This document shows positions 1 to 64,000 of a stretch of DNA of 64,000 nt, one piece after another. This stretch comes from a virus. The notes beneath the pieces are model-generated. The model was not told the origin of the DNA. It was given only the letters and a program-made list of their open reading frames with translations, and did not search any database. Within the stretch, counting starts at the first letter, position 1. Every line of letters starts with the position of its first letter. The DNA lies in the IMG/VR virus record IMGVR_UViG_3300028840_000625, positions 1 through 64,000 of that record, one strand, 5' to 3'. Position numbers and translations under genes: made by a program.

Positions 1-366
1 GAGCGCTATATTAACGAGCGCCTCTCTCTCCACGTTATGGCGAAGGAATACCCCGACCATGAATTGCCACCTTGCGCGAAGGATGAGAAGTGGTATAGCG
101 GTGACACCTACAAGATCCGCAAAGAAGGGCGCAAGTCATCCATCCGCAACCTGCCGACAATCGAGGAAGCGGAAGCCTACTGCAAGCAGAAGGGCTTTGT
201 CGAGGATGGTAGTCTCAAGAAGGGATATTCTATTGAGCTTGTTCTCGGTGAGAATAAGCGTTGCAATAGTTATTGTGACGTTAAAGACTTCTGCCACCAG
301 TTCAAACAAGAAACGGCAGATCGCAAGGCGAAGGAAGAAGCAACCAAGGAGGCTGCTGATGATTGA
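1..366 (+). CDS. C-terminal part of a Cas4/RecB-like PD-(D/E)XK nuclease (5' end outside window)
   Basis: The frame is open from base 1 and gives about 121 residues before TGA. The visible part is the C-terminal tail of a phage exonuclease of the PD-(D/E)XK superfamily: it ends with a cysteine cluster (RCNSYCDVKDFC) like the Fe-S-binding cysteines of Cas4/AddB-type nucleases, preceded by a basic stretch (KEGRKSSIR) and an acidic segment common in these phage proteins. The catalytic core lies upstream and cannot be checked. The family is usually tied to phage recombination or replication. An internal ATG at 37 is probably not the start, because the frame continues upstream with similar composition. 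The last codons overlap the next gene. Confidence 0.6.
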   Translation, partial: ERYINERLSLHVMAKEYPDHELPPCAKDEKWYSGDTYKIRKEGRKSSIRNLPTIEEAEAYCKQKGFVEDGSLKKGYSIELVLGENKRCNSYCDVKDFCHQFKQETADRKAKEEATKEAADD

Positions 367-607
367 AGTAAACACGGACCAGCAGGGACTTGCGGATATG
401 TTGTCAGGGGTTTTTATGTCAGGATTCGATACCTCTCTCGATATGTTCAAGGCCTTGTTGAAAGGTGCCATGAAGGAAGGCTGCGACGAACAGCAGCGAG
501 TCTTTATGGATTTGATGATCTCTAACGTTCAACTGATGCGGCCAACCGTTGAAAACCGCCTGATTGAACAAAACCGGAGGAAAGCCCATGAGTACATTCA
601 AAAGTAA
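359..607 (+). CDS. Small hypothetical protein, 82 aa
   Basis: The ATG lies inside the end of the nuclease gene, giving an 8-nt overlap that suggests translational coupling. The product is mildly amphipathic, rich in Met and Leu with scattered acidic residues, and has no signal peptide or membrane span. I do not recognise it. The longer open frame that starts near base 59 is set aside because its N-terminal half is just the nuclease read in another frame. Confidence 0.55.
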   Translation: MIEVNTDQQGLADMLSGVFMSGFDTSLDMFKALLKGAMKEGCDEQQRVFMDLMISNVQLMRPTVENRLIEQNRRKAHEYIQK

Positions 608-827
608 CCGCCGCGAGATTTTCCGATTGCTTGATGAGTTGGAGGTCTCTGACAACCTTGATTCCGCTCGGGCCATAATCGTCATGGAGTATGGCTTAGG
701 TCACGGCGAGGTCAAATCGCTAATGGCCGAATGGCGAGAACGCAGGGACAACGGCGAGCCGCCTGAGGACATCAAGCCGACCGAGAACGTTTATGGCTCG
801 GGGGAAAGCGAGGAGGAGGCCGAATAA
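588..827 (+). CDS. Small acidic hypothetical protein, 79 aa
   Basis: The start at 588 follows a good ribosome-binding site (CGGAGGAAA, about 8 nt upstream). It overlaps the previous gene by 20 nt. The protein looks helical (FRLLDELEVSDNL, then VKSLMAEWRERR) and ends in an acidic tail (GESEEEAE). There is no recognised family. A strong hairpin follows it, so it may be the last gene of a short early unit. Confidence 0.6.
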   Translation: MSTFKSNRREIFRLLDELEVSDNLDSARAIIVMEYGLGHGEVKSLMAEWRERRDNGEPPEDIKPTENVYGSGESEEEAE

Positions 828-841
828 CGGCCTCATAAGCG

Positions 842-902
842 GCCGCGAAAGGGGATCTGAGGCTCGGTAGTATAACCACAAGGCCTCAACCCCTTTCGCG
901 GC
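842..902. other. Long imperfect hairpin between early genes
   Basis: A 13-bp perfect arm (842-854) pairs with 890-902, and an inner 6-bp arm (858-863) pairs with 883-888, leaving a loop of 19 nt and a small internal bulge. No T-run follows, so it is not a classic intrinsic terminator. It may be an RNA processing site, an attenuator, a protein-binding element, or protection for the kdsB-like transcript that begins 34 nt downstream. Confidence 0.6.
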
Positions 903-935
903 TCATACGTCACCACAGAAGGCCCGGAGAGGAAA

Positions 936-1670
936 ATGATCATAGTAATTCCTGCAAGGGCGGCATCCTACCGCCTACCGAACAAACCGCTGCGGATTAT
1001 CGGCGGCAAGCCAATCATTCAACATACCTATGAGCGAGCCGCTCAAGCCGCTTCGGCTAACCGTATTGTGATTGCTACCGATGCCCCGGAGGTCGAGGAG
1101 GTCTGCCGGCAGTTCGGCGCAGAGACCGCTATGACATACGCGAACCTTGCTAACGGGACTGAGCGGGTTGCCGATCTTGTTAAGCGGTTAGACCTGCCGC
1201 TAAGCGAAGTCATCATCAATGTCCAAGGCGACAAGTTCGAGGTGGATCCGCTGGCGATAGATGAGATCTACCAGTATGCAAAAGAATGTCTAGTCCATAA
1301 CCGGCACCGAACATTGTTCTGCATGCACGAGGAATTTCAATCATCCTCGGAGATCGATGATCCCGGAATAGTCAAGGTAATAACCAGCAAGGATGACAGG
1401 GCGCTTTATTTTACCCGCGTTGGTTTACCAGCGGCCAAACGCCATTGCGGGATCTATGCCTACTATCCAACCTTCCTCGATGCTTACACCATGTTGACAA
1501 ACAGGGAGCTGGAGAAGCAAGAAGGCTTGGAGCAAATGCGAGTGCTTGAAAACGGGATGACCGCATATTGTCCGCGGCTGACATCTTGCAAAACGTCAGG
1601 AAGGGCAATAAACACGCCGCAGGATTTTGATAATGCGGTGACTCGCTACACCAAGGAGGAGGAAACATAA
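936..1670 (+). CDS. kdsB: KdsB-like CMP-Kdo synthetase (3-deoxy-manno-octulosonate cytidylyltransferase homologue)
   Basis: KdsB activates Kdo with CTP to give CMP-Kdo, the donor for LPS inner core and for Kdo-primed capsules. The 244-aa product has the family's usual length and motifs in order: IPARAASYRLPNKPL (res 5-19, nucleotide binding), NGTERVAD (about 68-75), NVQGD (about 95-99, Mg-binding Asp), ALYFTR, GIYAYYP and LEQMRVLENG. The segment that normally reads GVDTPEDL reads AINTPQDF here, so the second metal-binding Asp (D225 in E. coli, as I recall) is Asn. Catalysis could be altered, or the substrate could be a different sugar. RBS GGAGAGG lies upstream of the ATG. Start and length are secure; the exact substrate is not. 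Confidence 0.85.
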   Translation: MIIVIPARAASYRLPNKPLRIIGGKPIIQHTYERAAQAASANRIVIATDAPEVEEVCRQFGAETAMTYANLANGTERVADLVKRLDLPLSEVIINVQGDKFEVDPLAIDEIYQYAKECLVHNRHRTLFCMHEEFQSSSEIDDPGIVKVITSKDDRALYFTRVGLPAAKRHCGIYAYYPTFLDAYTMLTNRELEKQEGLEQMRVLENGMTAYCPRLTSCKTSGRAINTPQDFDNAVTRYTKEEET

Positions 1671-1671
1671 A

Positions 1672-1830
1672 ATGCTAAAGCGTTGGAGGAAATTTGACTT
1701 GCTTGATTTAATGATATCCCTTGGCTTCTTTATCGTGGTTAGTGTCGTCATGGTGCCTTGGGTTGTTCATTTAGCCGATGTCATCCTTGAGTTCTGGATG
1801 GCCGTATTCACCACAACAGAGGAGCTTTAA
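1672..1830 (+). CDS. Small single-span membrane protein, 52 aa
   Basis: The frame begins one base after the kdsB-like stop and abuts the next ATG. The product has a basic N-terminus (MLKRWRKFD), one strongly hydrophobic helix (about res 13-36, including LGFFIVVSVVMVPWVV) and a short acidic tail (TTEEL). This suggests an inner-membrane peptide with N-in topology. The RBS AAGGAGGAGG sits inside the end of the preceding gene. Function is unknown; the tight packing argues that it is real. Confidence 0.6.
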   Translation: MLKRWRKFDLLDLMISLGFFIVVSVVMVPWVVHLADVILEFWMAVFTTTEEL

Positions 1831-2073
1831 ATGGGAAGCATAACGCAGAAACAAAAGCCGGTCTTTGTCACCGAGGATGGCTCGGAGTTCGACAGCCGGC
1901 TCGATGCTCTAAAGCATCAAGACCTCATGGATATCAAGGACACGATTGACGCCTTTATCCAGTCGCGCAATCTTGAGAAGGCATCCCGCTATCGGACGAT
2001 GCTCGAAAACTCTCTGAGGGAGTTCACCGAGTTTGCCGCCGAATACAAATACAAAAGCACCCCGGAGGAATGA
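1831..2073 (+). CDS. Small hypothetical protein, 80 aa
   Basis: The ATG follows directly on the stop of the membrane peptide and has the RBS GAGGAG. The product is soluble and mainly helical (about res 25-70), with charged residues spaced as in an amphipathic helix pair (DTIDAFIQSRNLEKASRYR). No family is recognised. It ends at the RBS of the next gene. Confidence 0.6.
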   Translation: MGSITQKQKPVFVTEDGSEFDSRLDALKHQDLMDIKDTIDAFIQSRNLEKASRYRTMLENSLREFTEFAAEYKYKSTPEE

Positions 2074-2074
2074 C

Positions 2075-2329
2075 ATGCGTATCTTGTATCCGATCATGGT
2101 GTTCTCGGGGCTTGGCTCACTTGCTGCGCTTGTTATTTACGGGATGATCTTGACCGTCCTGACCGCTACGGCCGAAAACGAGTGCCTGCAATACGGCTAC
2201 CGGGATGCAAAGGTTACACCTAACTTTCAACAGTATTGCGTCATGCGCCTTGATCAGACTGATAAGGTTTATCCGATCGAACGGGTACGCAACGCTGTTG
2301 GCGAATACACTTGGCCTGACGAGGAGTAA
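2075..2329 (+). CDS. Membrane-anchored small protein, 84 aa
   Basis: The ATG at 2075 lies 8 nt after CGGAGGAA, so I prefer it to an in-frame ATG at 2033. It has one N-terminal hydrophobic helix (about res 5-30), then a roughly 50-residue domain with two cysteines (ENECLQYGY and QQYCVMRL) that could form a disulfide if exported. This fits a signal-anchored periplasmic protein. Function is unknown. Confidence 0.6.
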   Translation: MRILYPIMVFSGLGSLAALVIYGMILTVLTATAENECLQYGYRDAKVTPNFQQYCVMRLDQTDKVYPIERVRNAVGEYTWPDEE

Positions 2330-2375
2330 AGGCAAGCAATAATAAAAACAAAACAACAAGAATAATAAATAGCTT

Positions 2376-2400
2376 TTGTCGGAGGAGATTTTACCGACAA
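2376..2400. other. Small hairpin before the secreted-protein gene
   Basis: The arms TTGTCGG (2376-2382) and CCGACAA (2394-2400) pair perfectly around an 11-nt purine-rich loop. It sits 18 nt before the ATG of the next gene in an otherwise AT-rich leader, so it could influence translation or RNA stability. No function is shown. Confidence 0.45.
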
Positions 2401-2417
2401 ACGAAAGGAGTAATACC

Positions 2418-3092
2418 ATGAAGTTAGAAAAACAGATAGCAAGAGACTTTGTTTGGCTTGTGATTGGCATTGCGCTTGGCTTTATGATTTTCGGATCTAA
2501 CGCCGCAATGGCCGATGACGATGACAGATATGTCGGCTTGCACATTACAGTTCCGCTTACCTTTGACTCAGTTGGTGCGCAGGTTATCGTGCGCCGTGAC
2601 AATACCGAGGCAAGGGCCGGAATCGATGGAAACAAGAACTATCAGATCGGTCTCGGGCTAACCGCGTTCACTTCGGTTGTCCCGTCCGCTGGTATGGCTT
2701 TTTCCTCTCACCACAAAGACCTTGTGCCTTATGCCGGTATCCGTGCTGACTATGACAATGATTGGGAAGCCGGCGCCGTAACGTATGGCGCAAACAAGGA
2801 CACCTCGTACCTGTTTGCAGGCGCGCGGTTTAACGATGATGGAGATGACAATGGACGAAACAACTCGGGAGATAATGACCGCACGGACGGAGGCGGTGAC
2901 AACGGCAACGGAGGCGGCGACTCAGGCGATGATGGAGGCGACGGCGACGGTGGCGATGGCGGTGGTGACGGCGGTAGTGATAGTGGCGGTAATCCGAATA
3001 GTCACTCGGGATTAGGCGACGGCACCAACCCCGGACGCGGCAAGGGCCGTGACAATTCACCAAACAGCGGGAATGACAATCCGCACAACTGA
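2418..3092 (+). CDS. Secreted/outer-membrane-like protein with Gly/Asp-rich tail, 224 aa
   Basis: The start at 2418 follows GAAAGGAG with good spacing. Res 1-33 form a signal peptide (basic start, hydrophobic VWLVIGIALGFMIFG, then SNAAMA before an Asp run). Res about 35-135 alternate polar and hydrophobic residues with aromatic belts (YVGLHITVPLTF, YQIGLGLTAFTS), as in outer-membrane beta strands. Res about 135-224 are a low-complexity Gly/Asp/Ser/Asn tail with no hydrophobic content. A cell-surface or periplasmic role such as host-envelope change or superinfection exclusion is possible but unproven. The GGC/GAC-rich tail opens long spurious frames on both strands. Confidence 0.65.
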   Translation: MKLEKQIARDFVWLVIGIALGFMIFGSNAAMADDDDRYVGLHITVPLTFDSVGAQVIVRRDNTEARAGIDGNKNYQIGLGLTAFTSVVPSAGMAFSSHHKDLVPYAGIRADYDNDWEAGAVTYGANKDTSYLFAGARFNDDGDDNGRNNSGDNDRTDGGGDNGNGGGDSGDDGGDGDGGDGGGDGGSDSGGNPNSHSGLGDGTNPGRGKGRDNSPNSGNDNPHN

Positions 3093-3188
3093 GTAATGGC
3101 AATCTGTCGGCTAGATCAGAGCCTCTGCGGTGCGACCGTAAACTCGCTAGTCGGCAGGTTGCCTCTCAACCAACCAGAGGACACCTAA

Positions 3189-3518
3189 ATGACACACAAA
3201 GGAAGCATGGGGCTTAACAGGCGCTCGGGCCTTTCGGCCTTTACAGGCGCTCTACGGCGGCTGAATCCGTGGAATATCGGAGATCTCTCCGGGACTGCGC
3301 CGATGCCAGCCATCCACAAGGCGCTCAAATACGGGCCAAGCCGGATTGATCCCGGCGCTCACCGCTGGTTCTTCTACTGGCCTGCGCTTAGCAATAACAA
3401 ATACAAGCCGCATATTGGCAATCAGGAGTGCGCTCGCCGCATGAGGCAGTGCCATCCGAAGCAGGCTTATATGACGGCGCGGGAGTTTCGCAATTCGCAA
3501 ATAGCGAATGGAGGTTAA
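3189..3518 (+). CDS. Hypothetical basic protein, 109 aa
   Basis: RBS AGAGGACACC lies 5-8 nt before the ATG. The product is basic and rich in Pro, Trp and Arg, with two cysteine-bearing clusters near the C-terminus (NQECARRMRQCH). Two possible short helices flank a Pro-rich middle (GPSRIDPGAHRWFFYWPAL). The 96 bases upstream hold no gene and contain short GC-rich inverted repeats. I do not recognise the family. Confidence 0.5.
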   Translation: MTHKGSMGLNRRSGLSAFTGALRRLNPWNIGDLSGTAPMPAIHKALKYGPSRIDPGAHRWFFYWPALSNNKYKPHIGNQECARRMRQCHPKQAYMTAREFRNSQIANGG

Positions 3519-3522
3519 TTAA

Positions 3523-3786
3523 ATGGCGATAGCGACACCATGCAATGAAGCGGATTGTACTTTCCCAAAGTGTAATTGTTGGGATAGAAAGCTGCACACT
3601 CAGCGACTAATTGTAAAACAGCAAGAGCGCATCGTCGAACTTGAAGCATCATATGATGCAGTTGCACAAGACTGTACGATATTGGAACAGAAAAACAAGA
3701 AGCTACAAAAAGCTATTCAGGAGTACCTTGATTGTCAAACCACAAATCAATGGGTGACACACTTTAAGAAAGCCTTACAGGAGTGA
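3523..3786 (+). CDS. Cys-rich plus coiled-coil small protein, 87 aa
   Basis: The N-terminus has clustered cysteines (PCNEADCTFPKCNCWDRK) that could bind one metal ion, followed by a predicted coiled coil (about res 28-75: QQERIVELEASYDAV, LEQKNKKLQKAIQEYL). RBS TGGAGG precedes the ATG. Zinc-knuckle plus coiled-coil peptides are frequent in phage early regions and may bind nucleic acid or host proteins. Function is unknown. Confidence 0.55.
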   Translation: MAIATPCNEADCTFPKCNCWDRKLHTQRLIVKQQERIVELEASYDAVAQDCTILEQKNKKLQKAIQEYLDCQTTNQWVTHFKKALQE

Positions 3787-3791
3787 ATGAT

Positions 3792-3983
3792 ATGAGAACG
3801 TATCCGATTGTTTACCGTAGAGGATTTACGGCAGGCAGGCGTGAAGCGGCGGGCTTGCCAATGGCTCCCTGCCCGTACAGGCAGTGGCCCTTGTCTGCGC
3901 TGCGTAAATACCGCGTGTGGGTAACCGGATGGCATGATGGAAAATACGCGGAGAAACCTCGAAGGCCCTATTTGGAGAGATGA
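3792..3983 (+). CDS. Rmf/CrpP-like protein (ribosome modulation factor homologue), 63 aa
   Basis: Cellular RMF pairs 70S ribosomes into inactive 100S dimers in slow growth. The product shows the RMF pattern: RRGFTAG (RMF has RGYQAG), then CPY, then WVTGWHDG (RMF has WLGGWREA), at matching spacing and with high basic charge. The ATG at 3792 follows CAGGAG with 8-nt spacing; a GTG at 3783 overlaps the previous gene and is less likely. A phage copy could slow or redirect host translation. Similarity is judged by eye over about 40 residues. Confidence 0.65.
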   Translation: MRTYPIVYRRGFTAGRREAAGLPMAPCPYRQWPLSALRKYRVWVTGWHDGKYAEKPRRPYLER

Positions 3984-3987
3984 TATG
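3968..3987 (+). promoter_or_regulatory. Repeated translation-start leader, copy 1
   Basis: The 20-nt string with core TTTGGAGAGATGATATG includes the Shine-Dalgarno GGAG and the ATG of the following frame. Near-identical copies occur at 4118-4136 and 4761-4781. It overlaps the last codons and stop (LER*) of the Rmf-like gene. Confidence 0.6.
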
Positions 3988-4132
3988 AGTACACAGTCAG
4001 CTGGTATGTTGTTGGTTGATCTGCAAAAGCGCATCTATGTTGTTTGTTGATCTGCAAAAGCGCATCGCCGAACTGGAGCAGGAGAATGAACGGCTAATTG
4101 AGCGTATTGGACAACTAAATTTGGAGAGATGA
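3985..4132 (+). pseudogene. Small coiled-coil gene broken by a 31-bp tandem duplication
   Basis: From ATG 3985 the frame runs 21 codons and stops at TGA 4048-4050. A second frame (ATG 4037 to TGA 4132, 31 aa) encodes a leucine-zipper-like peptide (LQKRIAELEQENERLIERIG). The two share the sequence VDLQKRI because bases 4005-4035 are repeated at 4036-4066 with one mismatch. As 31 is not a multiple of three, the copy shifts the frame. Without it, one frame of about 41 residues would result. The downstream frame may still be translated from ATG 4037. It could be a natural mutation or an assembly error. Confidence 0.6.
4005..4066 (+). repeat. 31-bp tandem direct repeat (two copies, one mismatch)
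   Basis: Unit 1 is 4005-4035 and unit 2 is 4036-4066; they differ only at 4015 (G) versus 4046 (T). Both contain the core TTGATCTGCAAAAGCGCATC. The near identity implies a recent event. Confidence 0.9.
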
Positions 4133-4136
4133 TATG
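4118..4136 (+). promoter_or_regulatory. Repeated translation-start leader, copy 2
   Basis: The same core TTTGGAGAGATGATATG as at 3968-3987. It spans the stop of the coiled-coil frame and the start at 4134. Confidence 0.6.
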
Positions 4137-4460
4137 GAATTATCAATGAATGATCTACGGGAATTGTTGTGTCAGGAATCAAGCAATACATCTACTGATA
4201 GTAATCGCCATCCATACCACGGCAGGCGGGTATTGGCCATCATGCCGCATGGATTTATCCACTTCGGCCTGTTATGGCAACAAGGCGGCTATCTATTTCT
4301 GAAGGATGCCAGCAACCTGCGGTATTGGTCAAAGCGTGAAGGGGGCTTGCCTGAGTTCGCAAAGAATGGCCCGGTAGGTGACGATCGCATAGACAGTATT
4401 GGAGAAGTTGTTCTTGAGACCCCAATGTTTTTTTATCCTCTTGGGGATTGGGATGAATAG
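4134..4460 (+). CDS. Hypothetical protein, 108 aa
   Basis: The start is set by the repeated GGAGAG leader with 7-8 nt spacing. The product has a polar N-terminus rich in Ser/Thr/Asn and a beta-looking centre ([33 protein letters not shown]). It ends 8 nt inside the next gene, so the two are coupled. No domain is recognised. Confidence 0.55.
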
Positions 4461-4740
4461 CGACGGCTCCGGCTCCGGCTACGGCTACGGCTCCAGCTTC
4501 GGCAACGGCTACGACTCCGTCTTTAACAACGGCTCCGGGTACGGATACGGGTACGGGTACGGCTACACCTACGGCTCCGGCTACGGCGACGGCTACACCT
4601 ACGGCTACGGCTACGGCGACGGCTCCGGCTACGGCTACGGCTACGGTGGCGGCTACGGCTCCGGGTACGGATACGGGTACGACTCCGTCTTTAACAACGG
4701 CTCCGGGTACGGTGACGGCTACGGCTACGGCGACGGCTGA
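4453..4740 (+). CDS. Gly-Tyr repeat low-complexity protein, 95 aa
   Basis: After MNSDG the protein is almost wholly Gly, Tyr, Ser and Asp in GYGYG, GSGYG and GDGYG units. Two copies of the segment [12 protein letters not shown] (starting near res 20 and res 76) break the pattern and are nearly identical in DNA. The start overlaps the previous stop by 8 nt, and a plausible TTGGGGATTGGG leader precedes it. Such Tyr/Gly repeats are typical of self-associating or condensate-forming chains, but no phage family is recognised. The repeated DNA makes copy number prone to change. Confidence 0.65.
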
Positions 4741-4760
4741 GGAGATAGAGAAATAGTATC

Positions 4761-4781
4761 CTATTTGGAGAGATGAATATG
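4761..4781 (+). promoter_or_regulatory. Repeated translation-start leader, copy 3
   Basis: The core TTTGGAGAGATGAATATGG differs from the other copies by one inserted A. It lies outside any coding region, so here the conservation cannot be explained by overlapping codons. The GGAG-to-ATG distance favours the start at 4779 over 4773. Confidence 0.6.
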
Positions 4782-4988
4782 GAATTCGATGAAAGAGAAT
4801 GGGAAGTAATATCGGTAGTCATGAACTTCGCTTACCGACACTCAAGCAACAGGGACAATGCTATAGCACTTGCCTTGCATCATGAGCCACTGGCTGATGT
4901 AAATATGTTGAAGATTGCATGGGAATGTGTAGACGCATACGTCGATGACGATCAGCAACCGTATGGTGGCAAGCTGGCAGGAGGTTGA
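4779..4988 (+). CDS. Small acidic hypothetical protein, 69 aa
   Basis: The ATG at 4779 has GGAG 8 nt upstream; an ATG at 4773 would be only 2 nt from it. Like the gene at 4134, it starts Met-Glu within the repeated leader. The product is helical and acidic (EFDEREWEVISVVMNFAYRH, ECVDAYVDDD) and ends GGKLAGG. Function is unknown. Confidence 0.55.
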   Translation: MEFDEREWEVISVVMNFAYRHSSNRDNAIALALHHEPLADVNMLKIAWECVDAYVDDDQQPYGGKLAGG

Positions 4989-4989
4989 T

Positions 4990-5145
4990 ATGAGCAGCAC
5001 AACGGAACTTGCAGATCTGCTCAATGAGTTGTCCGAGCATATATCTGAGGCGCATCGGTGGGCGCAATGTTCACCGCAGCAAAATGAAGCGATCTTGGAT
5101 TGCTTCGATACAATTCACGAGGTTCTCAAAGACCTTTGCGCTTAA
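4990..5145 (+). CDS. Small helical protein, 51 aa
   Basis: The ATG follows GGAGG one base after the previous stop. The product is acidic and fully helical in appearance (ELADLLNELSEHISEAHRW, then ILDCFDTIHEVLKDL), resembling a two-helix hairpin. It is similar in size and character to many phage host-takeover peptides. No homologue is recognised. Confidence 0.5.
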   Translation: MSSTTELADLLNELSEHISEAHRWAQCSPQQNEAILDCFDTIHEVLKDLCA

Positions 5146-5189
5146 CCGGTTTGGCTGCGGCAGGGTAGACGTATTGGCGTACGATCACT

Positions 5190-5212
5190 GACAGGTTCCC
5201 TCCCTACCTGTC
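5190..5212. other. Hairpin in the 5146-5249 intergenic gap
   Basis: The 7-bp arms GACAGGT (5190-5196) and ACCTGTC (5206-5212) enclose a pyrimidine loop. A third CCTGTC lies at 5217-5222. No T-run follows in either direction. It may be an operator or an RNA structure in the leader of the next gene. Confidence 0.45.
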
Positions 5213-5249
5213 GGTGCCTGTCGCGGCCTTCTTTAAAGAGGAAGATCTT

Positions 5250-5792
5250 ATGTGGAAACTGATGAGGAACGCAGATACAAACGATGACGTGATAGTCTGG
5301 AAGGAAGTAGATCCAGCCGACTTGACAGGTCGCTGGAAAATACGTGTAGAAAATGACAAGGCATCCTTGTACATCGAAATTATAATCAAGCGATTTTTCC
5401 GCAAGCCCGCCCCTGAGTTTGTTCATGAATATTTCTTGAGTCTGAATAGTATATTTGAATATACAAACTGTTGCGGTCGAGGCCAGCGGGTACCAAGAAC
5501 CGATGCACTAATGAGTGAGATTGATTACCTGACTTGCAGGCTTAAAGAGGTTGAGGATTACCGCAACAAACAACAGAAGGTAATCGCCATGCACGAGGAG
5601 CGGCTTCGCAAGTTTAATCATGCCATGCTGGCGCAATCGCTCAAGACCGCTTACATGAACGGGCACGGTAGCGGAGACATTGAAAGTCGGCTTGATACCT
5701 ATCCCGGGACTGGTGAGTTGTTGTGGGTTAGGTACCTATGCAAAGAAGCAAGAGAGGTAATGGGCCTCATTAACGAAGGAGGTAAACAATGA
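5250..5792 (+). CDS. Hypothetical protein with central coiled coil, 180 aa
   Basis: The ATG at 5250 follows AAAGAGGAA; a GTG at 5214 has no RBS and overlaps the hairpin. Res 1-75 look mixed alpha/beta with Trp and Lys. Res about 85-130 form a coiled coil (MSEIDYLTCRLKEVEDYRNK). The C-terminal 50 residues hold a GHGSGD motif and then a helical end. It overlaps the next start by 4 nt. The family is unknown. Confidence 0.55.
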   Translation: MWKLMRNADTNDDVIVWKEVDPADLTGRWKIRVENDKASLYIEIIIKRFFRKPAPEFVHEYFLSLNSIFEYTNCCGRGQRVPRTDALMSEIDYLTCRLKEVEDYRNKQQKVIAMHEERLRKFNHAMLAQSLKTAYMNGHGSGDIESRLDTYPGTGELLWVRYLCKEAREVMGLINEGGKQ

Positions 5793-5992
5793 TAAAACCG
5801 GGAGACCTTGTGCCGGTGTGGTGGAGTGAAGCCGGTTGCCAAGAGACAGAAGTTCTTGCCGTCAAGCCTTACAACGGCAACTACCATGACCTCTTTAACT
5901 GTGTGCTTGTGTTAAAGGTGTCTAAGACAAAACGCGGCTGGATGGAGATGGCATATAGAGATCCAAGCCGACCGACCATAACGAGGGAGTAA
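5789..5992 (+). CDS. Small SH3-like hypothetical protein, 67 aa
   Basis: The start overlaps the previous stop (ATGA), with RBS GGAGG. The sequence begins IKPGDLVPVWW, continues with short beta-like strands and ends MEMAYRDPSRP. The KPGDLVxV opening resembles small barrel folds, but this is only an impression. Function is unknown. Confidence 0.5.
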   Translation: MIKPGDLVPVWWSEAGCQETEVLAVKPYNGNYHDLFNCVLVLKVSKTKRGWMEMAYRDPSRPTITRE

Positions 5993-5997
5993 TAGCT

Positions 5998-6249
5998 ATG
6001 TTTACATTTGTCACCTTTGGACAAGAGCATGTCCACTCAGTAAACGGAAAGACCTTTGACAAGGACTGCGTTGCCGTCCTGCGAGCGCCTAATGCAGGAG
6101 AAGGGCGCAGCCGTGCCTTCGAGGTATTCGGGACAAAGTTCTGTTTTGAGTATTACAACAAGCCGCCGAACATGGAGCACTTCCCGCGCGGCGTCATCCC
6201 CGTCGATAGTGATCTCACAGAGGAAGAAATCAATGAAGCGATTAGCTGA
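5998..6249 (+). CDS. Hypothetical protein, 83 aa
   Basis: RBS GAGGGAG sits 5-8 nt upstream. The product is beta-rich (FTFVTFGQEHVHSVNGKTFD) and ends in an acidic helix (DSDLTEEEINEAIS). It overlaps the next, membrane-anchored gene by 17 nt. No family is recognised. Confidence 0.55.
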   Translation: MFTFVTFGQEHVHSVNGKTFDKDCVAVLRAPNAGEGRSRAFEVFGTKFCFEYYNKPPNMEHFPRGVIPVDSDLTEEEINEAIS

Positions 6250-6505
6250 ACTGTTACTCGTCGGCATCCTTGCTGCTGTGTTGTTTGGACTCGTGGCAAT
6301 CATTTGCTTTACATTCGCGGAAAACGTTCATGCCAAAGTGCCAATTAACTTGATCAGTGAGGGGTTGGCCAAAACCAACATCATGCCGAAGAAGGTGAGG
6401 ATGTATGAATTCACCATCGACGGTATGCCATGCCTTGCAACGTCTAATTGGGATTTTTCCAGCGTCGGCATGACGTGTGATTGGAGCAAACGCAATGTCT
6501 ACTGA
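6233..6505 (+). CDS. Membrane-anchored small protein with C-terminal Cys pair, 90 aa
   Basis: The start uses GAGGAAG inside the preceding gene. Res 1-34 are a signal anchor or signal peptide (MKRLAELLLVGILAAVLFGL, ending VHA). The exported part carries IDGMPC and GMTCDWSK, a pattern I have seen in many short phage proteins of unknown role; the two Cys could form a disulfide. It overlaps the next gene by 11 nt. Confidence 0.6.
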   Translation: MKRLAELLLVGILAAVLFGLVAIICFTFAENVHAKVPINLISEGLAKTNIMPKKVRMYEFTIDGMPCLATSNWDFSSVGMTCDWSKRNVY

Positions 6506-6848
6506 TCAGCAAACCGATGCCGAACAGGCACTCAACCAAGCGCTCGATGCTTGGTATAGCAATGTCTACCGCGCCAATGTCGATCTTCCGCGTGTGACAA
6601 TCGTAAAACACGCGCAAGGCGTCATAGAGGCCTTCCAAGATGTAGTCGAGGACTACGAGCAAACATGCGTTGAATATATGGCGCAAATGGATTCTGTCGT
6701 TTCGGTAAGCAGTCACCGAGCCAAGGTTATCCAGCAACTCCGCGCAAGCTATCGCCGCATGAAGCGCAAGCTCCGGGAATACGAGGCGATCGAGGACTTC
6801 CGTACTGGCTTAGACAAACTGATGGAGGACTACAGCATTGACCGATGA
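6495..6848 (+). CDS. Helical hypothetical protein, 117 aa
   Basis: The ATG at 6495 has TTGGAG about 9 nt upstream, which is better than the GTG at 6477. The protein is almost all helix, with Glu/Gln-rich and then Arg/Lys-rich segments (QQLRASYRRMKRKLREYEAI). It may be a coiled-coil or nucleic-acid-associated protein. The last 11 nt overlap the next, TTG-started gene. Confidence 0.55.
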   Translation: MSTDQQTDAEQALNQALDAWYSNVYRANVDLPRVTIVKHAQGVIEAFQDVVEDYEQTCVEYMAQMDSVVSVSSHRAKVIQQLRASYRRMKRKLREYEAIEDFRTGLDKLMEDYSIDR

Positions 6849-7014
6849 AACCATACCGCCGCGCTTTGTCGCCGTTATCATTTGCGAAAATGAAGAGGAT
6901 GCGCAGAAGTGCTTTAACGCCGTTGAGGCTATCCAGCTCGCCAACGGATTCAAAGGTTCTGTTGTTTTCGGCCACCCGGAAGAAGCGGTATTGTCCGAGC
7001 AACAATTACATTGA
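6838..7014 (+). CDS. Small protein with TTG start, 58 aa
   Basis: From TTG 6838 the frame encodes a balanced 58-residue product (RFVAVIICENEEDAQKCF near the start, FKGSVVFGHPEEAVL near the end) with an alternating beta-alpha pattern. GGAGG lies 9 nt upstream, inside the preceding gene. The competing frame from ATG 6845 is Arg/Ser-rich and looks like a shadow. It fills what would otherwise be a gap in a fully packed operon. Confidence 0.5.
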   Translation: MTDETIPPRFVAVIICENEEDAQKCFNAVEAIQLANGFKGSVVFGHPEEAVLSEQQLH

Positions 7015-7023
7015 GGATGCGCC

Positions 7024-7404
7024 ATGTCATTAAACGTAAATGTCACCGTAAGCATTGCCGCACTAGCAAGGCAAATCACCCCGGAGCAGTTGGCTGAGAT
7101 CTTTGCCGAATATGACGAGGAGCAAATGGTTAAGTTCTTCGGGAAACTCTACAAGGTTGGCATAGAGGAATGGGGTGAGGAGGATTTGCAGTGGCAGTTT
7201 ATCGCCGTCAGGAATTCTGCTGAAAAGGAATTCTACGGGCGGGAGTGTTTAAAGCTGTTTGACCTTATCTCTACGCTGATTGCTCCGGGGCTGTCACCCG
7301 AGGCAATTAACAAGATCCAAGCAGCGCGCGACAGGAAACTGGTTGACGCGCTTTTGGAGCAAGCCATCCGTAAAGATTGCGATTACCAACACAAATCTGA
7401 ATAG
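7024..7404 (+). CDS. Hypothetical protein, 126 aa
   Basis: RBS GAGGATGCGCC precedes the ATG. The product has a short beta start (SLNVNVTVSIAAL) and then mostly acidic helix (TPEQLAEIFAEYDEEQM, EAINKIQAARDRKLVDALL). There are no membrane segments. The family is not recognised. Confidence 0.6.
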   Translation: MSLNVNVTVSIAALARQITPEQLAEIFAEYDEEQMVKFFGKLYKVGIEEWGEEDLQWQFIAVRNSAEKEFYGRECLKLFDLISTLIAPGLSPEAINKIQAARDRKLVDALLEQAIRKDCDYQHKSE

Positions 7405-7453
7405 CCTTCGACTGTAAAATACACGGAATTGTTTTTTGTTCCGGGAGAATGTC

Positions 7454-7594
7454 ATGGCTTATTGTCCGCATTGCGTCAGAAAGAATGATGAGATCACTCG
7501 CCTCAAAATGAAAATCGAATTGCTAAAGCAACGCTTGAGGCTTGCTGAGATCCGCGCAAACCGCAAAAAGCCGAGAAATCCTCCAACCGATTAA
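7454..7594 (+). CDS. CPxC plus coiled-coil peptide, 46 aa
   Basis: ATG 7454 follows GGGAGAATGTC. The peptide begins MAYCPHCVRKNDE, half a zinc ribbon, and continues as a basic leucine-zipper-like helix (ITRLKMKIELLKQRLRL) with an RKKPRNPP tail. It may dimerise to complete a four-Cys site. A strong terminator follows 5 nt later, so it ends a transcription unit. Confidence 0.55.
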   Translation: MAYCPHCVRKNDEITRLKMKIELLKQRLRLAEIRANRKKPRNPPTD

Positions 7595-7599
7595 CCTAT

Positions 7600-7637
7600 A
7601 AATCAAGCGAGCCGCCTTCGGGCGGCTTTATTGATTT
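7600..7637 (+). terminator. Intrinsic terminator with UUCG tetraloop
   Basis: AGCCGCC-TTCG-GGCGGCT is a perfect 7-bp GC stem on a TTCG loop, followed by TTTATTGATTT. An outer AAATCAA/TTGATTT pairing extends the stem. It probably ends the main early transcript; the two genes beyond it need read-through or their own promoter. Confidence 0.85.
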
Positions 7638-7653
7638 AGCCATCAAGAGGAAT

Positions 7654-8004
7654 ATGAAAATGATAGACTACACACAACTGAATGACCGCCACACAAAACT
7701 CCCGGTTTGGGCGCAAGAGCAGATAATGGGGCTCGTCGCTCATGTTAAGGAATTGCAGGAAAGTATACAGGTGCTTGAAGGCGAGCATAAAGAATCCCCG
7801 ATTACTATGCTTGACAGCTTTACCGTGGATCCTATCCACCTTCCCGAGAGGTGCAGCATTAAATGGCAACTCGGACAAAGGGCCGGCGTCGAAGTTTCAT
7901 TAGTAAAGGACGGCCATATCGGAACGCACCTGCGTGTCTATACAAACGGATCCGCAATGATCCTTCCGCGCGCATCGAATTCCTTTTACCTAAAGGACAT
8001 TTGA
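7654..8004 (+). CDS. Hypothetical protein, 116 aa
   Basis: RBS AAGAGGAA is followed by ATG 7654. There is a helical N-terminal half with a coiled-coil-like stretch (LVAHVKELQESIQVLEGEH) and a beta-rich C-terminal half (VEVSLVKDGHIGTHLRVY). It lies just past the terminator. The family is not recognised. Confidence 0.55.
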   Translation: MKMIDYTQLNDRHTKLPVWAQEQIMGLVAHVKELQESIQVLEGEHKESPITMLDSFTVDPIHLPERCSIKWQLGQRAGVEVSLVKDGHIGTHLRVYTNGSAMILPRASNSFYLKDI

Positions 8005-8005
8005 T

Positions 8006-8515
8006 ATGGACGAGATCAATACTCACCACGTAAAGATTAATTACGGCAAGCACGCTGGCGAACTGTTTACGCGCCTGCCGCTTTCTTATCTCCGCTGGAT
8101 GGTGAATAACGGCGCACCTATGAACGAGTATGCTAAAGCCGAATTGATCCGTAGAGGCTGCGAGAAGCTCCCTGATGTCGAGGTTACGCGCCACGCTATT
8201 GACCGCGCCTCTATCCGCGCTATCAGGATATGGCATAGAACCATGATGGAGGATGAAGGTCTTGCTACGTGGCTCGCACGGATGACCTCGGAAGCCTTAA
8301 AGAATAGGGATAAGGTTGGCCCGGATAAATACCGATGGCAAGGGATGTGCTTGGTCATCGAGAAGGGCGAGCATTACCCCATTCTCAAAACCATAACAGT
8401 CAATTCAAAATATCGCGGCAAAAGAAAGTCACGGCACCTCGGAGATCAAACGCATGACACTGGTGCTGTGCGCGAACAGCGCAACCGCTATGACGCTATG
8501 CGGGATTCTCCATGA
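8006..8515 (+). CDS. DUF3820-like protein with extra C-terminal domain, 169 aa
   Basis: Res about 8-50 match the pattern of DUF3820 / exonuclease-X-C-terminal-like modules: INYGKHAGE, then LPLSYLRWMV (usual form FGKYKGxxxxxLPxxYLxW), then a helix ending IRRG. Res 60-169 are unrecognised, basic and beta/alpha mixed. The gene is the last rightward one and overlaps the leftward phosphoesterase by 20 bp, tail to tail. It may be nucleic-acid associated, inferred from the domain's usual company. Confidence 0.55.
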   Translation: MDEINTHHVKINYGKHAGELFTRLPLSYLRWMVNNGAPMNEYAKAELIRRGCEKLPDVEVTRHAIDRASIRAIRIWHRTMMEDEGLATWLARMTSEALKNRDKVGPDKYRWQGMCLVIEKGEHYPILKTITVNSKYRGKRKSRHLGDQTHDTGAVREQRNRYDAMRDSP

Positions 8516-9806
8516 CCGACACCCAGCTTGTCGCAGAGAATTCCTTTGGCTTGTCTGTATAGACAGCCATTTGATGCGTTATTCCGTATTCCGGATGTGT
8601 GAACCATAATGCTTGCTTCGGCGGCTCGTAGGGATAATTGTTGATGTAAGCGTATTCATCATAACCCTTCAAGCTGCCGTTGCAGACATACGCATTATTG
8701 ATGCCCCACGCAAGCGTATGCCAATGACCGAAGATCAATGTGTCATATGGTTGGTTGATCGCGTCCTGCCGCTTGCGCTTCTTGTGGTCGCCTAACGCCC
8801 ACGGCGTAGCAGGTCCCGCAATTCCCGTCCCGCCTCTGAACTGATTGCCATGCGTCAGCATGTAGCGTACGTGAAAGATTCTGTAATACGCGTCGCTGGC
8901 ATCAGGAATCAAGAACTGCACTTCCTTCCTGTCTGAAAACTCCCGCTTTAAAAGTTGATAAAGAAGCCAGTCGATATTGTCTTGAACTGCATACTTCGCG
9001 CGCGGCTTCCTGTCGATGCGCCCATGATTACCAGTCACGCAAGGAACAAAGACTTGACCGAATTCATCAGCAAGCACATTGATGGCCGCGGTTAAGTTGT
9101 CGAGCTGGTTTATAAGCCCCTCGTAAATCGGCCCGGATTTGTTCTCACGTAGCTCGTCATGGATATACCCCGAAAACATATCACCACCAAGCGCAAGCAC
9201 AATGCCCTCGTATGGCGATTGTGACAAGACTTCTTTCGACAAGAATACGGTTGTGTCAACCGTCCGCTTCAACCGCTGGATGGCAATGTCCCGGTTAAAC
9301 TCGTTGACAAAGTTGATCTGTGACGGCGTGACGATCTCATCCCAATGCAAGTCTGAAAGGAATAGCGTCGGAACACCGTGCGACATTGCGCGGCTTTTCG
9401 GCTTGGTATAAACCCAATCAGGGATGTCTTTGTCACGCTCAAGGCATCCGTGAATAAGTTTCTTTAGTTCGGCGGTATTTGCGGCTTGCTCACGGAGTAG
9501 CTGAATTTCAGCCGACTGCTGGTTAATTCTCTGCTTGAGTGTTGTGGTTAGTGAAAGGCTTTCTTTTTCTACTTCTGCTGATTGTTCGGGCTTTTCTGCC
9601 GGCTCGTATCCGGGGCGGCCTTCGTTGCCAGTCCAGCGCGGGAGTTCTATCCCGTATTTATGTTCCAATCGCTGCCGACGCCTGCGGAAATTCCGGGTAT
9701 CCTTTAGCCCGAGTTTTTTCATCGCCTCCGCTGCGGAATTCGACTCACGGCAAATCTGTATATATTCCTGATCCCGTCGCAGGATCTCTTCTTCATCATA
9801 CTTCAT
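8496..9806 (-). CDS. Calcineurin-like metallophosphoesterase, 436 aa
   Basis: All five motifs of the metallophosphoesterase fold are present: SDLHWDE (about res 150), GGDMFSG, TGNHGR, LTHGNQ and GHWHT. These ligands hold two metal ions, so an active phosphodiesterase or nuclease is expected. Ahead of the domain are a possible helix-turn-helix region (res 1-60) and a coiled coil (about res 90-115: LKQRINQQSAEIQLLREQ). The ATG at 9806 follows AAGGAG; a GTG two codons earlier overlaps that site. It is the last leftward gene. A DNA-end or RNA processing role is possible but the substrate is unknown. Confidence 0.85.
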   Translation of the reverse strand: MKYDEEEILRRDQEYIQICRESNSAAEAMKKLGLKDTRNFRRRRQRLEHKYGIELPRWTGNEGRPGYEPAEKPEQSAEVEKESLSLTTTLKQRINQQSAEIQLLREQAANTAELKKLIHGCLERDKDIPDWVYTKPKSRAMSHGVPTLFLSDLHWDEIVTPSQINFVNEFNRDIAIQRLKRTVDTTVFLSKEVLSQSPYEGIVLALGGDMFSGYIHDELRENKSGPIYEGLINQLDNLTAAINVLADEFGQVFVPCVTGNHGRIDRKPRAKYAVQDNIDWLLYQLLKREFSDRKEVQFLIPDASDAYYRIFHVRYMLTHGNQFRGGTGIAGPATPWALGDHKKRKRQDAINQPYDTLIFGHWHTLAWGINNAYVCNGSLKGYDEYAYINNYPYEPPKQALWFTHPEYGITHQMAVYTDKPKEFSATSWVSVMENPA

Positions 9807-9853
9807 AACCACTCCTTCGTTTTAAGCTACAGCCCTCTACCGTAGCTGAAACC

Positions 9854-10024
9854 CTACTCAAGCATGTTGATGACCTTCTGCTTGAATGGGCAAGTGTCAT
9901 GGATCTTGTGCCATAAACATGATCCGCTAATCAACAAAATATAAATCAATAGCAATGCTACCAAGACCTCTAGCACCGCTTCAACAAATAATCTTGTGAC
10001 CCTGTTCTCTATATGAAATTTCAT
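9854..10024 (-). CDS. Small single-span membrane protein, 56 aa
   Basis: The frame encodes a 13-residue polar start, one long hydrophobic helix (about res 13-37, LEVLVALLLIYILLISGS) and a Cys/His-bearing tail (CLWHKIHDTCPFKQK). The start codon lies in a 16-bp palindrome. The RBS is weak. It follows another one-helix peptide and lies near the lysis genes, so a spanin or holin-related role is possible. The rest of the 9807-10129 gap is filled by this and the next peptide. Confidence 0.45.
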   Translation of the reverse strand: MKFHIENRVTRLFVEAVLEVLVALLLIYILLISGSCLWHKIHDTCPFKQKVINMLE

Positions 10025-10026
10025 AT
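10011..10026. repeat. Perfect 16-bp palindrome at a start codon
   Basis: ATATGAAATTTCATAT reads the same on both strands and includes the ATG of the leftward membrane peptide (10022-10024) and a mirrored ATG on the other strand. It could be an operator or chance in AT-rich DNA. Confidence 0.4.
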
Positions 10027-10041
10027 CCCATCTTCTTGCCG

Positions 10042-10149
10042 CTAACCGAGTCTAGACAGCTTGGCTATGGCAACGAAAATCAAAAGAATGAGAAGGGCGA
10101 TTTTAACGCCCAACTCATACCACCAATGCTTATTCAACCGGCCACGCAT
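10042..10149 (-). CDS. Tiny single-span membrane peptide, 35 aa
   Basis: The ATG lies 20 nt inside the end of the DUF1353 gene. The peptide begins MRGRLNKHWWYEL, then has one hydrophobic helix (GVKIALLILLIFVAIA) and ends KLSRLG. Basic residues on both sides of a single helix are typical of phage membrane peptides. It overlaps its neighbour in the manner of a coupled gene. Function is unknown. Confidence 0.45.
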   Translation of the reverse strand: MRGRLNKHWWYELGVKIALLILLIFVAIAKLSRLG

Positions 10150-10573
10150 AAGGATCCGCTTTTGGCTTGTCGTGAGACCGGCTTCCCCAGCCTCCCCAAC
10201 CGCCTATGCGGACTGCATGATACATCGCATCAGCTACACTAAACTCCACGCCTGCCTCGGCTTCCTTTGCCAGTATTCCTTCCCGGAAGATTTCATCAGC
10301 CCGCTTGCGCGTGCAAATCTCACCCCCTTCGCGGCTTAGATAGTAGAGGTAATCATGGACGACTGCCGGTTGGTTATAACTAAAATGCACCTTGCTCAGT
10401 AACCCCTGAAAGAATCGGGGGATACTGGCAAGATCACATTCAAAGCCTTCCGGTATGGTAACGACAAAACCATCAGCGCATGTGTAATCAAAACCCTTGT
10501 GCACACGCCACAAGATCTTGTCTATATCCTCGAGGATTAACGGCCCGGAAAAGAGCCCGTATTCTTCGGACAT
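10130..10573 (-). CDS. DUF1353 family protein, 147 aa
   Basis: The family signature is clear: IPEGFECDLASIPR (about res 40-53), then AVVHDYLYYL with conserved His-Asp, then RADEIFREG. DUF1353 proteins are common near phage lysis and tail genes; their biochemical role is unknown. Full length for the family. It starts one base within the holin-like gene's stop region. The C-terminus has a Gly-Trp repeat (GGWGGWGSR). Confidence 0.8.
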   Translation of the reverse strand: MSEEYGLFSGPLILEDIDKILWRVHKGFDYTCADGFVVTIPEGFECDLASIPRFFQGLLSKVHFSYNQPAVVHDYLYYLSREGGEICTRKRADEIFREGILAKEAEAGVEFSVADAMYHAVRIGGWGGWGSRSHDKPKADPYAWPVE

Positions 10574-10764
10574 TATTTCTTGCCGATTGGTGAAGTGGTA
10601 ATTGCGCGCAGGAAAATGTTGATAAGACCGACCACGGCAACCGTCGCACCAGTAACATCATCAGCGAAGGTTTCCGGGAGGACAACACCAAACTGCGCCA
10701 GCGTACCGGCAACAACCAGCAAGCCATTAGTCACAACTGTTTTCCAGCCTTTCAGGGTTTCCAT
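10573..10764 (-). CDS. Putative holin, 63 aa
   Basis: Two hydrophobic segments (about res 9-27: VVTNGLLVVAGTLAQFGVV; about res 34-55: DVTGATVAVVGLINIFL), a short acidic turn between them and a basic end (PIGKK) fit a small class II holin or holin-like protein. The METLKGWKT opening and the TTSPIGKK-type end are frequent in phage proteins of this kind. The start at 10764 has AGGAG at good spacing; an ATG at 10770 is too close to it. It lies in a lysis region with an endolysin 1 kb upstream. Confidence 0.55.
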   Translation of the reverse strand: METLKGWKTVVTNGLLVVAGTLAQFGVVLPETFADDVTGATVAVVGLINIFLRAITTSPIGKK

Positions 10765-10766
10765 TA

Positions 10767-10856
10767 TCATTGCTCCTGTTTAAGTGAAGAAACAGTCTTG
10801 CATAACAGACACAAGACCCACAACAACAACCCCGCTGCAACCATGAAATAGAACAT
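10767..10856 (-). CDS. 29-aa hydrophobic peptide
   Basis: The frame starts 4 nt after the sigma-factor stop and ends overlapping the next start region. It encodes MFYFMVAAGLLLWVLCLLC followed by KTVSSLKQEQ, a single membrane helix with a polar tail. Position between the sigma-factor and holin-like genes suggests a lysis accessory peptide, but the RBS is weak and the length short. Confidence 0.35.
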   Translation of the reverse strand: MFYFMVAAGLLLWVLCLLCKTVSSLKQEQ

Positions 10857-10860
10857 GCAA

Positions 10861-11391
10861 TTACTCACGTTTAGATAATTCCCTTAACCGATCGAAAGCC
10901 GCTAATCTGATTTGACATATTCTACCTTCTGTCACACCAAAATGCTTCCCTATGTCGGCAAGGGTTATACCTGCGAGGTCGTGCATAAATATCACAGACC
11001 GCGAACGGTCGTCTAGTATTGCAAGCAAGCGGGAGAGATCGATTCTTTCCTCAAACCTTCCAATGGAGTTGACAGAATCATAAGACTCGTCGTATTCCAC
11101 GGAGTGGTATCCATGCTGTGATCTTCTTCCGCGCATGTAATCAATCGCCGCCCCGCGCACTCGCTTGTAACAAAATCCCTTCAACGAGGAATTAAGCCAG
11201 CCCTCAGTCGTAAATCTCCGATAAGACCGCAAGAATTCGCTCCGCGCTTCCTGCATCGCATCCTCGATCTTGTTTGTCACCACTGTCTGCGGGAATATAC
11301 TCACCGCCGACCGAACTACTTGCTGCAACCAACGCTCGTGGCTTCTGAGGATTTCGCCTTCTTCCTTCCTCTTGAGAGATGTATCGCTCAT
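10861..11391 (-). CDS. Sigma-70 family RNA polymerase sigma factor (FliA/WhiG-like), 176 aa
   Basis: Sigma factors direct RNA polymerase to promoters. Region 2 is seen at about res 45-88: GFCYKRVRGAAIDYMRGRR is close to the FliA-type RxRGAxxDxxR signature. Region 4 with its helix-turn-helix is at about res 122-172: LDDRSRSVIFMHDLAGITL, then IGKHFGVTEGRICQI. Region 3 is very short or missing, and there is no region 1, so it is a small alternative sigma. A C-terminal basic end closes it. Inside the leftward operon it could drive late transcription in a feed-forward way. The target promoters are not evident here. Confidence 0.8.
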   Translation of the reverse strand: MSDTSLKRKEEGEILRSHERWLQQVVRSAVSIFPQTVVTNKIEDAMQEARSEFLRSYRRFTTEGWLNSSLKGFCYKRVRGAAIDYMRGRRSQHGYHSVEYDESYDSVNSIGRFEERIDLSRLLAILDDRSRSVIFMHDLAGITLADIGKHFGVTEGRICQIRLAAFDRLRELSKRE

Positions 11392-11439
11392 TGGGCCAAG
11401 TCATTTTTCTCACACCACAATGCGGACATTTTCCATCGC

Positions 11440-11685
11440 TCACTGAGCAAGGCCCGGGAGGTCTAGCGTATTGGACTCATACGGTAGCTTCTCTGATCCT
11501 GTCGCCATGAGCTCGCGGTGAATGACATTGCCTTTGCGGTGATAGCGATAATCCACCTCGTCAAAGACCTTCATACTCTGCTCGTAGAGTTCTCCACGGA
11601 CAGGATCCACAAGCGCACATCCGCCATTGGCACCAAGCGCAAGGCTTCCGACAATAATAAAAAAAAGTAGTCTAAGGTATTTCAT
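11440..11685 (-). CDS. Putative small lipoprotein, possible outer-membrane spanin, 81 aa
   Basis: The ATG at 11685 has GAGGAGAG well placed. A basic start, hydrophobic core (LRLLFFIIVGSLALG) and GANGGC form a signal ending at Cys24, similar to a lipobox though the -3 residue is Asn, which is unusual. The mature part is short and polar (YEQSMKVFDEVDYRYHRKG). Directly after the endolysin gene, a small lipoprotein is the expected place for an o-spanin; no partner i-spanin is certain. Confidence 0.5.
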   Translation of the reverse strand: MKYLRLLFFIIVGSLALGANGGCALVDPVRGELYEQSMKVFDEVDYRYHRKGNVIHRELMATGSEKLPYESNTLDLPGLAQ

Positions 11686-11686
11686 T

Positions 11687-12205
11687 TCAACTCTCCTCGG
11701 TAAGTAAATCTTTAAGCGCATTAATCCTGTTCAGCCACCCCTTCAAGAACCGCTTTTGACTCGGGTTGTTTTCTACAATCCGCTTTACAAATTTCTTGCG
11801 CTCCTCCAAGTACATCAATACCAGCTCGGCCTCCCAATTAGTAATCAACTCCTTGAAGCTATCGACCTTTGCCAGCGTCTTTGGCCCGAGCATGCCGTCA
11901 TCGTGTGCGCCGACAATCCGCTGCAAGTATTTCACGGCTCGCTTATGTCCGCTGTTTACACCAAAGTCAAAAGCGGCGATCGCCACTTTGGCCGGTAGCT
12001 TGTGGAATTTAGGCTTGCGCCAGTAGTCGCGCTCATAAATCGCGTCGGCTTCTTCTCGCGTCAGGTTTTCAATATCGAGATCCGGATAAGCGCGTTTACT
12101 AATCCCGTATTTTGTTTCCCCGCCTGCGTCATACCTGTCGTTGACATAACCGCCTTCCCATTTACTGGTAAAGCGTAGCGCCTTCATAAAAGTTGTTTGT
12201 GTCAT
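11687..12205 (-). CDS. Endolysin: GH108 N-acetylmuramidase with PG_binding_3 domain, 172 aa
   Basis: Cuts peptidoglycan at the end of infection. GH108 motif at res about 13-36: SKWEGGYVNDRYDAGGETKY, where the Glu of EGGY is catalytic, followed by YGISKRAYPDLDI and the YERDYW segment. The PG_binding_3 half (about res 80-165) shows AAFDFGVNSGHKRAVKYLQ and DGMLGPKT. Full length. No signal peptide, so a holin is needed. The ATG at 12205 overlaps the end of the TM protein upstream by 4 nt; longer upstream starts are in its coding region. Confidence 0.9.
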   Translation of the reverse strand: MTQTTFMKALRFTSKWEGGYVNDRYDAGGETKYGISKRAYPDLDIENLTREEADAIYERDYWRKPKFHKLPAKVAIAAFDFGVNSGHKRAVKYLQRIVGAHDDGMLGPKTLAKVDSFKELITNWEAELVLMYLEERKKFVKRIVENNPSQKRFLKGWLNRINALKDLLTEES

Positions 12206-12471
12206 GGGAAAGCCTTGTGTAGTAGATGGTGGATGTTCTCCCAATAGCGGATTATTAAGCCGCCTATGGCGCCGATGGACACGCCAGTCCATAGAACTAT
12301 TCTCGTATACATTAGGATGTCGGTCTCAAGTTTGTTTAATCTTGATTGGTTATCCTTGACCGCTCGCAGGATTTCTTTGTTTTGATTTAGCACACGGTCA
12401 AACCGCTGATCAGTGTGGTGGATGTGATCAACCTTCCATTGTTCGAGCTTCGCTAGTCGTTCGCTTTCCAT
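12202..12471 (-). CDS. Coiled-coil plus C-terminal membrane helix protein (XhlA/holin-like), 89 aa
   Basis: Res 1-50 form a charged coiled coil (LAKLEQWKVDHIHHTDQRFD, then ILRAVKDNQSRLNKLETDI), followed by one membrane helix (about res 57-75: IVLWTGVSIGAIGGLIIRY) and a basic amphipathic tail. This layout matches haemolysin XhlA-type lysis proteins. It overlaps the endolysin start by 4 nt. It may act as holin or holin partner together with the small membrane protein at 10573. Confidence 0.6.
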   Translation of the reverse strand: MESERLAKLEQWKVDHIHHTDQRFDRVLNQNKEILRAVKDNQSRLNKLETDILMYTRIVLWTGVSIGAIGGLIIRYWENIHHLLHKAFP

Positions 12472-14783
12472 TACGTCACCAAATTTGCATGTTTAGCCAT
12501 CGTCGCGGATGACAATGCTGTTGTATAAACGGCAACACTATCCAACCATGTATTCCGCAGGTGCCAATTGGTTTCCCAACCAAAATGCACCTTGTACGTG
12601 TTGCTCGTGTTTAATGTTTGATCAGTTGATAGCGTTGTGGATACCGCCGCAGATACGCCGTCAATGAAGCATCGAGTTCCGTGAACGGTTCCACCTGATT
12701 CATTGCTGAAACAAACATGATGGGCTGCGCCATCATTCACAACACCGGCAAAGATCACTCCACGACCAGCACCAGTCTCAAGCCGCATCTTGCCCGAGTC
12801 ATTAACTGCCATGAGATACCTGCGCGGCGAAGTCGTCCCGCCGTAATGCACAAGCAAGCCCTGACTTGTAACGCTTGTGGTTGTGCTGAATACAACCTCA
12901 ATGGTTCTTGCATCAGACCCTTGCGGTCCAATGTATGGCGTTGAAACAAAAACGCCGGACGCCGGGAATTCATAGGAATAATGCTTTTCGGTTAGCGTAT
13001 CAAATACCTGACTGCACATGCTTCTTGTGCGTGTCGTCGTACTGGTGAAGGCACCGTCATCGTTAGCAATGACTTCCGGAACGCTCGCTCCTGCACTTAC
13101 ACCGTCAAGCGTCCAAAACGCTCCCGGCGATGCCGATATGACTGCGCTGTAATATGAACTCGTGATAGTGCTTTTTGCAGGCACCGTTTTTGTTTCACCG
13201 TTGCCGATCCTGTAATGCCGTTCCGCGTCATTCTCGGTAAAGCATTTGTTATACAGCGCAACATGCCCGATGATTCCGTCCCAATACCTGCCCGCACTAT
13301 GGCTAAATCCTATGCCATCATCACTGACCTGCCCGCCCGAGTTATATGAATACGCAACCGAACCATAAACAACGCTCGCCCCTTGTGACGATACAACGGT
13401 TGAGCCATTGACATGAATCTTCATGGTGCCGTTCTTGTAATCAGCGCAGCACATGATGTGGTATGTCTTGTGACTCGTTGCGCTGAAAAAATGCTCATTC
13501 GCCGAATCAGACTGCTGGCTCCTCGATGCGACCCGAATTATGCTGCCGCTATTGCCCTGCAAGTAAAAGCCGGTGGTGTTGCCGAGGTAAGTGGTAAACA
13601 TCGCCTGATTCGCAGCAAGCGCACTGGCTTCAACCCACATCTCAACAGTCGCCCTGTTGCTGCCATTCAATAGTGAGCTAAGGTTTCTATGTAAGGTATC
13701 GTCAAAACGCGCTCTTGCATTACCTGCGCCGTACCTTATGCCCGCGTTAGTGTACTCAGTACCGTCATCAGCAAGCAGGCTTGATGCGCCAAATACCATC
13801 GTGCCTTCAATTGAAGCCTGATGCGTTGTTGTTGCATATGCGCTAACTTCGTTATCGATGACTCCTGTTGTGGTAGAAAATGCCATCGGGAAATAAGCAA
13901 CAGGATTTCCATTAAGAATTTCTTCATGGTATTTCGGAAAGCCCTTGCCGCGGTTATATAGCTGCACAACTTCCGTGCTGCTCAGGGCGCGATTGAATAG
14001 CATGGTATGACCAACGCGCAAATTACCCCAGCGAGAGGAATCAGGGATGGCACCGATGTGATCGTCAAAGGTTATACCGGCAGAGTTGTAACCGTAAACC
14101 GTACTGCCGAAGGTTTTGGCGGTCGATGCGACAACTTTCACATCATCGAGGAACATCGCCATTGTGTCTGTACCGAAGTTGGCGATGCCGGTAAACATGA
14201 GCGGTCTATTGCGCTCGCCAGCGGACACGGTATGCGTAAGCGTTTGCAGGCCGTCTGATTCTTGGCTACGTGCGCCAAACCGGATGACGTTGTTGGTCGT
14301 GCAGTCAACATTCAAACCGAAGCGCGTCGTGCCATCATCGCCAACATAGGTCACGAAGGATGCGTCATTGGCGTTCCAGACATCCATCTCAAGGAACTGA
14401 ACAATGGTAATCGCTGCCGCACCATTCAGCACCCTGCCGATCTGTCCCTCACGGACAACAAGCGCGTCATTAACGCCGTCAAAGTTCCAGCTTGAGTCAC
14501 CCGTGGAGTCAACCATCGTTGAATAACCGGCACTCGCTTGCGCGACAATAGAAGCATGGGCTGCGTTCATTGTCTCAGACGCATAAACGGCTGCGCTAGC
14601 GTCATTCATCTTCCACCAAAAGGACGGCTCAAGTAAGGCAACGTAGCTGGCGAACGAAGATACTGGCGATGAAAACCCCGCGCTTCCGGGGGAGTTGTGG
14701 AAATAAGCAGCGCCCATCCCGCCACCAGTGCCGACAAAGCCGAACACCTGCGAGCCAAACATTGTCTTTAGACGTTTGCTCAT
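12471..14783 (-). CDS. Receptor-binding/tail fibre protein with three LamG-like domains, 770 aa
   Basis: After a short Gly/Ser-rich N-terminal linker (res 1-40) three LamG/concanavalin-like jelly rolls follow: about res 45-275 (starting LLEPSFWWKMND), 285-520 (LNGNPVAYFPM) and 540-770 (SASPGAFWTLDG). Each ends with VGHTMLFNRALSS- or VALYNKCF-type strands typical of these folds. Such domains bind glycans, which fits host recognition at the tail tip. The start at 14783 overlaps the stop of the preceding gene (ATGA); an earlier start lies fully within that gene. Last structural gene before lysis. Confidence 0.75.
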   Translation of the reverse strand: MSKRLKTMFGSQVFGFVGTGGGMGAAYFHNSPGSAGFSSPVSSFASYVALLEPSFWWKMNDASAAVYASETMNAAHASIVAQASAGYSTMVDSTGDSSWNFDGVNDALVVREGQIGRVLNGAAAITIVQFLEMDVWNANDASFVTYVGDDGTTRFGLNVDCTTNNVIRFGARSQESDGLQTLTHTVSAGERNRPLMFTGIANFGTDTMAMFLDDVKVVASTAKTFGSTVYGYNSAGITFDDHIGAIPDSSRWGNLRVGHTMLFNRALSSTEVVQLYNRGKGFPKYHEEILNGNPVAYFPMAFSTTTGVIDNEVSAYATTTHQASIEGTMVFGASSLLADDGTEYTNAGIRYGAGNARARFDDTLHRNLSSLLNGSNRATVEMWVEASALAANQAMFTTYLGNTTGFYLQGNSGSIIRVASRSQQSDSANEHFFSATSHKTYHIMCCADYKNGTMKIHVNGSTVVSSQGASVVYGSVAYSYNSGGQVSDDGIGFSHSAGRYWDGIIGHVALYNKCFTENDAERHYRIGNGETKTVPAKSTITSSYYSAVISASPGAFWTLDGVSAGASVPEVIANDDGAFTSTTTRTRSMCSQVFDTLTEKHYSYEFPASGVFVSTPYIGPQGSDARTIEVVFSTTTSVTSQGLLVHYGGTTSPRRYLMAVNDSGKMRLETGAGRGVIFAGVVNDGAAHHVCFSNESGGTVHGTRCFIDGVSAAVSTTLSTDQTLNTSNTYKVHFGWETNWHLRNTWLDSVAVYTTALSSATMAKHANLVT

Positions 14784-15544
14784 CGGAATGTCAACCCGCC
14801 AGCCATGCCATACCAAGTGTTGCCGCCATCTCGCGTTGTATAAATCCAGATATCCCGGTTGCCTGCGCCTTGTGACACGGTGCTGGCTTCTCCGCTTGCG
14901 TAGATAACGCTGGTTGGCGCATCAATGACCATTGAATTCGAGCCGCCAGCGTCTTGCGTGACAAAGATGGTAGCGGTGAATAAAGTCCCGCCAGTGCTAG
15001 GGACATCGCTGAACACAACGCTGGTATTCCCGACCAACACAACGTCAAACACATTTGCGCTGGCGCAGGATAAAGTCTGCGAACCAGTAGCGGAGACAGG
15101 GCCAACGATGGTTTCGGTATAAGCGCGGAATTCAGATTGACTGTGAACAAAACTCTCGTCGCTGATTACATCGGTGCCGTCGCAGCGCAATCGCTGAGTT
15201 CGACCGGCTTCAACCAAATACCCCGCGCCTGTGCTTGTCGTGAACAACAGGTCTTGCAGCGTGTCGTTCTGAGCAACGTAGTGCTTTTCGTTGGTTGGAA
15301 CAAAGATGCTGCGCTGCGTGGTAAGGTGCGCCGATGAGTCAGTGATTCTTACCTTGTCATACATCCATTCATACGGCTTGTCTCCGGAATTGCTGAGAGA
15401 ATAATCCGCATCGCTTGACACGTTATGCGTGAGCGTTCCGGTAATTGCGGCATCGAATACATCGAAGGTTTCGTTGACAGTCACCTCTGGCTGCAACTGC
15501 AATGCCGTCCATTTTTCCGCTTGAAGGTTTGTAGTAGTAGCCAT
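14780..15544 (-). CDS. Tail fibre or tail-tip accessory protein, 254 aa
   Basis: Between the tail-tip protein and the LamG fibre, with ATGA overlap to the latter. It is beta-rich, Ser/Thr-rich and without membrane segments. N-terminal ALQLQPEVTV and C-terminal RDIWIYTTRDGGNTWYGM look like fibre end strands. Two copies of an exposed VxxTGxxT-like pattern are seen but no named domain. It probably connects the fibre to the tip. Confidence 0.6.
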   Translation of the reverse strand: MATTTNLQAEKWTALQLQPEVTVNETFDVFDAAITGTLTHNVSSDADYSLSNSGDKPYEWMYDKVRITDSSAHLTTQRSIFVPTNEKHYVAQNDTLQDLLFTTSTGAGYLVEAGRTQRLRCDGTDVISDESFVHSQSEFRAYTETIVGPVSATGSQTLSCASANVFDVVLVGNTSVVFSDVPSTGGTLFTATIFVTQDAGGSNSMVIDAPTSVIYASGEASTVSQGAGNRDIWIYTTRDGGNTWYGMAGGLTFR

Positions 15545-15553
15545 GTCAATTTC

Positions 15554-18500
15554 CTATATTTGCCCAATACCGGGGAAACCTCGCCCGACAGTATCCGATA
15601 TTTGGAAGATATTGCAAATAATCAGCTCATTGGCACTTGCGCCATCGGCGACTCGATCTGCTGAGGTATAAGCAACGCTGGTTTCTGTTGCGCTCGCCGT
15701 TCTTAGTAACGTGCTTGCGCTGTCATAAAAGTCTATCTCAAAGTTGTTGTCGTCCGAACTGACGTAAGCAATATTGGCATCGTATTCATACCGCGATACC
15801 GGCATCCATGTGAAGGACTTGGTGTTGTTGCTGTCGATAGTTCCGCGCACAACGCACGGCGCTCGCGGCATAAGGTTCCTGCCGGTATTTGTAAACGCTA
15901 TCGGATTAGAGTTCTGCACGTAGTTACCGAGCGACACTCCCTTGTAATAAACAGGCGTGTCAAGGTGCTCAGTATCGTCTTGGACAAACTTAACTGTCCC
16001 TGAGTTATCAACCGGGATAAACCGTGACAATGGATCATGATTATTCATGGCCCATTCTGTACCGCGCCGCCCGCGCAGGATGCGGCTAAGTTTATATGTG
16101 TCGTCGCCAGTCGCCGAAGCAGAAGCGTATTGGATCAGTTCCCAGACGCCGCCTTGCGTTCCTATAAGTGCCGCATTACTTCCAGCAAGAACGTTTGCGT
16201 CTGTATCTGATTGCAGCACAACACCTGCCGGCATGCGAACTTCAAGTTCAAGACTGCTATCCCATGTCCCGTTGAACGTGGTCGTTGCCATCGTCGTCGA
16301 TACATAACCGAAATCAGCCTCAAGCGTAAATACATTCACCTCGGAATACGTTGTGTTGTCGTTCGAGTGATATAGGCTGGCACCATTCCACGAATCGAAC
16401 ACGCCGTAAGCAACAACGTAATACCCGAACACATCATCGTTAGACCGAAGCATTGGAATATCGATAAGAGAAAAGATCGTCGGGCCGACAAAAGTATCTA
16501 CTGTGCTGCTTGATGTGACAAAGACCGCATCCCTGACCGTGCTATATACGGCATCTATTGATTCGACAATACCGGTGACTTTAATCGGGCCGATTAAGCT
16601 GGTCTGAACATCGCTGACGCGAATACGGTAGCCGCGATCGCCAACGCTAATGACATCGTTAGGCACAACATCAATGTGCTTTGTGGATATGCTGAATGAT
16701 GCGGTATCCCGTTCAGAGTAGAAGGCGTATAACATGGCGTCGGCAATGTTCATTGCATTGGTGTCAGTCAGCACGGCTGGAATCTGCGCGTGTGAGATGC
16801 CTTCGCCTTGCACCGTCAACCGTTCAGCCATTTGCGTGTTCACCTCATACTGATCCTCGCTATTGAGGTATGAGATAGACATCCGCTTTGGTAACTCAAG
16901 CTCGCCCTTGCGGACAATCTCAATATCGTTATCTTCCGGCGATTCAATCCCGGCAGCAAGATCGGCTTGCGGAATTGTCTTTGATATGGCACCGCCGCGC
17001 TCGGTGCAAATAAGTTTGTCACCGACTTCCGCAACATCGAAAAAGCCGACAGGAGTTATAGTTTCAATTACGTTCCGCGCACTGGTTACGTCATCGACAA
17101 TATAACCATCGACCGACTTGCTAAGATCGGTTGTATCAACCTGAGCACTTGAAAGTCCGGCGCGTAGAGACTGGTGTTCAACAATCTCGGCCACCGTTAC
17201 GTTTGACGTTGAAACAACAGCCTCGACGGTAAGCAACTCCATCCGTGCCATTGCCCAATTGTTTGTGATTGGGATGATGCCGGGATAAGATGATGAATTG
17301 TCTACGCTGGTGTTGCCAGCAATAACCCACTCTGAGTTTTGCACGGTTGCGTCAAAAGTAATAAGCCGGATTGTGTTTGAGGTAGAATTCGGCTTATACA
17401 TTACATAACCGTCAGACGACCACAGCCCTTGACCGCTCGGGATTCCACCCGCCCTGTCTCCGGTAGACGCATTAGTCCATGAGTTCAGGATATTGAAATC
17501 TTTATCCATCAAGCAAAGGTAGCGGTCATGATCATAAGCGGCGCTATAAGTGACAATGAGAAAGAACTGGTTATCCGGGTCAGCCATGTCTCGGTGGATA
17601 TGCGCTGTGCATAACGTGCTTTCATTAGGATTCCAATCCAGACTTTCTAGAAAATCTATGCCGCCTGTATTGATAACTGTCGGCGACAAATACAACGGAT
17701 CAACCGCATAGCGAAGCAATACATTTTTACCGGATGATTTTTCAGTAACAGTTATGTAGCTGTCATCACCAAGCCTGATTGTCTTGTATCTATCTGTACC
17801 AGACCCAAAGAGCGAATGATCATCGGTTCCATACGGGCCATAACCAGCATCGACCGGGTAAGTGACTCGTGAAATAAGGTATGACCCAAGCGCACCAGCT
17901 TTATAGCGGAACCAATACAAGTTGCCATCAGTGCCACCACCGCCTTCTTGGTTGCGAGCAATCCAGAAGAAATATGGATCATTCTGACATAAGCCATAAA
18001 TAACGCCGGACGTTACATTAGGCATCCGTACCGGATACGTTGTCTGCTCAATAATGTTCCAACGCAAATCGCACCGGGTTATCGTGTAGTCAGCATCGTC
18101 ATCGTTCGGGTAGACATAGACATTTGATGTTGACAGAAAAGTTCCTTCGTCCAGTACCCCAACAACTCCGCCGATATTGAGAACTGTTTTGCCACCCCAA
18201 TTCTCAGTTGACGTATGGATAACATTCGGCCCGTCATCGAGTGCGCCTGCCCGTGTTATCTCAACTTCGACATTCACCAAGCCATTGCCGAATTGTTCAA
18301 GCTGTAAATCCTCAAACTCGATGTATGCAATTCCTCGGTAAGCAGGAACATTCCCCGAGCCTTTGTAACTTTCTTGCAGCGATGACGGCTCCTGATCTTC
18401 GTCGCCGTAGTAGATATTCACCGCATCGGCCAGCTTATTGCTGCCTTGGATGTTCAACTGGTTCTCTGCGCTGTTCGTGTCATACATCAAGCGGCCATTG

Positions 18501-18874
18501 ATCCATATACGGCGCAGCCCTGTTATCGGCCCTTCGCATATGGCGAAAGCACCATCAAGCGAATAGGTGTAATACGTGGTAGTTTGCGACGGGCCACCTT
18601 TACCGCCCGACTCCTCTTTGTGTTTCGTTGTTTTGCGGCCACTCCACCACATCAGCGTGGTCGCCGTTCTTACGGTGCCGTAAACAATCGGGATAGGTGC
18701 GCCGTAGCTGGCATTGGTGATATTGAGCGGGGCCAGCTTCTTTGCTCTTGAGTCCGGTAGCTGCGGCGGGAATAACGCGCCACCTAATGTTGCGCCGAGA
18801 GTAAAGCCAGCAGGGCCAAGGAAGAACGCGCCAACCGCGCCGAAGGCGAGTGAAGCAGTTGTATTCGCGCTCAT
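15554..18874 (-). CDS. Tail tip/central fibre protein (phage J / GTA gp15-like), 1106 aa
   Basis: Opens with a hydrophobic Gly-rich segment (LAFGAVGAFFLGPAGFTLGA) and then NASYGAPIPIVYGTVR, TTTYYTYSLDGAFAICEGPI and IWINGRLMYD, a pattern typical of J-type proteins in lambda-like and GTA-like tails. The middle is beta-rich, and res about 560-720 have the tail-hub-like LPKRMSISYLNSEDQYEVN. The C-terminus has fibronectin-like strands. The order DUF2460-DUF2163-NlpC/P60-J supports this call strongly. It completes the tail tip and contacts the receptor or fibres. Confidence 0.85.
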   Translation of the reverse strand: MSANTTASLAFGAVGAFFLGPAGFTLGATLGGALFPPQLPDSRAKKLAPLNITNASYGAPIPIVYGTVRTATTLMWWSGRKTTKHKEESGGKGGPSQTTTYYTYSLDGAFAICEGPITGLRRIWINGRLMYDTNSAENQLNIQGSNKLADAVNIYYGDEDQEPSSLQESYKGSGNVPAYRGIAYIEFEDLQLEQFGNGLVNVEVEITRAGALDDGPNVIHTSTENWGGKTVLNIGGVVGVLDEGTFLSTSNVYVYPNDDDADYTITRCDLRWNIIEQTTYPVRMPNVTSGVIYGLCQNDPYFFWIARNQEGGGGTDGNLYWFRYKAGALGSYLISRVTYPVDAGYGPYGTDDHSLFGSGTDRYKTIRLGDDSYITVTEKSSGKNVLLRYAVDPLYLSPTVINTGGIDFLESLDWNPNESTLCTAHIHRDMADPDNQFFLIVTYSAAYDHDRYLCLMDKDFNILNSWTNASTGDRAGGIPSGQGLWSSDGYVMYKPNSTSNTIRLITFDATVQNSEWVIAGNTSVDNSSSYPGIIPITNNWAMARMELLTVEAVVSTSNVTVAEIVEHQSLRAGLSSAQVDTTDLSKSVDGYIVDDVTSARNVIETITPVGFFDVAEVGDKLICTERGGAISKTIPQADLAAGIESPEDNDIEIVRKGELELPKRMSISYLNSEDQYEVNTQMAERLTVQGEGISHAQIPAVLTDTNAMNIADAMLYAFYSERDTASFSISTKHIDVVPNDVISVGDRGYRIRVSDVQTSLIGPIKVTGIVESIDAVYSTVRDAVFVTSSSTVDTFVGPTIFSLIDIPMLRSNDDVFGYYVVAYGVFDSWNGASLYHSNDNTTYSEVNVFTLEADFGYVSTTMATTTFNGTWDSSLELEVRMPAGVVLQSDTDANVLAGSNAALIGTQGGVWELIQYASASATGDDTYKLSRILRGRRGTEWAMNNHDPLSRFIPVDNSGTVKFVQDDTEHLDTPVYYKGVSLGNYVQNSNPIAFTNTGRNLMPRAPCVVRGTIDSNNTKSFTWMPVSRYEYDANIAYVSSDDNNFEIDFYDSASTLLRTASATETSVAYTSADRVADGASANELIICNIFQISDTVGRGFPGIGQI

Positions 18875-19293
18875 GTCATAAACTCCTTGAAGCGGAACAC
18901 ACCGACCAGTCGCTTGCGCCAGCGATCATCGAGATTGTGCTCAACACATTTCCCCATCTTGGAATACGAGTGAATAACGTTCCGACCGGTATAGACGCCG
19001 ACATGCTGCGGATAACGCAGAAAGCGGAATAGCAATACATCTCCCGGCTTGATCTTGCGCTTGTCACGAATCTGCACGAGATGTTTTTTCAGCCCTGCGG
19101 TAAGTTCAACGCCATCAGGATCACGGCTATAATCTACCGGCACAATGTTTGACGGCAACAATGAAACAGCACGAGCCGCCTCATACACCACACCAATGCA
19201 ATCGACCCCGCCACCACAAATACGACCGCGATGCTTGAACGGAGTCCCGACCCACTTGCGAGATTCATCAATGTATTCTTGCGGCGTGGTCAT
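18871..19293 (-). CDS. NlpC/P60 tail peptidase, 140 aa
   Basis: Catalytic triad pattern: Cys in GGVDCIGVV (about res 30-33), His in PQHVGVYTG (about res 96) and a His about ten residues on (VIHSYSK). The N-terminal WVGTPFKHRGR is the family start. In siphoviruses and GTAs this protein is part of the tail tip and opens peptidoglycan at entry. It overlaps both neighbours by 4 nt. Confidence 0.9.
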   Translation of the reverse strand: MTTPQEYIDESRKWVGTPFKHRGRICGGGVDCIGVVYEAARAVSLLPSNIVPVDYSRDPDGVELTAGLKKHLVQIRDKRKIKPGDVLLFRFLRYPQHVGVYTGRNVIHSYSKMGKCVEHNLDDRWRKRLVGVFRFKEFMT

Positions 19294-20351
19294 CTCGTTT
19301 TCTCGCCGCCTATGATCGCATCCCGTCCCGGCATATACGGTTCACCCCGGAAGTTGAAGATGTTATTAAATCGATCTCGACAATCCGTAGTGACGCGCCG
19401 CTGACATCCAGCAGTCACGACAACGGTATTCCCGGCACTGACTACAGCAGGCATCGGCAGATATAACTCAATGCGGCCTGAGCTAATGTTTTGCTTGACC
19501 TCCATGCTGCGTCCGGCATTGTTGCCGTCCTTGAATTCAACGGTGCCGAGCTTCCAGTGATCAACCGGTTCGTCGCAATCAGCAAGCGTAAAGTTCCGCG
19601 TGTCGGTAACGCTGGACACCACTGCGCTACGCCTCCAAGCGTACATGGTTTCCCAAACAACACTGCCATCCGCTGTTGTGCCGCCAACCGTTGAGGTGAA
19701 TGACGGTTCACTTGTTCCAGTCGTGCCGCCAGTCGTCGCCTTGAAGATTCGGCTTGTAAGCGTTGCCGATCTAATGTGCGAATTGGTACCCGCACCTGCA
19801 TCGCCCGACACATAAGCGCTGACGGTCATTGCGCTTGTCCAAAAGGTCGCGCTTACCGGAACCTTGCATTGAGTGTCGCCGAACGTCGCGCGGCATGCCG
19901 GAGAAAAAACCTCGACGGTTGTTTGCTGTAACCGTTGCAGCAATCCACGGACTTCTGCGGTGAAATCATTATCCCGCCGCGTGATCTGCCCGATGGTGCC
20001 GGTGCGCATGATGATCTGACCGGCATCAGGCTGCGTATAATCGCACTCGAACATGGTGACAGTCGCACCGTCGAAGTTTCCTGCCTCGATATCCTCAACA
20101 GTAATGCCGGTGCCGGTAACGACACCTTCAACCTCAAGGTTGTCCACGTTCCAGCGATTGCTTGATTCGACGGTCGATGGCGTGTAGCCGGAGTTAGCTT
20201 CATAAACCTGCGATGACACGGTGACGTTCTTAACGTGAGAGGTGAATCCGTACGTTGTGCCGTTGACCAGCTCAACACGCCAGCAAGTTACGAAGTGAGT
20301 TGTTTCCTGCTGCGCCGCTGTTGATACGGCTGCGGTGAGTGAGCGCGGCAT
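19290..20351 (-). CDS. DUF2163 / BR0599-type tail protein, 353 aa
   Basis: The N-terminal part has the family pattern WRVELVNGTTYGFTSH, and the C-terminal BR0599 domain starts near VFSPACRATFGDTQCKV (about res 150) with three conserved Cys, and ends with ACQRRVTTDCRDRFNN and NFRGEPYMPG. In Rhodobacter GTA (gp13) this is part of the distal tail hub, where Cys residues bind an Fe-S cluster or metal. The middle of the C-terminal domain carries an insertion (about res 200-240) rich in Thr/Gly. Coupled by overlap to the peptidase. Confidence 0.85.
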   Translation of the reverse strand: MPRSLTAAVSTAAQQETTHFVTCWRVELVNGTTYGFTSHVKNVTVSSQVYEANSGYTPSTVESSNRWNVDNLEVEGVVTGTGITVEDIEAGNFDGATVTMFECDYTQPDAGQIIMRTGTIGQITRRDNDFTAEVRGLLQRLQQTTVEVFSPACRATFGDTQCKVPVSATFWTSAMTVSAYVSGDAGAGTNSHIRSATLTSRIFKATTGGTTGTSEPSFTSTVGGTTADGSVVWETMYAWRRSAVVSSVTDTRNFTLADCDEPVDHWKLGTVEFKDGNNAGRSMEVKQNISSGRIELYLPMPAVVSAGNTVVVTAGCQRRVTTDCRDRFNNIFNFRGEPYMPGRDAIIGGEKTR

Positions 20352-20352
20352 T

Positions 20353-21240
20353 TTATGTCTCCCGGATTTCAGTGATCATGATGTTCATGCTTTGCATGTC
20401 GAAGCCTTCATGAGTCGCATCGAATACATCCGAGTCAAACCGCGCTTGCAGATCGAACTCATAGCCAGCCGTAACGCTGACGGCCACACTTGCATATTCG
20501 GCTGAACCAACATATTCACGGGCATTGCCGTCGGCGACATAAGCCGTGTATAGCGTCGAGTCTACATCGATATAAACACCGCCTTCACCTGCGCTAAGAA
20601 TTTCATAACGTCCGCCGTTAAGCTCAACCATTCCGCTGACGTTTGTTATGTAAAGCGACCCCATCCCTAAATCAAACGCCGCACTCGCTCCCGGCGAGTC
20701 GATATGACACGGGTTTGACTGCGATGTAGAGGTGATGGTGAAATTCGTGCCGGTCATATGAAGAACGCCGGTCAAGGTATTTGTGCTGACATTAGCTGCG
20801 CGGTAACTGTGACCGTTTACAGCCACGCTGACGGTACCGCTTACCGGCTTCGTGATCGTGCGGGTAAAGACGGCGCTGCTGATGGTGTATACCTTCTGCA
20901 ATTGCCAATAGCTGCCAGTCGTTGAGGTACCGGCAACGCTTACCCGCTGATCGGTCGCTGCCGTTGTGCTTGCGCCAATCGTGCTCTTGTAATCACCCCA
21001 ATCCTTGAAACGAAACGAATGGGCGCGACCGAGCATCGCCAAAAAGAAATTCCGCACTGCACCTAGCTGCGTATTATTCCGAATCCCGTAAGCCACATCG
21101 TATTCATGCAACGGGTATTCCCAATTAGCGTTACGCTGTTCGTGACCGGAGCGGAGTTTGATAACAGTTGTGTCGAACCTCGGACCGCCTCGGGAACCGT
21201 AGCTTATATCATCCGGGAAGTTGGTATCGTAGAAAGCCAT
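20353..21240 (-). CDS. DUF2460 distal tail protein, 295 aa
   Basis: Signature strings are FPDDISYGSRGGPRFDT at the N-terminus, then YDVAYGIRN and FFLAMLGRAHSFRFKDWGDY. Homologue of GTA gp12, which forms the distal tail ring under the tube. A bacterial-Ig-like or insertion domain (about res 150-235) sits before the C-terminal strands. It begins immediately after the tape measure stop (one-base overlap). Confidence 0.85.
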   Translation of the reverse strand: MAFYDTNFPDDISYGSRGGPRFDTTVIKLRSGHEQRNANWEYPLHEYDVAYGIRNNTQLGAVRNFFLAMLGRAHSFRFKDWGDYKSTIGASTTAATDQRVSVAGTSTTGSYWQLQKVYTISSAVFTRTITKPVSGTVSVAVNGHSYRAANVSTNTLTGVLHMTGTNFTITSTSQSNPCHIDSPGASAAFDLGMGSLYITNVSGMVELNGGRYEILSAGEGGVYIDVDSTLYTAYVADGNAREYVGSAEYASVAVSVTAGYEFDLQARFDSDVFDATHEGFDMQSMNIMITEIRET

Positions 21241-24200
21241 TACTGTAGTCTCCGCTGAGCGGCGGCAAGTGATCCACTAGCTTTGCTAGCAATCTGCTGC
21301 TGCGATGATTTCGACACATTGCCGTCTTTCGGTAAGACGAAAGTATTGTTGACGGTATAGGACTGCTGCGTTGTTGCACCTTCCTCGCTGGATTTCTGCG
21401 GTGTTGACGGCTGGCCTCCCGGAAGATCCGAGAACATATTGAGCGAACCGATAGCGCCGCCGCTGGCAAAGCGCGGGGTGTGAATATCAACTTGCTCATT
21501 CGGGCTGGCAAGAAAAGACAGATACCCGTTTTGGGTAGCAACCTTCCCGCCGTGGGCATAACCCTTCATCCGGGACTTTTGCTCGGGACGAGTAATCGTG
21601 ACAAGACTCCCGGGGTCAGCCTTCATGCTGACAAGCTGAGAGTCTATCCCGCCAGATCCACCAACGCGGAAACTGCCACCACTGGCAAAGCGCATGACAT
21701 CAGCATGGCCGTTGCCGATATTCGCCACGGCGCCATGAGCGGCAAAGAATGACAAAGCCATTGTGGCTAGCTGGGAAAATCCCCCCGCGGATCCACCAGC
21801 GCCGCCAGTCGAGGCGCCAGCTCCCCCGGAGGAAAACAAGCCGCTTATGGTCTCGGTGATCCGGGAGAAGCCGCTGCCGAAGGAATCCAGCAATCCATCC
21901 CAGCCCGCCCCCAGACGGCTCCAGAGGCCTTGTGAGGCCGCTTCGGTTTCCGTGAATACGTTTTCATAGCCGGTCTTTATCGCCTCCTGTGTGGCTTGTG
22001 CGGCCTCCTGATCGCCATTCTCGCCACCGAATCCCCCAAGCAGGTCCCCTGCGGCCCCTAAAGACTCCACGGGACTGACCTCTTGCACCGGAAGGGGATT
22101 AGAAGGGGTAATGTCGGAAAGCGCCCCAGACGGCCCCACAGGAGCCCCAGACTCGCCACCGGCCCCTGTGAACTGGCCGAATATCCCGGAAAGGCCGACC
22201 GAATCCCCGGGAGCCGGCGCCGCCCCGGAGAAGAGGAGCTGAGCAAGGTCATCAGCCGCGGCTTCGGCTGACAACTGGAAAAGCCTGTCAAGGATATTGT
22301 CGGCCATCGCCCCGAAGGCATCCGAGACCGACATGGTACCTTCCCGAATATCCCCGAAGAAATCCGCGAAGGAATCCCGGAATACACCAATCGCCTCGTT
22401 GCTGCGCTTGGTCTCATTCCACACGGCCTCGCTGTAGGTCTCCGCGGAAATCACGCCAGCATCGCGCAACCGGTTCAGCCGTTCGATTGCGGCTGCATAA
22501 CGCGCAGCAGGGTCAATCGCCTGCGTCAGCGCATCGCCCTCTTTCTGCAAGTTGATTTGATCCAAGGCACGAGCCGCATCAAGCGCCTGCTCCTCGAGGT
22601 TTCCGAATTCATCATTGAGTCCGGCAAGTCGGCCGCTGGCAAACTCATAAGCGACAGCTTGCTCGCGCGTGGTAAAGCCCGCGGTCTCCACCTGCGTTGT
22701 CATGTTCTTAATCAGCGTGGTCGCGTCCATGACCAGCTTGTTCTGATCTTGCAGCATGGCCGCATCGATCAGTTCGACCTTCTTTGCTTCATCCCCGAGG
22801 TTCTTCAAAGAACCGGCGAGCAACTCATAGCGGATCCGCGCTTCCTCGGAATTGTCGGACGAAAGCGCCAGCGTCTTGGAGTAACCCTCAAGCACCTTGT
22901 CGGCATCGCGCACGGCACGGATCTGATCCACCTGCGCGGCAGCAGTCAGCAGTTCCTCATTCCTGAATCCGTTAGCCTTGGCAAGTTCACCGTTCAGCAA
23001 TTCATACTGGACACGCTGCATCTCGGTAGCGTCCGAGGCAAGCGCGGCTTCCTTCTGATACTGCTGGAGCAGACTATTGATGGCGTCTTGCGCGGTCTTT
23101 ACCTCGTCAGAGATCGGCGAAGGGCCAGCAGGCGGCGGTTCCGGGATTTCCGGTTGCGCTCCTCCACTCAAGCTATCCGGCTTCGTGACAGTGATCCTTG
23201 CTTCGGCTTCTATTTCCGCGTCAGCAAGGTCGCTGAAATCCTTTTGGATCTTCTTGACAGCTTGCTCGGTCTCGAAGGCGATTGTTTTCACTTCGTCGAA
23301 GTTAAGCGCGAACACGGCCTTGACTGCGCGCCATGCACCTTTCAACCGCTCCCATGAAACGATTAACCCTTCTACCATTGCAATTCCGAATAGCCGAACC
23401 TCCAAGAACTTCTCCCGGAGGTACGTCCCGAACTGCCAACCAGCAGCAGCCGCAGCAACACCAGCCATTGCCGTGTTAATCAGGCCGAAAGATTTGATCG
23501 TCGGGCCAATACCGCCGCGGACTTTGGCGAAGGTACCAAGCAGGAAGGTTTGAGCAGCGGCAAACGAGAAGGTTGCCTTGGTCGCAGCAAGTGCAGCAGC
23601 ACCGTATGCGGTCAGCAAGAGCGGATAGGTTTTCATGGCGATAGATAACGCACCACCGATGACAACCAGTTTCGCCAGCAAGGCAAACTCATCGCTTAAT
23701 CCGCGGATCACAGAGATCAATGCCGTGCCGGCCTCTGCCACAGCAGTCAACGCGGGAAGCAATGCACCACCGAGCTCAATGGTGAACGCAGAGAAGGCCG
23801 CGGTGAACTGCCCCAGCTTAAAGTCAAAAGATTCCCGGATCTTTGTGACGGCTTCCTCTGTCGCGCCGCCCTTCATCGCCATTTGGTCAAGGATGTCATT
23901 CATATCAACACCAGCTTGACCGGCCAATGCCATGATCGGGATTAATGCCTCGACGCCACCGAACAACTGAGCGAGTGCTTCATTGCTGCCGCCAGTCGCG
24001 TCAACAACATCCTTGAGGAATCCTTGAAAGCCTTTCGCCTCGATCGCGGCCGCATTAAATTCCAGTCCCAGCTTTTCAGCTTGCTCAACCGCTTCACTGG
24101 TAGGCTTGGCTACCGCAGCGAGGATGGCGCGGACACCCGTGACAGATTCTTTCGTTGTGATACCGCCCTTTGTCAGTGCGGCAATACTCGAAGTTAGCTC

Positions 24201-24839
24201 GTCAAAGGACACGCCAACCGCAACCGCTAACGGCGCAACCTTACCGAGCGTTGTTGATAACTCGCCGATAGTCGTCTTACCGGCGCGCATTGCGACAAAT
24301 AAACTGTCGCTAATCTCAGTTGCCGACAAACCATCTTCTGCATAGGCATTAAGAAACGAAGTTAAGCCGCCAGTTGCCGTGGCAACATCCGTGACACCAC
24401 CGACCGCCAGCTTGTTCGCCGCGGTTAATGTGTCAAGCGCTTCGGCTGCATTGGCCGCGCCAGCAGAAAAGATGTCGTAAGTCGATGCCGCCTGACCAAC
24501 CGGAGACTGCCCGAACTCAACAGCGAGGTCGCGCAATGAGCTGGTCATATTGTCAATCTGACTGGTGTCATCCACCAGCGTCTTGACTTCGGCGATCTTG
24601 GCTTGGAAGTTCGATGCGTTCTTGATTACTGCACCGAAAGAAATACCCGCGACCAGTGACTGGATGCCACCGCGAAGCGGGTTCAATGATTTTGCGAGAT
24701 CCTTGAAGCTCCGGGAGATCTTCCCGGTTTTTTGATTGGTGTTACGGGCTAACCGGTCAAGACCGCTGTCAACTTGGTCTACGCCCTTGCTAAAGTTGCT
24801 GGCGTCAAGCCCGATTCCAATTGCGCGTATGTCAGCCAT
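21240..24839 (-). CDS. Tail tape measure protein (TP901 family), 1199 aa
   Basis: Sets tail length and passes through the tube at injection. Opens IGIGLDASNFSKGVDQVDSG, then a TP901 core with VGQAASTYDIFSAGAANAAE and LGKVAPLAVAVGVSFDELT, hydrophobic segments at about res 350-470, long helices to res 850 and a Gly/Ser-rich C-terminal part. At about 0.15 nm per residue the tail would be roughly 180 nm, inferred. It overlaps the chaperone gene by 8 nt. A 266-codon open frame on the opposite strand (22557-23357) is a shadow. Confidence 0.9.
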   Translation of the reverse strand: MADIRAIGIGLDASNFSKGVDQVDSGLDRLARNTNQKTGKISRSFKDLAKSLNPLRGGIQSLVAGISFGAVIKNASNFQAKIAEVKTLVDDTSQIDNMTSSLRDLAVEFGQSPVGQAASTYDIFSAGAANAAEALDTLTAANKLAVGGVTDVATATGGLTSFLNAYAEDGLSATEISDSLFVAMRAGKTTIGELSTTLGKVAPLAVAVGVSFDELTSSIAALTKGGITTKESVTGVRAILAAVAKPTSEAVEQAEKLGLEFNAAAIEAKGFQGFLKDVVDATGGSNEALAQLFGGVEALIPIMALAGQAGVDMNDILDQMAMKGGATEEAVTKIRESFDFKLGQFTAAFSAFTIELGGALLPALTAVAEAGTALISVIRGLSDEFALLAKLVVIGGALSIAMKTYPLLLTAYGAAALAATKATFSFAAAQTFLLGTFAKVRGGIGPTIKSFGLINTAMAGVAAAAAGWQFGTYLREKFLEVRLFGIAMVEGLIVSWERLKGAWRAVKAVFALNFDEVKTIAFETEQAVKKIQKDFSDLADAEIEAEARITVTKPDSLSGGAQPEIPEPPPAGPSPISDEVKTAQDAINSLLQQYQKEAALASDATEMQRVQYELLNGELAKANGFRNEELLTAAAQVDQIRAVRDADKVLEGYSKTLALSSDNSEEARIRYELLAGSLKNLGDEAKKVELIDAAMLQDQNKLVMDATTLIKNMTTQVETAGFTTREQAVAYEFASGRLAGLNDEFGNLEEQALDAARALDQINLQKEGDALTQAIDPAARYAAAIERLNRLRDAGVISAETYSEAVWNETKRSNEAIGVFRDSFADFFGDIREGTMSVSDAFGAMADNILDRLFQLSAEAAADDLAQLLFSGAAPAPGDSVGLSGIFGQFTGAGGESGAPVGPSGALSDITPSNPLPVQEVSPVESLGAAGDLLGGFGGENGDQEAAQATQEAIKTGYENVFTETEAASQGLWSRLGAGWDGLLDSFGSGFSRITETISGLFSSGGAGASTGGAGGSAGGFSQLATMALSFFAAHGAVANIGNGHADVMRFASGGSFRVGGSGGIDSQLVSMKADPGSLVTITRPEQKSRMKGYAHGGKVATQNGYLSFLASPNEQVDIHTPRFASGGAIGSLNMFSDLPGGQPSTPQKSSEEGATTQQSYTVNNTFVLPKDGNVSKSSQQQIASKASGSLAAAQRRLQ

Positions 24840-25562
24840 GCTTCCGCTCCCGTTCTTTTCTCAGCCTTTCGATGTGTTGCATGAATACCGAGTCAAGTTC
24901 AACAATAACCCGCACAAACAACTCGACATCAACAACGTCAAACATTCGGCAATAAACTTCTATCTCCGAAAGCGGGATAAACCCTACGCCAAATCCTTGC
25001 CTCCTTCCCCTCGATAGTAAGTCAAACGCTTCAAGATATTCTCCGTGCTCCGATGGATAATCTGGTTTGTTCTGGAGTGCCTGAGGTGCCTTGCCAGTGG
25101 ACTTCTCGACATCCTGCAAGAACTCCTCATATTTCCCCCATTCAACATTCCATTCAAACCAGCCTATTACTCCCCCACAACCCCTTCAACCTCCTGCGCC
25201 CGGAACAAATCGCCATCTTGTGCGGTAGTGACAATCCAGTTGCGGAAGTCAACGAATTGCGGGTTGGAAAGAATATCAATGACAGACTGCTCGCTGTAAT
25301 CCAGCTCCTGACCGTCAAGAACCATCCCCTCCCAACCAAGAACCACATACTTTGCAATTGCCTTTATCAACTGCTTTTCGGCAATCGCGTCTTTTTGCTC
25401 CTCGCTGCCTTGCATGCGCTTGTATGGCGCCATGAGTGTTTGCAGGTACCGCTGAAACTTTTTGTTGCCAAATCTGGCAATCAAAAGACGGCCGTCGCCT
25501 ACATCGACCCATACGCCATCCTCAACTTTGTTGAGGTCAGTCTTGAACGAATTAAGATCCAT
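24832..25562 (-). CDS. Tail assembly chaperone fusion made by -1 frameshift (gpGT-like), about 243 aa
   Basis: The downstream frame has no in-frame ATG of its own near its beginning but stays open upstream across the stop of the first frame, reading GVIGWFEWNVEWGKYEEFL before the TTG at 25119. A -1 slip on the G5 run (25172-25176) would give 130 residues of the first frame plus 113 of the second. This is the standard arrangement before a tape measure gene. The extension contains helices (SRGRRQGFGVGFIPLSEI) and a basic end. Without slippage a 95-aa product from TTG is possible but less likely. Confidence 0.75.
25167..25562 (-). CDS. Tail assembly chaperone, short form (gpG-like), 131 aa
   Basis: ATG with RBS GAGGA. 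Contains DVGDGRLLIARFGNKKFQRYL and a helical middle (EKQLIKAIAKYVVLGWEGM), as in several siphovirus tail chaperones, and ends acidic (EVEGVVGE). It coats the tape measure during tail assembly. The stop TAA lies just after the slippery run. Confidence 0.75.
   Translation of the reverse strand: MDLNSFKTDLNKVEDGVWVDVGDGRLLIARFGNKKFQRYLQTLMAPYKRMQGSEEQKDAIAEKQLIKAIAKYVVLGWEGMVLDGQELDYSEQSVIDILSNPQFVDFRNWIVTTAQDGDLFRAQEVEGVVGE
25171..25178 (-). other. Putative -1 programmed frameshift site
   Basis: On the coding strand the zero frame reads GTT GTG GGG GAG TAA. A tRNA on GGG can move back one base onto the same triplet and continue GGA GTA ATA. The site is two codons before the stop and is similar in layout to lambda's GGGAAAG. 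Confidence 0.65.
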
Positions 25563-25602
25563 AATTCCATCCTCTCTGTTGGTGAGTTGGTCAAGTTAAT
25601 CC

Positions 25603-26796
25603 TTAGCCTTCCAGCGAAGTGATCTGGATTGCATAAGAACCGCTGCTGTCTACCGAAGCACCCCATGTGCCATCCTGCACGATGTCCTGATTGCCGCCAC
25701 CGGCTGCAATCGTGAAGTCAGTGTAAGTGACTCGCGGAACATCGACAATATAGCTGTTGCCAGCGTTGTCGGTAACTTGGAAGCGGAAGTTGCTCTTGGT
25801 ATTCGATGTGAACTTGTCGATCAGCGCGTTGTTCTCGAAATACGCGGTAATGTTTCCGGTAATCTCGCAACGGCCAAGGCCGACACCTTGCAGCGTGTCA
25901 CTACCGACACAAGCCTGCTCACGCGGGTTGTTGTTCAGATCAATGCTCAGGGTCTGGAAACAAACACCTGTCACGGCCTGTCCACCCTCCCATACACTGC
26001 CGACATTACCCGATGCGTTCATGATATCGGTTGTGGCCGCAGCCGCGACGGCGGAAGCAATAGTTGCGCTTGCCGTGGTCTGCGTCTTACCAGTAAAGCC
26101 GAAGCTACCGGAAAGAATTGACTGAGACTCGAAGTTCAGCGCCATCGAGGTCACGCGCATGCCGGTATAGACCGCAGTCGTGCTGACATCGGAAAACGAC
26201 TTCTCAATCGTATAGGATTTCTTGGTAGTGCCGTTGCGGATATTGTTGCCTTGCAGCTTGGTCGATGCACCAAAGACCTCACCAGCAAAGGCGATATCAG
26301 CGCCCGAGCTCGCCGTAGCAAGGCTAAGCGTTACCGTGCTGACATCAACGCTTGTTACCGCACTCACGCGGAAGTCGCCATCATTGCCGGAAGTGGTTGC
26401 ATTGGATACACGGAAGAACTGACCGACCTGATATGCACCGTTGTGCACCTGATCGGAGATCGTTACGGTCGTCCCGGAGAAGTAAGCGGATGCAACCGCG
26501 GTGGAAACGCGAGCCGACACCCAATCGTTGAGCATGGCCCCGGCAATCAGTTCATCGATGTCGCCGTAACGCAGTTCAAAACCGACATCGCCGCCAGCGC
26601 CACCACCGACAGGAGTGATGTCGGACACGTTGCGGTCTGAGCGGATTGTCTCCGAGGTAACGGTTTGAACGTTAGACTTGAGGGATTCAGACGAATAGTT
26701 CAGCGCCTGCATTGTTTCGGAGCTGGCCTCGACTCCCCATGTGGTCTCTGGGAAGTAGCGAAGCGCAACTAGATTACTGTCAGCAAAATCAGCCAT
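25603..26796 (-). CDS. Tail tube (major tail) protein, 397 aa
   Basis: Matches the phage tail tube family: LNYSSESLKSN and TSETIRSDRNVSDI at about res 28-60, then GDVGFELRYGDIDELIAGAM. The C-terminal half has beta strands with QACVGSDTLQGVGLGRCEIT. It stacks in rings to form the tube. An Ig-like insertion at about res 100-185 (rich in Thr/Val/Ser) may lie on the tube surface. Its position directly before the chaperone pair is classic. Confidence 0.85.
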   Translation of the reverse strand: MADFADSNLVALRYFPETTWGVEASSETMQALNYSSESLKSNVQTVTSETIRSDRNVSDITPVGGGAGGDVGFELRYGDIDELIAGAMLNDWVSARVSTAVASAYFSGTTVTISDQVHNGAYQVGQFFRVSNATTSGNDGDFRVSAVTSVDVSTVTLSLATASSGADIAFAGEVFGASTKLQGNNIRNGTTKKSYTIEKSFSDVSTTAVYTGMRVTSMALNFESQSILSGSFGFTGKTQTTASATIASAVAAAATTDIMNASGNVGSVWEGGQAVTGVCFQTLSIDLNNNPREQACVGSDTLQGVGLGRCEITGNITAYFENNALIDKFTSNTKSNFRFQVTDNAGNSYIVDVPRVTYTDFTIAAGGGNQDIVQDGTWGASVDSSGSYAIQITSLEG

Positions 26797-26890
26797 TGGT
26801 AGCCTCCATCAGTTTCAGATTGTATGGAGTCAGGTGGCTGAGTATTCGGTGCGGCGTTTGAACGTTGCCGAAGGGCGAGCTGACTAGAGA

Positions 26891-27013
26891 CTAATTATCC
26901 TTGTTTTTTTCGGTGTCCGCAATAGCGGCAGCAAGCCATTGCCCGTAAGCCTTGACGAGTCCTTTTAGAATTCTGAGTAGAGTCTCATGCAGGACTCGGG
27001 TATGAGGTTTCAA
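26891..27013 (-). CDS. Possible 40-aa peptide with TTG start
   Basis: The frame begins at a TTG overlapping the TGA of the upstream tail gene and encodes KPHTRVLHETLLRILKGLV followed by KAYGQWLAAAIADTEKNKDN, an amphipathic helix. No clear RBS. It fills part of a 213-nt gap; bases 26797-26890 hold only short inverted repeats. Doubtful. Confidence 0.3.
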   Translation of the reverse strand: MKPHTRVLHETLLRILKGLVKAYGQWLAAAIADTEKNKDN

Positions 27014-27414
27014 GTGTTATATCGGCCATCCCACCAGAAGGGAAACTCTACACGCTCCCTCCACCATCCACGATGTTGACCGCCTCCGTTGGTGATTGCT
27101 GTCTCGCAAATGACCCCGCCAAATTGCGCCTCCTCGAATAAGCTGAAAAGTATATTCAAATATACATTTGATCCAGCCGTCCCGGTGTCTAACGATGTAA
27201 AGATATCAACGCGGATCCTTCCCCTATGCCGAATCACGGCAGGCTGTCCCGGCCCTGCGCGTTGCGCTCCGTCATGGAGGATCTCCAACTTGATCCAGTC
27301 TGTTCCCGGGGCTGGCGTTTCAAAGTCTACATTTGGATTGATATCGACTTCCGTGGCAACCCAATTGTCAAGCAGCCGTTGTTCTATGTCACGCTCTACC
27401 GTGGAAAAACTCAT
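27010..27414 (-). CDS. Tail terminator-like protein (DUF4128-like), copy 2, 134 aa
   Basis: Clearly related to the gene just upstream: IEQRLLDNWVATEVDIN here, IEQRLVDNWVSTDIDIN there, followed in both by an IKLxIL strand, a VIRHRG/VVRQHG strand and a FGGV strand. The DUF4128 family contains tail terminator (gpU-like) proteins that cap the tail tube. The C-terminus is Trp-rich (GWWRERVEFPFWWDG). It ends 4 nt into a possible small frame. Confidence 0.7.
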   Translation of the reverse strand: MSFSTVERDIEQRLLDNWVATEVDINPNVDFETPAPGTDWIKLEILHDGAQRAGPGQPAVIRHRGRIRVDIFTSLDTGTAGSNVYLNILFSLFEEAQFGGVICETAITNGGGQHRGWWRERVEFPFWWDGRYNT

Positions 27415-27812
27415 GTGTCACTCTCCCACTGGAAAGACACAAGCATATTTGTCTGCCACCGCTTTTGAAATTCACCAGCGCTCTTGACATTAGGCTGGCG
27501 TGTTTTTACACCGCCGAACTTTACTTCCCGGAATAATTCCGCAAGCGTGTTGCCATAGTCAATGCCGAGCCTCGTGCCGGCCTCTGGCGGCGTGTAGATC
27601 CTGATGACGATTGTTCCATGCTGACGCACAACCGGCTTGTCCGTTCCGATGTTGAGCCGCTCACGGTCATCTCTCAATATATCGAGTTTTATATAACTCG
27701 CATCCAGCGGCGGCGCAGAGAAAGGCACATTGGCATTGATGTCGATATCGGTGGAGACCCAATTATCAACCAGCCTTTGCTCAATAGCCCTGCGGGCGTC
27801 GTCCGGCGTCAT
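27411..27812 (-). CDS. Tail terminator-like protein (DUF4128-like), copy 1, 133 aa
   Basis: Paralogue of the next gene, with the same fold order and about 40-45% identity by eye in the N-terminal 70 residues. Located after the neck protein, where a tail terminator belongs. Overlaps both neighbours by 4 nt. Two such genes in tandem is unusual: one may cap the tube and the other may serve as a connector. Confidence 0.7.
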   Translation of the reverse strand: MTPDDARRAIEQRLVDNWVSTDIDINANVPFSAPPLDASYIKLDILRDDRERLNIGTDKPVVRQHGTIVIRIYTPPEAGTRLGIDYGNTLAELFREVKFGGVKTRQPNVKSAGEFQKRWQTNMLVSFQWESDT

Positions 27813-28273
27813 TCAAAATTCCTTATGTTCTTGGCTTCTTCAAAAATCGCTTTCTGCACCGTCGCAAAAGTACGCTGAACCATGAAGCCTCTGTCTTGGT
27901 CGATTTGTTTTGTGCGCCCCATCTCGAGGAAGATGATATACGGGACGCTGTTGGTGATCCATACACGGGGAGTCGTTAAAACCGATTGCTGTGCAAATTG
28001 CGAGGCTCTGGCGTCGTTGATGGATGTAGCAGCCTCTTCGCCGCCATCGTTCCACGCATCCCGCGGGGTTGTTGAGGTATCGATGTCTCCAATCGAGAGA
28101 TTCCAATTAGCACGAGCATAGCCAAGATCAACAGGTGTGCGTTTAGTAATCCCAGCATAAAGCCGCAAAGCAACGTTGCTAATGACAAGCTCAATGTCAT
28201 CCTCAAACTCGCGCGCAATGGTACGGAGGTCTTTTTCAAATTGCTTAACATTTGTGAACCTTATCTTTGTCAT
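27809..28273 (-). CDS. HK97 gp10-like neck/tail-completion protein, 154 aa
   Basis: Contains the pattern of the gp10 family: ISNVALRLYAGITKRTPVDL then YARANWNLSIG, and near the end SVPYIIFLEMGRTKQ. These proteins sit at the neck and help join tail to head. No membrane or catalytic motif. Start overlaps the preceding gene by 4 nt. Confidence 0.75.
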   Translation of the reverse strand: MTKIRFTNVKQFEKDLRTIAREFEDDIELVISNVALRLYAGITKRTPVDLGYARANWNLSIGDIDTSTTPRDAWNDGGEEAATSINDARASQFAQQSVLTTPRVWITNSVPYIIFLEMGRTKQIDQDRGFMVQRTFATVQKAIFEEAKNIRNFE

Positions 28274-28644
28274 GGTTTACGGAGTTGCAACGTCCAAAGC
28301 GCGTCAGCAGGATCCTTCTTGAATCCTTGAACGTCATAGCGAACACTAGCGCCACTTTCGACAATGAAGAGGTAATCTCCAACGGCCGGGATAGTGCTGA
28401 AATTCGCCTGCGGCACTAATCCCTTTTGATCGGTCGCCAAAATATGTTCGTTGTCTATTTCGTTGCTCTTGAACGCGGCGAAGATCATGGAGAATAGATA
28501 CGTGTTCACACCGGCTGACACGGTGCCCGTAGAGGCGTCATAGACGGTAGAACCGCGTTGGTAGTACGTGGTAGCAACAGGTATGTCACCAGCCGCCGTG
28601 AAGGCCGTCTGAGCGGCCTTTGACATTGTTTCCCGGAGACCCAC
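28270..28644 (-). CDS. Head-closure/head-tail joining protein, 124 aa
   Basis: Small beta-rich protein between the adaptor and gp10-like genes. It contains KGLVPQANFSTIPAVGDYL and ends VQGFKKDPADALWTLQLRK, a pattern of head-closure (gp16/gpFII-like) proteins. Call rests on position plus this pattern. Overlaps downstream by 4 nt. Confidence 0.65.
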   Translation of the reverse strand: MGLRETMSKAAQTAFTAAGDIPVATTYYQRGSTVYDASTGTVSAGVNTYLFSMIFAAFKSNEIDNEHILATDQKGLVPQANFSTIPAVGDYLFIVESGASVRYDVQGFKKDPADALWTLQLRKP

Positions 28645-28647
28645 TGG

Positions 28648-29163
28648 TTAAGTCCTCACCAGCTTGACGCTAGCATCGCCGCCGCGGGACTTTACCGCCC
28701 CGAGGTGATCTAGCATCTTCATAACTGAATCCGGGATTGCGGTCGTGCTGTCGCGGTCTGCTTTGTCGATCTCCAGCTCAAGCACATCAACCTTGATCCG
28801 TCTGAATCCCTTTGTGTCAGGTTCAGCGCTTGGATTTACATTGGCAAGGTATCCAGCAAGCTCAACCGTGGCATCCTTGAGGTTTACCGGAAGCGCATCG
28901 CTGTCAATCCAGTAGCCATCTTGATCATCGACTCCGTAACGCGGCCAGCGTAGCGCCTGCGTGTCGGTTGCCTTCGAGCCTTTCCAGTCATACCAGTCAT
29001 CCAGCGTGCGCGTCGCCATGATGAGCAGCTTGTTCTGATCGTCTGCCGTGTATCCATCCCAATTGGCTGAATAAATCGAATCAGCCCAGAAGGAAGAAGC
29101 ATAAGCATGCGTGACATAACTATTGCTATTTGCCCCGCCTATCGTCGCATCAATCGTCGCCAT
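28648..29163 (-). CDS. Head-tail adaptor (often labelled DnaT-like), 171 aa
   Basis: Contains NSYVTHAYASSFWAD, KLLIMATRTLDDWYDWKG and ALRWPRYGV, which match the phage family commonly named putative DnaT-like ssDNA-binding protein. By position and helical content it is the head-tail connector (gp15/gp6-like). The first 14 nt overlap the end of the glycosyltransferase gene. Confidence 0.75.
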   Translation of the reverse strand: MATIDATIGGANSNSYVTHAYASSFWADSIYSANWDGYTADDQNKLLIMATRTLDDWYDWKGSKATDTQALRWPRYGVDDQDGYWIDSDALPVNLKDATVELAGYLANVNPSAEPDTKGFRRIKVDVLELEIDKADRDSTTAIPDSVMKMLDHLGAVKSRGGDASVKLVRT

Positions 29164-29884
29164 CTCTATCGCTCCTGATCCTTATGTCCCGGTGCGTGTC
29201 GAAGCTGGCATTATTGCAATGGTTCATCGCATGCCACTCGCGCCACCAGAGGTCTGCAAAATCGCAGTCAGTATAATCCCGGAAATACGGGCCTCCCTCT
29301 GTGTAGTGCAGTAAGCTCAGGGTGTCTGCGCTCCTGTTGTGATAATAATCCACAAGGTAATTCCATTCTAGTGGCAAGTCACCGATTTGGTGTAGGCCGT
29401 CCAGCCACTTGAACTGGTGGAGATCCAGCCCGTGCATCTCATTTATCACTTCCGGGGTTAGCTGCTTGCATTTTGCGGTATTCATCAGCATGACCGATGA
29501 CCAGTTCTTGTAACGGTAGAGCGTTTGCTTGGTGCCAAGGTATTTGATCTTGTTCTTCGGCTGATGGTCGTGCTTGACAACCTGCACCGCGTAGTTCTCG
29601 TCCCTGATTTTCCAGAGGTTATTGATGTCATCGAGCACGAGCATGTCGCAGTCCATGAAGATGGCCCAACCCTTGTACCCGCAAAGGTACGGCACTAGCC
29701 AGCGCGTGAAGGCAAACTCGTTTGACTGGTTTGGGTCTGTCGGCCTGTCGTGGATATGCTTAAAGTGTCGCTTGGCGATCGGCGTGATTGATACCGGCAC
29801 CGATGACCTCTCAATGATGCTATGGCATAGCGTATGGTATGCGGCGGCTTCCGCATAGTCATAGCCGATGAAGATTCTGATCAT
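29150..29884 (-). CDS. GT8-like glycosyltransferase, 244 aa
   Basis: Starts with IRIFIGYDYAEAAAYHTLCH, the typical N-terminus of GT8-like nucleotide-sugar transferases, and carries the metal-binding DxD as FMDCDMLVL (about res 82-90). Further on LEWNYLVDYY and LLHYTEGGPYF are family-type acceptor-side segments. A GT-A fold enzyme is expected. It may add a hexose to a glycan made by the neighbouring enzymes. The ATG at 29884 has GGGGAAAG upstream. Last gene of the sugar island, overlapping the adaptor gene. Confidence 0.75.
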   Translation of the reverse strand: MIRIFIGYDYAEAAAYHTLCHSIIERSSVPVSITPIAKRHFKHIHDRPTDPNQSNEFAFTRWLVPYLCGYKGWAIFMDCDMLVLDDINNLWKIRDENYAVQVVKHDHQPKNKIKYLGTKQTLYRYKNWSSVMLMNTAKCKQLTPEVINEMHGLDLHQFKWLDGLHQIGDLPLEWNYLVDYYHNRSADTLSLLHYTEGGPYFRDYTDCDFADLWWREWHAMNHCNNASFDTHRDIRIRSDRDGDD

Positions 29885-30255
29885 GCTACTTTCCCCTTTA
29901 CGCGGCAAACAATCGGGCCGTCATAGCCCGTCCATCCGGCCTCGTATTCGATTTCGTGAATTCTCACGTTGATGAGTTGCTGCTTTGGTTTAATCATGCA
30001 CTCGGTCACGCGGCCGTCATCGTCCATCCCGATAATTAGGCCCCGAGACACCTGCACCACATCTCCCGGCTCTAATCCCATCTCGATGCTTTGCGGATAA
30101 AACGAAAAACACACCCACTCCCCTTCACTGCTTACTGCCTTCGGTGCTGGTTCCATGACAGCAGGAGTAGCTGCCGGTATTTTGTTTGCTATAGCACCGA
30201 GTCCTACGGCACCTGCGGCCTTGCCGAACAGCTTGAAGAACTCTCTACGTTTCAT
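29881..30255 (-). CDS. Tat-signal exported protein, 124 aa
   Basis: The N-terminus MKRREFFKLFGKAAG contains RREFFK, close to the twin-arginine consensus (S/T)RRxFLK, then a weakly hydrophobic stretch (AVGLGAIA) and an Ala/Pro-rich cleavage region. The mature part (about 85 aa) is a small beta domain (GLEPGDVVQVSRGLIIGM). Twin-arginine signals are rare in phage genes; the role is unknown. The ATG at 30255 overlaps the sulfotransferase end by 11 nt. Confidence 0.6.
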   Translation of the reverse strand: MKRREFFKLFGKAAGAVGLGAIANKIPAATPAVMEPAPKAVSSEGEWVCFSFYPQSIEMGLEPGDVVQVSRGLIIGMDDDGRVTECMIKPKQQLINVRIHEIEYEAGWTGYDGPIVCRVKGKVA

Positions 30256-30871
30256 TTTCCAAGATCCTCTTGAGCATAAAATCGTCATAGCCAAATCGCC
30301 GGTATAGCTGCGATTCATTAGCAATAATCCGGTAAGCATAATAAGGCGCTTCCTGCATTATCCGTAGCGGGTTCTTTGTGCCACCGATAACCTGCTTTGC
30401 GCTGGCCCTGATAAAGTCTGCGTCAAAGCGCTCCTCGTAATACTGCAAGGCGCGGATCAACTCGTTTGCAAGATCCTCGTATTTCCATAGGGAAAAGGAA
30501 TCATAGTAATGCATCCACTCCATGTAATATTCCCAAACAATCCCCGGACGTTCTGCGACGCGGCCATAGAATTCCCGGAGATCGGGACACCCGCACTCCT
30601 TCTCCAGCCGATGATCCTGCTGCCAGTTCCAATCCTTGTGTCTGGTGTTGGTGTGCTTACGCGCGCGGTGGTGCCAAAGACTATTCAGCATCGTTACAGG
30701 ATGCCGGACAAAAGCAAAGGCCGGCTTGCCATCCACCTGCGGACATTCATGCGCCTGATAGATAGGATCACCGATGTCCTTGTATCCCATTTTCCTCAAG
30801 ACATTGGCAACCCAACGGCCTCCCGTTTTGGGAATATGAATGAAGATCGAGTTCTCTAGTTCAATCGCCAT
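30245..30871 (-). CDS. Sulfotransferase family protein, 208 aa
   Basis: Transfers sulfate from PAPS to a hydroxyl group, here possibly on a sugar. The 5'-phosphosulfate loop is FIHIPKTGGRW (about res 9-19) and the 3'-phosphate motif is FAFVRHPVTMLNS (about res 52-64); both are intact. The remainder is helical with WKYEDLANE. Shorter than eukaryotic enzymes but usual for bacterial and phage forms. No PAPS-synthesis gene is in the window, so host PAPS is needed. Confidence 0.8.
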   Translation of the reverse strand: MAIELENSIFIHIPKTGGRWVANVLRKMGYKDIGDPIYQAHECPQVDGKPAFAFVRHPVTMLNSLWHHRARKHTNTRHKDWNWQQDHRLEKECGCPDLREFYGRVAERPGIVWEYYMEWMHYYDSFSLWKYEDLANELIRALQYYEERFDADFIRASAKQVIGGTKNPLRIMQEAPYYAYRIIANESQLYRRFGYDDFMLKRILENET

Positions 30872-30977
30872 CGCCTAACCTGTGCGCGTTCTCGCACCAC
30901 CACCGAACATATAACTTGACAATAGCCGCTAATGCTATCAGGAAAAGCCCGAGGCCGATTAGAAGTTCAACGTTCAT
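30861..30977 (-). CDS. Single-span membrane peptide, 38 aa
   Basis: ATG two bases after the methyltransferase stop, end overlapping the sulfotransferase start by 11 nt. One helix (about res 4-24: ELLIGLGLFLIALAAIVKLY) is followed by RWWCENAHRLGDGD. The tight coupling supports a real gene. It could anchor or assist the sugar enzymes at the membrane. Confidence 0.5.
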   Translation of the reverse strand: MNVELLIGLGLFLIALAAIVKLYVRWWCENAHRLGDGD

Positions 30978-30979
30978 GC

Positions 30980-31717
30980 TCAGTCCTTGTAGACAAACAG
31001 GAAGTCGCCGTCATGCAGCGGAATAAGCTGCTCGTTGCTGGCGACATCGACGCCTTCTGCGACCGAGGTGATTTCCTTTAAGCCTTGTCCCCGGATGTTA
31101 TAAAAGCACCGGTATCCAATATCCATCAGGAAGTGGAAGGTATCAGCAACAGGGCCGTCATTGAATTTCGGATAAACCTCGCACATAACCGCTGGCCGCT
31201 CGTTTGATATGGTCAACGTAGCGCCGCGCAAGACATCCAGTTCATTGCCTTCGACATCGATCTTGATGAGACCAATTCCCATGTTATCCGGTGAGCTATC
31301 AATCCATGACTGCGCCCATGAGTCAATAGACACCATCTCAACGGTTATCGGCTGACCGCCGACAAGATCCCGGAGACCGCTATTGGATAGCCGCTTGTCA
31401 TCAACGTAGAAAGTAACTTCATCCTTGTCCTCTCTACCAACGGCGTAGTTGATCGCGGTCACATTGTCATTCCTGTCGGCAACCAGCTTGAGCTGCTCAT
31501 AAACTGGCGGCACAGCCTCGAAGGAATATACATGCTTGGCAAGACCGGCCCAGAAGTGCGTATACATACCAACCGCCGCGCCGATATCGAGAACAATGGA
31601 ATTCTTGTCAATGAACTTCGCGGTTTGCCCGAGCATATAGTGCTGCCGGTGAAGGTTGTAGATATTTTGATTGAATACCCGTCGCTGCAATACGGAGTCA
31701 GATAGATTCAAGGTCAC
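30980..31717 (-). CDS. FkbM-family SAM-dependent methyltransferase, 245 aa
   Basis: SAM motif I is VLDIGAAVGMYTHF (about res 42-55) and the FkbM signature is LIKIDVEGNELDVLRGA (about res 150-166). These enzymes O-methylate sugars and natural products. Full length for the family. It belongs to the sugar island and may methylate a deoxyhexose. RBS GAGGAG lies 5-8 nt before the ATG. Confidence 0.85.
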   Translation of the reverse strand: MTLNLSDSVLQRRVFNQNIYNLHRQHYMLGQTAKFIDKNSIVLDIGAAVGMYTHFWAGLAKHVYSFEAVPPVYEQLKLVADRNDNVTAINYAVGREDKDEVTFYVDDKRLSNSGLRDLVGGQPITVEMVSIDSWAQSWIDSSPDNMGIGLIKIDVEGNELDVLRGATLTISNERPAVMCEVYPKFNDGPVADTFHFLMDIGYRCFYNIRGQGLKEITSVAEGVDVASNEQLIPLHDGDFLFVYKD

Positions 31718-31754
31718 TTTAATGCTCCTCTGTGTGATTAAAATTATCGGCGTT

Positions 31755-32783
31755 TTATTTCATTAGCACTTGCAGGTTGACGCGGCGCCCTTTCTCGACA
31801 ACCCCGCCTTGATGGATGCCTGCGCCTGCATCGAACACTGCGATGTTTGTCTCTGCTGCGGACAAAAGTGTCCGTCTGAATAAAAGCATCTCTTGGCTCA
31901 AGACTGAGTTCTCTTCGACAAAGCGGCCAAAGTTATACGAGACCCGCAACGGTTTCGGCATGGCAAGAATCGGCGCGCGTTCTTCCGGGGTCTGCATGTA
32001 GTTGCCGGTGCATAACGCCCTGCCAAGTATTTCCTTGTGCGCTGGTATAACAAAGCGATGGCTTCCTTCGATGAAGTGAAAAGGGCCGTTGTTAATTTCG
32101 ATGCCCTCAAGGTAGATGATCGCCTTCATGCAATCCTCCTTGGGGTCGATGTGTGTATTGATCCACGGATTGACTGGTGCGTCATAGCCGCCGAATTGCC
32201 GGTAGTGCTGATCGGTCGGCGTGCTGATATGCAGATAAGCTCCTGCGACTTTTAGCGGCTTCCCCTTATAGGCGCTTGCCGCTTCCAGTATTCCGCGCTT
32301 GGTGAGTTCGGCTTGTAGCGTCTTGATGTATTCAGCTCCAAGCATCTCGCCGCGGTCATAGGTTCCCGGAGGCGGTTGCCAATCAGGCTTTGCCAGCCAC
32401 TTGTCTACCAGCTTGCCGACATTGATCTTGCTTGTGTCAACCTGCCCCATCCAGATCCCATTGTTATAGATCGACTGGAAAACCGAGTTGGCCGGCTCCC
32501 GTGTCAAGATCATCTCATGGTTGCTGTGCGGCGGTCTGACCATGTTGTTGCGATATACCCGGAACTGCTTTCGGATCCTGTCGAACAAAGCCGGATCATC
32601 GAGGCCGTGCATAGCAAACCGGATCTCCTCCATGAAGGAGTGCTCATCGCCGCGCGTAACCGCGACATCGAGGATCCAAGGGTCATAGTCATCATCAAGT
32701 CGGTTTTGCTTTTCCTCTGGATAGAGCGATGCCACATCGGGCAACTCAAGCCACTTGCAATAGATCGGATTATCCCACCGCAT
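31755..32783 (-). CDS. PhyH-like 2-oxoglutarate/Fe(II) dioxygenase, 342 aa
   Basis: Facial triad: HID in WINTHIDPKEDCMKA (about res 213-215) and the distal His in GAGIHQGGVVEKGRRVN, whose Arg can hold 2-oxoglutarate; GPFHFIEGSHR is the PhyH/phytanoyl-CoA core strand. Such proteins hydroxylate small molecules, lipids or sugars in biosynthetic clusters. The start at 32783 lies after GAGGAGTCCTCCG, inside the end of the preceding gene. The substrate is unknown. Confidence 0.75.
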   Translation of the reverse strand: MRWDNPIYCKWLELPDVASLYPEEKQNRLDDDYDPWILDVAVTRGDEHSFMEEIRFAMHGLDDPALFDRIRKQFRVYRNNMVRPPHSNHEMILTREPANSVFQSIYNNGIWMGQVDTSKINVGKLVDKWLAKPDWQPPPGTYDRGEMLGAEYIKTLQAELTKRGILEAASAYKGKPLKVAGAYLHISTPTDQHYRQFGGYDAPVNPWINTHIDPKEDCMKAIIYLEGIEINNGPFHFIEGSHRFVIPAHKEILGRALCTGNYMQTPEERAPILAMPKPLRVSYNFGRFVEENSVLSQEMLLFRRTLLSAAETNIAVFDAGAGIHQGGVVEKGRRVNLQVLMK

Positions 32784-33081
32784 CGGAGGACTCCTCAGCT
32801 TGTGGATTATCGTCAACATACTTGTCCAGATTGTCGGCGTAATTACGCAAGGCGGTTGCCAGTTCACGCGGATCCATCTCTGTCGGAAGCGTCAGGTTAA
32901 AAAGCTGCTGCTTTATAAAGCGCGGCTTGGGCGCGTCTTTCGATGCCGCATTGAAATCAGGCGGCACAGCCACATGGCTGATGATGGTATTCATGGCAAG
33001 CACGTGCATACCCGTGTCAATCTGGAATTTCGGGGCAATCGTCATATCATGCGCCATAATCATTTGCTGCTCTTCGCTCAT
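32770..33081 (-). CDS. Hypothetical protein, 103 aa
   Basis: Soluble protein with beta-rich N-terminal half (FQIDTGMHVLAMNTIISHV) and helical C-terminal half (DPRELATALRNYADNLDKYV). No recognised domain. It lies between a TM/coiled-coil gene and the oxygenase with 4-14 nt overlaps on both sides. It may be an accessory of either. Confidence 0.55.
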   Translation of the reverse strand: MSEEQQMIMAHDMTIAPKFQIDTGMHVLAMNTIISHVAVPPDFNAASKDAPKPRFIKQQLFNLTLPTEMDPRELATALRNYADNLDKYVDDNPQAEESSDAVG

Positions 33082-33356
33082 CGTCTTTCCTCCTGTTTGT
33101 AGAGTTCTTTCAGTGATTCCTGCGCAGCGTCTAGCCGGATCTTTTCGTCAGTAGTCAATGCGCGTCCCTTCCTTGCTTCTTCGAGGATGTAAACCCTATC
33201 CTCAAGCTGCTCAATACGGATGCCGCGGTAGATGTCGCCTGATTGCTGTTCCATTACGACCATCTCTTTCTCGTGGCTTTCCTTTGTTACAAAGTAACTG
33301 GTTGTCGCTACGGTACCGCCGACAATCGTTATGACAAGAGCTATGCCTGCTTGCAT
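33078..33356 (-). CDS. Membrane-anchored coiled-coil protein, 92 aa
   Basis: Starting at ATG 33356 (GGAG 9 nt upstream): one N-terminal helix (AGIALVITIVGGTVATTSYF), then a long charged coiled coil (RIEQLEDRVYILEEARKG, then AAQESLKELYKQEERR). It resembles small phage i-spanin-like or septal-type proteins in layout only. An ATG at 33371 overlaps the preceding gene and is less well spaced. Confidence 0.55.
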   Translation of the reverse strand: MQAGIALVITIVGGTVATTSYFVTKESHEKEMVVMEQQSGDIYRGIRIEQLEDRVYILEEARKGRALTTDEKIRLDAAQESLKELYKQEERR

Positions 33357-33360
33357 GGTG

Positions 33361-34236
33361 TTAATCTCCATTCTGAACCTCGCTGAAAGAGAAGCCGCTA
33401 GACATCAGCCGCAGGTAAGGTCTACCGGTACGCATCTCATCAAGAGTCCATTGCGTATAAGCAAGATCGCAAGCCCATTGCTTACGGGCCGACTCTGACG
33501 GGAAGAAGGGGTTGTTGATCATTCGCAGATCGTGGCTTGTAACGTTGTGCGCCATACTCCCCGCGTTAAAAGAAAAGGCCGGCACTCCTGCGATGACCGC
33601 CTCAACAGCCGCGTTGGAATTATATGTAATACAGGCATAAGCTCCGTATAAATCATCCATCAGCGTGTCATTGCGGGAGTTGATTACCCCTAGCATGTCA
33701 GGTGTCCTGCTGCGGGCAAGCGGATGTGCACGGAATACAACCGGCTTGTCAGTCATGGATCTCAGGTCAGTGCAGGTCTTTTGGCACCACTGGATAATGT
33801 CAATGTCTTGCACGCTGGCGTCTGACGGGACCTGTCCGCAAACAATAATGTGCTGACCTTCGGTTCTCCGGGGATGCAGGTTCACATCGAGGAGTTCCCA
33901 CCGATCGGCCGGACACGCAAGGTTATGGAATTCAGCATGGTTGTTCAGTCCGTTCAGACCGACCATGTAATACTCATCGCGCTTGACAAAGCCCTTCTCG
34001 ATGACAATGACATCTTTCCCTGCAAGGCGCTGTTGGCGTATAACGTTGCCGCGAGCATAGGAACACGGGACTCCCTGCTTGCCGATACCGAAAACAATGG
34101 CGACATCGACCGGCGTGTAGTTATCAACCGAGTAGATGGTGACATCTTCGTTGACCTTTGCCACGCCTTCCGCAAAAGCCTTGAGCGCCTTTTGGTGAAC
34201 CTTGTTATCCCCCGGAGTAAATATTCCTACCTTCAT
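33361..34236 (-). CDS. KpsS/capsule-biosynthesis-like GT-B protein, 291 aa
   Basis: The C-terminal half shows VVFRAHPLAR (about res 166-175) and ACITYNSNAAVEAVIAGVPA (about res 203-222), a layout shared by the GT-B polysaccharide-biosynthesis family that includes KpsS/KpsC-type Kdo transferases. Next comes HNVTSHDL, INNPFFP and a Trp-rich end. N-terminal MKVGIFTPGDNK is a Rossmann start. If it uses CMP-Kdo, the KdsB-like early gene would supply it; this link is inference. RBS AGGAGGAAG upstream. Confidence 0.6.
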   Translation of the reverse strand: MKVGIFTPGDNKVHQKALKAFAEGVAKVNEDVTIYSVDNYTPVDVAIVFGIGKQGVPCSYARGNVIRQQRLAGKDVIVIEKGFVKRDEYYMVGLNGLNNHAEFHNLACPADRWELLDVNLHPRRTEGQHIIVCGQVPSDASVQDIDIIQWCQKTCTDLRSMTDKPVVFRAHPLARSRTPDMLGVINSRNDTLMDDLYGAYACITYNSNAAVEAVIAGVPAFSFNAGSMAHNVTSHDLRMINNPFFPSESARKQWACDLAYTQWTLDEMRTGRPYLRLMSSGFSFSEVQNGD

Positions 34237-34272
34237 GGCTGCTTCCTCCTGCGTGGTGTTTTCCAGAAGTTG

Positions 34273-34938
34273 CTATGCGTTGACAGCTTCGCCTTGAATG
34301 GCTGTTACCACAAAACCCATGCCGTCATCAGCATCATAGACATGGCCCGGGATCTTCTCGTACTGAGTAGCCCATTGCTTGACCGTGTATTCAGACTTTG
34401 ACAAGAGTTCAGTGAACTCGTCTTTTGTGTAATGGCGAAAGTGGAAGGGATGCGTGTCACGGTTGAACGGTACCACTTCCTCGTTAGGCACCGAACCAAC
34501 CAGCACAGAAGCATGTTCGCCGTACATTTGGATTAATGCCTCATCATCCTTGACATGCTCGATGGTTTCTATGCTGACGATTACATCAACCTTCTGCTTT
34601 TCCCCGTCAAAGCCATCCACCAACGCAGCCTCAAACTCTTCGCGCTTGCTGAGGTCTGCTTGCTGGAATCTATTATTGCCTTCCCCATAAGCACGGGTAG
34701 CAGCATCTACAGCAGGCTGATGGATATCGATGCCGATTACACGCGCTTCCGGGAAAGCGGTGGCGAGCATATAGGTGCCGTATCCAATACCGCAGGCGCA
34801 GTCAACAATGTTGATGCTGGGGTTGTCACCGAACAATGCCTTGATCTGGTTTATAGCGAAGTTATATCTATGCTTGTGGTTCGGCTTGATACCGTCCAGC
34901 GTTTCAGCTACTTGTCTTTCTCCGGTCTGGGGCAACAT
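34273..34938 (-). CDS. SAM-dependent methyltransferase (class I, UbiG/type 11), 221 aa
   Basis: Motif I is NIVDCACGIGYGTYML (about res 42-57), motif II has VIGIDIHQPAVDAA, and motif IV is VIVSIETIEHV. ATG 34938 has AAGGAG with good spacing. The upstream extension to 35025 lies inside the preceding gene. Probably methylates a sugar or small molecule of the island. Substrate unknown. Confidence 0.8.
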   Translation of the reverse strand: MLPQTGERQVAETLDGIKPNHKHRYNFAINQIKALFGDNPSINIVDCACGIGYGTYMLATAFPEARVIGIDIHQPAVDAATRAYGEGNNRFQQADLSKREEFEAALVDGFDGEKQKVDVIVSIETIEHVKDDEALIQMYGEHASVLVGSVPNEEVVPFNRDTHPFHFRHYTKDEFTELLSKSEYTVKQWATQYEKIPGHVYDADDGMGFVVTAIQGEAVNA

Positions 34939-35155
34939 ATAGCGGATCTCCTTTCTTGGTGAATGGTAAACACTTCCAGTCGGGGTGAAGATAAAAGACT
35001 TCGGTCCCGTCCTCAAGTTGCTCAAGGGTCTTGAACGGGAACTCTACATCCGGGTCATCGGCATAAAGGTCTTTAACCTCCAAAAAGATTTCAGCAAGCC
35101 GCATACCTTCCTTGATGTAGAGGATCTTGTTTATAAAATCGAGTTCTATATTCAT
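34904..35155 (-). CDS. Hypothetical protein, 83 aa
   Basis: Starts 4 nt inside the end of the GDP-mannose dehydratase gene and overlaps the methyltransferase start by 35 nt. Mixed alpha/beta (MNIELDFINKILYIKEGMRL, VFYLHPDWKCLPF). No known domain. Found between sugar enzymes, but nothing in the sequence shows a related function. Confidence 0.5.
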   Translation of the reverse strand: MNIELDFINKILYIKEGMRLAEIFLEVKDLYADDPDVEFPFKTLEQLEDGTEVFYLHPDWKCLPFTKKGDPLYVAPDRRKTSS

Positions 35156-36186
35156 GCGAGTTGCGCGTGGTATATGATCGGATCCACGCCCTCTCTCGAT
35201 AAGTCGTAGTCAACCATCTCACGAATCATGGTCTCGAAATCATAAGCTCGCTTCCAACCAAGTTTGTCCTGCGCCTTTGCTGGATTACCGAGTAACAGCG
35301 GAACTTCTGACGGCCGCATCAGATCCGGGTTTTTCATCAGGTGTTCGGCCCAGACATCGATGCCGACATAGGTGAAGGCCGTGTGGACGACATCCCAAAC
35401 CCTATGCTTTTCGCCCGTGGCAATCACAAAGTCCTCCGGCTCGTCCTGTTGCAGCATGAGGTACATGGCATAAACATAATCACGAGCATGGCCCCAATCG
35501 CGGTAGGCATCGAGGTTCCCGAGTTCAAGGAACTGCTGCTTGCCGGCAACGATACGCGCAACAGCCTTGGTGATTTTCCGCGTTACAAACTCTTCACCCC
35601 GGAGCGGTGATTCATGGTTAAACAGAATCCCGGAGCAAAAGAAATTCTCGTATGCTTCGCGGTAATTCTGCACGGCATAGTGCGCGGCTACCTTCGCAAC
35701 CGCATAGGGGCTGCGCGGGTGGAATGGCGTATCCTCTCCCTGTGACTCGACATTGACAAGGCCGAACATCTCCGAGGTGCTAGCTTGGTAGAGTCTCGTG
35801 GATGGCGAGAACTGGTTGATCGCGGCCATGATGTTCAGCGCGCCAACGGCGTTTATTTGAAACGTGGCAACCGGCGAAGCGAATGACTCCGGGACAAAGG
35901 ACATGGCTGCAAGGTTATATACCTCGTCGAATTGTCCCTCATCAATCACATTGTTGACCTGCGCGGAGCATGTCACATCGAAATTAAGGAAGGTCAGGCC
36001 TTGTGCTGGATTGTGTTCCTCATACTCTGACTCCGTGACAAGACTAAGCTCCTTGAGCCGCCAGAGGTTCATGCTGGCCGTCCTGCGCATGCCTGCATAG
36101 ACCTCGTAACCCTTTTGCAGTAATAGCTCGATTAGGTAAGCGGCATCCTGCCCCGAGGCGCCGGTGACAAGCGCGGTCTTTTTCAT
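35152..36186 (-). CDS. gmd: GDP-mannose 4,6-dehydratase, 344 aa
   Basis: Converts GDP-mannose to GDP-4-keto-6-deoxymannose, the branch point to fucose, rhamnose, perosamine and colitose donors. Extended SDR features: GASGQDAAYL (about res 9-18, NADP site), YNLAAMSFV, catalytic STSEMFG and SPYAVAK (Tyr-x3-Lys), then LFNHESPLRG and RDWGHARDYV. Full length. Canonical GQDGAYL is GQDAAYL here, a mild change. No follow-on reductase or epimerase is in the window. ATGA overlap with both neighbours shows a coupled operon. Confidence 0.95.
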   Translation of the reverse strand: MKKTALVTGASGQDAAYLIELLLQKGYEVYAGMRRTASMNLWRLKELSLVTESEYEEHNPAQGLTFLNFDVTCSAQVNNVIDEGQFDEVYNLAAMSFVPESFASPVATFQINAVGALNIMAAINQFSPSTRLYQASTSEMFGLVNVESQGEDTPFHPRSPYAVAKVAAHYAVQNYREAYENFFCSGILFNHESPLRGEEFVTRKITKAVARIVAGKQQFLELGNLDAYRDWGHARDYVYAMYLMLQQDEPEDFVIATGEKHRVWDVVHTAFTYVGIDVWAEHLMKNPDLMRPSEVPLLLGNPAKAQDKLGWKRAYDFETMIREMVDYDLSREGVDPIIYHAQLA

Positions 36187-36986
36187 GACAACACCTTCGG
36201 CCTTTGTGTTTCCGGTTTTTCTACTCCCGGATCCTTGTCTAGCAGACCGCCTTGCGCTTTCCGCTCCGGGCCTTTGAGGTGCTCCATGTATTCCCCGAGT
36301 ATTGACTCCTGAAAGGGATGGTTGCTTTGCTCATTCGGATTCAGGTTCTTGTACGGGATAGCCATCGCCGTGCGGATAAAGTCCATTGAGTAACAATCAT
36401 GGAATTCTCCGAGGTATTTGAACGCGCCTTCCGCATAGGTGTTATACCAAAGCGGCATAAAGAAATTGTTTGCGGGATGGTTGGTATTGAAGCCGACAAA
36501 ACCGTTTTCGCTGTAGAGCCACTTGCGCTCAAGCACGGCCATATAGAATTCTGGCTCACCTTCCTTTACGGCAAATATGCCTTGCAGGAAGTTCGGCGGG
36601 ATATCGGCCTTGAATACTACGTCCGCATCAACCCACGCAACGATTCCGTTTTGCGAGTGGCATGCGTCGCAGATAGCGAACACTTTTCGGTAGAACCGAT
36701 TAGCGTCATATCGGAAGTTGTAGACCTGCTGCTGCGGATTCTGCGGGTTGATATGTTTCCCGGAGTAAATCGGATCACTGTTATTCAGCACAGCCTCGAT
36801 CTGCTTGAAATCATCGAATGAGTAAAGGTCTTTGTAGATAATGCGGTCATCCTTCGGCGCGGCTGACGGGATGCCATGCTCATAGTAGACCGTGAGTGTT
36901 TGATCCTTCCAGTGCTTTAGGAAGCCTTCTATAAACCGCTTCCCGTATTCATGATAGCCCTTCTGCGAGAAGGAAGTAATAATCAT
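36183..36986 (-). CDS. Glycosyltransferase-like protein with DxD, 267 aa
   Basis: First gene of the sugar island after the capsid block. Opens MIITSFSQKGYHEYGKRF; a DxD (GIVAWVDADVVFKA, about res 114-127) precedes ENGFVGFNTNHP, as in small GT-A enzymes of polysaccharide clusters. C-terminal segment EQSNHPFQESILGEYMEH is likely the acceptor-binding helix. Donor and acceptor are unknown. Confidence 0.65.
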   Translation of the reverse strand: MIITSFSQKGYHEYGKRFIEGFLKHWKDQTLTVYYEHGIPSAAPKDDRIIYKDLYSFDDFKQIEAVLNNSDPIYSGKHINPQNPQQQVYNFRYDANRFYRKVFAICDACHSQNGIVAWVDADVVFKADIPPNFLQGIFAVKEGEPEFYMAVLERKWLYSENGFVGFNTNHPANNFFMPLWYNTYAEGAFKYLGEFHDCYSMDFIRTAMAIPYKNLNPNEQSNHPFQESILGEYMEHLKGPERKAQGGLLDKDPGVEKPETQRPKVLS

Positions 36987-37055
36987 GCTGTGCTCCTCTA
37001 TGGTGAACTATCAATCTGGTGAGGATTGATAGGTATTGATACTTCCCCTGATAGG

Positions 37056-37460
37056 TTAGCTTTCCTCGGTTTTGCGACGGCGGCGGCGGCGTGGTTTCTT
37101 TGCGTCACTGTCTGCTGTGACACCACGCGGTTTGTTCACCGTTTCCGCTTGTTCATTAATAATGAACGCAGGCTCTTGTTGAGCAGATTTCTCGTCGCTG
37201 GAGAGACTCTGCCCTGACGGCTCTTCGATGTCAACCCCTTGCGGTATCGAATCCAGTACGGCTTTGTGCAGCGTTTTGTCGGCGGTATCCATATTGTCTG
37301 ACAGCACGAGCTTGTCTTTTACAAGGCCCGTGTGCATCTCGCCATAGCGTTCCCATCCGCGCCACTGACCACGACCAAGATCATGCGCCCAATCGACTTC
37401 ATTGATCACGGTCGTTGCGCCGGTTTTCTTGTTGCGGATTTTGACTGTAGAAAGTTTCAT
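37056..37460 (-). CDS. Hypothetical protein with Arg-rich tail, 134 aa
   Basis: Located between the coat-gene terminator and the sugar island. The N-terminal half is beta-like (TVKIRNKKTGATTVIN, RGQWRGWERYGEMH); the C-terminal half is disordered and ends KKPRRRRRRKTEES, likely nucleic-acid binding. It may be a head-associated or adaptor protein, judged from location alone. Confidence 0.5.
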   Translation of the reverse strand: MKLSTVKIRNKKTGATTVINEVDWAHDLGRGQWRGWERYGEMHTGLVKDKLVLSDNMDTADKTLHKAVLDSIPQGVDIEEPSGQSLSSDEKSAQQEPAFIINEQAETVNKPRGVTADSDAKKPRRRRRRKTEES

Positions 37461-37480
37461 ACTTTACTCCTCGTAGTTAT

Positions 37481-37517
37481 AAAAAAACCCCGCGCCCTCG
37501 GGAGAAGGAGCGGGGCT
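37481..37517 (-). terminator. Intrinsic terminator after the coat gene
   Basis: On the leftward strand CCCCGC pairs with GCGGGG across a 16-nt loop region, followed by seven T. It lies 36 bp past the coat stop and would lower transcription of the sugar island and tail relative to coat. Confidence 0.85.
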
Positions 37518-37552
37518 GCAATGGCTCGCGTTTGAGCCTACCCGGTTAGAGA

Positions 37553-38695
37553 TTAACCTGCAATACGGGTTGCCAGTTCCGGACGGACCAGCTTGGCACC
37601 CCACAGGATATCCAGTTCCCAAGTGACCTGCTTGTACTGGCGGGACACCTCAAGGCGCAGGCTGATACCGGTCTGCGGATCAGTCATTGCCATGATGCGG
37701 CTACCGAGCTGCATGTCGGCAGTGCTCTGCATCAGCGGACGGTTTGCAAAAGCAAAGGCGTCACGGTGGAAAGCCAGATTGACCGTATGATCACCCACAA
37801 CCGTTACGGCTTCACTGGAAGCATCAGCCTTGAGGTTAGGCGTAATGCTGACAGCGACATTGCCGGTGGAAACGATGACGGCAGTGGCATTGACCACGTA
37901 AGTCTGCGTATCACCTGCAATGGTGAAGATGTCACCCGGAAGCAAAGTTGTGTTGTTGCCACCAGTCATATCGATCGAGGAGGTACCAGCGGCAACCGCG
38001 CTACCGACCACAATAGCAGAAGCAGTCGCGCCACCAGCGGTATGAACCGGCACGGCATCATCCGCATACCAGTCAATGCCGTACTTGCGGCCGATCTCAC
38101 CTTCGATCTTGACGCCGGTGCTGCCGGTCTTTTCCGCATCAGCGAACGGTGCCAGCGCGAGTGCGTTGGCTTCCGCATCGTAGCTCAGCACACCGCGGCG
38201 ATTGTCGCGCGGGGCAAGCTGCTGGTGCAGGACCTTGCGAGCGTTTGTAGCTGCCACAACGGTAGAGGCGAAAGGCGTAGTACCAGCGGTGCCGGTATAG
38301 CCGTAGACGCCCTTATACTCCGCAAAGATGTCCTCATTCACGGCATTGGCAAGAGCACGAATGGCCTCGCTCATTTGCATGGGAATGAAGTGCTCGTTGC
38401 GGTCGATTTCTACCATGTCCTTGTCGGTCAGATAGAAGTTGGTCTTTTTCCAGTTGTCCAGAGGAATCTGAACCTTGCCCGGAGTGGAGTTAGAAGCGCT
38501 GGAATAAACAGGCGCAGGAGTAACATCCGAGGCGGTAATACCGGAAGGAATCGGCACATCAATCGTGTCACCCTTTTCGGCAGCTTCGCGTGAGTAGTCA
38601 CCATTCACCAGTCGCGGCATGGAAGCCTGCTCACGAAGGGCAAGCAGACCACGCGCGAGGATTTTGGCCATAATGTTGTCAAGAGTATTCGACAT
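37553..38695 (-). CDS. Major capsid protein, P22 coat-like, 380 aa
   Basis: N-terminal MSNTLDNIMAKILARGLLAL, RLVNGDYSREAAEKGDTIDV and LDNWKKTNFYLTDKDM are typical of P22 gene-5-like coats with the HK97 fold. An Ig-like insertion (about res 220-300, Thr/Val/Gly-rich) is present, as in P22. C-terminal VSRQYKQVTWELDILWGAKLV is the usual end. Between the scaffold and a terminator, as expected for a highly expressed gene. Confidence 0.9.
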   Translation of the reverse strand: MSNTLDNIMAKILARGLLALREQASMPRLVNGDYSREAAEKGDTIDVPIPSGITASDVTPAPVYSSASNSTPGKVQIPLDNWKKTNFYLTDKDMVEIDRNEHFIPMQMSEAIRALANAVNEDIFAEYKGVYGYTGTAGTTPFASTVVAATNARKVLHQQLAPRDNRRGVLSYDAEANALALAPFADAEKTGSTGVKIEGEIGRKYGIDWYADDAVPVHTAGGATASAIVVGSAVAAGTSSIDMTGGNNTTLLPGDIFTIAGDTQTYVVNATAVIVSTGNVAVSITPNLKADASSEAVTVVGDHTVNLAFHRDAFAFANRPLMQSTADMQLGSRIMAMTDPQTGISLRLEVSRQYKQVTWELDILWGAKLVRPELATRIAG

Positions 38696-38756
38696 TGGTC
38701 AGTCTCCAATTGCGTTAAAAGAAAATAGGTCTCTTGTCCCCCCGGGACATTTACTA

Positions 38757-39572
38757 CTATTCGCCTATGGTGTAATCACCTTTGGCGATTGCCTCGATGT
38801 TGTCATTCAGCGCGTCCTGATTGCTTCTGCTGATAACACCCCTTTCGGAGTCTACACCGAGATTGCCGTTGGCACCGCCTCCAGCACTGCCCTCAAATAA
38901 AAACGGAGAATCCATCAAGAGAGAACGAGCCCACTCCTCCATTGTGATAGGCTGTTTACCGTCCTTTCCGTAGATGACTTCGCCGTCAGCTTTGGGCAAG
39001 GGATTGCTGTCATCGTCCAGCGTCCACACCGATTTGCCGCGGTTAATAATATCAACCAATGCGCCTTTCTTCGGGGTGCCCACTTCCATGACAGCGTTTT
39101 GCAGGGAAGAGTTGATTAACACATCCTCGAGCCGCTCGCGGTATTTGCCAGCGGACCCCTGCGAGTTTTCAAGTTCAGATTCCAGCTTGTGGATTCTTCC
39201 ATCGTAATCAGACTTGAGCCTCTCAAGCCTGCGGCCAATCCGCTCTTCGACAACTTCGTCGATGCGGCCGGCCTCAATAAGTTTCTGTTCCTCGATCGCC
39301 GACATCTTCTCAATCGCTTCACGAGCCCGCTCCGGGTCAATATCCTTGTACTGCCCCATTTGCTCTTTCAGCGCCGCGGCTTCCTTCTCCGCTTCGGTCA
39401 GTGACTCCACCTTCTTACGGAGGTCGATATTGTTGTTGCGGAACTCATCTAGCTTGGCCTTGTAGTCCTTGTCATCGATGTCAAGAACATAAGAATCACC
39501 TTGCTTGGTGTAAAGATCGCGTAGCGGTTCGGCAACGTCAGTCAGGTTTTTGATGATTGTCTTTAGTGCCAT
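38757..39572 (-). CDS. Capsid scaffolding protein, 271 aa
   Basis: Highly charged coiled coil over res 40-150 (FRNNNIDLRKKVESLTEAEK, EERIGRRLERLKSDYDGRIH), followed by a Gly/Asn-rich tail, with the typical opening MALKTIIKNLTDVAEPLRDL. It occupies the classic position just before the coat gene. No protease domain is present. Confidence 0.8.
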   Translation of the reverse strand: MALKTIIKNLTDVAEPLRDLYTKQGDSYVLDIDDKDYKAKLDEFRNNNIDLRKKVESLTEAEKEAAALKEQMGQYKDIDPERAREAIEKMSAIEEQKLIEAGRIDEVVEERIGRRLERLKSDYDGRIHKLESELENSQGSAGKYRERLEDVLINSSLQNAVMEVGTPKKGALVDIINRGKSVWTLDDDSNPLPKADGEVIYGKDGKQPITMEEWARSLLMDSPFLFEGSAGGGANGNLGVDSERGVISRSNQDALNDNIEAIAKGDYTIGE

Positions 39573-39638
39573 AATCCAAACTCCTCAAGTGGTGAAGTAT
39601 TATAAATACAAACGTCCCTACATGACTAGACCTTGACG

Positions 39639-40727
39639 CTAACCAAATTCAGCGCACTTGTCTAGAAATTCCATTGATTTCTTTTCCAGTAACGCGGGAA
39701 GCGTGTGGCCGTAGAAGTGGATCTTCCCCGGATTCCTTTTTGCCAGCTTTGCAAGCGCAACTCCGCTCGCCAGCATGTCGGGGCGGGTATTCCATACGCC
39801 TGCGCCTTCGGTGTTTTCCAGTGGATTGCCATTCTCGTCAGTTCCCTCGACAAGCCCTTTGTCGGTCATGTCAACGCCTTTGCGCTGCGCAACCCCGTCA
39901 ACATAGAAGCTGGAATCCTCTCGCCATCCGCAGTCTGTCCCTACCAGCACGGCATCAGCAGCCCCCATGAAGATCGCCGCTGACAGGGCACGGTTGACTA
40001 CGTTATACCCGCCGCCCATGCAGTCATGAGTCGGGAATCTGGTGTTATACATCTCGACTTCGTTTTTATAACCGGTCGCTGAGTGGAATATCATGACTTC
40101 CGCGGCATCCTCCCCAGCGTCCGGGGGTTCGTACTCACCAGCTTTCCAAGAGTCATAGTCATCCTCAAGGACTCGCTGCGCCTCTTGGTCGGTCAGTGTA
40201 CCTAACCAATCGGCGAAAGGCATCCCGGCCTTTAGGTATTTGTATAGCAGAGGATCACTTGAGCTTGCAATGATGTGCGTCATGCCGGGAGCTTTATAGA
40301 TCTTTTCCGGTCTTGCAATATGTGCCCCGGGATCCATGCTGACGCCATACTCCATCTTGATCCCTTGGTCATGCAGGAATTTGATGGCTTGCTTGCACGC
40401 AAACAGCACCTTGTTGCCAGCCTTGGAAGCCTTGCGGATTTCCTTGACCGAATCCTCTTCCTTTAGCGACGGCCCGGATCCAATGACATAAGCGGTTGTG
40501 TTCGGCTGCAACATCCCGGCTTTGTAGATCGGAGTGCCTTCTTCCACGCGCTTGGCATAGAAATCCAGATTGTCGGGGTAGTTGTCGATGTTCGGATTGA
40601 CAAACTTAATCTTTTGCCCGCCCGTTTGCATGGTCGTCTGATTGGTGTGGCCGCGTTCATATTGCTGCGCGTGGATCAGCGACATATGGCGCACATGGAT
40701 TGGCGCCATCATTGGCTCTGTCATCAT
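39639..40727 (-). CDS. Maf/DUF115-like protein (MptE-like fold), 362 aa
   Basis: The core has YVIGSGPSLKEEDSVKEI (about res 80-97), FACKQAIKFL and YGVSMDP, typical of DUF115 (6-hydroxymethylpterin pyrophosphokinase MptE-like and flagellin glycosyltransferase Maf). The later segment CMGGGYNVVNRALSAAIFMG with VLVGTDCGW also fits. Maf proteins place nonulosonic acids on flagellin. Placed directly before scaffold and coat, a role in glycan transfer to a virion protein is attractive but unproven. Confidence 0.65.
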   Translation of the reverse strand: MMTEPMMAPIHVRHMSLIHAQQYERGHTNQTTMQTGGQKIKFVNPNIDNYPDNLDFYAKRVEEGTPIYKAGMLQPNTTAYVIGSGPSLKEEDSVKEIRKASKAGNKVLFACKQAIKFLHDQGIKMEYGVSMDPGAHIARPEKIYKAPGMTHIIASSSDPLLYKYLKAGMPFADWLGTLTDQEAQRVLEDDYDSWKAGEYEPPDAGEDAAEVMIFHSATGYKNEVEMYNTRFPTHDCMGGGYNVVNRALSAAIFMGAADAVLVGTDCGWREDSSFYVDGVAQRKGVDMTDKGLVEGTDENGNPLENTEGAGVWNTRPDMLASGVALAKLAKRNPGKIHFYGHTLPALLEKKSMEFLDKCAEFG

Positions 40728-40739
40728 AGTCGTATTCCT

Positions 40740-41039
40740 CTAGGTTACCGAATTGCGCTCTTCGGGATAGGTGAGTTTTTCCCCGATCGCCCCTTCTACC
40801 ACGGTCAGCTCCCAGCCATAAAACGGCCCTTGCATTGTTAACGCATGCCAAACGTCAGCAGGCTCTGCGTATCGGCCAAGGATATGTCCAAAAGCCCCGC
40901 GCAGCAAAGGTACACTAGCGCGGAGTTCCTTGACAAGAGGGTCATCGCCTTCAAACTGGATTTTTCCTGCGTCATTCCATCGCTTGTTGACGCTGACTAT
41001 TGCGCGGTTCCTTCCTTTCCTTACTTCGATTCCGATCAT
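40740..41039 (-). CDS. Hypothetical protein, 99 aa
   Basis: Lies between MuF and Maf-like genes. Contains beta strands (GIEVRKGRNRAIVSVNKRW) and DPLVKELRASVPLLRG, ending GEKLTYPEERNSVT. No domain known. One base separates it from the MuF stop. Confidence 0.5.
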   Translation of the reverse strand: MIGIEVRKGRNRAIVSVNKRWNDAGKIQFEGDDPLVKELRASVPLLRGAFGHILGRYAEPADVWHALTMQGPFYGWELTVVEGAIGEKLTYPEERNSVT

Positions 41040-41040
41040 C

Positions 41041-43302
41041 CTATCCTCCGGGTTTGCGGTAAAGTATTCCCAAGATCATCTCAAACAAGTCGCGGTCTTT
41101 GTAGAACAGATCGATCATGCCATCCACACTGGCAAATGATTCAAAGCCCATAGAGATCACTTCGGTCGCGCCGTCAGGGTAAGTCTTGCCCATGTAGGCA
41201 TGCAGGACATCCGAGGGGTAAGCATACTCGTCGTTGCGGTAGCCGTGCTTCGGGAAGAACTTGTCAAGACCACGTTGCGAGTTAATCGCTTTCCGGGAGT
41301 CGAGGAATTCATGCGCAGCCTTCTCGACGCGAATGGCATTGAACTCGATAAAGTGGCCGAGCTCGTGGAAGATGGTTGATTTCTTCCTTCTGCCGACATT
41401 CAGCACACGCTTGAACTTGTTAGCATAGGCGCGGCCTGTCGCTATAATCTTGACGATTGCTCCGGGGGCTATCTGCCCGCCAGCCATTGTGTAGGCTTCC
41501 TCAATCGCCCAGCGAATAGATCCGGCATTGTCAACAGCCGACTTGTCGCCGTACTTGAAGAGGCTGGTAAAGTCGTTTGTTTTTTCCTCCAGCGTGGTCG
41601 TCACCATCTTGCCGTTCCTTTTCCACTTAACCTCGTCACGCCAGCGCGAGCGTAGATCCTTGCGGATTTTCTGCATAGCTTTCTTGATCTTGAGCCGATG
41701 CTTGCTAAGTAACTCGGTATTGGTGAAGTTCACATCCTCGAGGTCGCGCGGCACGGCGCTCTTTGACATTGTTTTGGAAATATTGATTGCCGCATCATCA
41801 TCGACGCGGTTCTCCCATATCTGCTTGCCGATAGCGTGCTTGCGGACATCATCGCCGGAAAGCCGCAAATCATTCAGCTCGTCTTGCGATAGCAAGCCCT
41901 TAAACGCTGAATCGATCTTCTGACGGCCCACTGCCGCATACCTGTTGTAATTCCGCGCATCAACCTCCTCGCCCGTCATGGTATTGGTACGGTATTTCTC
42001 AACCTTGGCCGCGGTCGGTGCTGGCGCAGGTGCTGGTGCTGGCTTCGGCTTAGGCGTCGGCTTAGGCGCTGGTGAAGGATCCTTCTTTGGCTTCGGCTTA
42101 GGCTTAGGCGGCGGCGGCGGCTTGATAACTGGCGGCGGTGGCGGCGGTGGCGGCTTAATAATCGGCGGCGGCTTAATAGTGCCACCACCAAAGTCATCGA
42201 GTAGTTGCTTTGCCGTGCGTGGATTCCCGGATTGGTCTATCAGATCCCGGACGGTAATCTTGCCGGCACTCCACAAGCGCCACTTCGTTATCCCTAAAAC
42301 CTCCTGCTGACGCGCCTGCGATTGTTTCCGCAGCCAGCCTTCGTATGTAATAGCCTGCGCCTGCTTGCCGTCCATAGCGGCTCTGGCGCGGATCCGTAGC
42401 TTGCGGTCTAGCTTCGTGAATTTCTTGTTGATGCCTTTCTCTTTCGCCAGCTCGGTGAAAGTCTTGACCACTGGGATGAGCGTGCTGCGGCAATTCCAGT
42501 GCGCTGGAGGCGGGCCACTCCATGACACGGTTGTGCCGGTCATCTTCTTTCCTTCCAGTGTCCACGCTTGTCCGTCAAGCCCCATGCAGATATCACTCGT
42601 GCGGGAGTCGAGCGTGGAAAGCCACTGAACGCCTTTGATCACTCTGGCATTGGTTTTGTAGGTTTCCATGCGGGCTTGATTGGCAACGGTCAGCACAGAG
42701 GTTCTCACAAGGCGGTGCGCGCGTTTACCGGCGCGGGCAATGATGCCGTCTTGAAAGCGGTTGGCGCGGCTACCTTGTACCCTGCGGATCATGTCCGGGA
42801 TAGTTTCGCCATTCAGCATGCCTTGCCTGATTTGGTCTTTAAACTCCTGCTTGAATACATCGGTTTGCCTGCCCCACCATTCATTGATCGGCGCGCCTTC
42901 TATCATGGAATTTCCCGCGAGCGCCCTTAGCTTTGACAAGTGAACCTTATTGCTTACAAGCTCAATGTTGGTCGCGCTATTGACCGCATCAGTAACCTGC
43001 TCCTGCGATAGCTGCGCGACATCGGAAAGGTCTGCCGCTACGGTATCTTCAATGACGCGGTAAGCTCTTTCAATGTTCGGCGCGGTCACACGTACAATCT
43101 GATTCAGCTTGCGATTGAACACCTGCGTGTCGGCTGCGTCAAAGTCCCACTTGGTCAGCTTGTCTTTTATTTCCTTTGACAAGGAATTCAAAAGCCCCGT
43201 GACTTCCTTACGCGTTGCGGCGTCAACTCGTTGCAGATCGATGTCGCTGTTGACTAGCAGATCCCTGATTATTGTTGTCATGTTCTCAGGCAAGGTCATC
43301 AT
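41041..43302 (-). CDS. MuF-type head protein fused to a zincin-like metallopeptidase domain, 753 aa
   Basis: Res 1-330 contain the Phage_Mu_F pattern: HRLVRTSVLTVANQARMETY, STLDSRTSDICMGLDG and PPAHWNCRS. Res about 371-434 are a Pro/Lys/Ala linker with long proline runs. Res about 435-753 form a separate domain: STIFHELGHFIEF (about res 641-653) holds the zinc-binding HExxH, and GATEVISMGFESF about 70 residues later supplies a third-ligand Glu. MuF proteins enter the capsid and some carry toxin or effector tails; injection with DNA is plausible. The start is uncertain; ATG 43281 is possible. Confidence 0.8.
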   Translation of the reverse strand: MMTLPENMTTIIRDLLVNSDIDLQRVDAATRKEVTGLLNSLSKEIKDKLTKWDFDAADTQVFNRKLNQIVRVTAPNIERAYRVIEDTVAADLSDVAQLSQEQVTDAVNSATNIELVSNKVHLSKLRALAGNSMIEGAPINEWWGRQTDVFKQEFKDQIRQGMLNGETIPDMIRRVQGSRANRFQDGIIARAGKRAHRLVRTSVLTVANQARMETYKTNARVIKGVQWLSTLDSRTSDICMGLDGQAWTLEGKKMTGTTVSWSGPPPAHWNCRSTLIPVVKTFTELAKEKGINKKFTKLDRKLRIRARAAMDGKQAQAITYEGWLRKQSQARQQEVLGITKWRLWSAGKITVRDLIDQSGNPRTAKQLLDDFGGGTIKPPPIIKPPPPPPPPVIKPPPPPKPKPKPKKDPSPAPKPTPKPKPAPAPAPAPTAAKVEKYRTNTMTGEEVDARNYNRYAAVGRQKIDSAFKGLLSQDELNDLRLSGDDVRKHAIGKQIWENRVDDDAAINISKTMSKSAVPRDLEDVNFTNTELLSKHRLKIKKAMQKIRKDLRSRWRDEVKWKRNGKMVTTTLEEKTNDFTSLFKYGDKSAVDNAGSIRWAIEEAYTMAGGQIAPGAIVKIIATGRAYANKFKRVLNVGRRKKSTIFHELGHFIEFNAIRVEKAAHEFLDSRKAINSQRGLDKFFPKHGYRNDEYAYPSDVLHAYMGKTYPDGATEVISMGFESFASVDGMIDLFYKDRDLFEMILGILYRKPGG

Positions 43303-44167
43303 CCTCGCTGAGCAGGATCTGGATTACCGCAAACAACACCTCCTCGTCATCCGTCCGCGGAATTACAGGGATTGGCTCGTGGAATGAAGGTGTGTCAAGG
43401 CGCAATCCCGTGTCAAGGCGATTTCTCCAGTAAAACTTTTGTGACTGGCCCTGACTGGCGCCGACTGTCTGGTGACTGGTGTTTATCTGGAAACCGGCCT
43501 TGACAGGGAGGTGTGACAGGTACCGGTACTCCTCCACCTGTAGCAAATCGGCCCAGCTCCGGGACTGGATCCGAAGATCCCACGGGGAGGCAATATGGTG
43601 ATATTCCACCGAGCCCGGAGATGCCGCCAGACCGCGTGAGCGGCCTTCTGGGGAGATTCCGAGGGAAACTGAGGTAAGCACAAGGCCTCTGGTGGCCTGT
43701 GAGCCGTATGAGGCCCCACTGAGGTCAACCGCCCATTTGAGCGGGGCCGGATTCAGGATTCCTTGATAATCGGCTCGGGAAGCCCCGGAGAGGTCAATTC
43801 CCCATGTATAGTCCGACTGTCTCGACTGGTACCGACTTGCACCAGACTCCCCGGAGAGGTCCAGACTCCAGAAGAAGTTTGCCGTGTCACGGTATTCTTC
43901 CAGAGGGACAGGGAGATATCTGGCCTCGACATCGAGCCCCAGCCCCAGCCTGATCTCTGACTGGATCCGGTACTGGTTGGAATACTCGAAGGAAAGCGGA
44001 CCCCTGACACGCGCTGGCGCCGCGGCAACCGGTTGCGGAGTAGGCTCGACAACAACCGGGACATCCTGCGGGAGTTGCAGAATTCCATTGGTCGCAATGG
44101 TAAGCGCGACGCCTGATAAGACGCCGCGCGTTGCTACCGTTAAAGCCCTGTCAGAGAAGGTCGCCAT
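43286..44167 (-). CDS. Repeat-containing virion-region protein, 293 aa
   Basis: N-terminal TVATRGVLSGVALTIATNGI is a weakly hydrophobic start, followed by a Pro-rich stretch. The centre holds repeats of the form W-x-[IVL]-DLSG-[AE]-S (FFWSLDLSGESGASRY, YTWGIDLSGASRADYQ, KWAVDLSGASYGS). No domain is known. Its place between MuF and portal-side genes suggests a capsid or neck accessory. It overlaps MuF by 17 nt. Confidence 0.55.
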   Translation of the reverse strand: MATFSDRALTVATRGVLSGVALTIATNGILQLPQDVPVVVEPTPQPVAAAPARVRGPLSFEYSNQYRIQSEIRLGLGLDVEARYLPVPLEEYRDTANFFWSLDLSGESGASRYQSRQSDYTWGIDLSGASRADYQGILNPAPLKWAVDLSGASYGSQATRGLVLTSVSLGISPEGRSRGLAASPGSVEYHHIASPWDLRIQSRSWADLLQVEEYRYLSHLPVKAGFQINTSHQTVGASQGQSQKFYWRNRLDTGLRLDTPSFHEPIPVIPRTDDEEVLFAVIQILLSEDDDLA

Positions 44168-44397
44168 TATTGAACTATGTCAGGGATGTCCCGTTCAATC
44201 TGATCGGCGAAGATCCGGATGTCACGCGCAATCTCCGCGCGCGTCATGTCGCCTTTCAGCGCAAGGATATGTGACTTGCTTTCATATTCCGCTGACGGTA
44301 CAAACTCGACCTCTAGATACCAGACATCTTCTGCATTAGGTACCGCGTCATTCTTCGGGTCGAACGGATTGAGATAAGCGGCTATGTTCTCCAGCAT
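44167..44397 (-). CDS. Small acidic hypothetical protein, 76 aa
   Basis: ATG 44397 has AGGGG about 9 nt upstream and lies 50 nt within the preceding gene. Contains NAEDVWYLEVEFVPSAEYES and an amphipathic helix (ARDIRIFADQIERDIPDI). The longer upstream frame is a shadow. No family is recognised. Confidence 0.5.
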   Translation of the reverse strand: MLENIAAYLNPFDPKNDAVPNAEDVWYLEVEFVPSAEYESKSHILALKGDMTRAEIARDIRIFADQIERDIPDIVQ

Positions 44398-45034
44398 TGC
44401 TCTGCCCCTTTGATCTGTATGCTTCCTCTGCCATGAGTGCTTCATACCCCACGCCATCAACGTAGTCGTCACCGTGGAAGTGACCGCCACGCATCCGCGC
44501 GTGCTTCAAGTAAACCATGAAAAGCCATCCATCCTCTATGCTGAGATTGTGGCCAGTCATGGCATTGAAGGTGGCAACGGCTTTGTGCATCGATCTGCCG
44601 CCCTTATCCGAGTCTCTTGCAGCCGCTCGGTCGGCTATGGTATCTGCGGCCTTGCGCAGTAAGTCCGGAGCATAAACACTTCTGTCGCCTTCCTCGATTA
44701 ACTTGTTCACGGTTTCGAGGTCTGATGCCAGCTCATTGAACAGTTCCGCGCTTTCCCTGTCGGCCATGAAACTGTCAAGAATATCCTTGTCAATTTCCTT
44801 CGCTAATTCCTTTGCGGCTTCTGACATATCCCACGGACAACAATCAAGTGCTGTTTCCTCGTCCGGGTCATACCGTCCGGGGCCGATGATCGGTGCAGCC
44901 TCGAAGTCGCCGCCAGCAATGCGCTTGACTTCAAAATCGAAAGGCGGCAATCCGTGGCGGGCGCGGAAGCCGTCGATGTGTTCCATCGCACTACGGAGTT
45001 GCTTCTCTCTTGCTATTGCGTCTTGTAATCCCAT
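44348..45034 (-). CDS. DUF6378-like domain protein, 228 aa
   Basis: The C-terminal part (about res 155-215) matches DUF6378: ATFNAMTGHNLSIEDGWLFM, then KHARMRGG and DDYVDGVGYEALM. The N-terminal 130 residues are unassigned, helical and acidic. Such proteins are often metabolic or accessory phage proteins; this one sits among virion genes. Confidence 0.6.
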   Translation of the reverse strand: MGLQDAIAREKQLRSAMEHIDGFRARHGLPPFDFEVKRIAGGDFEAAPIIGPGRYDPDEETALDCCPWDMSEAAKELAKEIDKDILDSFMADRESAELFNELASDLETVNKLIEEGDRSVYAPDLLRKAADTIADRAAARDSDKGGRSMHKAVATFNAMTGHNLSIEDGWLFMVYLKHARMRGGHFHGDDYVDGVGYEALMAEEAYRSKGQSNAGEHSRLSQSVRPEE

Positions 45035-45036
45035 CG

Positions 45037-46416
45037 CTATGTCCTCGTTATGGTGATTGAAGTTGCAGGATCCCCGGCTATGGTTTGAGTTACCGAAGCG
45101 CCTGCGGTTCTTGTGCTGGTCGTTGTCACCAGCGGTACTCCTGACTCAAGGCCTTGGATTTGATGAAGCTCGCGCAGACGTTCATCTTGGTCGGCTGACA
45201 ATGCGCCTGTGTCTGTAATCTCATCAATGACCGTAGCACCGTTGCTGTTATCGATCAGCTTGCCTGTACCCCGGCAAACAATCGTTCCTGCCGTACACGT
45301 TGACGCCAGAATGATCTGCCCGGAGTTCATGTCAATAGAGATATTATTTGCTGCTGTGTTGTTTTGTATCTCTATGCCGCCATTGTAATTGCGGAGGGCG
45401 AAATCGACATTCTTCCCATCCGCATCAATAACTGGCGTTGATGTTCCCGGCACACCTGAATAGCAATCAAGGAAGTGTGATGATTGCGATCCGGTCAACG
45501 TGATCGTTCCGGGGTTGAGCATACACTGATGCGCTACGCCTTGAAAGCCTGTCACGTTCTCAAGCACGGCATCTCGACAGACAACCCATCCATTAAGCGC
45601 AGCATTGCGTAGGTACAAGGTGCGGAATTGGGTATGAACGGTCGATGCGCCTGCCGATACCTGTACTTGTACTTTTAGCGGATGATGTCCCTCGACAATC
45701 ATCCCGTCTATGCTGTCCGTCGATTGAACAATGCCTTCTGATTCCATGTGGATGATAGGCGCGTTCTCAGTCGAAGCAATAGCAACGGCATCAGCAAAGT
45801 TGTTGACAGGGTATTTCTTTGTGCCAAGCGGATACGCCGTTCCTGCCGTACCAAGATCGCCATCGAAGTAAATCACATGGCCGAATACAACCGTCCGCAT
45901 GGCTTCGCCGTAACTCCCTGAGACAGTCGCGCTGACATTCCTTGCCCAAACAGCAGAAGCGATGGCCGTGTTGTCGGTCGTTGCAGAGACTACCGCGGAA
46001 ACCACAACCGAAGTGGTTGGTGTCACAGTCTGCGTAAGCTGGGAGCGTTCAAAAATAACCGGCACGGTATAAGCCGAAGATGTCGGCACCACAAGCGGGT
46101 CATTAGCATCGACAGGGTAAAGGTTCCCGGTTATGGTCAACTCATGGTCGGCTTCATACGGGCGAATCCTCCAACCAAGATCTGTGCGCAAGAAGTAATA
46201 GTCACCAGCGCCAAGACCTCCACCGAGATCCTCGCCGCCAATCGTGTTAAACGGAAACTCAAAGCCCGGATATAGCGCAGAGGTGTTCCATACTTCCTTT
46301 GCGTCGGAATAGATATCAACCTGCGTATCTATCGACACCTTGCCATTGCCATCAGGGGCAACTTGGTCGAATATGATAAGCAAATTATCAAGATCAAAAG
46401 TAGCCTTTGCGGCCAT
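45037..46416 (-). CDS. Beta-rich virion appendage protein, 459 aa
   Basis: The N-terminal domain (about res 1-110: LDNLLIIFDQVA, QVDIYSDAKEVWN, YYFLRTDLGWRIRPYEADHE) matches a common phage appendage head. Res about 190-400 look like a right-handed beta-helix (VNNFADAVAIASTENAPIIH, LRNAALNGWVVCRDAV). C-terminal Thr-rich strands follow. Likely a fibre or spike-like decoration of head or neck. Confidence 0.6.
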   Translation of the reverse strand: MAAKATFDLDNLLIIFDQVAPDGNGKVSIDTQVDIYSDAKEVWNTSALYPGFEFPFNTIGGEDLGGGLGAGDYYFLRTDLGWRIRPYEADHELTITGNLYPVDANDPLVVPTSSAYTVPVIFERSQLTQTVTPTTSVVVSAVVSATTDNTAIASAVWARNVSATVSGSYGEAMRTVVFGHVIYFDGDLGTAGTAYPLGTKKYPVNNFADAVAIASTENAPIIHMESEGIVQSTDSIDGMIVEGHHPLKVQVQVSAGASTVHTQFRTLYLRNAALNGWVVCRDAVLENVTGFQGVAHQCMLNPGTITLTGSQSSHFLDCYSGVPGTSTPVIDADGKNVDFALRNYNGGIEIQNNTAANNISIDMNSGQIILASTCTAGTIVCRGTGKLIDNSNGATVIDEITDTGALSADQDERLRELHQIQGLESGVPLVTTTSTRTAGASVTQTIAGDPATSITITRT

Positions 46417-46422
46417 CAGGAT

Positions 46423-46797
46423 TTACTCCTGCTTGGTGAACGCAGTCGGATCACATTGCCGTTCCGGTCTCGTTATGCCGTCTTGACATAAGACCATGAC
46501 CGTTTCAAACGTACCGCCGCAATCAGTCCACTCGTAAGGGGAAACAACCTTCATCGGATCATTAGGCGCAATATCCCAATTGAATGTAAAGGTATCAAGC
46601 GACTGGTCCGGAGAAAGCTGCGCTTCAATAAACTTCTTCAATCCGTTATCAAAGCCATCCCGGCCTTGCCGAATCCTGAAAATCCTGTTGCGGATAACCC
46701 GCCTTAAATGGCGAAGTTGCCGCCCACTAGCTCTTGCTGCTTGTTCCTTTAGCTCGATAATGTGTTGCGCTTCGTCATCGGTAAGTTCAGAAGCCAT
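46423..46797 (-). CDS. Hypothetical protein, 124 aa
   Basis: N-terminal helical, basic (ELKEQAARASGRQLRHLRR), then a short domain with two Cys (YEWTDCGGTFETVMVLCQDG) and a Cys near the end. RBS GGAGGAACATT upstream. It stands between two large structural genes. The 130-nt gap before it holds no convincing gene. Confidence 0.5.
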   Translation of the reverse strand: MASELTDDEAQHIIELKEQAARASGRQLRHLRRVIRNRIFRIRQGRDGFDNGLKKFIEAQLSPDQSLDTFTFNWDIAPNDPMKVVSPYEWTDCGGTFETVMVLCQDGITRPERQCDPTAFTKQE

Positions 46798-46927
46798 AAT
46801 GTTCCTCCTCGAAAAGTGATAAGGGGTTATTTCTGCACGCTGGAAACCCCACGGAAAACCAGCTCACCAGCGCAGAGGAAGTACGCCGTGCAAACTGTTT
46901 GAGCCTTGGTGCGGTCATGGCTCGCGG

Positions 46928-49384
46928 TTACGGATTGCTGTAGTTACGTTCAAGGTTCGACACAAGCGAGAAGCTCAAGCCTTTCGCGCGTGTAATCGAG
47001 CCTGTCGCGATAACATACTGCGCAGTCTCAAGACCAATGGCGACAACCGTGAAGTCCGCATCGGTCGCAGGAGTCCTGCCACCATCAGCGTTGCCATCAT
47101 AGTCATACGTGAACTGCACCGATGGACTCCCGCCAACAGATCCCTGAATCGGGTTGTTGTTCGAGTCATTCACCAACACGGCATCCTTGCTGGAGAAGTT
47201 CCCGGAAGGATTGGTCGTGTAATACATCCAGTATTTCGCATTGGCGTCATTCTGGAGGTTGGTGTTGAAGTTCAACGTAAGCGATGCCACGAACGGGAAA
47301 GCCCTGCTGACGCCGGTCGAGTCCACATAGGTGACATTGTTGGTGTCGTCAGCATCGATGTTGTCGATGATCAGATCAGCCGTGGTACCGGTCGGGGTAG
47401 CGTATGACATCAGCAGGTCAGTCACATCCCCGCGGAACGATGCCGCGCCCCAATCGATATCAGTGCTTTGCCGTAGCTGGTGCTGAATGAACTGGTAGCA
47501 GTTCAACGCGGATCCGGCATTGCCGAGCAACTTCCAGCGGAAGGAATACACAACGTTGTTAATCGTCCGCTTGAAGGCGTCATAGGCCGTTACGCTGGCA
47601 CCGACAACGGTAGCCTCGTCAGTCATCCGCGTAGAATCAGCCGGGACACAGGTCACCGTAGAGGCGTTCGGCGTCGAGGCAACCGTGAATGACAGATTGT
47701 TGCTGGTTGTCGAAGCAAAGACCAATACCGTTCCTTCCGTTACGCCGTCACCCGCCCAGCTCCCGGAAGCGCGTGCAATCGTCGGCGCGGAGGAGTATGC
47801 GGGGTTAATCGCATCGAAGGTCAAGGCACTGACGCCGGTCACGGTAATGTCCTCTTGCTTGTATTCGAGGAACATACCCGCCGCATAGACAAAGAAATCA
47901 TTGCCCGATGTCGTGCTGAAAGGATGGTCAAAAGAATTGACAATCAGGTTGCTGGCATCCTCTACCGAGGCAATAACATAAACGCCTTCCGGAGTTCCGT
48001 TACCGCTGACAATCGCCAGTGTGTCACCAGCCACTACGCCACGGTTCACAAAGTCGCCAGTAAGCGATGAGAACCTTGCCACGGTGGCCGATGCGCCGGC
48101 TGCGGTCGTGCCATCTTCCAGCGCCGAGGCAATATTGCTTGCCTTGTTGGCCGACTTGATGATTGAGAACACATCGAAGTTGAGGCCGACAGTGGACGAC
48201 CACGGGCCATTACCGTCAACAACCGCATACTCGGTCGTATCAACATGAACCGTCGAGGCGTTTAGCACGGAGAGGATAGTGTAGTAACCAGCGATCTCGT
48301 CATTGGTAATCTGCAACGTATCGCCGACCACAACTGCGGATCCGGTAAACGGTGCCGTAGCAGAGCTTCGGAATATACCGACCGCACTGGAAACCGCGCT
48401 TGCTTCGCCAGTGGATGCGGTTACAACCGATGCGCCAGTACGGAACGGGCTAGCTCCGATAATCTGCGCATCGCTAGCCGTAATGGCTGCATCATCCGCG
48501 TGCGCAAGCGGGAAGCGGTTAACAATGGATTCAAGTTGCGTAACACCGATATCAGCGATTTCAGACTGGACATAGGTCTTTCCCTTCTTACGGGCAAACA
48601 GCTTGAGGAAGGTGCGGAAGTCAACCGTAGCCGAAGAGTAGATCAAGATCGGCTCATTCACCGCACCAAGGAAGGTAAAGTCAACCGGCGTGTTCTGCGC
48701 AGAAGTCTGCTGGTAATAGACCTGCGTATCCGCATCGAGCGAGCCGAGAGTTACGATACCAGCGTATTCAGTCGAGGCCGTTGCCGCAGCGTTCTTGTCT
48801 GCCCAACCGCCCGTTCTGATCTTCTTCCGGGTGTAGTCGTTAAAGTACACCCAATCCGCGTGAGCGGTACCGCCGCCGATTTCCATTGACTCGCGCGTAA
48901 TGGCCTCGTATGGAAACTCGTGCTTGATGAGGTCATCAGTCAGCACCGTCGCATAGGCGTCAGTATGCCATTCCTCTTTTGCAAAGGAATATACCGCCTG
49001 CTTCGTTACGCCGTCCGCGATGGATCCACCAGTCGGCTCGTTGATGGAATAGACCAGCGCACTCGCATTACTAAACGTAGTGAATCCGTCATCCGTGGAA
49101 ATCTCCAGTGTAGATGAGTTTGTCACTGCGCTCACAATCAAGTGTGCTGCGTCCGGGCCGTTTCTTAGAACAAGGATATCTCCCTGCGCCACGCCCCACG
49201 TTACAAAATCCGCGCCATTGTCATGGAAAGTTGTCGCGCCAGCTCCCGTGCTTGTCCATGCGGTTTGGCTTGACGCCGCCGCACTTACCAAAGCACCGAC
49301 AGGATAAAGCGAAAGCTCCTGCGGGTTGGTTGCGAATATGACTTGATCGCGGTCTAGGTTGTCAGGATCGACGACAATAGCCAT
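46928..49384 (-). CDS. Large multi-domain virion protein, 818 aa
   Basis: Beta-rich, with no catalytic motif. At least four units of the form V(A/V)xGDxLxI...(S/N)AST(V/L)xV recur: GDILVLRNGPDAAHLIVSAV, GDTLQITNDEIAGYYTILSV, GDTLAIVSGNGTPEGVYVIA and VLVFASTTSNNLSFTVAS. Res about 115-300 and the C-terminal 200 residues look like tail- or head-fibre structural domains. Probably a virion fibre or whisker; role inferred from context. Confidence 0.6.
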   Translation of the reverse strand: MAIVVDPDNLDRDQVIFATNPQELSLYPVGALVSAAASSQTAWTSTGAGATTFHDNGADFVTWGVAQGDILVLRNGPDAAHLIVSAVTNSSTLEISTDDGFTTFSNASALVYSINEPTGGSIADGVTKQAVYSFAKEEWHTDAYATVLTDDLIKHEFPYEAITRESMEIGGGTAHADWVYFNDYTRKKIRTGGWADKNAAATASTEYAGIVTLGSLDADTQVYYQQTSAQNTPVDFTFLGAVNEPILIYSSATVDFRTFLKLFARKKGKTYVQSEIADIGVTQLESIVNRFPLAHADDAAITASDAQIIGASPFRTGASVVTASTGEASAVSSAVGIFRSSATAPFTGSAVVVGDTLQITNDEIAGYYTILSVLNASTVHVDTTEYAVVDGNGPWSSTVGLNFDVFSIIKSANKASNIASALEDGTTAAGASATVARFSSLTGDFVNRGVVAGDTLAIVSGNGTPEGVYVIASVEDASNLIVNSFDHPFSTTSGNDFFVYAAGMFLEYKQEDITVTGVSALTFDAINPAYSSAPTIARASGSWAGDGVTEGTVLVFASTTSNNLSFTVASTPNASTVTCVPADSTRMTDEATVVGASVTAYDAFKRTINNVVYSFRWKLLGNAGSALNCYQFIQHQLRQSTDIDWGAASFRGDVTDLLMSYATPTGTTADLIIDNIDADDTNNVTYVDSTGVSRAFPFVASLTLNFNTNLQNDANAKYWMYYTTNPSGNFSSKDAVLVNDSNNNPIQGSVGGSPSVQFTYDYDGNADGGRTPATDADFTVVAIGLETAQYVIATGSITRAKGLSFSLVSNLERNYSNP

Positions 49385-49438
49385 GACCTTTACTCCTGTT
49401 GCTTAACATTAACAATCCCCTACTTCGGTGAAGAAGTC

Positions 49439-49921
49439 TTATGGATTACTAAAAACCCGATCTGTTTCTTGCTGCACTGGTATTGATTGATCTTCATTGG
49501 ACAATGCCAATCCGGTTTGCCTTATTTCCTGAAATTTGAGGTTGAATAGTACAGCATAAATCGGAACATCGCTTCCCTGATACGTGTAATTGTACGTCCA
49601 ATCGCTATCAGCCAAACTGAAAATCTGGAAGTTATCAATATCAGCGGTTAATGCGCTGCCCTTCACTCCATGTACTTTGCTCAATGCCTGCGCGGCGTTA
49701 GCTGTGACGTCGAACTCAAATACGCCTGACGTCTTTATCTCTGAGCCAACAAGCGCACTGCCGAATACCGGTTGCACCGAACCGCCAGCATAGCTTGCCA
49801 CGGCGAATGAGATGCGGTATCGATTACTCTCAACCGGCAAGAACGATACCGTTGACGCCATCGCTAACGTAGTCGAAGCGTTCACAGCTTCTGCTTGGCT
49901 ACCTGTCACTGTCCATGTCAT
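49439..49921 (-). CDS. Virion-region protein, paralogue B, 160 aa
   Basis: Almost the entire length aligns with the last 160 residues of the gene upstream: WTVTGSQA/WTITGSQA, QPVFGSALVGSEI/YPVFGSTVVGGEV, DNFQIF/DNFQIY, TYQGSDVPIYAVLFNL/IYQGSDIPVYAVLFNL. Starts overlapping the upstream stop (ATGA). It is likely a small beta-sandwich virion protein. Confidence 0.6.
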   Translation of the reverse strand: MTWTVTGSQAEAVNASTTLAMASTVSFLPVESNRYRISFAVASYAGGSVQPVFGSALVGSEIKTSGVFEFDVTANAAQALSKVHGVKGSALTADIDNFQIFSLADSDWTYNYTYQGSDVPIYAVLFNLKFQEIRQTGLALSNEDQSIPVQQETDRVFSNP

Positions 49922-50544
49922 GGATTTCGGTACACTCGGTCTGTGCGTTGGATAATCGGAATCGACTGGTTGTTATTCGACAATGAAAGCCCCGTGAGGC
50001 GTCGCTCTCGATACGCAAGGTTGAATAACACGGCATAAACCGGGATGTCTGAACCTTGGTAGATATACGTGTACTGGAAGAGCGTGTCATCAACATCGTA
50101 AATCTGGAAATTATCGATATACGCATTAAGCGCACTCGCTTGTAATCCGTGAACCTTGCTGCTAGTGCCAGCCGAAGCGGTGAAATTGAATTCATAATGG
50201 CCGACACCATCAACCTCGCCACCAACAACCGTGCTGCCGAATACAGGATAAACACCGCCGCTTGAATAACTGACAATATCGAACACCATTCGGTAGTCTG
50301 TAGCATTAGTCGGCACAAACGAAGTTGTCGAAGCCATGTAGAGCAAGTCGCTTGTACCGTCAGCCCATGCTTGGCTTCCGGTAATTGTCCACAAGCCGGA
50401 TTGAGGCGGGCCACCTGCTTCGCCCTGAGTGGCGTACAGTAAGGCTGCGCCTTCCCATGACGAGTCATTGGGAACTGCCCCCAGCTTGGTAACGTCAGCG
50501 TAAACGAGTTGCCCATTTACTGTTCCTAGCTTAGCCAATGTCAA
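49918..50544 (-). CDS. Virion-region protein, paralogue A, 208 aa
   Basis: A unique N-terminal segment (about 50 residues, LGTVNGQLVYADVTKLGAVP) precedes the domain shared with the next gene. Beta-sandwich composition, no Cys, no signal peptide. The pair probably arose by tandem duplication, with loss or gain of the N-terminal segment. It overlaps the upstream gene by 14 nt. Confidence 0.6.
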   Translation of the reverse strand: MTLAKLGTVNGQLVYADVTKLGAVPNDSSWEGAALLYATQGEAGGPPQSGLWTITGSQAWADGTSDLLYMASTTSFVPTNATDYRMVFDIVSYSSGGVYPVFGSTVVGGEVDGVGHYEFNFTASAGTSSKVHGLQASALNAYIDNFQIYDVDDTLFQYTYIYQGSDIPVYAVLFNLAYRERRLTGLSLSNNNQSIPIIQRTDRVYRNP

Positions 50545-51928
50545 TCACCGGATGGATGAACAGCTTGCCCGAGCCAAGGCTCGTCTTGCCGACCTCAACG
50601 CGCACCTTCGTAAATGCGGCGCGACCACGGTCTATCGATGTATCAAGATCAATCCGGTAGAACTTTCCTGCTGCGGGTTCACCCGTCCAGTCCGCTGCCG
50701 TCAGCGTTGATGATGCAAGTGCCGAACCTGTGCCGGTGCAATTACCAAAGACCGCACTGCCGAGCGCGGACACGCTATGCACTACGTTGCCTTGCTTGAA
50801 TACCGTCTGATCTTCATAGATGACATATGCCGAGATGTCCGCATCGGTAAGCGTTGCCGATGAGACAAAGTTAAGCGTCAATACATCCTCGGATGTGGAC
50901 GACAGGTTCACGTACATGATCGGCATGTCGAACACAAAGGGCAAGTGGCGCGTTGCACTGGCCGTGGTAAACACCTCAATCGATGACTGTGTTGAGCCGT
51001 CATTCCACGATGGCGACGAAGCCACATAGGTTGAGTCGTTGTTTCGTGCCGTGCCGCCCACCCTCACAAACTCAAACCGATGCGATACCCCGCCAGCTCC
51101 ATCATCACAACCGACCATCGAAAAAATGTTTTGACCAAAAGCTGTTGTCGGAGCGGTGTATCCTGTTGGCAGCAAACAATCAACCAGCGAATAAATCAAA
51201 TTATCGCCCAGCAATGACGTGCCGGCGATATTGCAGTTCTTCATGTCGCAATGTTCGAAGATTCCGGTATGACCATTCCCACCATTGAGCAGTGTGGCCG
51301 TACCACCACCGTCCAAGCCGCCTTGGTCAAACTTGCAAGCGATAAAGCGAGCATAGTTCCGATTATTCAAACCGAAGAATCTGTTATTGGCTGAGTTCGA
51401 CACGAAGGTGCAGCCCTCAAAAATGCTATAGCCGCCATACGTATTCGATCCCATGTTGGGGATCAGGTACTCGGTTGTGTCGTTATGGTCGAGGTGAAGC
51501 GTGCAATCTTTCCAGCGCGCAAAAGCATTGTTGCCGTATATTGAAAACACATCGCCATTGCCGGTATTGGAAAAATAAATGCCGCCAATAAACGCCTCGC
51601 CCTCTATCCTGAAACCGAACAGGTTGGATGGATTTATCACCCGCGCACCAATACGGGATTCGTTCACAGCATCTTCATCGACGCTATGCCATGCGGGGCT
51701 TACCACATCCCGGTTTGAAACAAACACCTCAGTCGTTGAAGCGGTGTGCGCGAGCATGAGGTGGTCGCCTTTGATCGGTGCTGATGTTGCAGCATAACAA
51801 TGCTGAATGCTGGAATAATAAGCCGTTGTCGCTGCAAAGGCTGATGCCCATGAGCTGGTAAGGGCTGAAACATAACGACCGCCATTGCCCGTTGCCGTGC
51901 CATCTTCCCTTATGTAGAAAAAGGCCAT
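50531..51928 (-). CDS. Beta-helix virion protein, 465 aa
   Basis: Start ATG at 51928 shares one base with the preceding stop. Central strands with regular spacing (FSIYGNNAFARWKDCTLHLD, YSIFEGCTFVSNSANNRFFG, FEHCDMKNCNIAG) are typical of a right-handed parallel beta-helix, common in phage spikes and fibres. C-terminal domain with a FVFDMPIMYVNL strand. No enzyme motif. Confidence 0.6.
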   Translation of the reverse strand: MAFFYIREDGTATGNGGRYVSALTSSWASAFAATTAYYSSIQHCYAATSAPIKGDHLMLAHTASTTEVFVSNRDVVSPAWHSVDEDAVNESRIGARVINPSNLFGFRIEGEAFIGGIYFSNTGNGDVFSIYGNNAFARWKDCTLHLDHNDTTEYLIPNMGSNTYGGYSIFEGCTFVSNSANNRFFGLNNRNYARFIACKFDQGGLDGGGTATLLNGGNGHTGIFEHCDMKNCNIAGTSLLGDNLIYSLVDCLLPTGYTAPTTAFGQNIFSMVGCDDGAGGVSHRFEFVRVGGTARNNDSTYVASSPSWNDGSTQSSIEVFTTASATRHLPFVFDMPIMYVNLSSTSEDVLTLNFVSSATLTDADISAYVIYEDQTVFKQGNVVHSVSALGSAVFGNCTGTGSALASSTLTAADWTGEPAAGKFYRIDLDTSIDRGRAAFTKVRVEVGKTSLGSGKLFIHPVIDIG

Positions 51929-52443
51929 TATTCCCACCCCTCGGGTATATACGTCCACACCGCCGCTTTGTCTGCGGTCAGGAACGATGACACGCCAATG
52001 TAAGCGTTCATCCTGTCCTCGACTTCTTGATACTCGACCAAGGCAACACCAAGGCTTGCGGCTCGCTGCGATGCGTTCGCGCCATTACGTATCTGTACGT
52101 TCGTCCAAAATGTCATTGCTGAATTAACACGGTGCGGGTCGATTTCCTGCATAAGTTCAAGCAACACGAAGCGGTCATAATCAGCTTGCGCCAAGTGCTG
52201 CGTTACGTAATCCGGGTCGAGGTATTGGATTAATCGATCAATCGCATAGTCGCGCTCCAACTGCTCCCAGCTTGCCACGGCAAGGTCATACAACGTCAGC
52301 GCATACGTATCGAGATCGGTTGTGTTTATCAGCAACTTGCGGATTTGGTACGTATCGCTATTGTGAGCCGTCAGCGTGAACAGCACATAGTTCCGATTGC
52401 CATTCGGCCCCTCGATCACGTACTCATGACTTGCTACGCTCAT
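51928..52443 (-). CDS. Virion-region protein, 171 aa
   Basis: Beta N-terminal part (EYVIEGPNGNRNYVLFTLTA), then helical (LDTYALTLYDLAVASWEQLE, AIDRLIQYLDPDYVTQHLA) with conserved-looking Trp and Tyr. Location in the beta-helix cluster suggests an adaptor or chaperone for the neighbouring fibres. Unknown family. Overlaps upstream by 4 nt. Confidence 0.5.
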   Translation of the reverse strand: MSVASHEYVIEGPNGNRNYVLFTLTAHNSDTYQIRKLLINTTDLDTYALTLYDLAVASWEQLERDYAIDRLIQYLDPDYVTQHLAQADYDRFVLLELMQEIDPHRVNSAMTFWTNVQIRNGANASQRAASLGVALVEYQEVEDRMNAYIGVSSFLTADKAAVWTYIPEGWE

Positions 52444-54443
52444 ACCGTCACCCAGCTCCCCGGCGTATCGAAGCCGCTATCGTCAACATAACTGTTGGCA
52501 TATAACTCCTCGACGCCTGTAATCTCATCCCTTGTGCTGGCATGAAACAAACGTACTTCGGTTCCGGCTTTAACGCCCGTCAACGTGAACGTGTACTGCG
52601 TTGGCGGCGTGAACGTCCAACCGTCATCGGCAGTCATGTAGTTAACCGTGCCGGTTCCTCGGTTGGTAACGAAACAACCAGCCGAGTAATACGCCTCGGT
52701 CACGTAATTGGTGCCGGTCTTTTCTATCAACTCGGTGCGCTGAGTCCTCACGGTGCTGACCCATGCGGTCGTCGTGCTTGCGTCGGCGAAATACGCCTGC
52801 TGCTTGTCATAGGCTTCCCACAATGCCTCGTTCTGCGCATCGATGTGCCACGAGAACTTGTGGCCTTCACCGGCAACATTGGTGCCATACGTGATGCCAA
52901 ACTCTTGCCACGCGGTTGCCGTCGAAGCCGGTTGCCCGGTCGTCGATGACGTCTTGGCAAGAATCCATTCGGCAGTCAGACCGTCACCTGCTTGGTAAAT
53001 CTCTTGGATAACGCCTTCGTAGGAACCGCCCGTGCTCACCAGTGCGCTCACCGTTGCCGTCGTGGTGATGCTGACCTGCACGCGCCAAATGCCGTCGTAG
53101 TCAGTCGCATGATTCGAGAAGCTGGCCTCATGCAGCAAGGCACTGGCCGGTGTCGATGTGGTGATCTCGCTATCTGGCGACATGGCGATGGTGAATACGG
53201 ACTCGCTGGTGTAATCACCTGCCGCTTCATACGGTTGATAGCCGTACTTCCATGCGCGGGTAATGTGATTGTAATACAGCGTCGAGGCCGTTGAGCTTGC
53301 CCAATAGCGGCGCGTGACATCCTGCGAGACAAGGCCGCTCACTCCTGCCGTAGCGAATATATGGCGCTGCCTCAACGTGCTGGATCCGTTCTCAAGGATG
53401 TCTGTCGTGATATGGAATACCGCGCTTGCGATTACCGCGCCATCGGTTTGCGCCACGTTTGCGCTGACGGTAAAGAGCTCGGTGATATCCGAAGAGCCGT
53501 CTGTCTGCGTCCACAAGAAGTTAGCGTCCCATGTCGGGTTAGCAAACGTCCAGCTTGTCGAGTTGTTAGCCTCAACGTCATAGGTATTGTTGACGCCGAC
53601 AAAGCGATTGATGCGCAGGAATTCGGCTGTCACTGATGACCTTATGCCGTAACTGTCAGACAGGATCAGCGGGCCGTAGAAATTCTCAATCCCGGAAGCG
53701 ACAACAACGTAGTCAACCGCGCTCGCTGTTCCTTGGAATTTCAGGTTGCGGCCATAGGTGTTTCCCTTTAGCCGCGAGCCGTTATACATGAGATTGGTGA
53801 AGGAAGCGTCATAGAAATAATTGAAACTTCCGGGATGGCAAATAATCGCATGCGGGAATACGGTGCCGCAGTTGGTGTTATAGACCGCAAGGATGGCGCT
53901 GGCTTGTACGCGGATATACTGGAAGCCGAGCGTTGAGTTTGCGTTGTTGGAGTTCCAATACCATCCACCGAGTGACTCGTCTGCGCTAAGCGAGCCGACT
54001 ACAAATACGCTACCGGCAAGGATGTCCCAATATTCATCCTGCGAGAAGGCTTGGTTGTAGATGCCGCCTACATACATATCCGTGCCGTCGCCGATTGTTG
54101 CAGGCGATGCACCGACATCCCATTCAGCCGCGGCCTTTAGCACCAGCTTGAAATCATTACCCCAACCGCCGTCATAGTCGTCCTGATTCCATGCAACAAT
54201 CAGGTCATCGCCGATAGACGGTATAACGTCAAACTCCGGGGAGACCCGGAGCGTATCGGCTGGTCCTGCGCTTGCATACATATACCGCGGCTGTCCCCAC
54301 GGTGAGGGACTCGTGCTAGAGGAGCTAGCGATCGCCATATGATAACCGAGCCATGCGCCCAAACCCGAACCAGCAATAGTTGACGCGGTGGCCGAAGTGA
54401 CCACCACGCTTGCACTGTTTGCTAATTGGGTTCTTGCTGCCAT
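52440..54443 (-). CDS. Beta-helix-like virion protein, 667 aa
   Basis: Ser/Thr/Ala-rich, with repeated short strands around res 150-270 (ILAGSVFVVGSLSAD, FQYIRVQASAILAVYN, YDASFTNLMYNGSRLKGNTY) pointing to a beta-helix. C-terminal beta domains (YTFTLTGVKAGTEVRLFHAS) look Ig- or fibre-like. Likely a large fibre or whisker protein between portal and MuF. Confidence 0.6.
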   Translation of the reverse strand: MAARTQLANSASVVVTSATASTIAGSGLGAWLGYHMAIASSSSTSPSPWGQPRYMYASAGPADTLRVSPEFDVIPSIGDDLIVAWNQDDYDGGWGNDFKLVLKAAAEWDVGASPATIGDGTDMYVGGIYNQAFSQDEYWDILAGSVFVVGSLSADESLGGWYWNSNNANSTLGFQYIRVQASAILAVYNTNCGTVFPHAIICHPGSFNYFYDASFTNLMYNGSRLKGNTYGRNLKFQGTASAVDYVVVASGIENFYGPLILSDSYGIRSSVTAEFLRINRFVGVNNTYDVEANNSTSWTFANPTWDANFLWTQTDGSSDITELFTVSANVAQTDGAVIASAVFHITTDILENGSSTLRQRHIFATAGVSGLVSQDVTRRYWASSTASTLYYNHITRAWKYGYQPYEAAGDYTSESVFTIAMSPDSEITTSTPASALLHEASFSNHATDYDGIWRVQVSITTTATVSALVSTGGSYEGVIQEIYQAGDGLTAEWILAKTSSTTGQPASTATAWQEFGITYGTNVAGEGHKFSWHIDAQNEALWEAYDKQQAYFADASTTTAWVSTVRTQRTELIEKTGTNYVTEAYYSAGCFVTNRGTGTVNYMTADDGWTFTPPTQYTFTLTGVKAGTEVRLFHASTRDEITGVEELYANSYVDDSGFDTPGSWVTV

Positions 54444-54632
54444 TTATTCGTAACCGTTCTCAATCAGGAAATTGCTTAGCAAGTTGCGTAACGCCTGAAC
54501 CTCCTCGGGTTCGTGCGGCGTCGTTGCCATGCAAGAATCAAGCTCGATACCAATGCGGCCGCTTTCTGTAACGGCCGCTCTGAGTTCCAGTTCATCCCCT
54601 GAGTAAATAATATCCCCGTCTTGGTTTGTCAT
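54444..54632 (-). CDS. Small acidic hypothetical protein, 62 aa
   Basis: Overlaps the end of the next-upstream peptide by 4 nt (ATGA). Beta-like start (DIIYSGDELELRAAVTESGR) and a C-terminal helix (VQALRNLLSNFLIENGYE). Function unknown. Confidence 0.5.
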   Translation of the reverse strand: MTNQDGDIIYSGDELELRAAVTESGRIGIELDSCMATTPHEPEEVQALRNLLSNFLIENGYE

Positions 54633-54793
54633 CGTGTTCCCTTGTTAGCTTCAACCGCTCGGCCTTGCAGTTGGGCTTTAGCCATTGCATTGGCTTCGCT
54701 TTGTTTGTTTCCCTTCGTGTACGGATAACACTTCCCGGACTGCCCCCACTTATATCCCGGCTTTCCATCTACCCTGCATGGCTGAACTGGCAT
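54629..54793 (-). CDS. Small conserved phage peptide, 54 aa
   Basis: The frame encodes MPVQPCRVDGKPGYKWGQSG followed by KCYPYTKG and a C-terminal helix (AMAKAQLQGRAVEANKG). The pattern CxxDGKxGYxWGxSGxC with an AxxQGRA tail is common in phage peptides near the portal. It may bind metal through the Cys pair or be a capsid-associated peptide. ATG shares one base with the preceding stop. Confidence 0.65.
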   Translation of the reverse strand: MPVQPCRVDGKPGYKWGQSGKCYPYTKGNKQSEANAMAKAQLQGRAVEANKGTR

Positions 54794-55140
54794 TACTCGC
54801 TACCCAACGCACCGAGGAAAGACATATTCACCGAGACCCCGATGCGGTCCCCTTGGTTCTGGATTTTATACGGCTCGGGGAACTGGTCAGAGTAGAGCAC
54901 TTGTCCATCAGCGTCTGTGACATATAAGCCGAGAACCATAGCTGCTTCTGCTTCTGAATTGAAAACCCAAATCTGCTCAGGATAAAGGCCGTTATCATCG
55001 AATTCGGCGGCGACAAGTCGTTTGGGCGAATAACCAAAACCCGTGAGCTCGCCGGACTCAACGTAGAGGTGGACTTTATGCGGCACTGACAAGATCGCAT
55101 TTTGAAAAGCCTTCCGTCCGTAGGGTGTCATGCTTGCCAT
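54793..55140 (-). CDS. Small beta-rich tail-fibre-like protein, 115 aa
   Basis: Opens MASMTPYGRKAFQNAILSVP, then RLVAAEFDDNGLYPEQIWVF, AAMVLGLYVTDADGQVLYSD and NQGDRIGVSV. It resembles the short phage tail-fibre-like proteins that follow portal genes. Beta barrel-like content, no catalytic motif. RBS lies just upstream in the portal-downstream spacer. Confidence 0.6.
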   Translation of the reverse strand: MASMTPYGRKAFQNAILSVPHKVHLYVESGELTGFGYSPKRLVAAEFDDNGLYPEQIWVFNSEAEAAMVLGLYVTDADGQVLYSDQFPEPYKIQNQGDRIGVSVNMSFLGALGSE

Positions 55141-55143
55141 AGT

Positions 55144-56631
55144 TTATTCCTCGTTGACGCCGACAAGCTGGCCTTGCTCGTCACGCTCGACAGAGAAGCT
55201 GCGCTTGAACGGCGTTACGTTAGTCATATCCGGCTCCTGCTCCTCGTCCATCTCAATGAGATCCTTTTCGTCATCGATAGTGACATCATCCGGGAGAACT
55301 TCGCCGCGCTTGAGGTTATAGAGGAAAGTATCCTGCGAAATACTGCCGCCTTGGTATAGCTGCATAAGCGCCTGCATCTCCTGCGGTGACAGCTTGGTGT
55401 CGATGAAGTCGGTATTCAGCTCAAAGGCAATCTCTTCAATCTGCTGGTCACTCGCACCGCTCCACCACGCCAGCGTCTTGAGCGCCTCGGTAATCCCGGA
55501 AGAAATATTCTTTGCCATCGCGGTCAGTGAACCTGTCTCGCTTGCTGCGCGGATCTTGAGCGTGTCAGCGGCTTCGGCGGCTTTCTTGTTTTCCTCCAGT
55601 AACCGAGCGCCAAGGATAGCCATCAACTGTTCCTTGTCGCGCTTGATTTCTTGCAGGGTGCTTAATCCCTTGCCGGTGTATTCCAAGAAGCCGGCCTTGG
55701 CATCAGTCTCTTCTGTCATCCATGCGGAACTTGAGCCGATACGCAACTTGCTACCCTTCGGGAATCCGGCAACCCAAGCGGTAGGCAACGCGGTGTAATG
55801 TGCACCATGCTCAAGATCAGCAGAGGTGCGGAAGTGAGACAGGTTGACTTCAATAAGATCCAGCAGCGGCGGCTTGTCTGCATCGGTTGTCAGATCGTAG
55901 GTGTTTATGATTTCCAGCGGGATATTCGTCAGCGGCGTACCAATACGCACAGGGGCCGCATGCAGTTCCGGGACGACAACCCACTTGTCACGGACTTTGC
56001 GATAAACGTCTTGCTGATACCGCGCGCCTTGGCCTCTGCCTTCCATGCCGATACGCAGCACGCGGTATTGCGTCTTGACCTCCAGCTCATATTCATCATT
56101 CTGCTTCTGCTCCGTGTAGGACTCCTCCAGCACGGCCATAATGACTTGCTCTTCGCCTTCCAGCAGCATGGTTCGCCAGTTGATAAGCGCTTCCGTGGTA
56201 TATACCGCGAGATAAGGTCTTGCGTTCGATGTCGTTGCCGTTTCGTTTTCCTTTAGCTTTAACGCATCCGGGAGAATGGCAACGCGGCCTGCGGATATGA
56301 TCTCGTAAACAACATCGCGGACAAAGGTATCAAGGTCTTTGCCGTCCTTGGTAATGTTCTCTAGCTGGTATTCGAGTTCTTCGGGGTATTTGACGTTGTA
56401 GGGCTTGCGGAATATCGCGCCCATCAAGGCTTGTACGGTACGGCTGGAAGCGCCATAGAACAACGCGCGTGACAGGTAGGCGTGGTATTCACCATCGGTC
56501 TGCTCTGCCAGCGGCGGCAGATATTCCGTGGTGTGCTTTTTGATCGTGTCAGATCCGGCGATGGTATGGCGGCACTTGCGCCACTGGTCTTTGCGGATTT
56601 TGTATTGCGGATGTTCTGAGTTGACCGGCAT
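55144..56631 (-). CDS. Portal protein (DUF4055 family), 495 aa
   Basis: Dodecameric ring for DNA entry and exit. Characteristic segments are YLSRALFYGASSRTVQALMG, IFRKPYNVKYPEEL, LPTAWVAGFPKGSKLRIGSS and AILGARLLEENKKAAEAADT, with helical C-terminus. ATG 56631 is preferred (GGCAGG upstream) over GTG 56673. Located right after TerL, as normal. Confidence 0.85.
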   Translation of the reverse strand: MPVNSEHPQYKIRKDQWRKCRHTIAGSDTIKKHTTEYLPPLAEQTDGEYHAYLSRALFYGASSRTVQALMGAIFRKPYNVKYPEELEYQLENITKDGKDLDTFVRDVVYEIISAGRVAILPDALKLKENETATTSNARPYLAVYTTEALINWRTMLLEGEEQVIMAVLEESYTEQKQNDEYELEVKTQYRVLRIGMEGRGQGARYQQDVYRKVRDKWVVVPELHAAPVRIGTPLTNIPLEIINTYDLTTDADKPPLLDLIEVNLSHFRTSADLEHGAHYTALPTAWVAGFPKGSKLRIGSSSAWMTEETDAKAGFLEYTGKGLSTLQEIKRDKEQLMAILGARLLEENKKAAEAADTLKIRAASETGSLTAMAKNISSGITEALKTLAWWSGASDQQIEEIAFELNTDFIDTKLSPQEMQALMQLYQGGSISQDTFLYNLKRGEVLPDDVTIDDEKDLIEMDEEQEPDMTNVTPFKRSFSVERDEQGQLVGVNEE

Positions 56632-56709
56632 AACCTGCCCCCTTCTGTTGTTCAGAAAGAGCGGCCCCGCCACTCGGTATGTTGCGACCTTAACAAAAAA
56701 CTGCTATGG

Positions 56710-58143
56710 CTACAATCCTGTCAGCTTGGTTTGTATGATTTCACGCTTGCGGCCGTACTGGTACTTCAAGAACTGGCTTAGCGCATCGATCTGGTCCCAG
56801 AAGGGAGGATCCGGGAAGAACATAATCTCTTGCTGGAAGTCCGCAAGCCATGACACGCTGTTCTCTTCCGGCAATTCGATCTGTCCGGCTTCAACGTGCG
56901 GCGACTGTGTTTCCATGCGCGTTACCTTGTCCGCTTCCGGCTCGATAGCAATAACCGGGATGCGGGCATAGTCGGCTTTCAGTTCTTGAATAAGGCTGAT
57001 GCCGCTCGCCTTATCCTCTATCAATACCGCGGTAGGCAAGTATTTATTGAACTTCTTGATCACCTGTCGGCGTAGCTCGGGGTAGCCAACCTGATCGCGG
57101 TAAATATCAATAAGCCGCCAGCGTTCCTTGAATTCGCCAAATACAAGGCCGACAGACGGCGCAGAGGTATCCTTCGGCTTGAGGCCGGTATCCCAAGAGA
57201 TGATGACGTTTTTGTAGTTGTCTCCGGGGTTGTATTTGTAACGCGGGAACCAGTCGAGCTTGATACGGTTGCCGCCTTCCGGTGCCGGATCCTGCTGGTG
57301 CTGCGCAGCAAAACCATTAGAGCCAAGCGCCATCTTCTGCTCTTGGATAAAAGCATCGTCTTGCCGCGACGGCATTAGCACCTGATCCTTCTTCCGCTCA
57401 ATCTCTTTCCCGGAGCGCGGCATTATGTAAACCTGATCCTTCGGCTGAATTGTCGGGATGACAACATGCGTCCAGCCTTGCATACGGGAAAGGATGTGTC
57501 CCGTCAGATCGTTGTAATGTAATCGCTGCATGACAAGGACTATGGCGCCCTTAGTCGGATCATCGAGGCGGGTAGACAGGTTCTTGTCGAAATCATGCAA
57601 GGCCTGTTCTCGCTGGACTGCGGATTCAGCCTGCTTGACGTTATGCGGATCATCGACAATGACCCGTGAGCCGCCCTTGCCGGTACCTGCGCCGCTTGTG
57701 CCGCGCGCCTGCATCCTGCCGCCCATGTTGTTGGCGAAGTAGGTGACAACGTTCTGATCGCCTTGGAGAACAAACCGACTGCCCCAACGCTCTTGGTACC
57801 AATCGCTTTCAATGATCAGCCTGCGCTCGCGTGAGTGGTCGCGTGCAAGGTCTTTGGAATACGAGGAAAACAGGTAGCGGTATTGCGGGTTCTCAATCCA
57901 TTCCCAAACGGGCCATGCGGTCGTGATATGTCGGGACTTACCGATACGCGGGCAAATGTTGATGATCAGCCGCTTGATTTCCCCAAGCGTAACCGCCATC
58001 AGGTATTCGGAGATAAGGTCTACATGCCAGTTATGCTGATACGGGGTATGCGGCTCAACAACCTTCCATGATTCTTGGAGAAAGCGTGTCAGGTCCCGTC
58101 GCGCCCGTTCGGCTTGGACGGTTGTTAAATACCCCTGCTCCAT
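56710..58143 (-). CDS. terL: Terminase large subunit, 477 aa
   Basis: ATPase: Walker A-like INICPRIGKSRHI (about res 61-73), Walker B SRVIVDDPHNVK (about res 158-169). C-terminal RNase-H-like nuclease: IISWDTGLKPKD (Asp) and LIEDKASG (Glu-Asp). Full length. It pumps DNA and cuts the concatemer. It abuts the zinc-ribbon gene. Confidence 0.95.
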   Translation of the reverse strand: MEQGYLTTVQAERARRDLTRFLQESWKVVEPHTPYQHNWHVDLISEYLMAVTLGEIKRLIINICPRIGKSRHITTAWPVWEWIENPQYRYLFSSYSKDLARDHSRERRLIIESDWYQERWGSRFVLQGDQNVVTYFANNMGGRMQARGTSGAGTGKGGSRVIVDDPHNVKQAESAVQREQALHDFDKNLSTRLDDPTKGAIVLVMQRLHYNDLTGHILSRMQGWTHVVIPTIQPKDQVYIMPRSGKEIERKKDQVLMPSRQDDAFIQEQKMALGSNGFAAQHQQDPAPEGGNRIKLDWFPRYKYNPGDNYKNVIISWDTGLKPKDTSAPSVGLVFGEFKERWRLIDIYRDQVGYPELRRQVIKKFNKYLPTAVLIEDKASGISLIQELKADYARIPVIAIEPEADKVTRMETQSPHVEAGQIELPEENSVSWLADFQQEIMFFPDPPFWDQIDALSQFLKYQYGRKREIIQTKLTGL

Positions 58144-58329
58144 TCATCCGGCTTCTTGCGGCGTTTCGTCATACCAGCGCTTTGTCTTGGATACCGAATC
58201 ACACCGAGCGCACTGGACGGTACCGCCTTTGACAAGGAAAAAGGTCTGATTGCCGCAACCGCATTGCCATACAACGTCATGGCGTTTTTTCTTGCGCATC
58301 CTTTCCATGTCTATAATTTCAGCCATCAT
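58144..58329 (-). CDS. Zinc-ribbon peptide between TerS and TerL, 61 aa
   Basis: Two knuckles (CGCGN and CARCDS) 18 residues apart make a four-Cys zinc ribbon; the N-terminus is a basic helix (MERMRKKKRHDVV). It overlaps the end of the small terminase by 11 nt and lies one base from TerL. It may help recognise the packaging site or contact TerL; unproven. Confidence 0.6.
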   Translation of the reverse strand: MMAEIIDMERMRKKKRHDVVWQCGCGNQTFFLVKGGTVQCARCDSVSKTKRWYDETPQEAG

Positions 58330-58816
58330 CCTCGTCCGGGGCCGCTTCCATAAGCAACTCCTCCAGCTTCTCTAGCTGGTCGTCATCGAGCTTGGTGAGG
58401 TCTAGTTGCTTGCTGGCATCCACGTTGACATTGATGTTCTTGTCCCGCCTGCCCCAGCGATCGGGGTGTTTGCGTTCAAGGTAAGTCATTGCAGCCTGCC
58501 ATGAATCCGACATCGCACGGCGTACGTGCATGACCGCAACAGACTCCGATTCGGCTTCGGCTCTTTTGACAGCCTCAAGGAATTCTAGAAAGATCCCCTC
58601 GCCATTGTCGTCCACTGGATGACCGAGATCGGTAAGTCGTTGTCTCCGGGTTGCTTCTCGCTTTCCACGGTTGAGATACGTGTAATATGTCTGCTCGGAT
58701 ATTCCAACAGCCTCGCATGCGGTCCTTGCATAGTTTCCGGCCCTTATGAGTTCAACGATCTGCTCAACCATCTTCGGGTTCAGCTTGTAATTCCTTCCGC
58801 GCTTATCCCCGGCCAT
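58319..58816 (-). CDS. terS: Terminase small subunit-like protein, 165 aa
   Basis: N-terminal helix-turn-helix (about res 16-60: IVELIRAGNYARTACEAVGI, SEQTYYTYLNRGK), middle helix (FLEAVKRAEAESES), WQAAMTYLERKHPDRWGRRD and an acidic C-terminal TerL-binding tail. This is the typical small terminase layout and position. Confidence 0.85.
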   Translation of the reverse strand: MAGDKRGRNYKLNPKMVEQIVELIRAGNYARTACEAVGISEQTYYTYLNRGKREATRRQRLTDLGHPVDDNGEGIFLEFLEAVKRAEAESESVAVMHVRRAMSDSWQAAMTYLERKHPDRWGRRDKNINVNVDASKQLDLTKLDDDQLEKLEELLMEAAPDEDDG

Positions 58817-59141
58817 TGGTCTGCTCCTGCGGGAAGAACTTGTCTCGTAACAGGTTGCTGCTATAGGTCTCCATTCGGTTTTCGAGGTAAAGCATACTCT
58901 CCATGCGTCCGGCAGTTACCCCGATCTTGTAGCTTCGCGCGGTTTGCCTTTGCGCTTCTATTGCCATGTCCATCCAGTATGACACGGCTTTATGGTTTAT
59001 CTCTTGGCTCGCGGCATCCCGGATTATTGCTAATTCGGCTTGTGTTCGTAAGCTATGCTCTTCAGCGATTTCACGGTAGGCTTCCCGTAAATCCTCCGGG
59101 GCGTATTTCTTGATAAAGTCAAGCGCGGTTTTGATATCCAT
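58803..59141 (-). CDS. Hypothetical helical protein, 112 aa
   Basis: Helical with LREAYREIAEEHSLRTQAEL and SYWMDMAIEAQRQTARSYK. No membrane or metal motif. Overlaps the small terminase start by 14 nt. Possibly part of packaging but unknown. Confidence 0.5.
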   Translation of the reverse strand: MDIKTALDFIKKYAPEDLREAYREIAEEHSLRTQAELAIIRDAASQEINHKAVSYWMDMAIEAQRQTARSYKIGVTAGRMESMLYLENRMETYSSNLLRDKFFPQEQTNGRG

Positions 59142-59153
59142 AAGGGGCGTCCT

Positions 59154-60179
59154 CTAGCTTAGTAATTGAATTTCGATCTCTTTGGCGATGTGCATCATCA
59201 TTTTCGGCGGTACCGACATCCCGCAAACATAGCCGGCCTCCTCCTTGCCGTAGTCATAGTCATCGGGGAATGACTGGATCCGCGTGAAATCCATCGGGGC
59301 AAATCCATATGGCTCGTCCCAATACATTTGACAACCCCAGCTACCCGAGGCCAGTGTCGGGAAAGGCTGGTTGCCGTCGATGCGGTACCAGTTGAAATAA
59401 GATCCCTTGGGGTGTCCGTGGCTTAGTGACTGTCCGGGCTTTACGCGCTTCCACGTTGTATATGCCGCGGCCTTGGATAAATCCTTGCCCGATCGGTCGT
59501 GTAATACGACATCCTTGCACGGGATTGGCTTGTAGTTGAAATCAAGCTGGAGCCTCTTGCCGGTCTTGTGCGCGATGAAGAATACGCGCTCCCTGCGTTG
59601 CGGCACTTCCATGAAGGCCGAATTCAGCAGGAACATTTGAACCTCATAGCCGATTTCCTTGAACTGCTGGAGGATCATCTTGACATAGCCCTTTGCGGCG
59701 CCGATTAGCAGGCCTTTGACATTCTCCGCAACGATAACTTTTGGCTGTAGCTTGTCGGCCATGTCGATGAAGTGGAAAAACAGGTCATCAAGAACCTGCT
59801 TGGCTTGGCCTTCCCGGAAATACTTTTCTTTGCCCCAATCCTTTTCACGGTTCCCGGAGAGGGAGAAGTTGCTGCATGGTGGCGAGCCGTCAAGGATGTC
59901 GAGGTTGAATAATTCCTTCGGCAGTTCATCGTTCGGGATCTTGTTGAAATCCTGCACGCCCATGAGGTACGAGCGGACTGGATTGAAGTTCTTGCGGTAG
60001 ATCGTCATCATGTCTTTGTCGATCTCGACCCCGCCGAGCACGTTATATCCTGCGAGCTTATAGCCCATGCTAGAGCCGCCACCGCAATGGAAAGCTGAGA
60101 AAACGGTCTTGCCGTTTTTCGGCACCTTCTCAAGATCCTTAAGGTACCAGCTATGCTTGCATGGTTTAATCATATTCAA
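59154..60179 (-). CDS. DNA (cytosine-5) methyltransferase, 341 aa
   Basis: Motif I VFSAFHCGGGSSMGYKLAG (SAM site), motif IV GSPPCSNFS (catalytic Cys, about res 96-104), motif VI VIVAENVKGL, motif VIII VPQRRERVFFIA. Target-recognition region about res 225-300 and motifs IX/X (FTRIQSFPDDY, VPPKMMMHIA). All intact, so active 5mC methylation is expected. No restriction partner is visible, so self-protection against host restriction is likely. Overlaps the ParB-like gene by 14 nt. Confidence 0.95.
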   Translation of the reverse strand: MNMIKPCKHSWYLKDLEKVPKNGKTVFSAFHCGGGSSMGYKLAGYNVLGGVEIDKDMMTIYRKNFNPVRSYLMGVQDFNKIPNDELPKELFNLDILDGSPPCSNFSLSGNREKDWGKEKYFREGQAKQVLDDLFFHFIDMADKLQPKVIVAENVKGLLIGAAKGYVKMILQQFKEIGYEVQMFLLNSAFMEVPQRRERVFFIAHKTGKRLQLDFNYKPIPCKDVVLHDRSGKDLSKAAAYTTWKRVKPGQSLSHGHPKGSYFNWYRIDGNQPFPTLASGSWGCQMYWDEPYGFAPMDFTRIQSFPDDYDYGKEEAGYVCGMSVPPKMMMHIAKEIEIQLLS

Positions 60180-60669
60180 ATCCGCATTTTGGACACTTGT
60201 GCTCGAAATCGTTGTAGTCGTTCGGATCCAGTTCTTTCGACTTGTTCTTGAGATCCTTGATTGCCTTGTTGATGTCCAGCGTGCTCAACAAGTCTTGCAG
60301 CCTTTCGTCATCGACCTCGATGTCGGCCATGAGTTCTTCAATCTTCTCATTGTCTGACACGGCTAACGCGGCGATTGGGTCAAAGGTCGCAAGAACAAGA
60401 TCCTCCTCTTCCGGGGTAAGGTCAAGGTAGTCGACCGGGACTGTCGGCTGACCTTTGCGCATGGCGATCTGCACACGCAGGTGGCCATCCACGATATGCC
60501 CCGTGTTCTTGTTGACGCGCACAGGAGCGACGAAACCAACCGAGTCTAAAACCGCTTCCAGTGAATCCTGCTGGAATTGCGGATGTACTCGCCAGTTCTT
60601 CGGGTTGGCAAGTAACTGCTCGGGGTTCTCTTCTCCGCTGCCTACAATACGGTTTTTCCAATCGCTCAT
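60166..60669 (-). CDS. ParB/sulfiredoxin-like N-terminal domain protein with zinc knuckle, 167 aa
   Basis: Shows the ParB-like core NPKNWRVHPQFQQDSLEAVL, GFVAPVRVNKNTGHIVDGHL and a helical part. C-terminal KCPKCGFEYD is half a zinc ribbon. Such domains are often joined to or next to DNA methyltransferases in phages, here the C5 enzyme in the next frame. May bind DNA or guide modification; no clear nuclease proof. Confidence 0.75.
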   Translation of the reverse strand: MSDWKNRIVGSGEENPEQLLANPKNWRVHPQFQQDSLEAVLDSVGFVAPVRVNKNTGHIVDGHLRVQIAMRKGQPTVPVDYLDLTPEEEDLVLATFDPIAALAVSDNEKIEELMADIEVDDERLQDLLSTLDINKAIKDLKNKSKELDPNDYNDFEHKCPKCGFEYD

Positions 60670-60684
60670 TGCTTTACTCCTTGG

Positions 60685-60924
60685 TTAGTAGTGCTCGAAG
60701 GTTGTGTTGATATGACATTCAGCCACGGTGAATTGTGGCTTGTAGCCGTGCGCGTGGTATTCATTAATCCGGATATCGACGGCAGTGATTGAAAGGCCGG
60801 TCTCTTCCTCAAACTGCGATGCGGCCAAAGCTACAGCCTTTCTGATTTCTTCCTGCGTTTTCGCCTTTGCCTTTCTAACGGCGACGATTGCGTTGACAAC
60901 GTTGTTTTGCGTTTTGTGATCCAT
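60685..60924 (-). CDS. Small hypothetical protein, 79 aa
   Basis: ATG 60924 follows GAGGGAAC. Helical N-terminus (NVVNAIVAVRKAKAKTQEEI), then beta (TGLSITAVDIRINEYHAHGY, FTVAECHINTTFEHY). It overlaps the upstream gene end by 50 nt. Unknown family. Confidence 0.5.
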   Translation of the reverse strand: MDHKTQNNVVNAIVAVRKAKAKTQEEIRKAVALAASQFEEETGLSITAVDIRINEYHAHGYKPQFTVAECHINTTFEHY

Positions 60925-61231
60925 AGTTCCCTCGTTCGCATGGTGATATATCCAGCTCCCCGATAGTGTCAATGCTTTGTATGCAGCCTTTCGGGAAGCG
61001 TGTTATATCCGAGTACACCGGCTTGCCGTCCTCGTCGGGTGTAACGGTTGCGGCAATCGTTACCGGATTACTTTTGCGGATTAAAATACCAATGCTGCGG
61101 AATATTGGCAAATCCGTGTTGAGCAGGGCTTGCGGGTCATGCTCGTTCCAGTTCTGATGGAAGTGGATATCCTCCCAACAGACGCAGACAATTTGCTTTA
61201 TTGATTTCGACTTGCTGACGCGCTTGGCCAT
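60875..61231 (-). CDS. Hypothetical protein, 118 aa
   Basis: N-terminal basic (AKRVSKSKSIKQIVCVCWED), then SIGILIRKSNPVTIAATVTP and ITRFPKGCIQSIDTIGELDI, similar to small phage proteins predicted to be beta barrels. The C-terminus is basic. Both ends overlap neighbours by 34-50 nt. Function unknown. Confidence 0.5.
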   Translation of the reverse strand: MAKRVSKSKSIKQIVCVCWEDIHFHQNWNEHDPQALLNTDLPIFRSIGILIRKSNPVTIAATVTPDEDGKPVYSDITRFPKGCIQSIDTIGELDISPCERGNYGSQNAKQRCQRNRRR

Positions 61232-61638
61232 ATGACAAATCCACTTTTGCTCTTGGTTAGGTAGAAGGCCGCGTCATTCCAGTATCTTGAGCTGATATAA
61301 CCGCAACGATGTGTGAAGACATCTTCTCCGAGAATACTCCAATAATCCTCGCTCGCCATAAAGTAGCCGGACAAAACTCCTGCCTCTCTGAGTTTGTCGA
61401 GATCACTCTCCCCCTTGTAGCCTTTCGGTGAAACACCAAAGTGCTCCTCCATAGCCCGCGAGATTCGGCCATAGAGTGCGCCGTTGTCACTGGTATGGTC
61501 TGATGGAATTCGCTCCCACAAGAATAGATAGCCGCTTAGCTGCGCCGTTCTGAATAGCATGGTAGCTTCGTCGCCGTCAGGAATTTCTGACAGCCCGCGC
61601 TTGTCACGTAATTCATTCAATTCCTTCGTGGATATCAT
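61198..61638 (-). CDS. Hypothetical protein, 146 aa
   Basis: Contains ELNELRDKRGLSEIPDGDEA, SGYLFLWERIPSDHTSDNGA and a compact end (SKSGFVIWPSASASRN). Mixed alpha/beta. The RBS is only one base from the ATG. Between the VRR-NUC-like protein and small unknown genes. Confidence 0.5.
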   Translation of the reverse strand: MISTKELNELRDKRGLSEIPDGDEATMLFRTAQLSGYLFLWERIPSDHTSDNGALYGRISRAMEEHFGVSPKGYKGESDLDKLREAGVLSGYFMASEDYWSILGEDVFTHRCGYISSRYWNDAAFYLTKSKSGFVIWPSASASRNQ

Positions 61639-62015
61639 TCCTCGATTTTATCCGGTATTTCCCCGTCAACATAGCCCCAAGGCTTGAGCAGCTCCATGCG
61701 CCGCAAGTCCTCCTGCGTGATTCCAATGTCCTTGAGGATTTCGTCAACGGTAAAGACAATCTTGTAGTGGCCTTTCCAGTCGCGCAAAAGATCTTTCTGC
61801 TTATCCTTGAGCGCGCCGTAATTGCAAGCCTTGGTCATCTTGTTGCGATGACACTCTGCTTTTATTTCGTACCAATACGTGCGGCCTTTATAGCCGACCA
61901 AAATATCGTCATGGTCTACCTCGACAGACATCCCGGGAATCTCCCGGAGAGCATCCACAATTCCGGGTTGATTCGCATCGACCTTGGCCGCACGCCTTGA
62001 TACGCGGGAACTCAC
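61635..62015 (-). CDS. VRR-NUC-like nuclease, 126 aa
   Basis: RRAAKVDANQPGIVDALREI opens the fold; the PD-(D/E)xK-like active site is DDILVGYKGRTYWYEIKAEC (Asp and Glu-x-Lys), followed by KDKQKDLLRDWKGHYKIV. VRR-NUC proteins act as structure-specific nucleases in phages. Small but complete for the stand-alone form. Overlaps both neighbours by 4 nt. Confidence 0.75.
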   Translation of the reverse strand: MSSRVSRRAAKVDANQPGIVDALREIPGMSVEVDHDDILVGYKGRTYWYEIKAECHRNKMTKACNYGALKDKQKDLLRDWKGHYKIVFTVDEILKDIGITQEDLRRMELLKPWGYVDGEIPDKIEE

Positions 62016-62515
62016 AAGCTACCGGCCTCTGAAAGCAAGAATTCCTTGTTGCAGTGCGGGCAGATTATTGTTTCCGGATCCTTCTCGCGCTTTGGCTCTT
62101 CTTTGTTTTCCACCTTTGCGCGTTGCTCCTTGAGCTCGGTCACCGACCACTGGTTGCCTTCTGCCAGTTTGATCAGCCGGTCTCCGATGTCATCCGGCAA
62201 TCCGGCAATTACGCCGTAATGGCTGAATGTCACGCCTTCACGCCGAACCTCGGGCGGGAACTTCTTTGCGATGTAGGCTGCTTGCTTTACGGTGGCATAA
62301 GCCTTTCCGGTTACTTCCATCGCTTGCGCGTAGGACTCCCCATAAGCCCGCTCGCCGTAGTTCAGCCAATCCCCTATCCACCAAAGGAGGCCTTGGTTAA
62401 TGCGTCCGAGATCCTTCCCTACTTGCTCCCATTCGCCAAAATCCATTTGCCGGCTAATCAGCAACGCGGTCGGGGTGGCTTGTACGCCTTCAATCGTTGT
62501 GAGCGATTTAGTCAT
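62012..62515 (-). CDS. DNA-related hypothetical protein with zinc knuckle, 167 aa
   Basis: Contains LGRINQGLLWWIGDWLNYGE and RAYGESYAQAMEVTGKAYAT, VRREGVTFSHYGVIAGLPD, NQWSVTELKEQRAK: a helix-rich pattern seen in phage proteins of ParB-/KorB-like type. The C-terminus has CPHCNKEF. A role in DNA binding is possible; not proven. Confidence 0.55.
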   Translation of the reverse strand: MTKSLTTIEGVQATPTALLISRQMDFGEWEQVGKDLGRINQGLLWWIGDWLNYGERAYGESYAQAMEVTGKAYATVKQAAYIAKKFPPEVRREGVTFSHYGVIAGLPDDIGDRLIKLAEGNQWSVTELKEQRAKVENKEEPKREKDPETIICPHCNKEFLLSEAGSL

Positions 62516-62751
62516 GCGGTTTCTGCTCCTTCTCTTGGTTTGTGTTCCACGTGGAACAATGGACGCCCATAGTCGGGCGGGTTTCTTAGTAGCCTTGGCA
62601 TCGAGACACGGCCAAAAACCTCCTTGGCCTCGATCACTATCGCTAGAAGATCCGGGTGTTCTGCTTGCAGTAGCTCGAAATATTCACGGCGCTCCGGCCT
62701 TTCACCGCGTTCAAACATACGCAAGGCCTCCTCTGTTGTCAGCCCGCTCAT
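62512..62751 (-). CDS. Small hypothetical protein, 79 aa
   Basis: Helical (LTTEEALRMFERGERPERRE, DLLAIVIEAKEVFG) and ends with a polar tail (HVEHKPREGAETA). Overlaps the downstream gene by 4 nt. Unknown family. Confidence 0.5.
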   Translation of the reverse strand: MSGLTTEEALRMFERGERPERREYFELLQAEHPDLLAIVIEAKEVFGRVSMPRLLRNPPDYGRPLFHVEHKPREGAETA

Positions 62752-62763
62752 ACCTTCCCTCCG

Positions 62764-63339
62764 TCAGTTTATCCTTTCGCGGTTGTCACCGTCGCCGTGG
62801 ATCATGTCTTTCTGCTTGCGCTCAGACAACTTGGTGTAATTCATCTCGGCTATTTCCTCAAGCGATGAATCCAGCATCTCAGCCATGACTGCTATGCAAC
62901 CAAGGATGGCCGACAAGTGGTTGGCGCAATCCTGCCCGCGCTCCCCGCCGAATGGCTCCCGGCCGCGGATCATCTTCTTGACCTGTTCGGCAATATGTCC
63001 AGCGGCGTGCACGAGGAAATTCCCGCCAGAGTTCATGCGCTGAACCAGATTGTCTCCGGGGAAGTTGTCCCAGCCTTCTGACCGCGGCACCATCTTCACA
63101 AAATCAAGCTCGATTGATCTGATGAACGCATTGCAATACCACAAGACATCGCCAAGTTCCCGGAGTAATGGCTGCGCCTCCGGGTCAAAGGCCGAACAGC
63201 CGTTGTAGGATAGCAGCTTGTCATTGACCTCGGAGACTTCACCAACAAGCCCGAGTAACGGGTAAACAATATCGTCGCCGGCCTCGGGGTAGATGGCAAA
63301 CTCCGTGAACGCTACTTTGCTGTATATCGCTAGATCCAT
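62764..63339 (-). CDS. MazG-like nucleotide pyrophosphohydrolase, 191 aa
   Basis: The MazG helix bundle shows LLGLVGEVSEVNDKLL (ExxE-type metal ligands, about res 28-43) and LLRELGDVLWYCNAFI (ExxD, about res 58-73). The remainder is helical with two further acidic sets. It could hydrolyse non-canonical NTPs or lower (p)ppGpp, roles proposed for phage MazG. Larger than the minimal family because of a C-terminal extension. Confidence 0.7.
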   Translation of the reverse strand: MDLAIYSKVAFTEFAIYPEAGDDIVYPLLGLVGEVSEVNDKLLSYNGCSAFDPEAQPLLRELGDVLWYCNAFIRSIELDFVKMVPRSEGWDNFPGDNLVQRMNSGGNFLVHAAGHIAEQVKKMIRGREPFGGERGQDCANHLSAILGCIAVMAEMLDSSLEEIAEMNYTKLSERKQKDMIHGDGDNRERIN

Positions 63340-63398
63340 GTTGCTACCTCTCTCTCAATACTTAGGTTATTTTCGGTTTGGTAAATTGGCACTCCCAT
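63330..63398 (-). CDS. Possible 22-aa leader peptide before MazG
   Basis: ATG 63398 has a strong GGAGGTG 7 nt upstream and the frame reads MGVPIYQTENNLSIEREVAT before TGG ATC TAG. It ends 10 nt inside the MazG-like gene, suggesting translational coupling. Very short; could be chance. Confidence 0.35.
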   Translation of the reverse strand: MGVPIYQTENNLSIEREVATWI

Positions 63399-63400
63399 GA

Positions 63401-63784
63401 CTACACCTCCGGGCCGTCATAAAACGGCTGCGCGATGATCTTGTTAATCGCAGTGATTTTTTTCATGTGGAAGATTAGCTCCCTTTCCTGCACTATGTGT
63501 TCGTTCATCGCTTCCGTGAATTCGTCAGCACGGATGCCGTATGGCTGGTCATACTTCTCAACCAGTTCCTCCGGGTCAACCAGTTCCTGCGCGCCTTCTT
63601 CGGGGTATTCGGCATAATGGACTGTCAATGCGCCGTCATCGTACCGAGACAGACAAGCATGCGTTTCAAGCACATCGCATTGCGGGAACGCAGACAAATC
63701 AAAATCGTAGCCAAGGACTTCGAGCGCCTGCTTCAACTGGTAGCCAGTCAAGTAGATCCGCTTTAAGCAAACTGGATTATTCAT
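63401..63784 (-). CDS. Hypothetical protein, 127 aa
   Basis: Contains RIYLTGYQLKQALEVLGYDF, ALTVHYAEYPEEGAQELVDP and a helical C-terminal end. It overlaps the upstream gene by 8 nt. No known family. Confidence 0.5.
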   Translation of the reverse strand: MNNPVCLKRIYLTGYQLKQALEVLGYDFDLSAFPQCDVLETHACLSRYDDGALTVHYAEYPEEGAQELVDPEELVEKYDQPYGIRADEFTEAMNEHIVQERELIFHMKKITAINKIIAQPFYDGPEV

Positions 63785-63968
63785 TGCAATCCCTCAGCAA
63801 GTTGGTAGTGCCGTTGTAAAGGGAAATCCCGCACACCTTGGCCGCATCGTAGAATCGCTTTTCATCTTCCATCGTCCAGCCATTGGCGTTAAGGCGCTCC
63901 CACTTGAATTCAAACGTGGTTTTGCCATTGCGGCGGGCCTTGGAGAGTGCGGCTTTGTAATCCACCAT
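63777..63968 (-). CDS. Small basic hypothetical protein, 63 aa
   Basis: ATG 63968 with GGCGAG upstream. MVDYKAALSKARRNGKTTFE then ANGWTMEDEKRFYDAAKVCG. Short helical protein; unknown. The last 15 bases of the window hold no clear frame. Confidence 0.5.
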   Translation of the reverse strand: MVDYKAALSKARRNGKTTFEFKWERLNANGWTMEDEKRFYDAAKVCGISLYNGTTNLLRDCNE

Positions 63969-64000
63969 CGACTCGCCACCATGCAATACCGACCGAACAC

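Follow-up and report, generated by a model that had tools for sequence, protein, structure and literature searches.

KdsB, the CMP-Kdo synthetase, is a long-studied antibacterial target, and its two-Asp Mg-A site has, to our knowledge, been described as strictly conserved. GlmU, a related uridylyltransferase of the same superfamily, uses an asparagine as a Mg ligand, its metal site comprising Asp105 and Asn227. In the A. aeolicus KdsB, Mg-A is coordinated by residues D95 and D219 (PMC3149649). Retaining β-Kdo transferases are marked by two motifs, QXXXD, which contains the nucleophile (PMC10148158, PMC12887879), and (K/R)XHP, which binds CMP (PMC12887879). Genes for parts of this chemistry have been seen in viruses before: both kdsB and kdsA are among the auxiliary genes reported from viruses (PMC10653327), and kdsA has been reported together with gmd in phage (PMC5332604). 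Here we describe a phage record that carries both a KdsB-like gene and a gene for a QXXXD transferase, a pairing in one phage record for which we found no earlier description in the literature. The KdsB-like protein belongs to a state of the family that we call N-type: Asn replaces Asp as the second Mg-A ligand, usually together with loss of the Glu of the QGDE motif. This state recurs in the KdsB family; we likewise found no earlier description in the literature of such a coupled variant across the family.

A KdsB-like gene in a tailed-phage record

The window, that is, the whole stretch of DNA analysed, is the first 64 kb of an IMG/VR virus record of 74,595 bases in total, and contains tailed-phage late genes for terminase, portal, head morphogenesis, capsid and tail. 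Near its start, an ORF at 936–1670 (+) encodes a KdsB/CMP-Kdo synthetase-like protein of 244 aa, as judged by profile and fold matches, with a Shine-Dalgarno-like GGAGAGG at 926–932 (+) upstream of the ATG. The protein matches Pfam family PF02348 (CTP_transf_3) with an E-value of 1.1e-38 and scores 201.9 bits against the NCBIfam KdsB subfamily NF003952, above the cut-off of 193. Against the NCBIfam equivalog TIGR00466 it scores 147.5 bits, below the cut-off of 155.2, and we therefore place it in the NF003952 subfamily only and do not claim equivalog status for it. Sixteen PDB sequences were matched, with KdsBs at the top. An AF2 model, for which 33 window and locus sequences were used, had a mean pLDDT of 95.1, and the first 32 PDB matches in a fold search with this model were all KdsB or KpsU, with a best E-value of ~1e-28.

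The window protein is thus KdsB-like in both sequence and fold. It shares with KdsB (A. aeolicus 2y6p, E. coli 3k8d) and KpsU (1gqc/1h7e) the overall fold, the CTP_transf_3 domain, equivalents of K19 and D95, the GTER and LEQxR motifs and the overall length. Unlike these proteins, it has Asn in place of D219/D235, Lys in place of the QGDE Glu and a shorter loop before H170, and its gene is phage-borne and unaccompanied by kdsA. An identity as a CMP-nonulosonate synthetase of the NeuA or PseF type was considered and rejected, as PseF scored 44.7 bits against a cut-off of 205.7 and NeuA (sialic-acid synthetase) folds ranked well below all KdsBs in the model search.

The protein is divergent, with a best identity of ~41%; no close relative emerged when viral contigs were searched with this protein alone, and no PHROGs family matched it. 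Neither kdsA nor kdsD was found in a search across the 74.6-kb record, which may be incomplete. Since neither is in the record, the Kdo would have to come from the host. The kdsB-like gene lies in a block of small genes, 32 kb from the late sugar cassette described below and on the opposite strand. Just upstream of it, at 841–903, is a strong hairpin with a 14-pair outer stem and an inner 7-pair stem (z-score −4.3 against shuffles), which has neither a T-run nor an Rfam match.

Substitutions at the metal site

Residues were mapped onto the A. aeolicus KdsB, which is identical to PDB 2y6p. In the alignment, K19, D95 and D219 of that enzyme correspond to K17, D99 and N226 of the window protein, and to K19, D100 and D235 of the E. 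coli KdsB. The first Mg-A ligand, D99, is kept, and is followed by K100, a position occupied by Glu in most KdsBs (1230–1235 (+)), so that the QGDEP of KdsB reads QGDKF. The second Mg-A Asp is absent; in its place is N226, with the codon AAC at 1611–1613 (+). In addition, the loop from P165 to H170 (1428–1445 (+)) is shortened, with 6 residues against 14–21 in most relatives. The first-pass annotation of this DNA had called the ORF a KdsB-like enzyme with Asn for a metal-binding Asp, which the alignment of N226 with D219/D235 bears out. It had named the correct residue but put it at 1612–1620, and its description of all KdsB motifs as intact except AINTPQDF overlooked both the QGDKF sequence and the shortened loop.

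Outside these positions the protein looks like a typical member of its family. Of 125 KdsBs dereplicated at 60% identity, all have the equivalent of K17 and 124 that of D99, both of which the window protein retains. It also keeps the invariant and near-invariant residues of the KdsB alignment, including those of the C-terminal domain. Given how divergent the enzyme is, its two altered active-site residues and its shorter loop could nevertheless mean that it is a CMP-sugar synthetase acting on a different 2-keto-3-deoxy sugar acid; E100K and D226N would then reflect that substrate, which might be 8-amino-Kdo or an octulosonate specific to the phage or the host. We consider this unlikely: the near-invariant C-terminal-domain residues are retained, the nonulosonic-acid families score far lower, and the same Asn is found in bacterial and viral Kdo loci (see below).

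Asn recurs at the Mg-A site across the KdsB family

Asn at the Mg-A site is uncommon overall, yet is a widely recurring natural variant. It occupies the N226 position in 47 of 306 collected KdsB sequences, and in 21 of the 125 dereplicated representatives. By origin, it occurs in 30 of 95 viral or phage homologues, in 4 of the 80 best bacterial matches and in 3 of 90 Pseudomonadota loci, these three being in genomes that carry another kdsB match too. Second kdsB-like copies in the Pseudomonadota loci L258, L260 and L266 retain QGDEP but read HG(V/I)NTP at the metal site. In a sample of the cyanobacterial phylum, all five large-genome members have Asn, and none of the 25 small-genome members examined does, these having Asp; the split probably follows that between photosynthetic and non-photosynthetic members.

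The two positions usually change together. The Glu after QGD is missing in 41 of 47 Asn sequences and present in 220 of 256 Asp sequences. Among the 125 representatives, the states of residues 100 and 226 are Glu/Asp in 86, other/Asn in 17, other/Asp in 17 and Glu/Asn in 4, a coupling with a Fisher p of 2e-8 that is uncorrected for shared ancestry. K100 of the window protein differs from the Q, L, M, I or V of most N-type enzymes. A single A-to-G change at 1611 would restore Asp, and an error in sequencing or assembly could in principle have produced the Asn. Against this stand the coupled change at K100 and the finding of Asn in other sequences, where it is a common natural state that co-occurs with a non-Glu residue 100, and we regard such an error as highly improbable. 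A tree of 77 sequences required five Asn/Asp label changes, and its supported branches make at least three of these unavoidable; the window protein has a long branch and an uncertain place in it.

Other departures from the canonical site were seen among viral relatives. One KdsB relative (L179, 807–1547) has Asn at both Mg-A positions, with PVN for QGD and VNTPDD at the second. KdsB-like proteins of L177 and L178 (~9986–10774) have LPCDMP for QGDEP and carry Gly where the window protein has N226; their nucleotidyltransferase activity is possibly a different one. Eleven viral loci (L029, L032, L034, L035, L041, L042, L047, L049, L050, L057 and L058) contain ORFs of ~550–576 aa, in which a KdsB-like domain at the C-terminus follows ~320 residues of another domain.

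N-type KdsBs reside in Kdo pathway loci

The N-type KdsBs of Calothrix parasitica (L145), Iningainema tapete (L144) and a Binatia MAG (L108) share with the window protein both the Asn and the loss of the QGDE Glu. They differ from it in being chromosomal, in having Q or L rather than K after QGD, and in exceeding the TIGR00466 cut-off. Unlike the window gene, two of them are operonic: the C. parasitica gene lies in the order kdsD-kdsB-kdsA-kdsC, and in the Binatia genome the N-type kdsB is followed by pyrG, kdsA, kdsD and kdsC, and then by lptA, lptB and rpoN. A second kdsB was looked for in the Binatia, L144 and L145 genomes and none was found. Viral kdsB-kdsA genes, as in Synechococcus phage S-SCSM2R and the IMG/VR loci L052–L074, L388 and L389, are virus-borne like the window gene, often N-type and often near a GT8 gene; these loci have kdsA, unlike the window record. 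In 12 viral N-type loci (L052–L055, L061, L062, L065, L066, L068, L071, L073 and L074) kdsA is found beside or near kdsB, and all but L061 of these also carry a GT8 gene homologous to that at 29150–29908 of the window.

From the operon context, we infer that the N-type enzymes are functional. Since Asn is found in operons with kdsA, kdsD and kdsC, and next to kdsA in viruses, the N state accompanies Kdo-8-P synthase. Likewise, because Asn occurs in single-copy KdsBs of Kdo operons and in viral KdsBs encoded near kdsA, it implies by itself neither a new substrate nor a dead enzyme. The second Mg-A Asp is therefore not family-defining, as the dereplicated relatives with Asn include TIGR00466 equivalogs in Kdo operons. 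These observations do not bear out the first-pass annotation, which had taken the Asn to mean either a changed activity or another sugar acid. It had also suggested aligning relatives to see whether the Asn is shared, as it proved to be, and had named its occurrence as a common state of active KdsBs as evidence against its own view; this is in essence what we observed, with the activity of those enzymes read from operon context.

A catalytically weak or dead relative of KdsB, either a pseudoenzyme or a decaying acquired gene, would account for the lost metal-ligand Asp, the rare K100 and the missed TIGR00466 cut-off. We think this quite improbable, as the ORF is intact and has a ribosome-binding site, the invariant residues are retained, and the same Asn is present in the sole detected KdsB of several bacteria as well as in several viral lineages, with the supported branches of the tree forcing repeated changes.

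A sugar cassette in the head gene block

With the major capsid protein gene (37553–38695 (−); phrog_283, 5.9e-77) as a landmark, a sugar cassette is located within the head gene block, between the capsid and connector genes. Reading away from the capsid gene, it encodes a protein of no Pfam family that is a putative glycosyltransferase by context (36183–36986 (−)) and that, in 76 of 80 viral loci, is encoded beside the KpsS-like gene; a GDP-mannose 4,6-dehydratase-like protein (35152–36186 (−); PF16363, 1.8e-113); a SAM-dependent methyltransferase (34273–35025 (−)); the KpsS/KpsC-like protein discussed below; an FkbM-type methyltransferase (30980–31717 (−); PF05050, 1.5e-16); and a GT8-like glycosyltransferase (29150–29908 (−); PF01501, 1.3e-05), relatives of which are encoded close to kdsB at many viral loci. 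A close relative, L391, has the window's order of GT, GMD, methyltransferase, KpsS-like and GT8.

Three further ORFs in this region resisted assignment. A 370-aa cassette protein (31755–32867 (−)) without a Pfam or PHROG family resembles iron/2-oxoglutarate dioxygenases by eye, a reading that its lack of a Pfam family leaves unconfirmed. A sulfotransferase-like reading of 30245–30871 is similarly unconfirmed, with Sulfotransfer_1 at an E-value of 0.021 only. Between the head morphogenesis and scaffold/capsid genes, an ORF at 39639–40727 (−) encodes an MptE-like (PF01973) protein that matched nothing in the phage collection. Maf flagellin glycosyltransferases also contain PF01973, and a role as a Maf-like CMP-sugar transferase was considered; the ORF gave just a marginal match (E 0.055) to a single solved structure, 5mu5, and we therefore claim no role for it.

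A β-Kdo-transferase-like protein in the late block

The ORF at 33361–34236 (−) encodes a 291-aa protein that has the signature motifs of retaining β-Kdo transferases, with tentative profile and fold matches to these enzymes, and is the likely user of CMP-Kdo. Residues 135–139 form a QXXXD motif, QVPSD (33820–33834 (−)), which aligns with QVESD of KpsC 6mgd, and residues 169–172 form a (K/R)XHP motif, RAHP (33721–33732 (−)). D139 and H171 are 32 residues apart, compared with an expected distance of ~32–34 after the nucleophile, and the spacing is similar to that in KpsC (GT107), WbbB (GT99) and KrkA (GT140), which have both motifs. Q135, D139 and H171 are invariant in 18 aligned viral members of the family. 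Run against all PDB sequences, a profile of these 18 sequences matched KpsC and WbbB chains only, although weakly (best E 0.0046). Foldseek placed WbbB and KpsC first (E 1.9e-05, TM ~0.39) for a low-confidence model with a pLDDT of 58, and the retaining β-Kdo transferases KpsC, WbbB and KrkA are its best fold matches. The window protein differs from these three in being phage-borne, single-module and very divergent. The suggestion in the first-pass annotation that the KdsB-like enzyme may supply a KpsS/KpsC-like transferase in the late block gains support from both signature motifs, and profile and fold point to KpsC and WbbB as well.

The wider KpsS-like family spans more than 500 viral loci. 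The cassette is common to the 80 loci that we examined, nearly all of which have Ser at the nucleophile position; Ser was counted at this site in 79 more distant relatives. Unlike the window transferase, which retains the Asp of QXXXD, the KpsS-like proteins encoded at L348, L388 and L389 have Ser in that place. Only 3 of the 80 loci have kdsB within 10 kb; all three of these kdsB genes are N-type, and two are accompanied by kdsA. An unannotated ORF in a Manatee Spring podovirus (L390, 4792–5613; MW202713.1) is 45% identical to the window transferase, has QVPQD and RPHP motifs, and adjoins terminase and sugar genes.

The rarity of kdsB near relatives of the transferase bears on where the sugar goes. 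An active enzyme might instead supply host LPS or capsule, for example to exclude other phages, with the late transferase using another donor. It has been proposed that LPS genes of phages change the surface of the host (PMC5332604), the kdsB gene is grouped with small genes on the other strand, at a distance from the late cassette, and many transferase relatives have no kdsB nearby. Set against this are the two motifs found in the late transferase, QXXXD and (K/R)XHP, and the position of the cassette between capsid and connector genes; a product destined for the host surface is possible, but we consider it the less likely outcome.

A proposed route for phage use of Kdo

We propose that ORF 936–1670 probably encodes an active phage CMP-Kdo synthetase of the N type, whose product likely feeds the late phage glycan cassette. 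We infer catalytic activity, with Kdo as the substrate. Mg-A would be held by D99, the amide oxygen of N226, a water molecule and the CTP α-phosphate, and Mg-B would travel with the triphosphate, as in the A. aeolicus KdsB, with K17 stabilising the leaving pyrophosphate. The product would be CMP-Kdo, made from the Kdo of a Gram-negative host, and its likely consumer the phage's own β-Kdo-transferase-like protein (33361–34236 (−)). In this presumed partnership, the transferase would add one Kdo residue to a glycan of a virion protein; the host surface is a less likely destination. More tentatively still, we speculate that an N-type synthetase and a retaining β-Kdo transferase could constitute a two-gene route for Kdo decoration of a virion glycan, and that Glu loss with Asn gain could mark a second metal-site architecture that is functional and that recurs in viruses, cyanobacteria and Binatia.

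In many KdsBs, apparent housekeeping enzymes among them, Asn naturally replaces one of the two Mg-A Asps, and a second, coupled change usually accompanies it. Studies of mechanism and inhibition made on the two-Asp form may therefore not cover the whole family. For phage biology, the pairing of a CMP-Kdo synthetase gene with a β-Kdo-transferase-like gene that lies among the virion genes offers a concrete case, open to testing, in which a phage would use an acidic sugar of the bacterial surface.

Follow-up and report, generated by a model that had tools for sequence, protein, structure and literature searches.

Results

Genes at the locus

The window analysed here covers bases 1-64000 of a virus record 74,595 bases long, from a tailed phage with a tape-measure gene and a P22-type coat. 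On the minus strand it carries an intact open reading frame with an ATG start and exact coordinates, which encodes a Maf-like protein (Table 1). In transcribed order, the head side consists of the genes for a MuF-like protein, a 99-aa ORF, the Maf-like gene, scaffold, coat (related to the Mardecavirus coat, 45-46%) and a small ORF. This is followed by an island of sugar genes, namely GT-A, an enzyme of the GDP-mannose dehydratase family, a small ORF, a methyltransferase, GT-B, two small ORFs, an unassigned ORF, an FkbM methyltransferase, a possible sulfotransferase, a further small ORF and GT8. The island begins at 36986, 2.65 kb beyond the end of the Maf-like gene; the original prediction gave 3 kb.

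Table 1. Annotated features of the head operon, the sugar island and the distant KdsB-like gene, in transcribed order for the minus strand.
Feature	Position	Strand	Evidence
MuF-like protein, upstream of the Maf-like gene	43302-41041	-	
Maf/MptE-like (PF01973, DUF115) protein, 362 aa; proposed CMP-sugar-type protein glycosyltransferase	39639..40727	-	Pfam and AlphaFold2 fold
Scaffold, directly downstream of the Maf-like gene	38757..39572	-	phrog_206, E 3.6e-37
P22-type coat; candidate acceptor	37553..38695	-	phrog_283, E 5.9e-77
Small ORF between coat and island; position retained in Maf-positive relatives	37056..37460	-	
GT-A-like enzyme with invariant DAD; family fused to DUF115 in other phages	36183..36986	-	D120, A121 and D122 invariant in 11
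GDP-mannose 4,6-dehydratase family enzyme	35152..36186	-	PF16363, 379.8 bits; TIGR01472, 373, below cut-off 415
Class I methyltransferase	34273..35025	-	PF13649, 43.3 bits
GT-B enzyme resembling retaining beta-Kdo transferases (GT99/GT107), 291 aa	33361..34236	-	AlphaFold2 fold and motifs
Island ORF without Pfam, NCBIfam or PHROG match; homologue in L011	31755..32867	-	
FkbM-type methyltransferase	30980..31717	-	PF05050, 61.4 bits vs 22.7; TIGR01444, 92.5 vs 37.7
Possible sulfotransferase (weak)	30245..30871	-	phrog_3347, E 8e-4; Sulfotransfer_1, 14.7 bits, below 22
GT8-type glycosyltransferase, island end	29150..29908	-	PF01501, 25.4 bits vs 24.3
KdsB-like CMP-Kdo synthetase, distant from the island and encoded on the opposite strand to the late genes	936..1670	+	NCBIfam, PF02348

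Within the island, the small ORF at 29881-30339 (-) contains a twin-arginine-like stretch (KRREFFKLFGKAAGAVGLGAI), and a 97-aa ORF at 33078-33371 (-), located between GT-B and the unassigned ORF, combines a single predicted membrane helix with a charged tail. The dehydratase is missing from the island of one relative (L004) and hence not constant, so that its product represents no core need; in another relative (L011, 10793-12808) the dehydratase ORF reaches 671 aa, roughly double the normal size, and its Pfam match falls into two stretches. For GT-A, a profile compared with solved structures returned nothing at E <= 1, and a scan with the single sequence found no relatives. The MuF-like protein contains a linker rich in proline and, in its C-terminal part, HELGH, a zinc metallopeptidase-like motif; the length of the MuF ORF in relatives ranges between about 370 and about 2290 aa. 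Far from these genes, an ORF at 4399-4740 (+) encodes Gly-Tyr-Gly/Asp repeats, which may simply be a repeat read in frame.

Family and fold of the Maf-like protein

The Maf-like ORF matched PF01973 (MptE-like/DUF115) in two stretches at 59.7 bits against a cut-off of 34.6 (E 3.9e-16), and thus far above chance. Both motifs named in the original prediction are present, GSGPSL at residues 83-88 and SMDP at residues 130-133, but GSGPSL is only partly invariant, as only G83, S84, G85 and L88 are shared by all 16 aligned relatives, and its counterpart reads GSGSTL in L011 and GSGNTL in L004. Foldseek placed an AlphaFold2 model built from the alignment of these 16 relatives (pLDDT 83.6, pTM 0.81) closest to the Magnetospirillum Maf (5mu5, E 2e-7), with MptE next. 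VIA-align likewise gave the highest score for 5mu5 (Z 18.3, 223 residues, 3.3 Å), with residues 46-350 of the model lying on residues 244-502 of the chain and the rest of the chain uncovered, followed by archaeal MptE (8sd5; Z 14.8, 199 residues, 3.1 Å), mammalian sialyltransferases (up to Z 10.5, for 2wnf), SteA (Z 10), Cst-I and Cst-II (Z 8.4 and 8.2) and thiamin pyrophosphokinase (Z 8.1). A profile of five relatives compared with structures also retrieved Maf 5mu5 first (E 1.9e-4), and MptE second with a non-significant E of 0.6. The MptE/Maf fold inferred earlier from the motifs was therefore recovered by fold prediction, and a fold outside this family, which would have refuted the proposal, did not appear.

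None of the Pfam sialyltransferase models matched the ORF (at E <= 1 only MptE-like and a chance Peptidase_S9 match were returned), and PHROGs held no family for it, the sole match being a sialyltransferase at E 0.085. Judged by its predicted structure, the protein is the central Maf domain in a soluble form that stands alone, with short extensions and a sialyltransferase-like fold. Mafs are described, in the available part of the source, as built of an N-terminal Rossmann-like, a central and a C-terminal helical domain (PMC11339370). An assignment as canonical Maf was rejected, as the protein has only 362 aa and lacks the N- and C-terminal domains; it may consequently be called Maf-core-like in its working, but not Maf by domain build.

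A constant place beside scaffold and coat

Combining coat-based, Maf-based and GT-A scans yielded 23 distinct records with the Maf-like gene, including the source stretch. Wherever the sequence ran past this gene, the order Maf-scaffold-coat was retained (20/20 records); the three others (L029, L032, L033) end within the Maf-like gene or just beyond it. The upstream neighbour varies, being MuF in most records, no MuF in L005 and minus-strand genes in L024 and L025. Since the downstream side is constant and the upstream side variable, we regard the gene as linked to scaffold and coat. The adjacency noticed in the single genome is thus a shared trait, and its absence from every relative, which would have spoken against the proposal, can be discarded. 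A viral scan with the single Maf-like sequence found no relatives, whereas the alignment-based scan did recover them; tblastn with the copies of the source, L005 and L093 detected no close relative among named phages (50,697 records), and none was confirmed in bacterial genomes.

Co-occurrence with the sugar island

A GT-A gene was located 3' of the coat in 17/17 Maf-positive records with coat and enough sequence, and including L031, where the start of GT-A is cut at the contig end, all 18 checkable Maf-positive records have the island (18/18); L012 and L025 stop too soon to be scored. Conversely, eight coat relatives whose Maf place is covered lack the Maf-like gene (L006, L007, L008, L010, L013, L014, L015 and L016), and their whole records contain neither PF01973 (0/8) nor GT-A (0/8). 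Two records remained uncounted, L003, which has the island with the Maf place cut off, and L009, in which the Maf place is cut off and no GT-A occurs. As the records are related, this co-occurrence may go back to a single event or a few: the best coat tree needs three changes, and a single origin is not ruled out. A Fisher test (17/17 vs 0/8) ignores ancestry and is not taken as proof. In a separate 43.9-kb record (L089), GT-A, a methyltransferase and GT-B are found by a terminase gene without DUF115.

Gene fusions and DUF115 at other head genes

The GT-A family scan returned 225 relatives, of which the best 79 were kept as loci. Among these best 79 of 225, a PF01973 domain was present in 44 records, 14 of source type and 30 of 64 others (one of the 30 below the curated cut-off), and in 26 records, many of them near copies, GT-A and DUF115 were joined in a single ORF, usually with a further domain in the middle. 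In the fusions L087 and L048 (756-764 aa) a Methyltransf_24 domain separates GT-A from DUF115, while the short fusion L063 has none in between. With a profile of seven fusions, hhalign matched the two halves at E 1e-52 and 7.7e-15, and both crossed pairs were negative.

The L063 fusion is located between terminase and portal. L093 combines portal, a major capsid protein of another PHROG family (phrog_9953), two DUF115 genes, GT8, GT-A and Methyltransf_24; a scan based on it retrieved only itself. These fusions and the L093 arrangement indicate that DUF115, GT-A and head genes are linked in more than a single phage lineage. As additional observations, the L087 fusion ORF (8989-11283) lies near the terminase small subunit gene, and the DUF115 pair of L093 is arranged in tandem (6631-8351) directly 3' of the major head protein.

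Possible Kdo-related enzymes

The AlphaFold2 model of GT-B (pLDDT 82.8) resembled WbbB (Z 11.0), KpsC (10.2) and KrkA (7.5); ranks 1-15 of the structural comparison were all occupied by these three (Z 11.0-7.4), the next, unrelated structure scoring 6.6, and ranks 1-9 of Foldseek were all Kdo transferases. A sequence profile of GT-B also matched the WbbB and KpsC structures (E 0.0016-0.0067). The enzyme has QXXXD at 135-139 and HP at 171-172, with Q135, D139, H171 and P172 invariant in 11 sequences. As far as the available portions of the sources go, roles have been ascribed to both the QXXXD and HP motifs, the QXXXD aspartate being the nucleophile in KpsC (PMC10148158, PMC9587256). Against this resemblance, Pfam Capsule_synth did not match GT-B in any of the 12 records (0/12). 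GT-B seems to belong to a family common to many phage sugar islands.

The KdsB-like protein exceeded the cut-off of NF003952 (201.9 bits vs 193), fell short of that of TIGR00466 (147.5 vs 155.2) and matched PF02348 at E 6.4e-40. L011, the nearest relative, carries a copy with 42% identity in its record. Of the two metal-binding aspartates, D99 is kept and the second is replaced by Asn (N226) in both copies; both are strictly conserved in KdsB according to the accessible part of PMC3149649. KdsB occurred in 2/28 records tested and was absent from one 88-kb Maf-positive record, and a single-sequence KdsB scan found no relatives. NeuB was found in none of the same number of records (0/28), most of them fragments; the host could supply the sugar.

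Kdo is an acidic sugar of Gram-negative bacteria. The Kdo-transferase fold and motifs of GT-B together with the encoded KdsB-like enzyme point to Kdo, which is the best-supported CMP-sugar of this phage system, the donor itself being inferred; the scarcity of KdsB among the records and its replaced aspartate count against it. The donors of Mafs are CMP-activated acidic sugars, and CMP-Kdo is accepted by two Mafs, as stated in the portion of PMC11339370 at hand.

Ser/Thr columns in the coat

Coat columns that are fixed in 20 coats (19 Maf-positive and L003) and differ in 7 Maf-negative coats made up 3/22 fixed Ser/Thr columns, namely T145, T271 and S293, versus 4/179 others (Fisher 0.03), and Ser/Thr residues are somewhat more frequent in the region 216-300 (26.7% vs 22.3%). 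L013 and L016 were excluded for their long branches and L025 as too short. This weak signal, drawn from aligned sequences alone, is only suggestive, and we place no weight on it owing to the exclusions before counting, the shared ancestry and the post hoc test.

Discussion

A Maf-type fold, constant adjacency to the shell genes and a sugar-building gene set together suggest that the phage probably sugar-coats its own particle. We favour, with some confidence, a soluble Maf-like transferase of the CMP-sugar type, which initiates a glycan on one of the virion proteins. The analysis shows its family and fold, its linkage, the co-occurrence, the gene fusion and the Kdo-transferase fold and motifs of GT-B, while the activity of the Maf-like enzyme, the sugar donor, the acceptor and the sequence of the reactions are only inferred. 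Counting against this reading are the possibly single origin of the co-occurrence, the scarcity and altered aspartate of KdsB, the lack of NeuB and the occurrence of GT-A, methyltransferase and GT-B without DUF115 in L089. In our model, the enzyme would be produced together with scaffold and coat and, in the cytoplasm, would most likely take a CMP-sugar as donor and attach the first sugar to Ser/Thr in a protein of the virion, either the coat or another late structural protein. GT-A, GT-B, GT8, the methyltransferases and possibly the sulfotransferase would then extend and decorate this sugar. The original prediction had already named the enzyme a candidate for attaching a sugar to a structural protein: its link to the island is now backed by co-occurrence and GT-A fusions, but the enzyme is not a Maf proper, and a structural-protein acceptor, coat above all, is inferred from gene position, with no activity, glycan or acceptor demonstrated.

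Fold alone leaves the chemistry unfixed, because the family includes, besides Maf, the pterin pyrophosphokinase MptE (Z 14.8), thiamin pyrophosphokinases (about 8) and SteA (10). The protein might be no sugar transferase at all but perform MptE-type pyrophosphokinase or other nucleotide chemistry, with the proximity of sugar genes otherwise caused; the Pfam family is named after MptE, and R246 of the phage protein is aligned with an Arg of MptE. Yet Maf fits the model better (Z 18.3), and the close association and fusion with glycosyltransferases render such a function improbable. Even more remote appears glycosylation of phage DNA by the island and the Maf-like enzyme. Phages are known to glycosylate DNA and a DNA methyltransferase-like gene is present at 59154-60179, but the source record has no enzyme of the thymidylate synthase/hydroxymethylase family, the island lies among head genes, and in Maf the fold acts on proteins.

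More serious, although still unlikely, is a glycosyltransferase with a non-virion acceptor, where the island would remodel host LPS or capsule, for instance against superinfection, and the late-operon position would only be convenient. GT-B does resemble Kdo transferases of capsule and O-antigen, and KdsB and GDP-mannose dehydratase supply pathways of surface sugars. On the other hand, a hydropathy scan revealed no multi-TM protein in the island, its sole hydrophobic segment being that of 33078-33371, and no GtrA flippase was found; moreover, DUF115 adjoins the scaffold/coat pair in every informative record (20/20), stands by an unrelated coat in L093 and occurs in fused form between terminase and portal in L063. 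We therefore argue for a virion-protein acceptor on the grounds of the constant scaffold/coat position, its recurrence at other head genes, and the lack of both multi-TM or GtrA proteins for surface conversion and a thymidylate-synthase-type enzyme for DNA hypermodification.

A more specific form of virion glycosylation, which we put forward only tentatively and consider doubtful, is a Kdo-based, methylated and perhaps sulfated capsid glycan, for which the KdsB-like enzyme would supply CMP-Kdo, the Maf-like protein would transfer it to coat Ser/Thr during assembly, and the beta-Kdo transferase and other enzymes would extend it. If true, Kdo would here be attached by O-linkage to a protein of a virus, and phages would have in the DUF115 domain a general means of coating their heads with sugar. 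A few phages are known to glycosylate their virions. In the titles and abstract beginnings searched, with most subscription journals outside the search, we found neither a phage DUF115 protein acting as virion glycosyltransferase nor a CMP-sugar route of virion glycosylation via a Maf-like enzyme. A one-domain Maf beside the coat gene, fused elsewhere to GT-A, would offer a minimal setting in which to study the choice of acceptor by Maf domains; it would further explain Kdo-type sugar genes in phage head operons and provide a searchable genomic mark of glycosylated capsids.

Comparison with known systems

The closest parallel is offered by the Maf flagellin glycosyltransferases such as that of M. 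magneticum (5mu5), with which the phage protein shares the central PF01973 domain and the fold, and whose genes likewise lie beside those of an abundant self-assembling protein with sugar genes nearby. In contrast, the phage protein has 362 aa compared to the 632-residue 5mu5 chain, is devoid of the flanking Rossmann-like and helical domains, and is encoded in a head operon, with NeuB in none of the records tested. MptE, the archaeal 6-hydroxymethyl-dihydropterin pyrophosphokinase (8sd5), belongs to the same Pfam family and has a similar fold, whereas the phage protein has extra helical parts and is located among glycosyltransferases. The GT29 and GT42 sialyltransferases (ST3Gal-I, Cst-I, Cst-II) have a comparable core fold (Z about 8-10.5) and use CMP-sugars, but no family-level sequence match to them exists in the phage protein. 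Similarly, the island GT-B resembles WbbB (GT99), KpsC (GT107) and KrkA in fold, QXXXD and HP, and differs from these beta-Kdo transferases in lacking a Capsule_synth match, in its 291 aa and in its location in a phage head operon. Finally, in the mycobacteriophages Che8 and Rita, whose description mentions no Maf/DUF115 or Kdo enzyme in the part available to us, phage-encoded glycosyltransferases place glycans on the major capsid protein, showing that enzymes of a phage can glycosylate its coat (PMC11256854).
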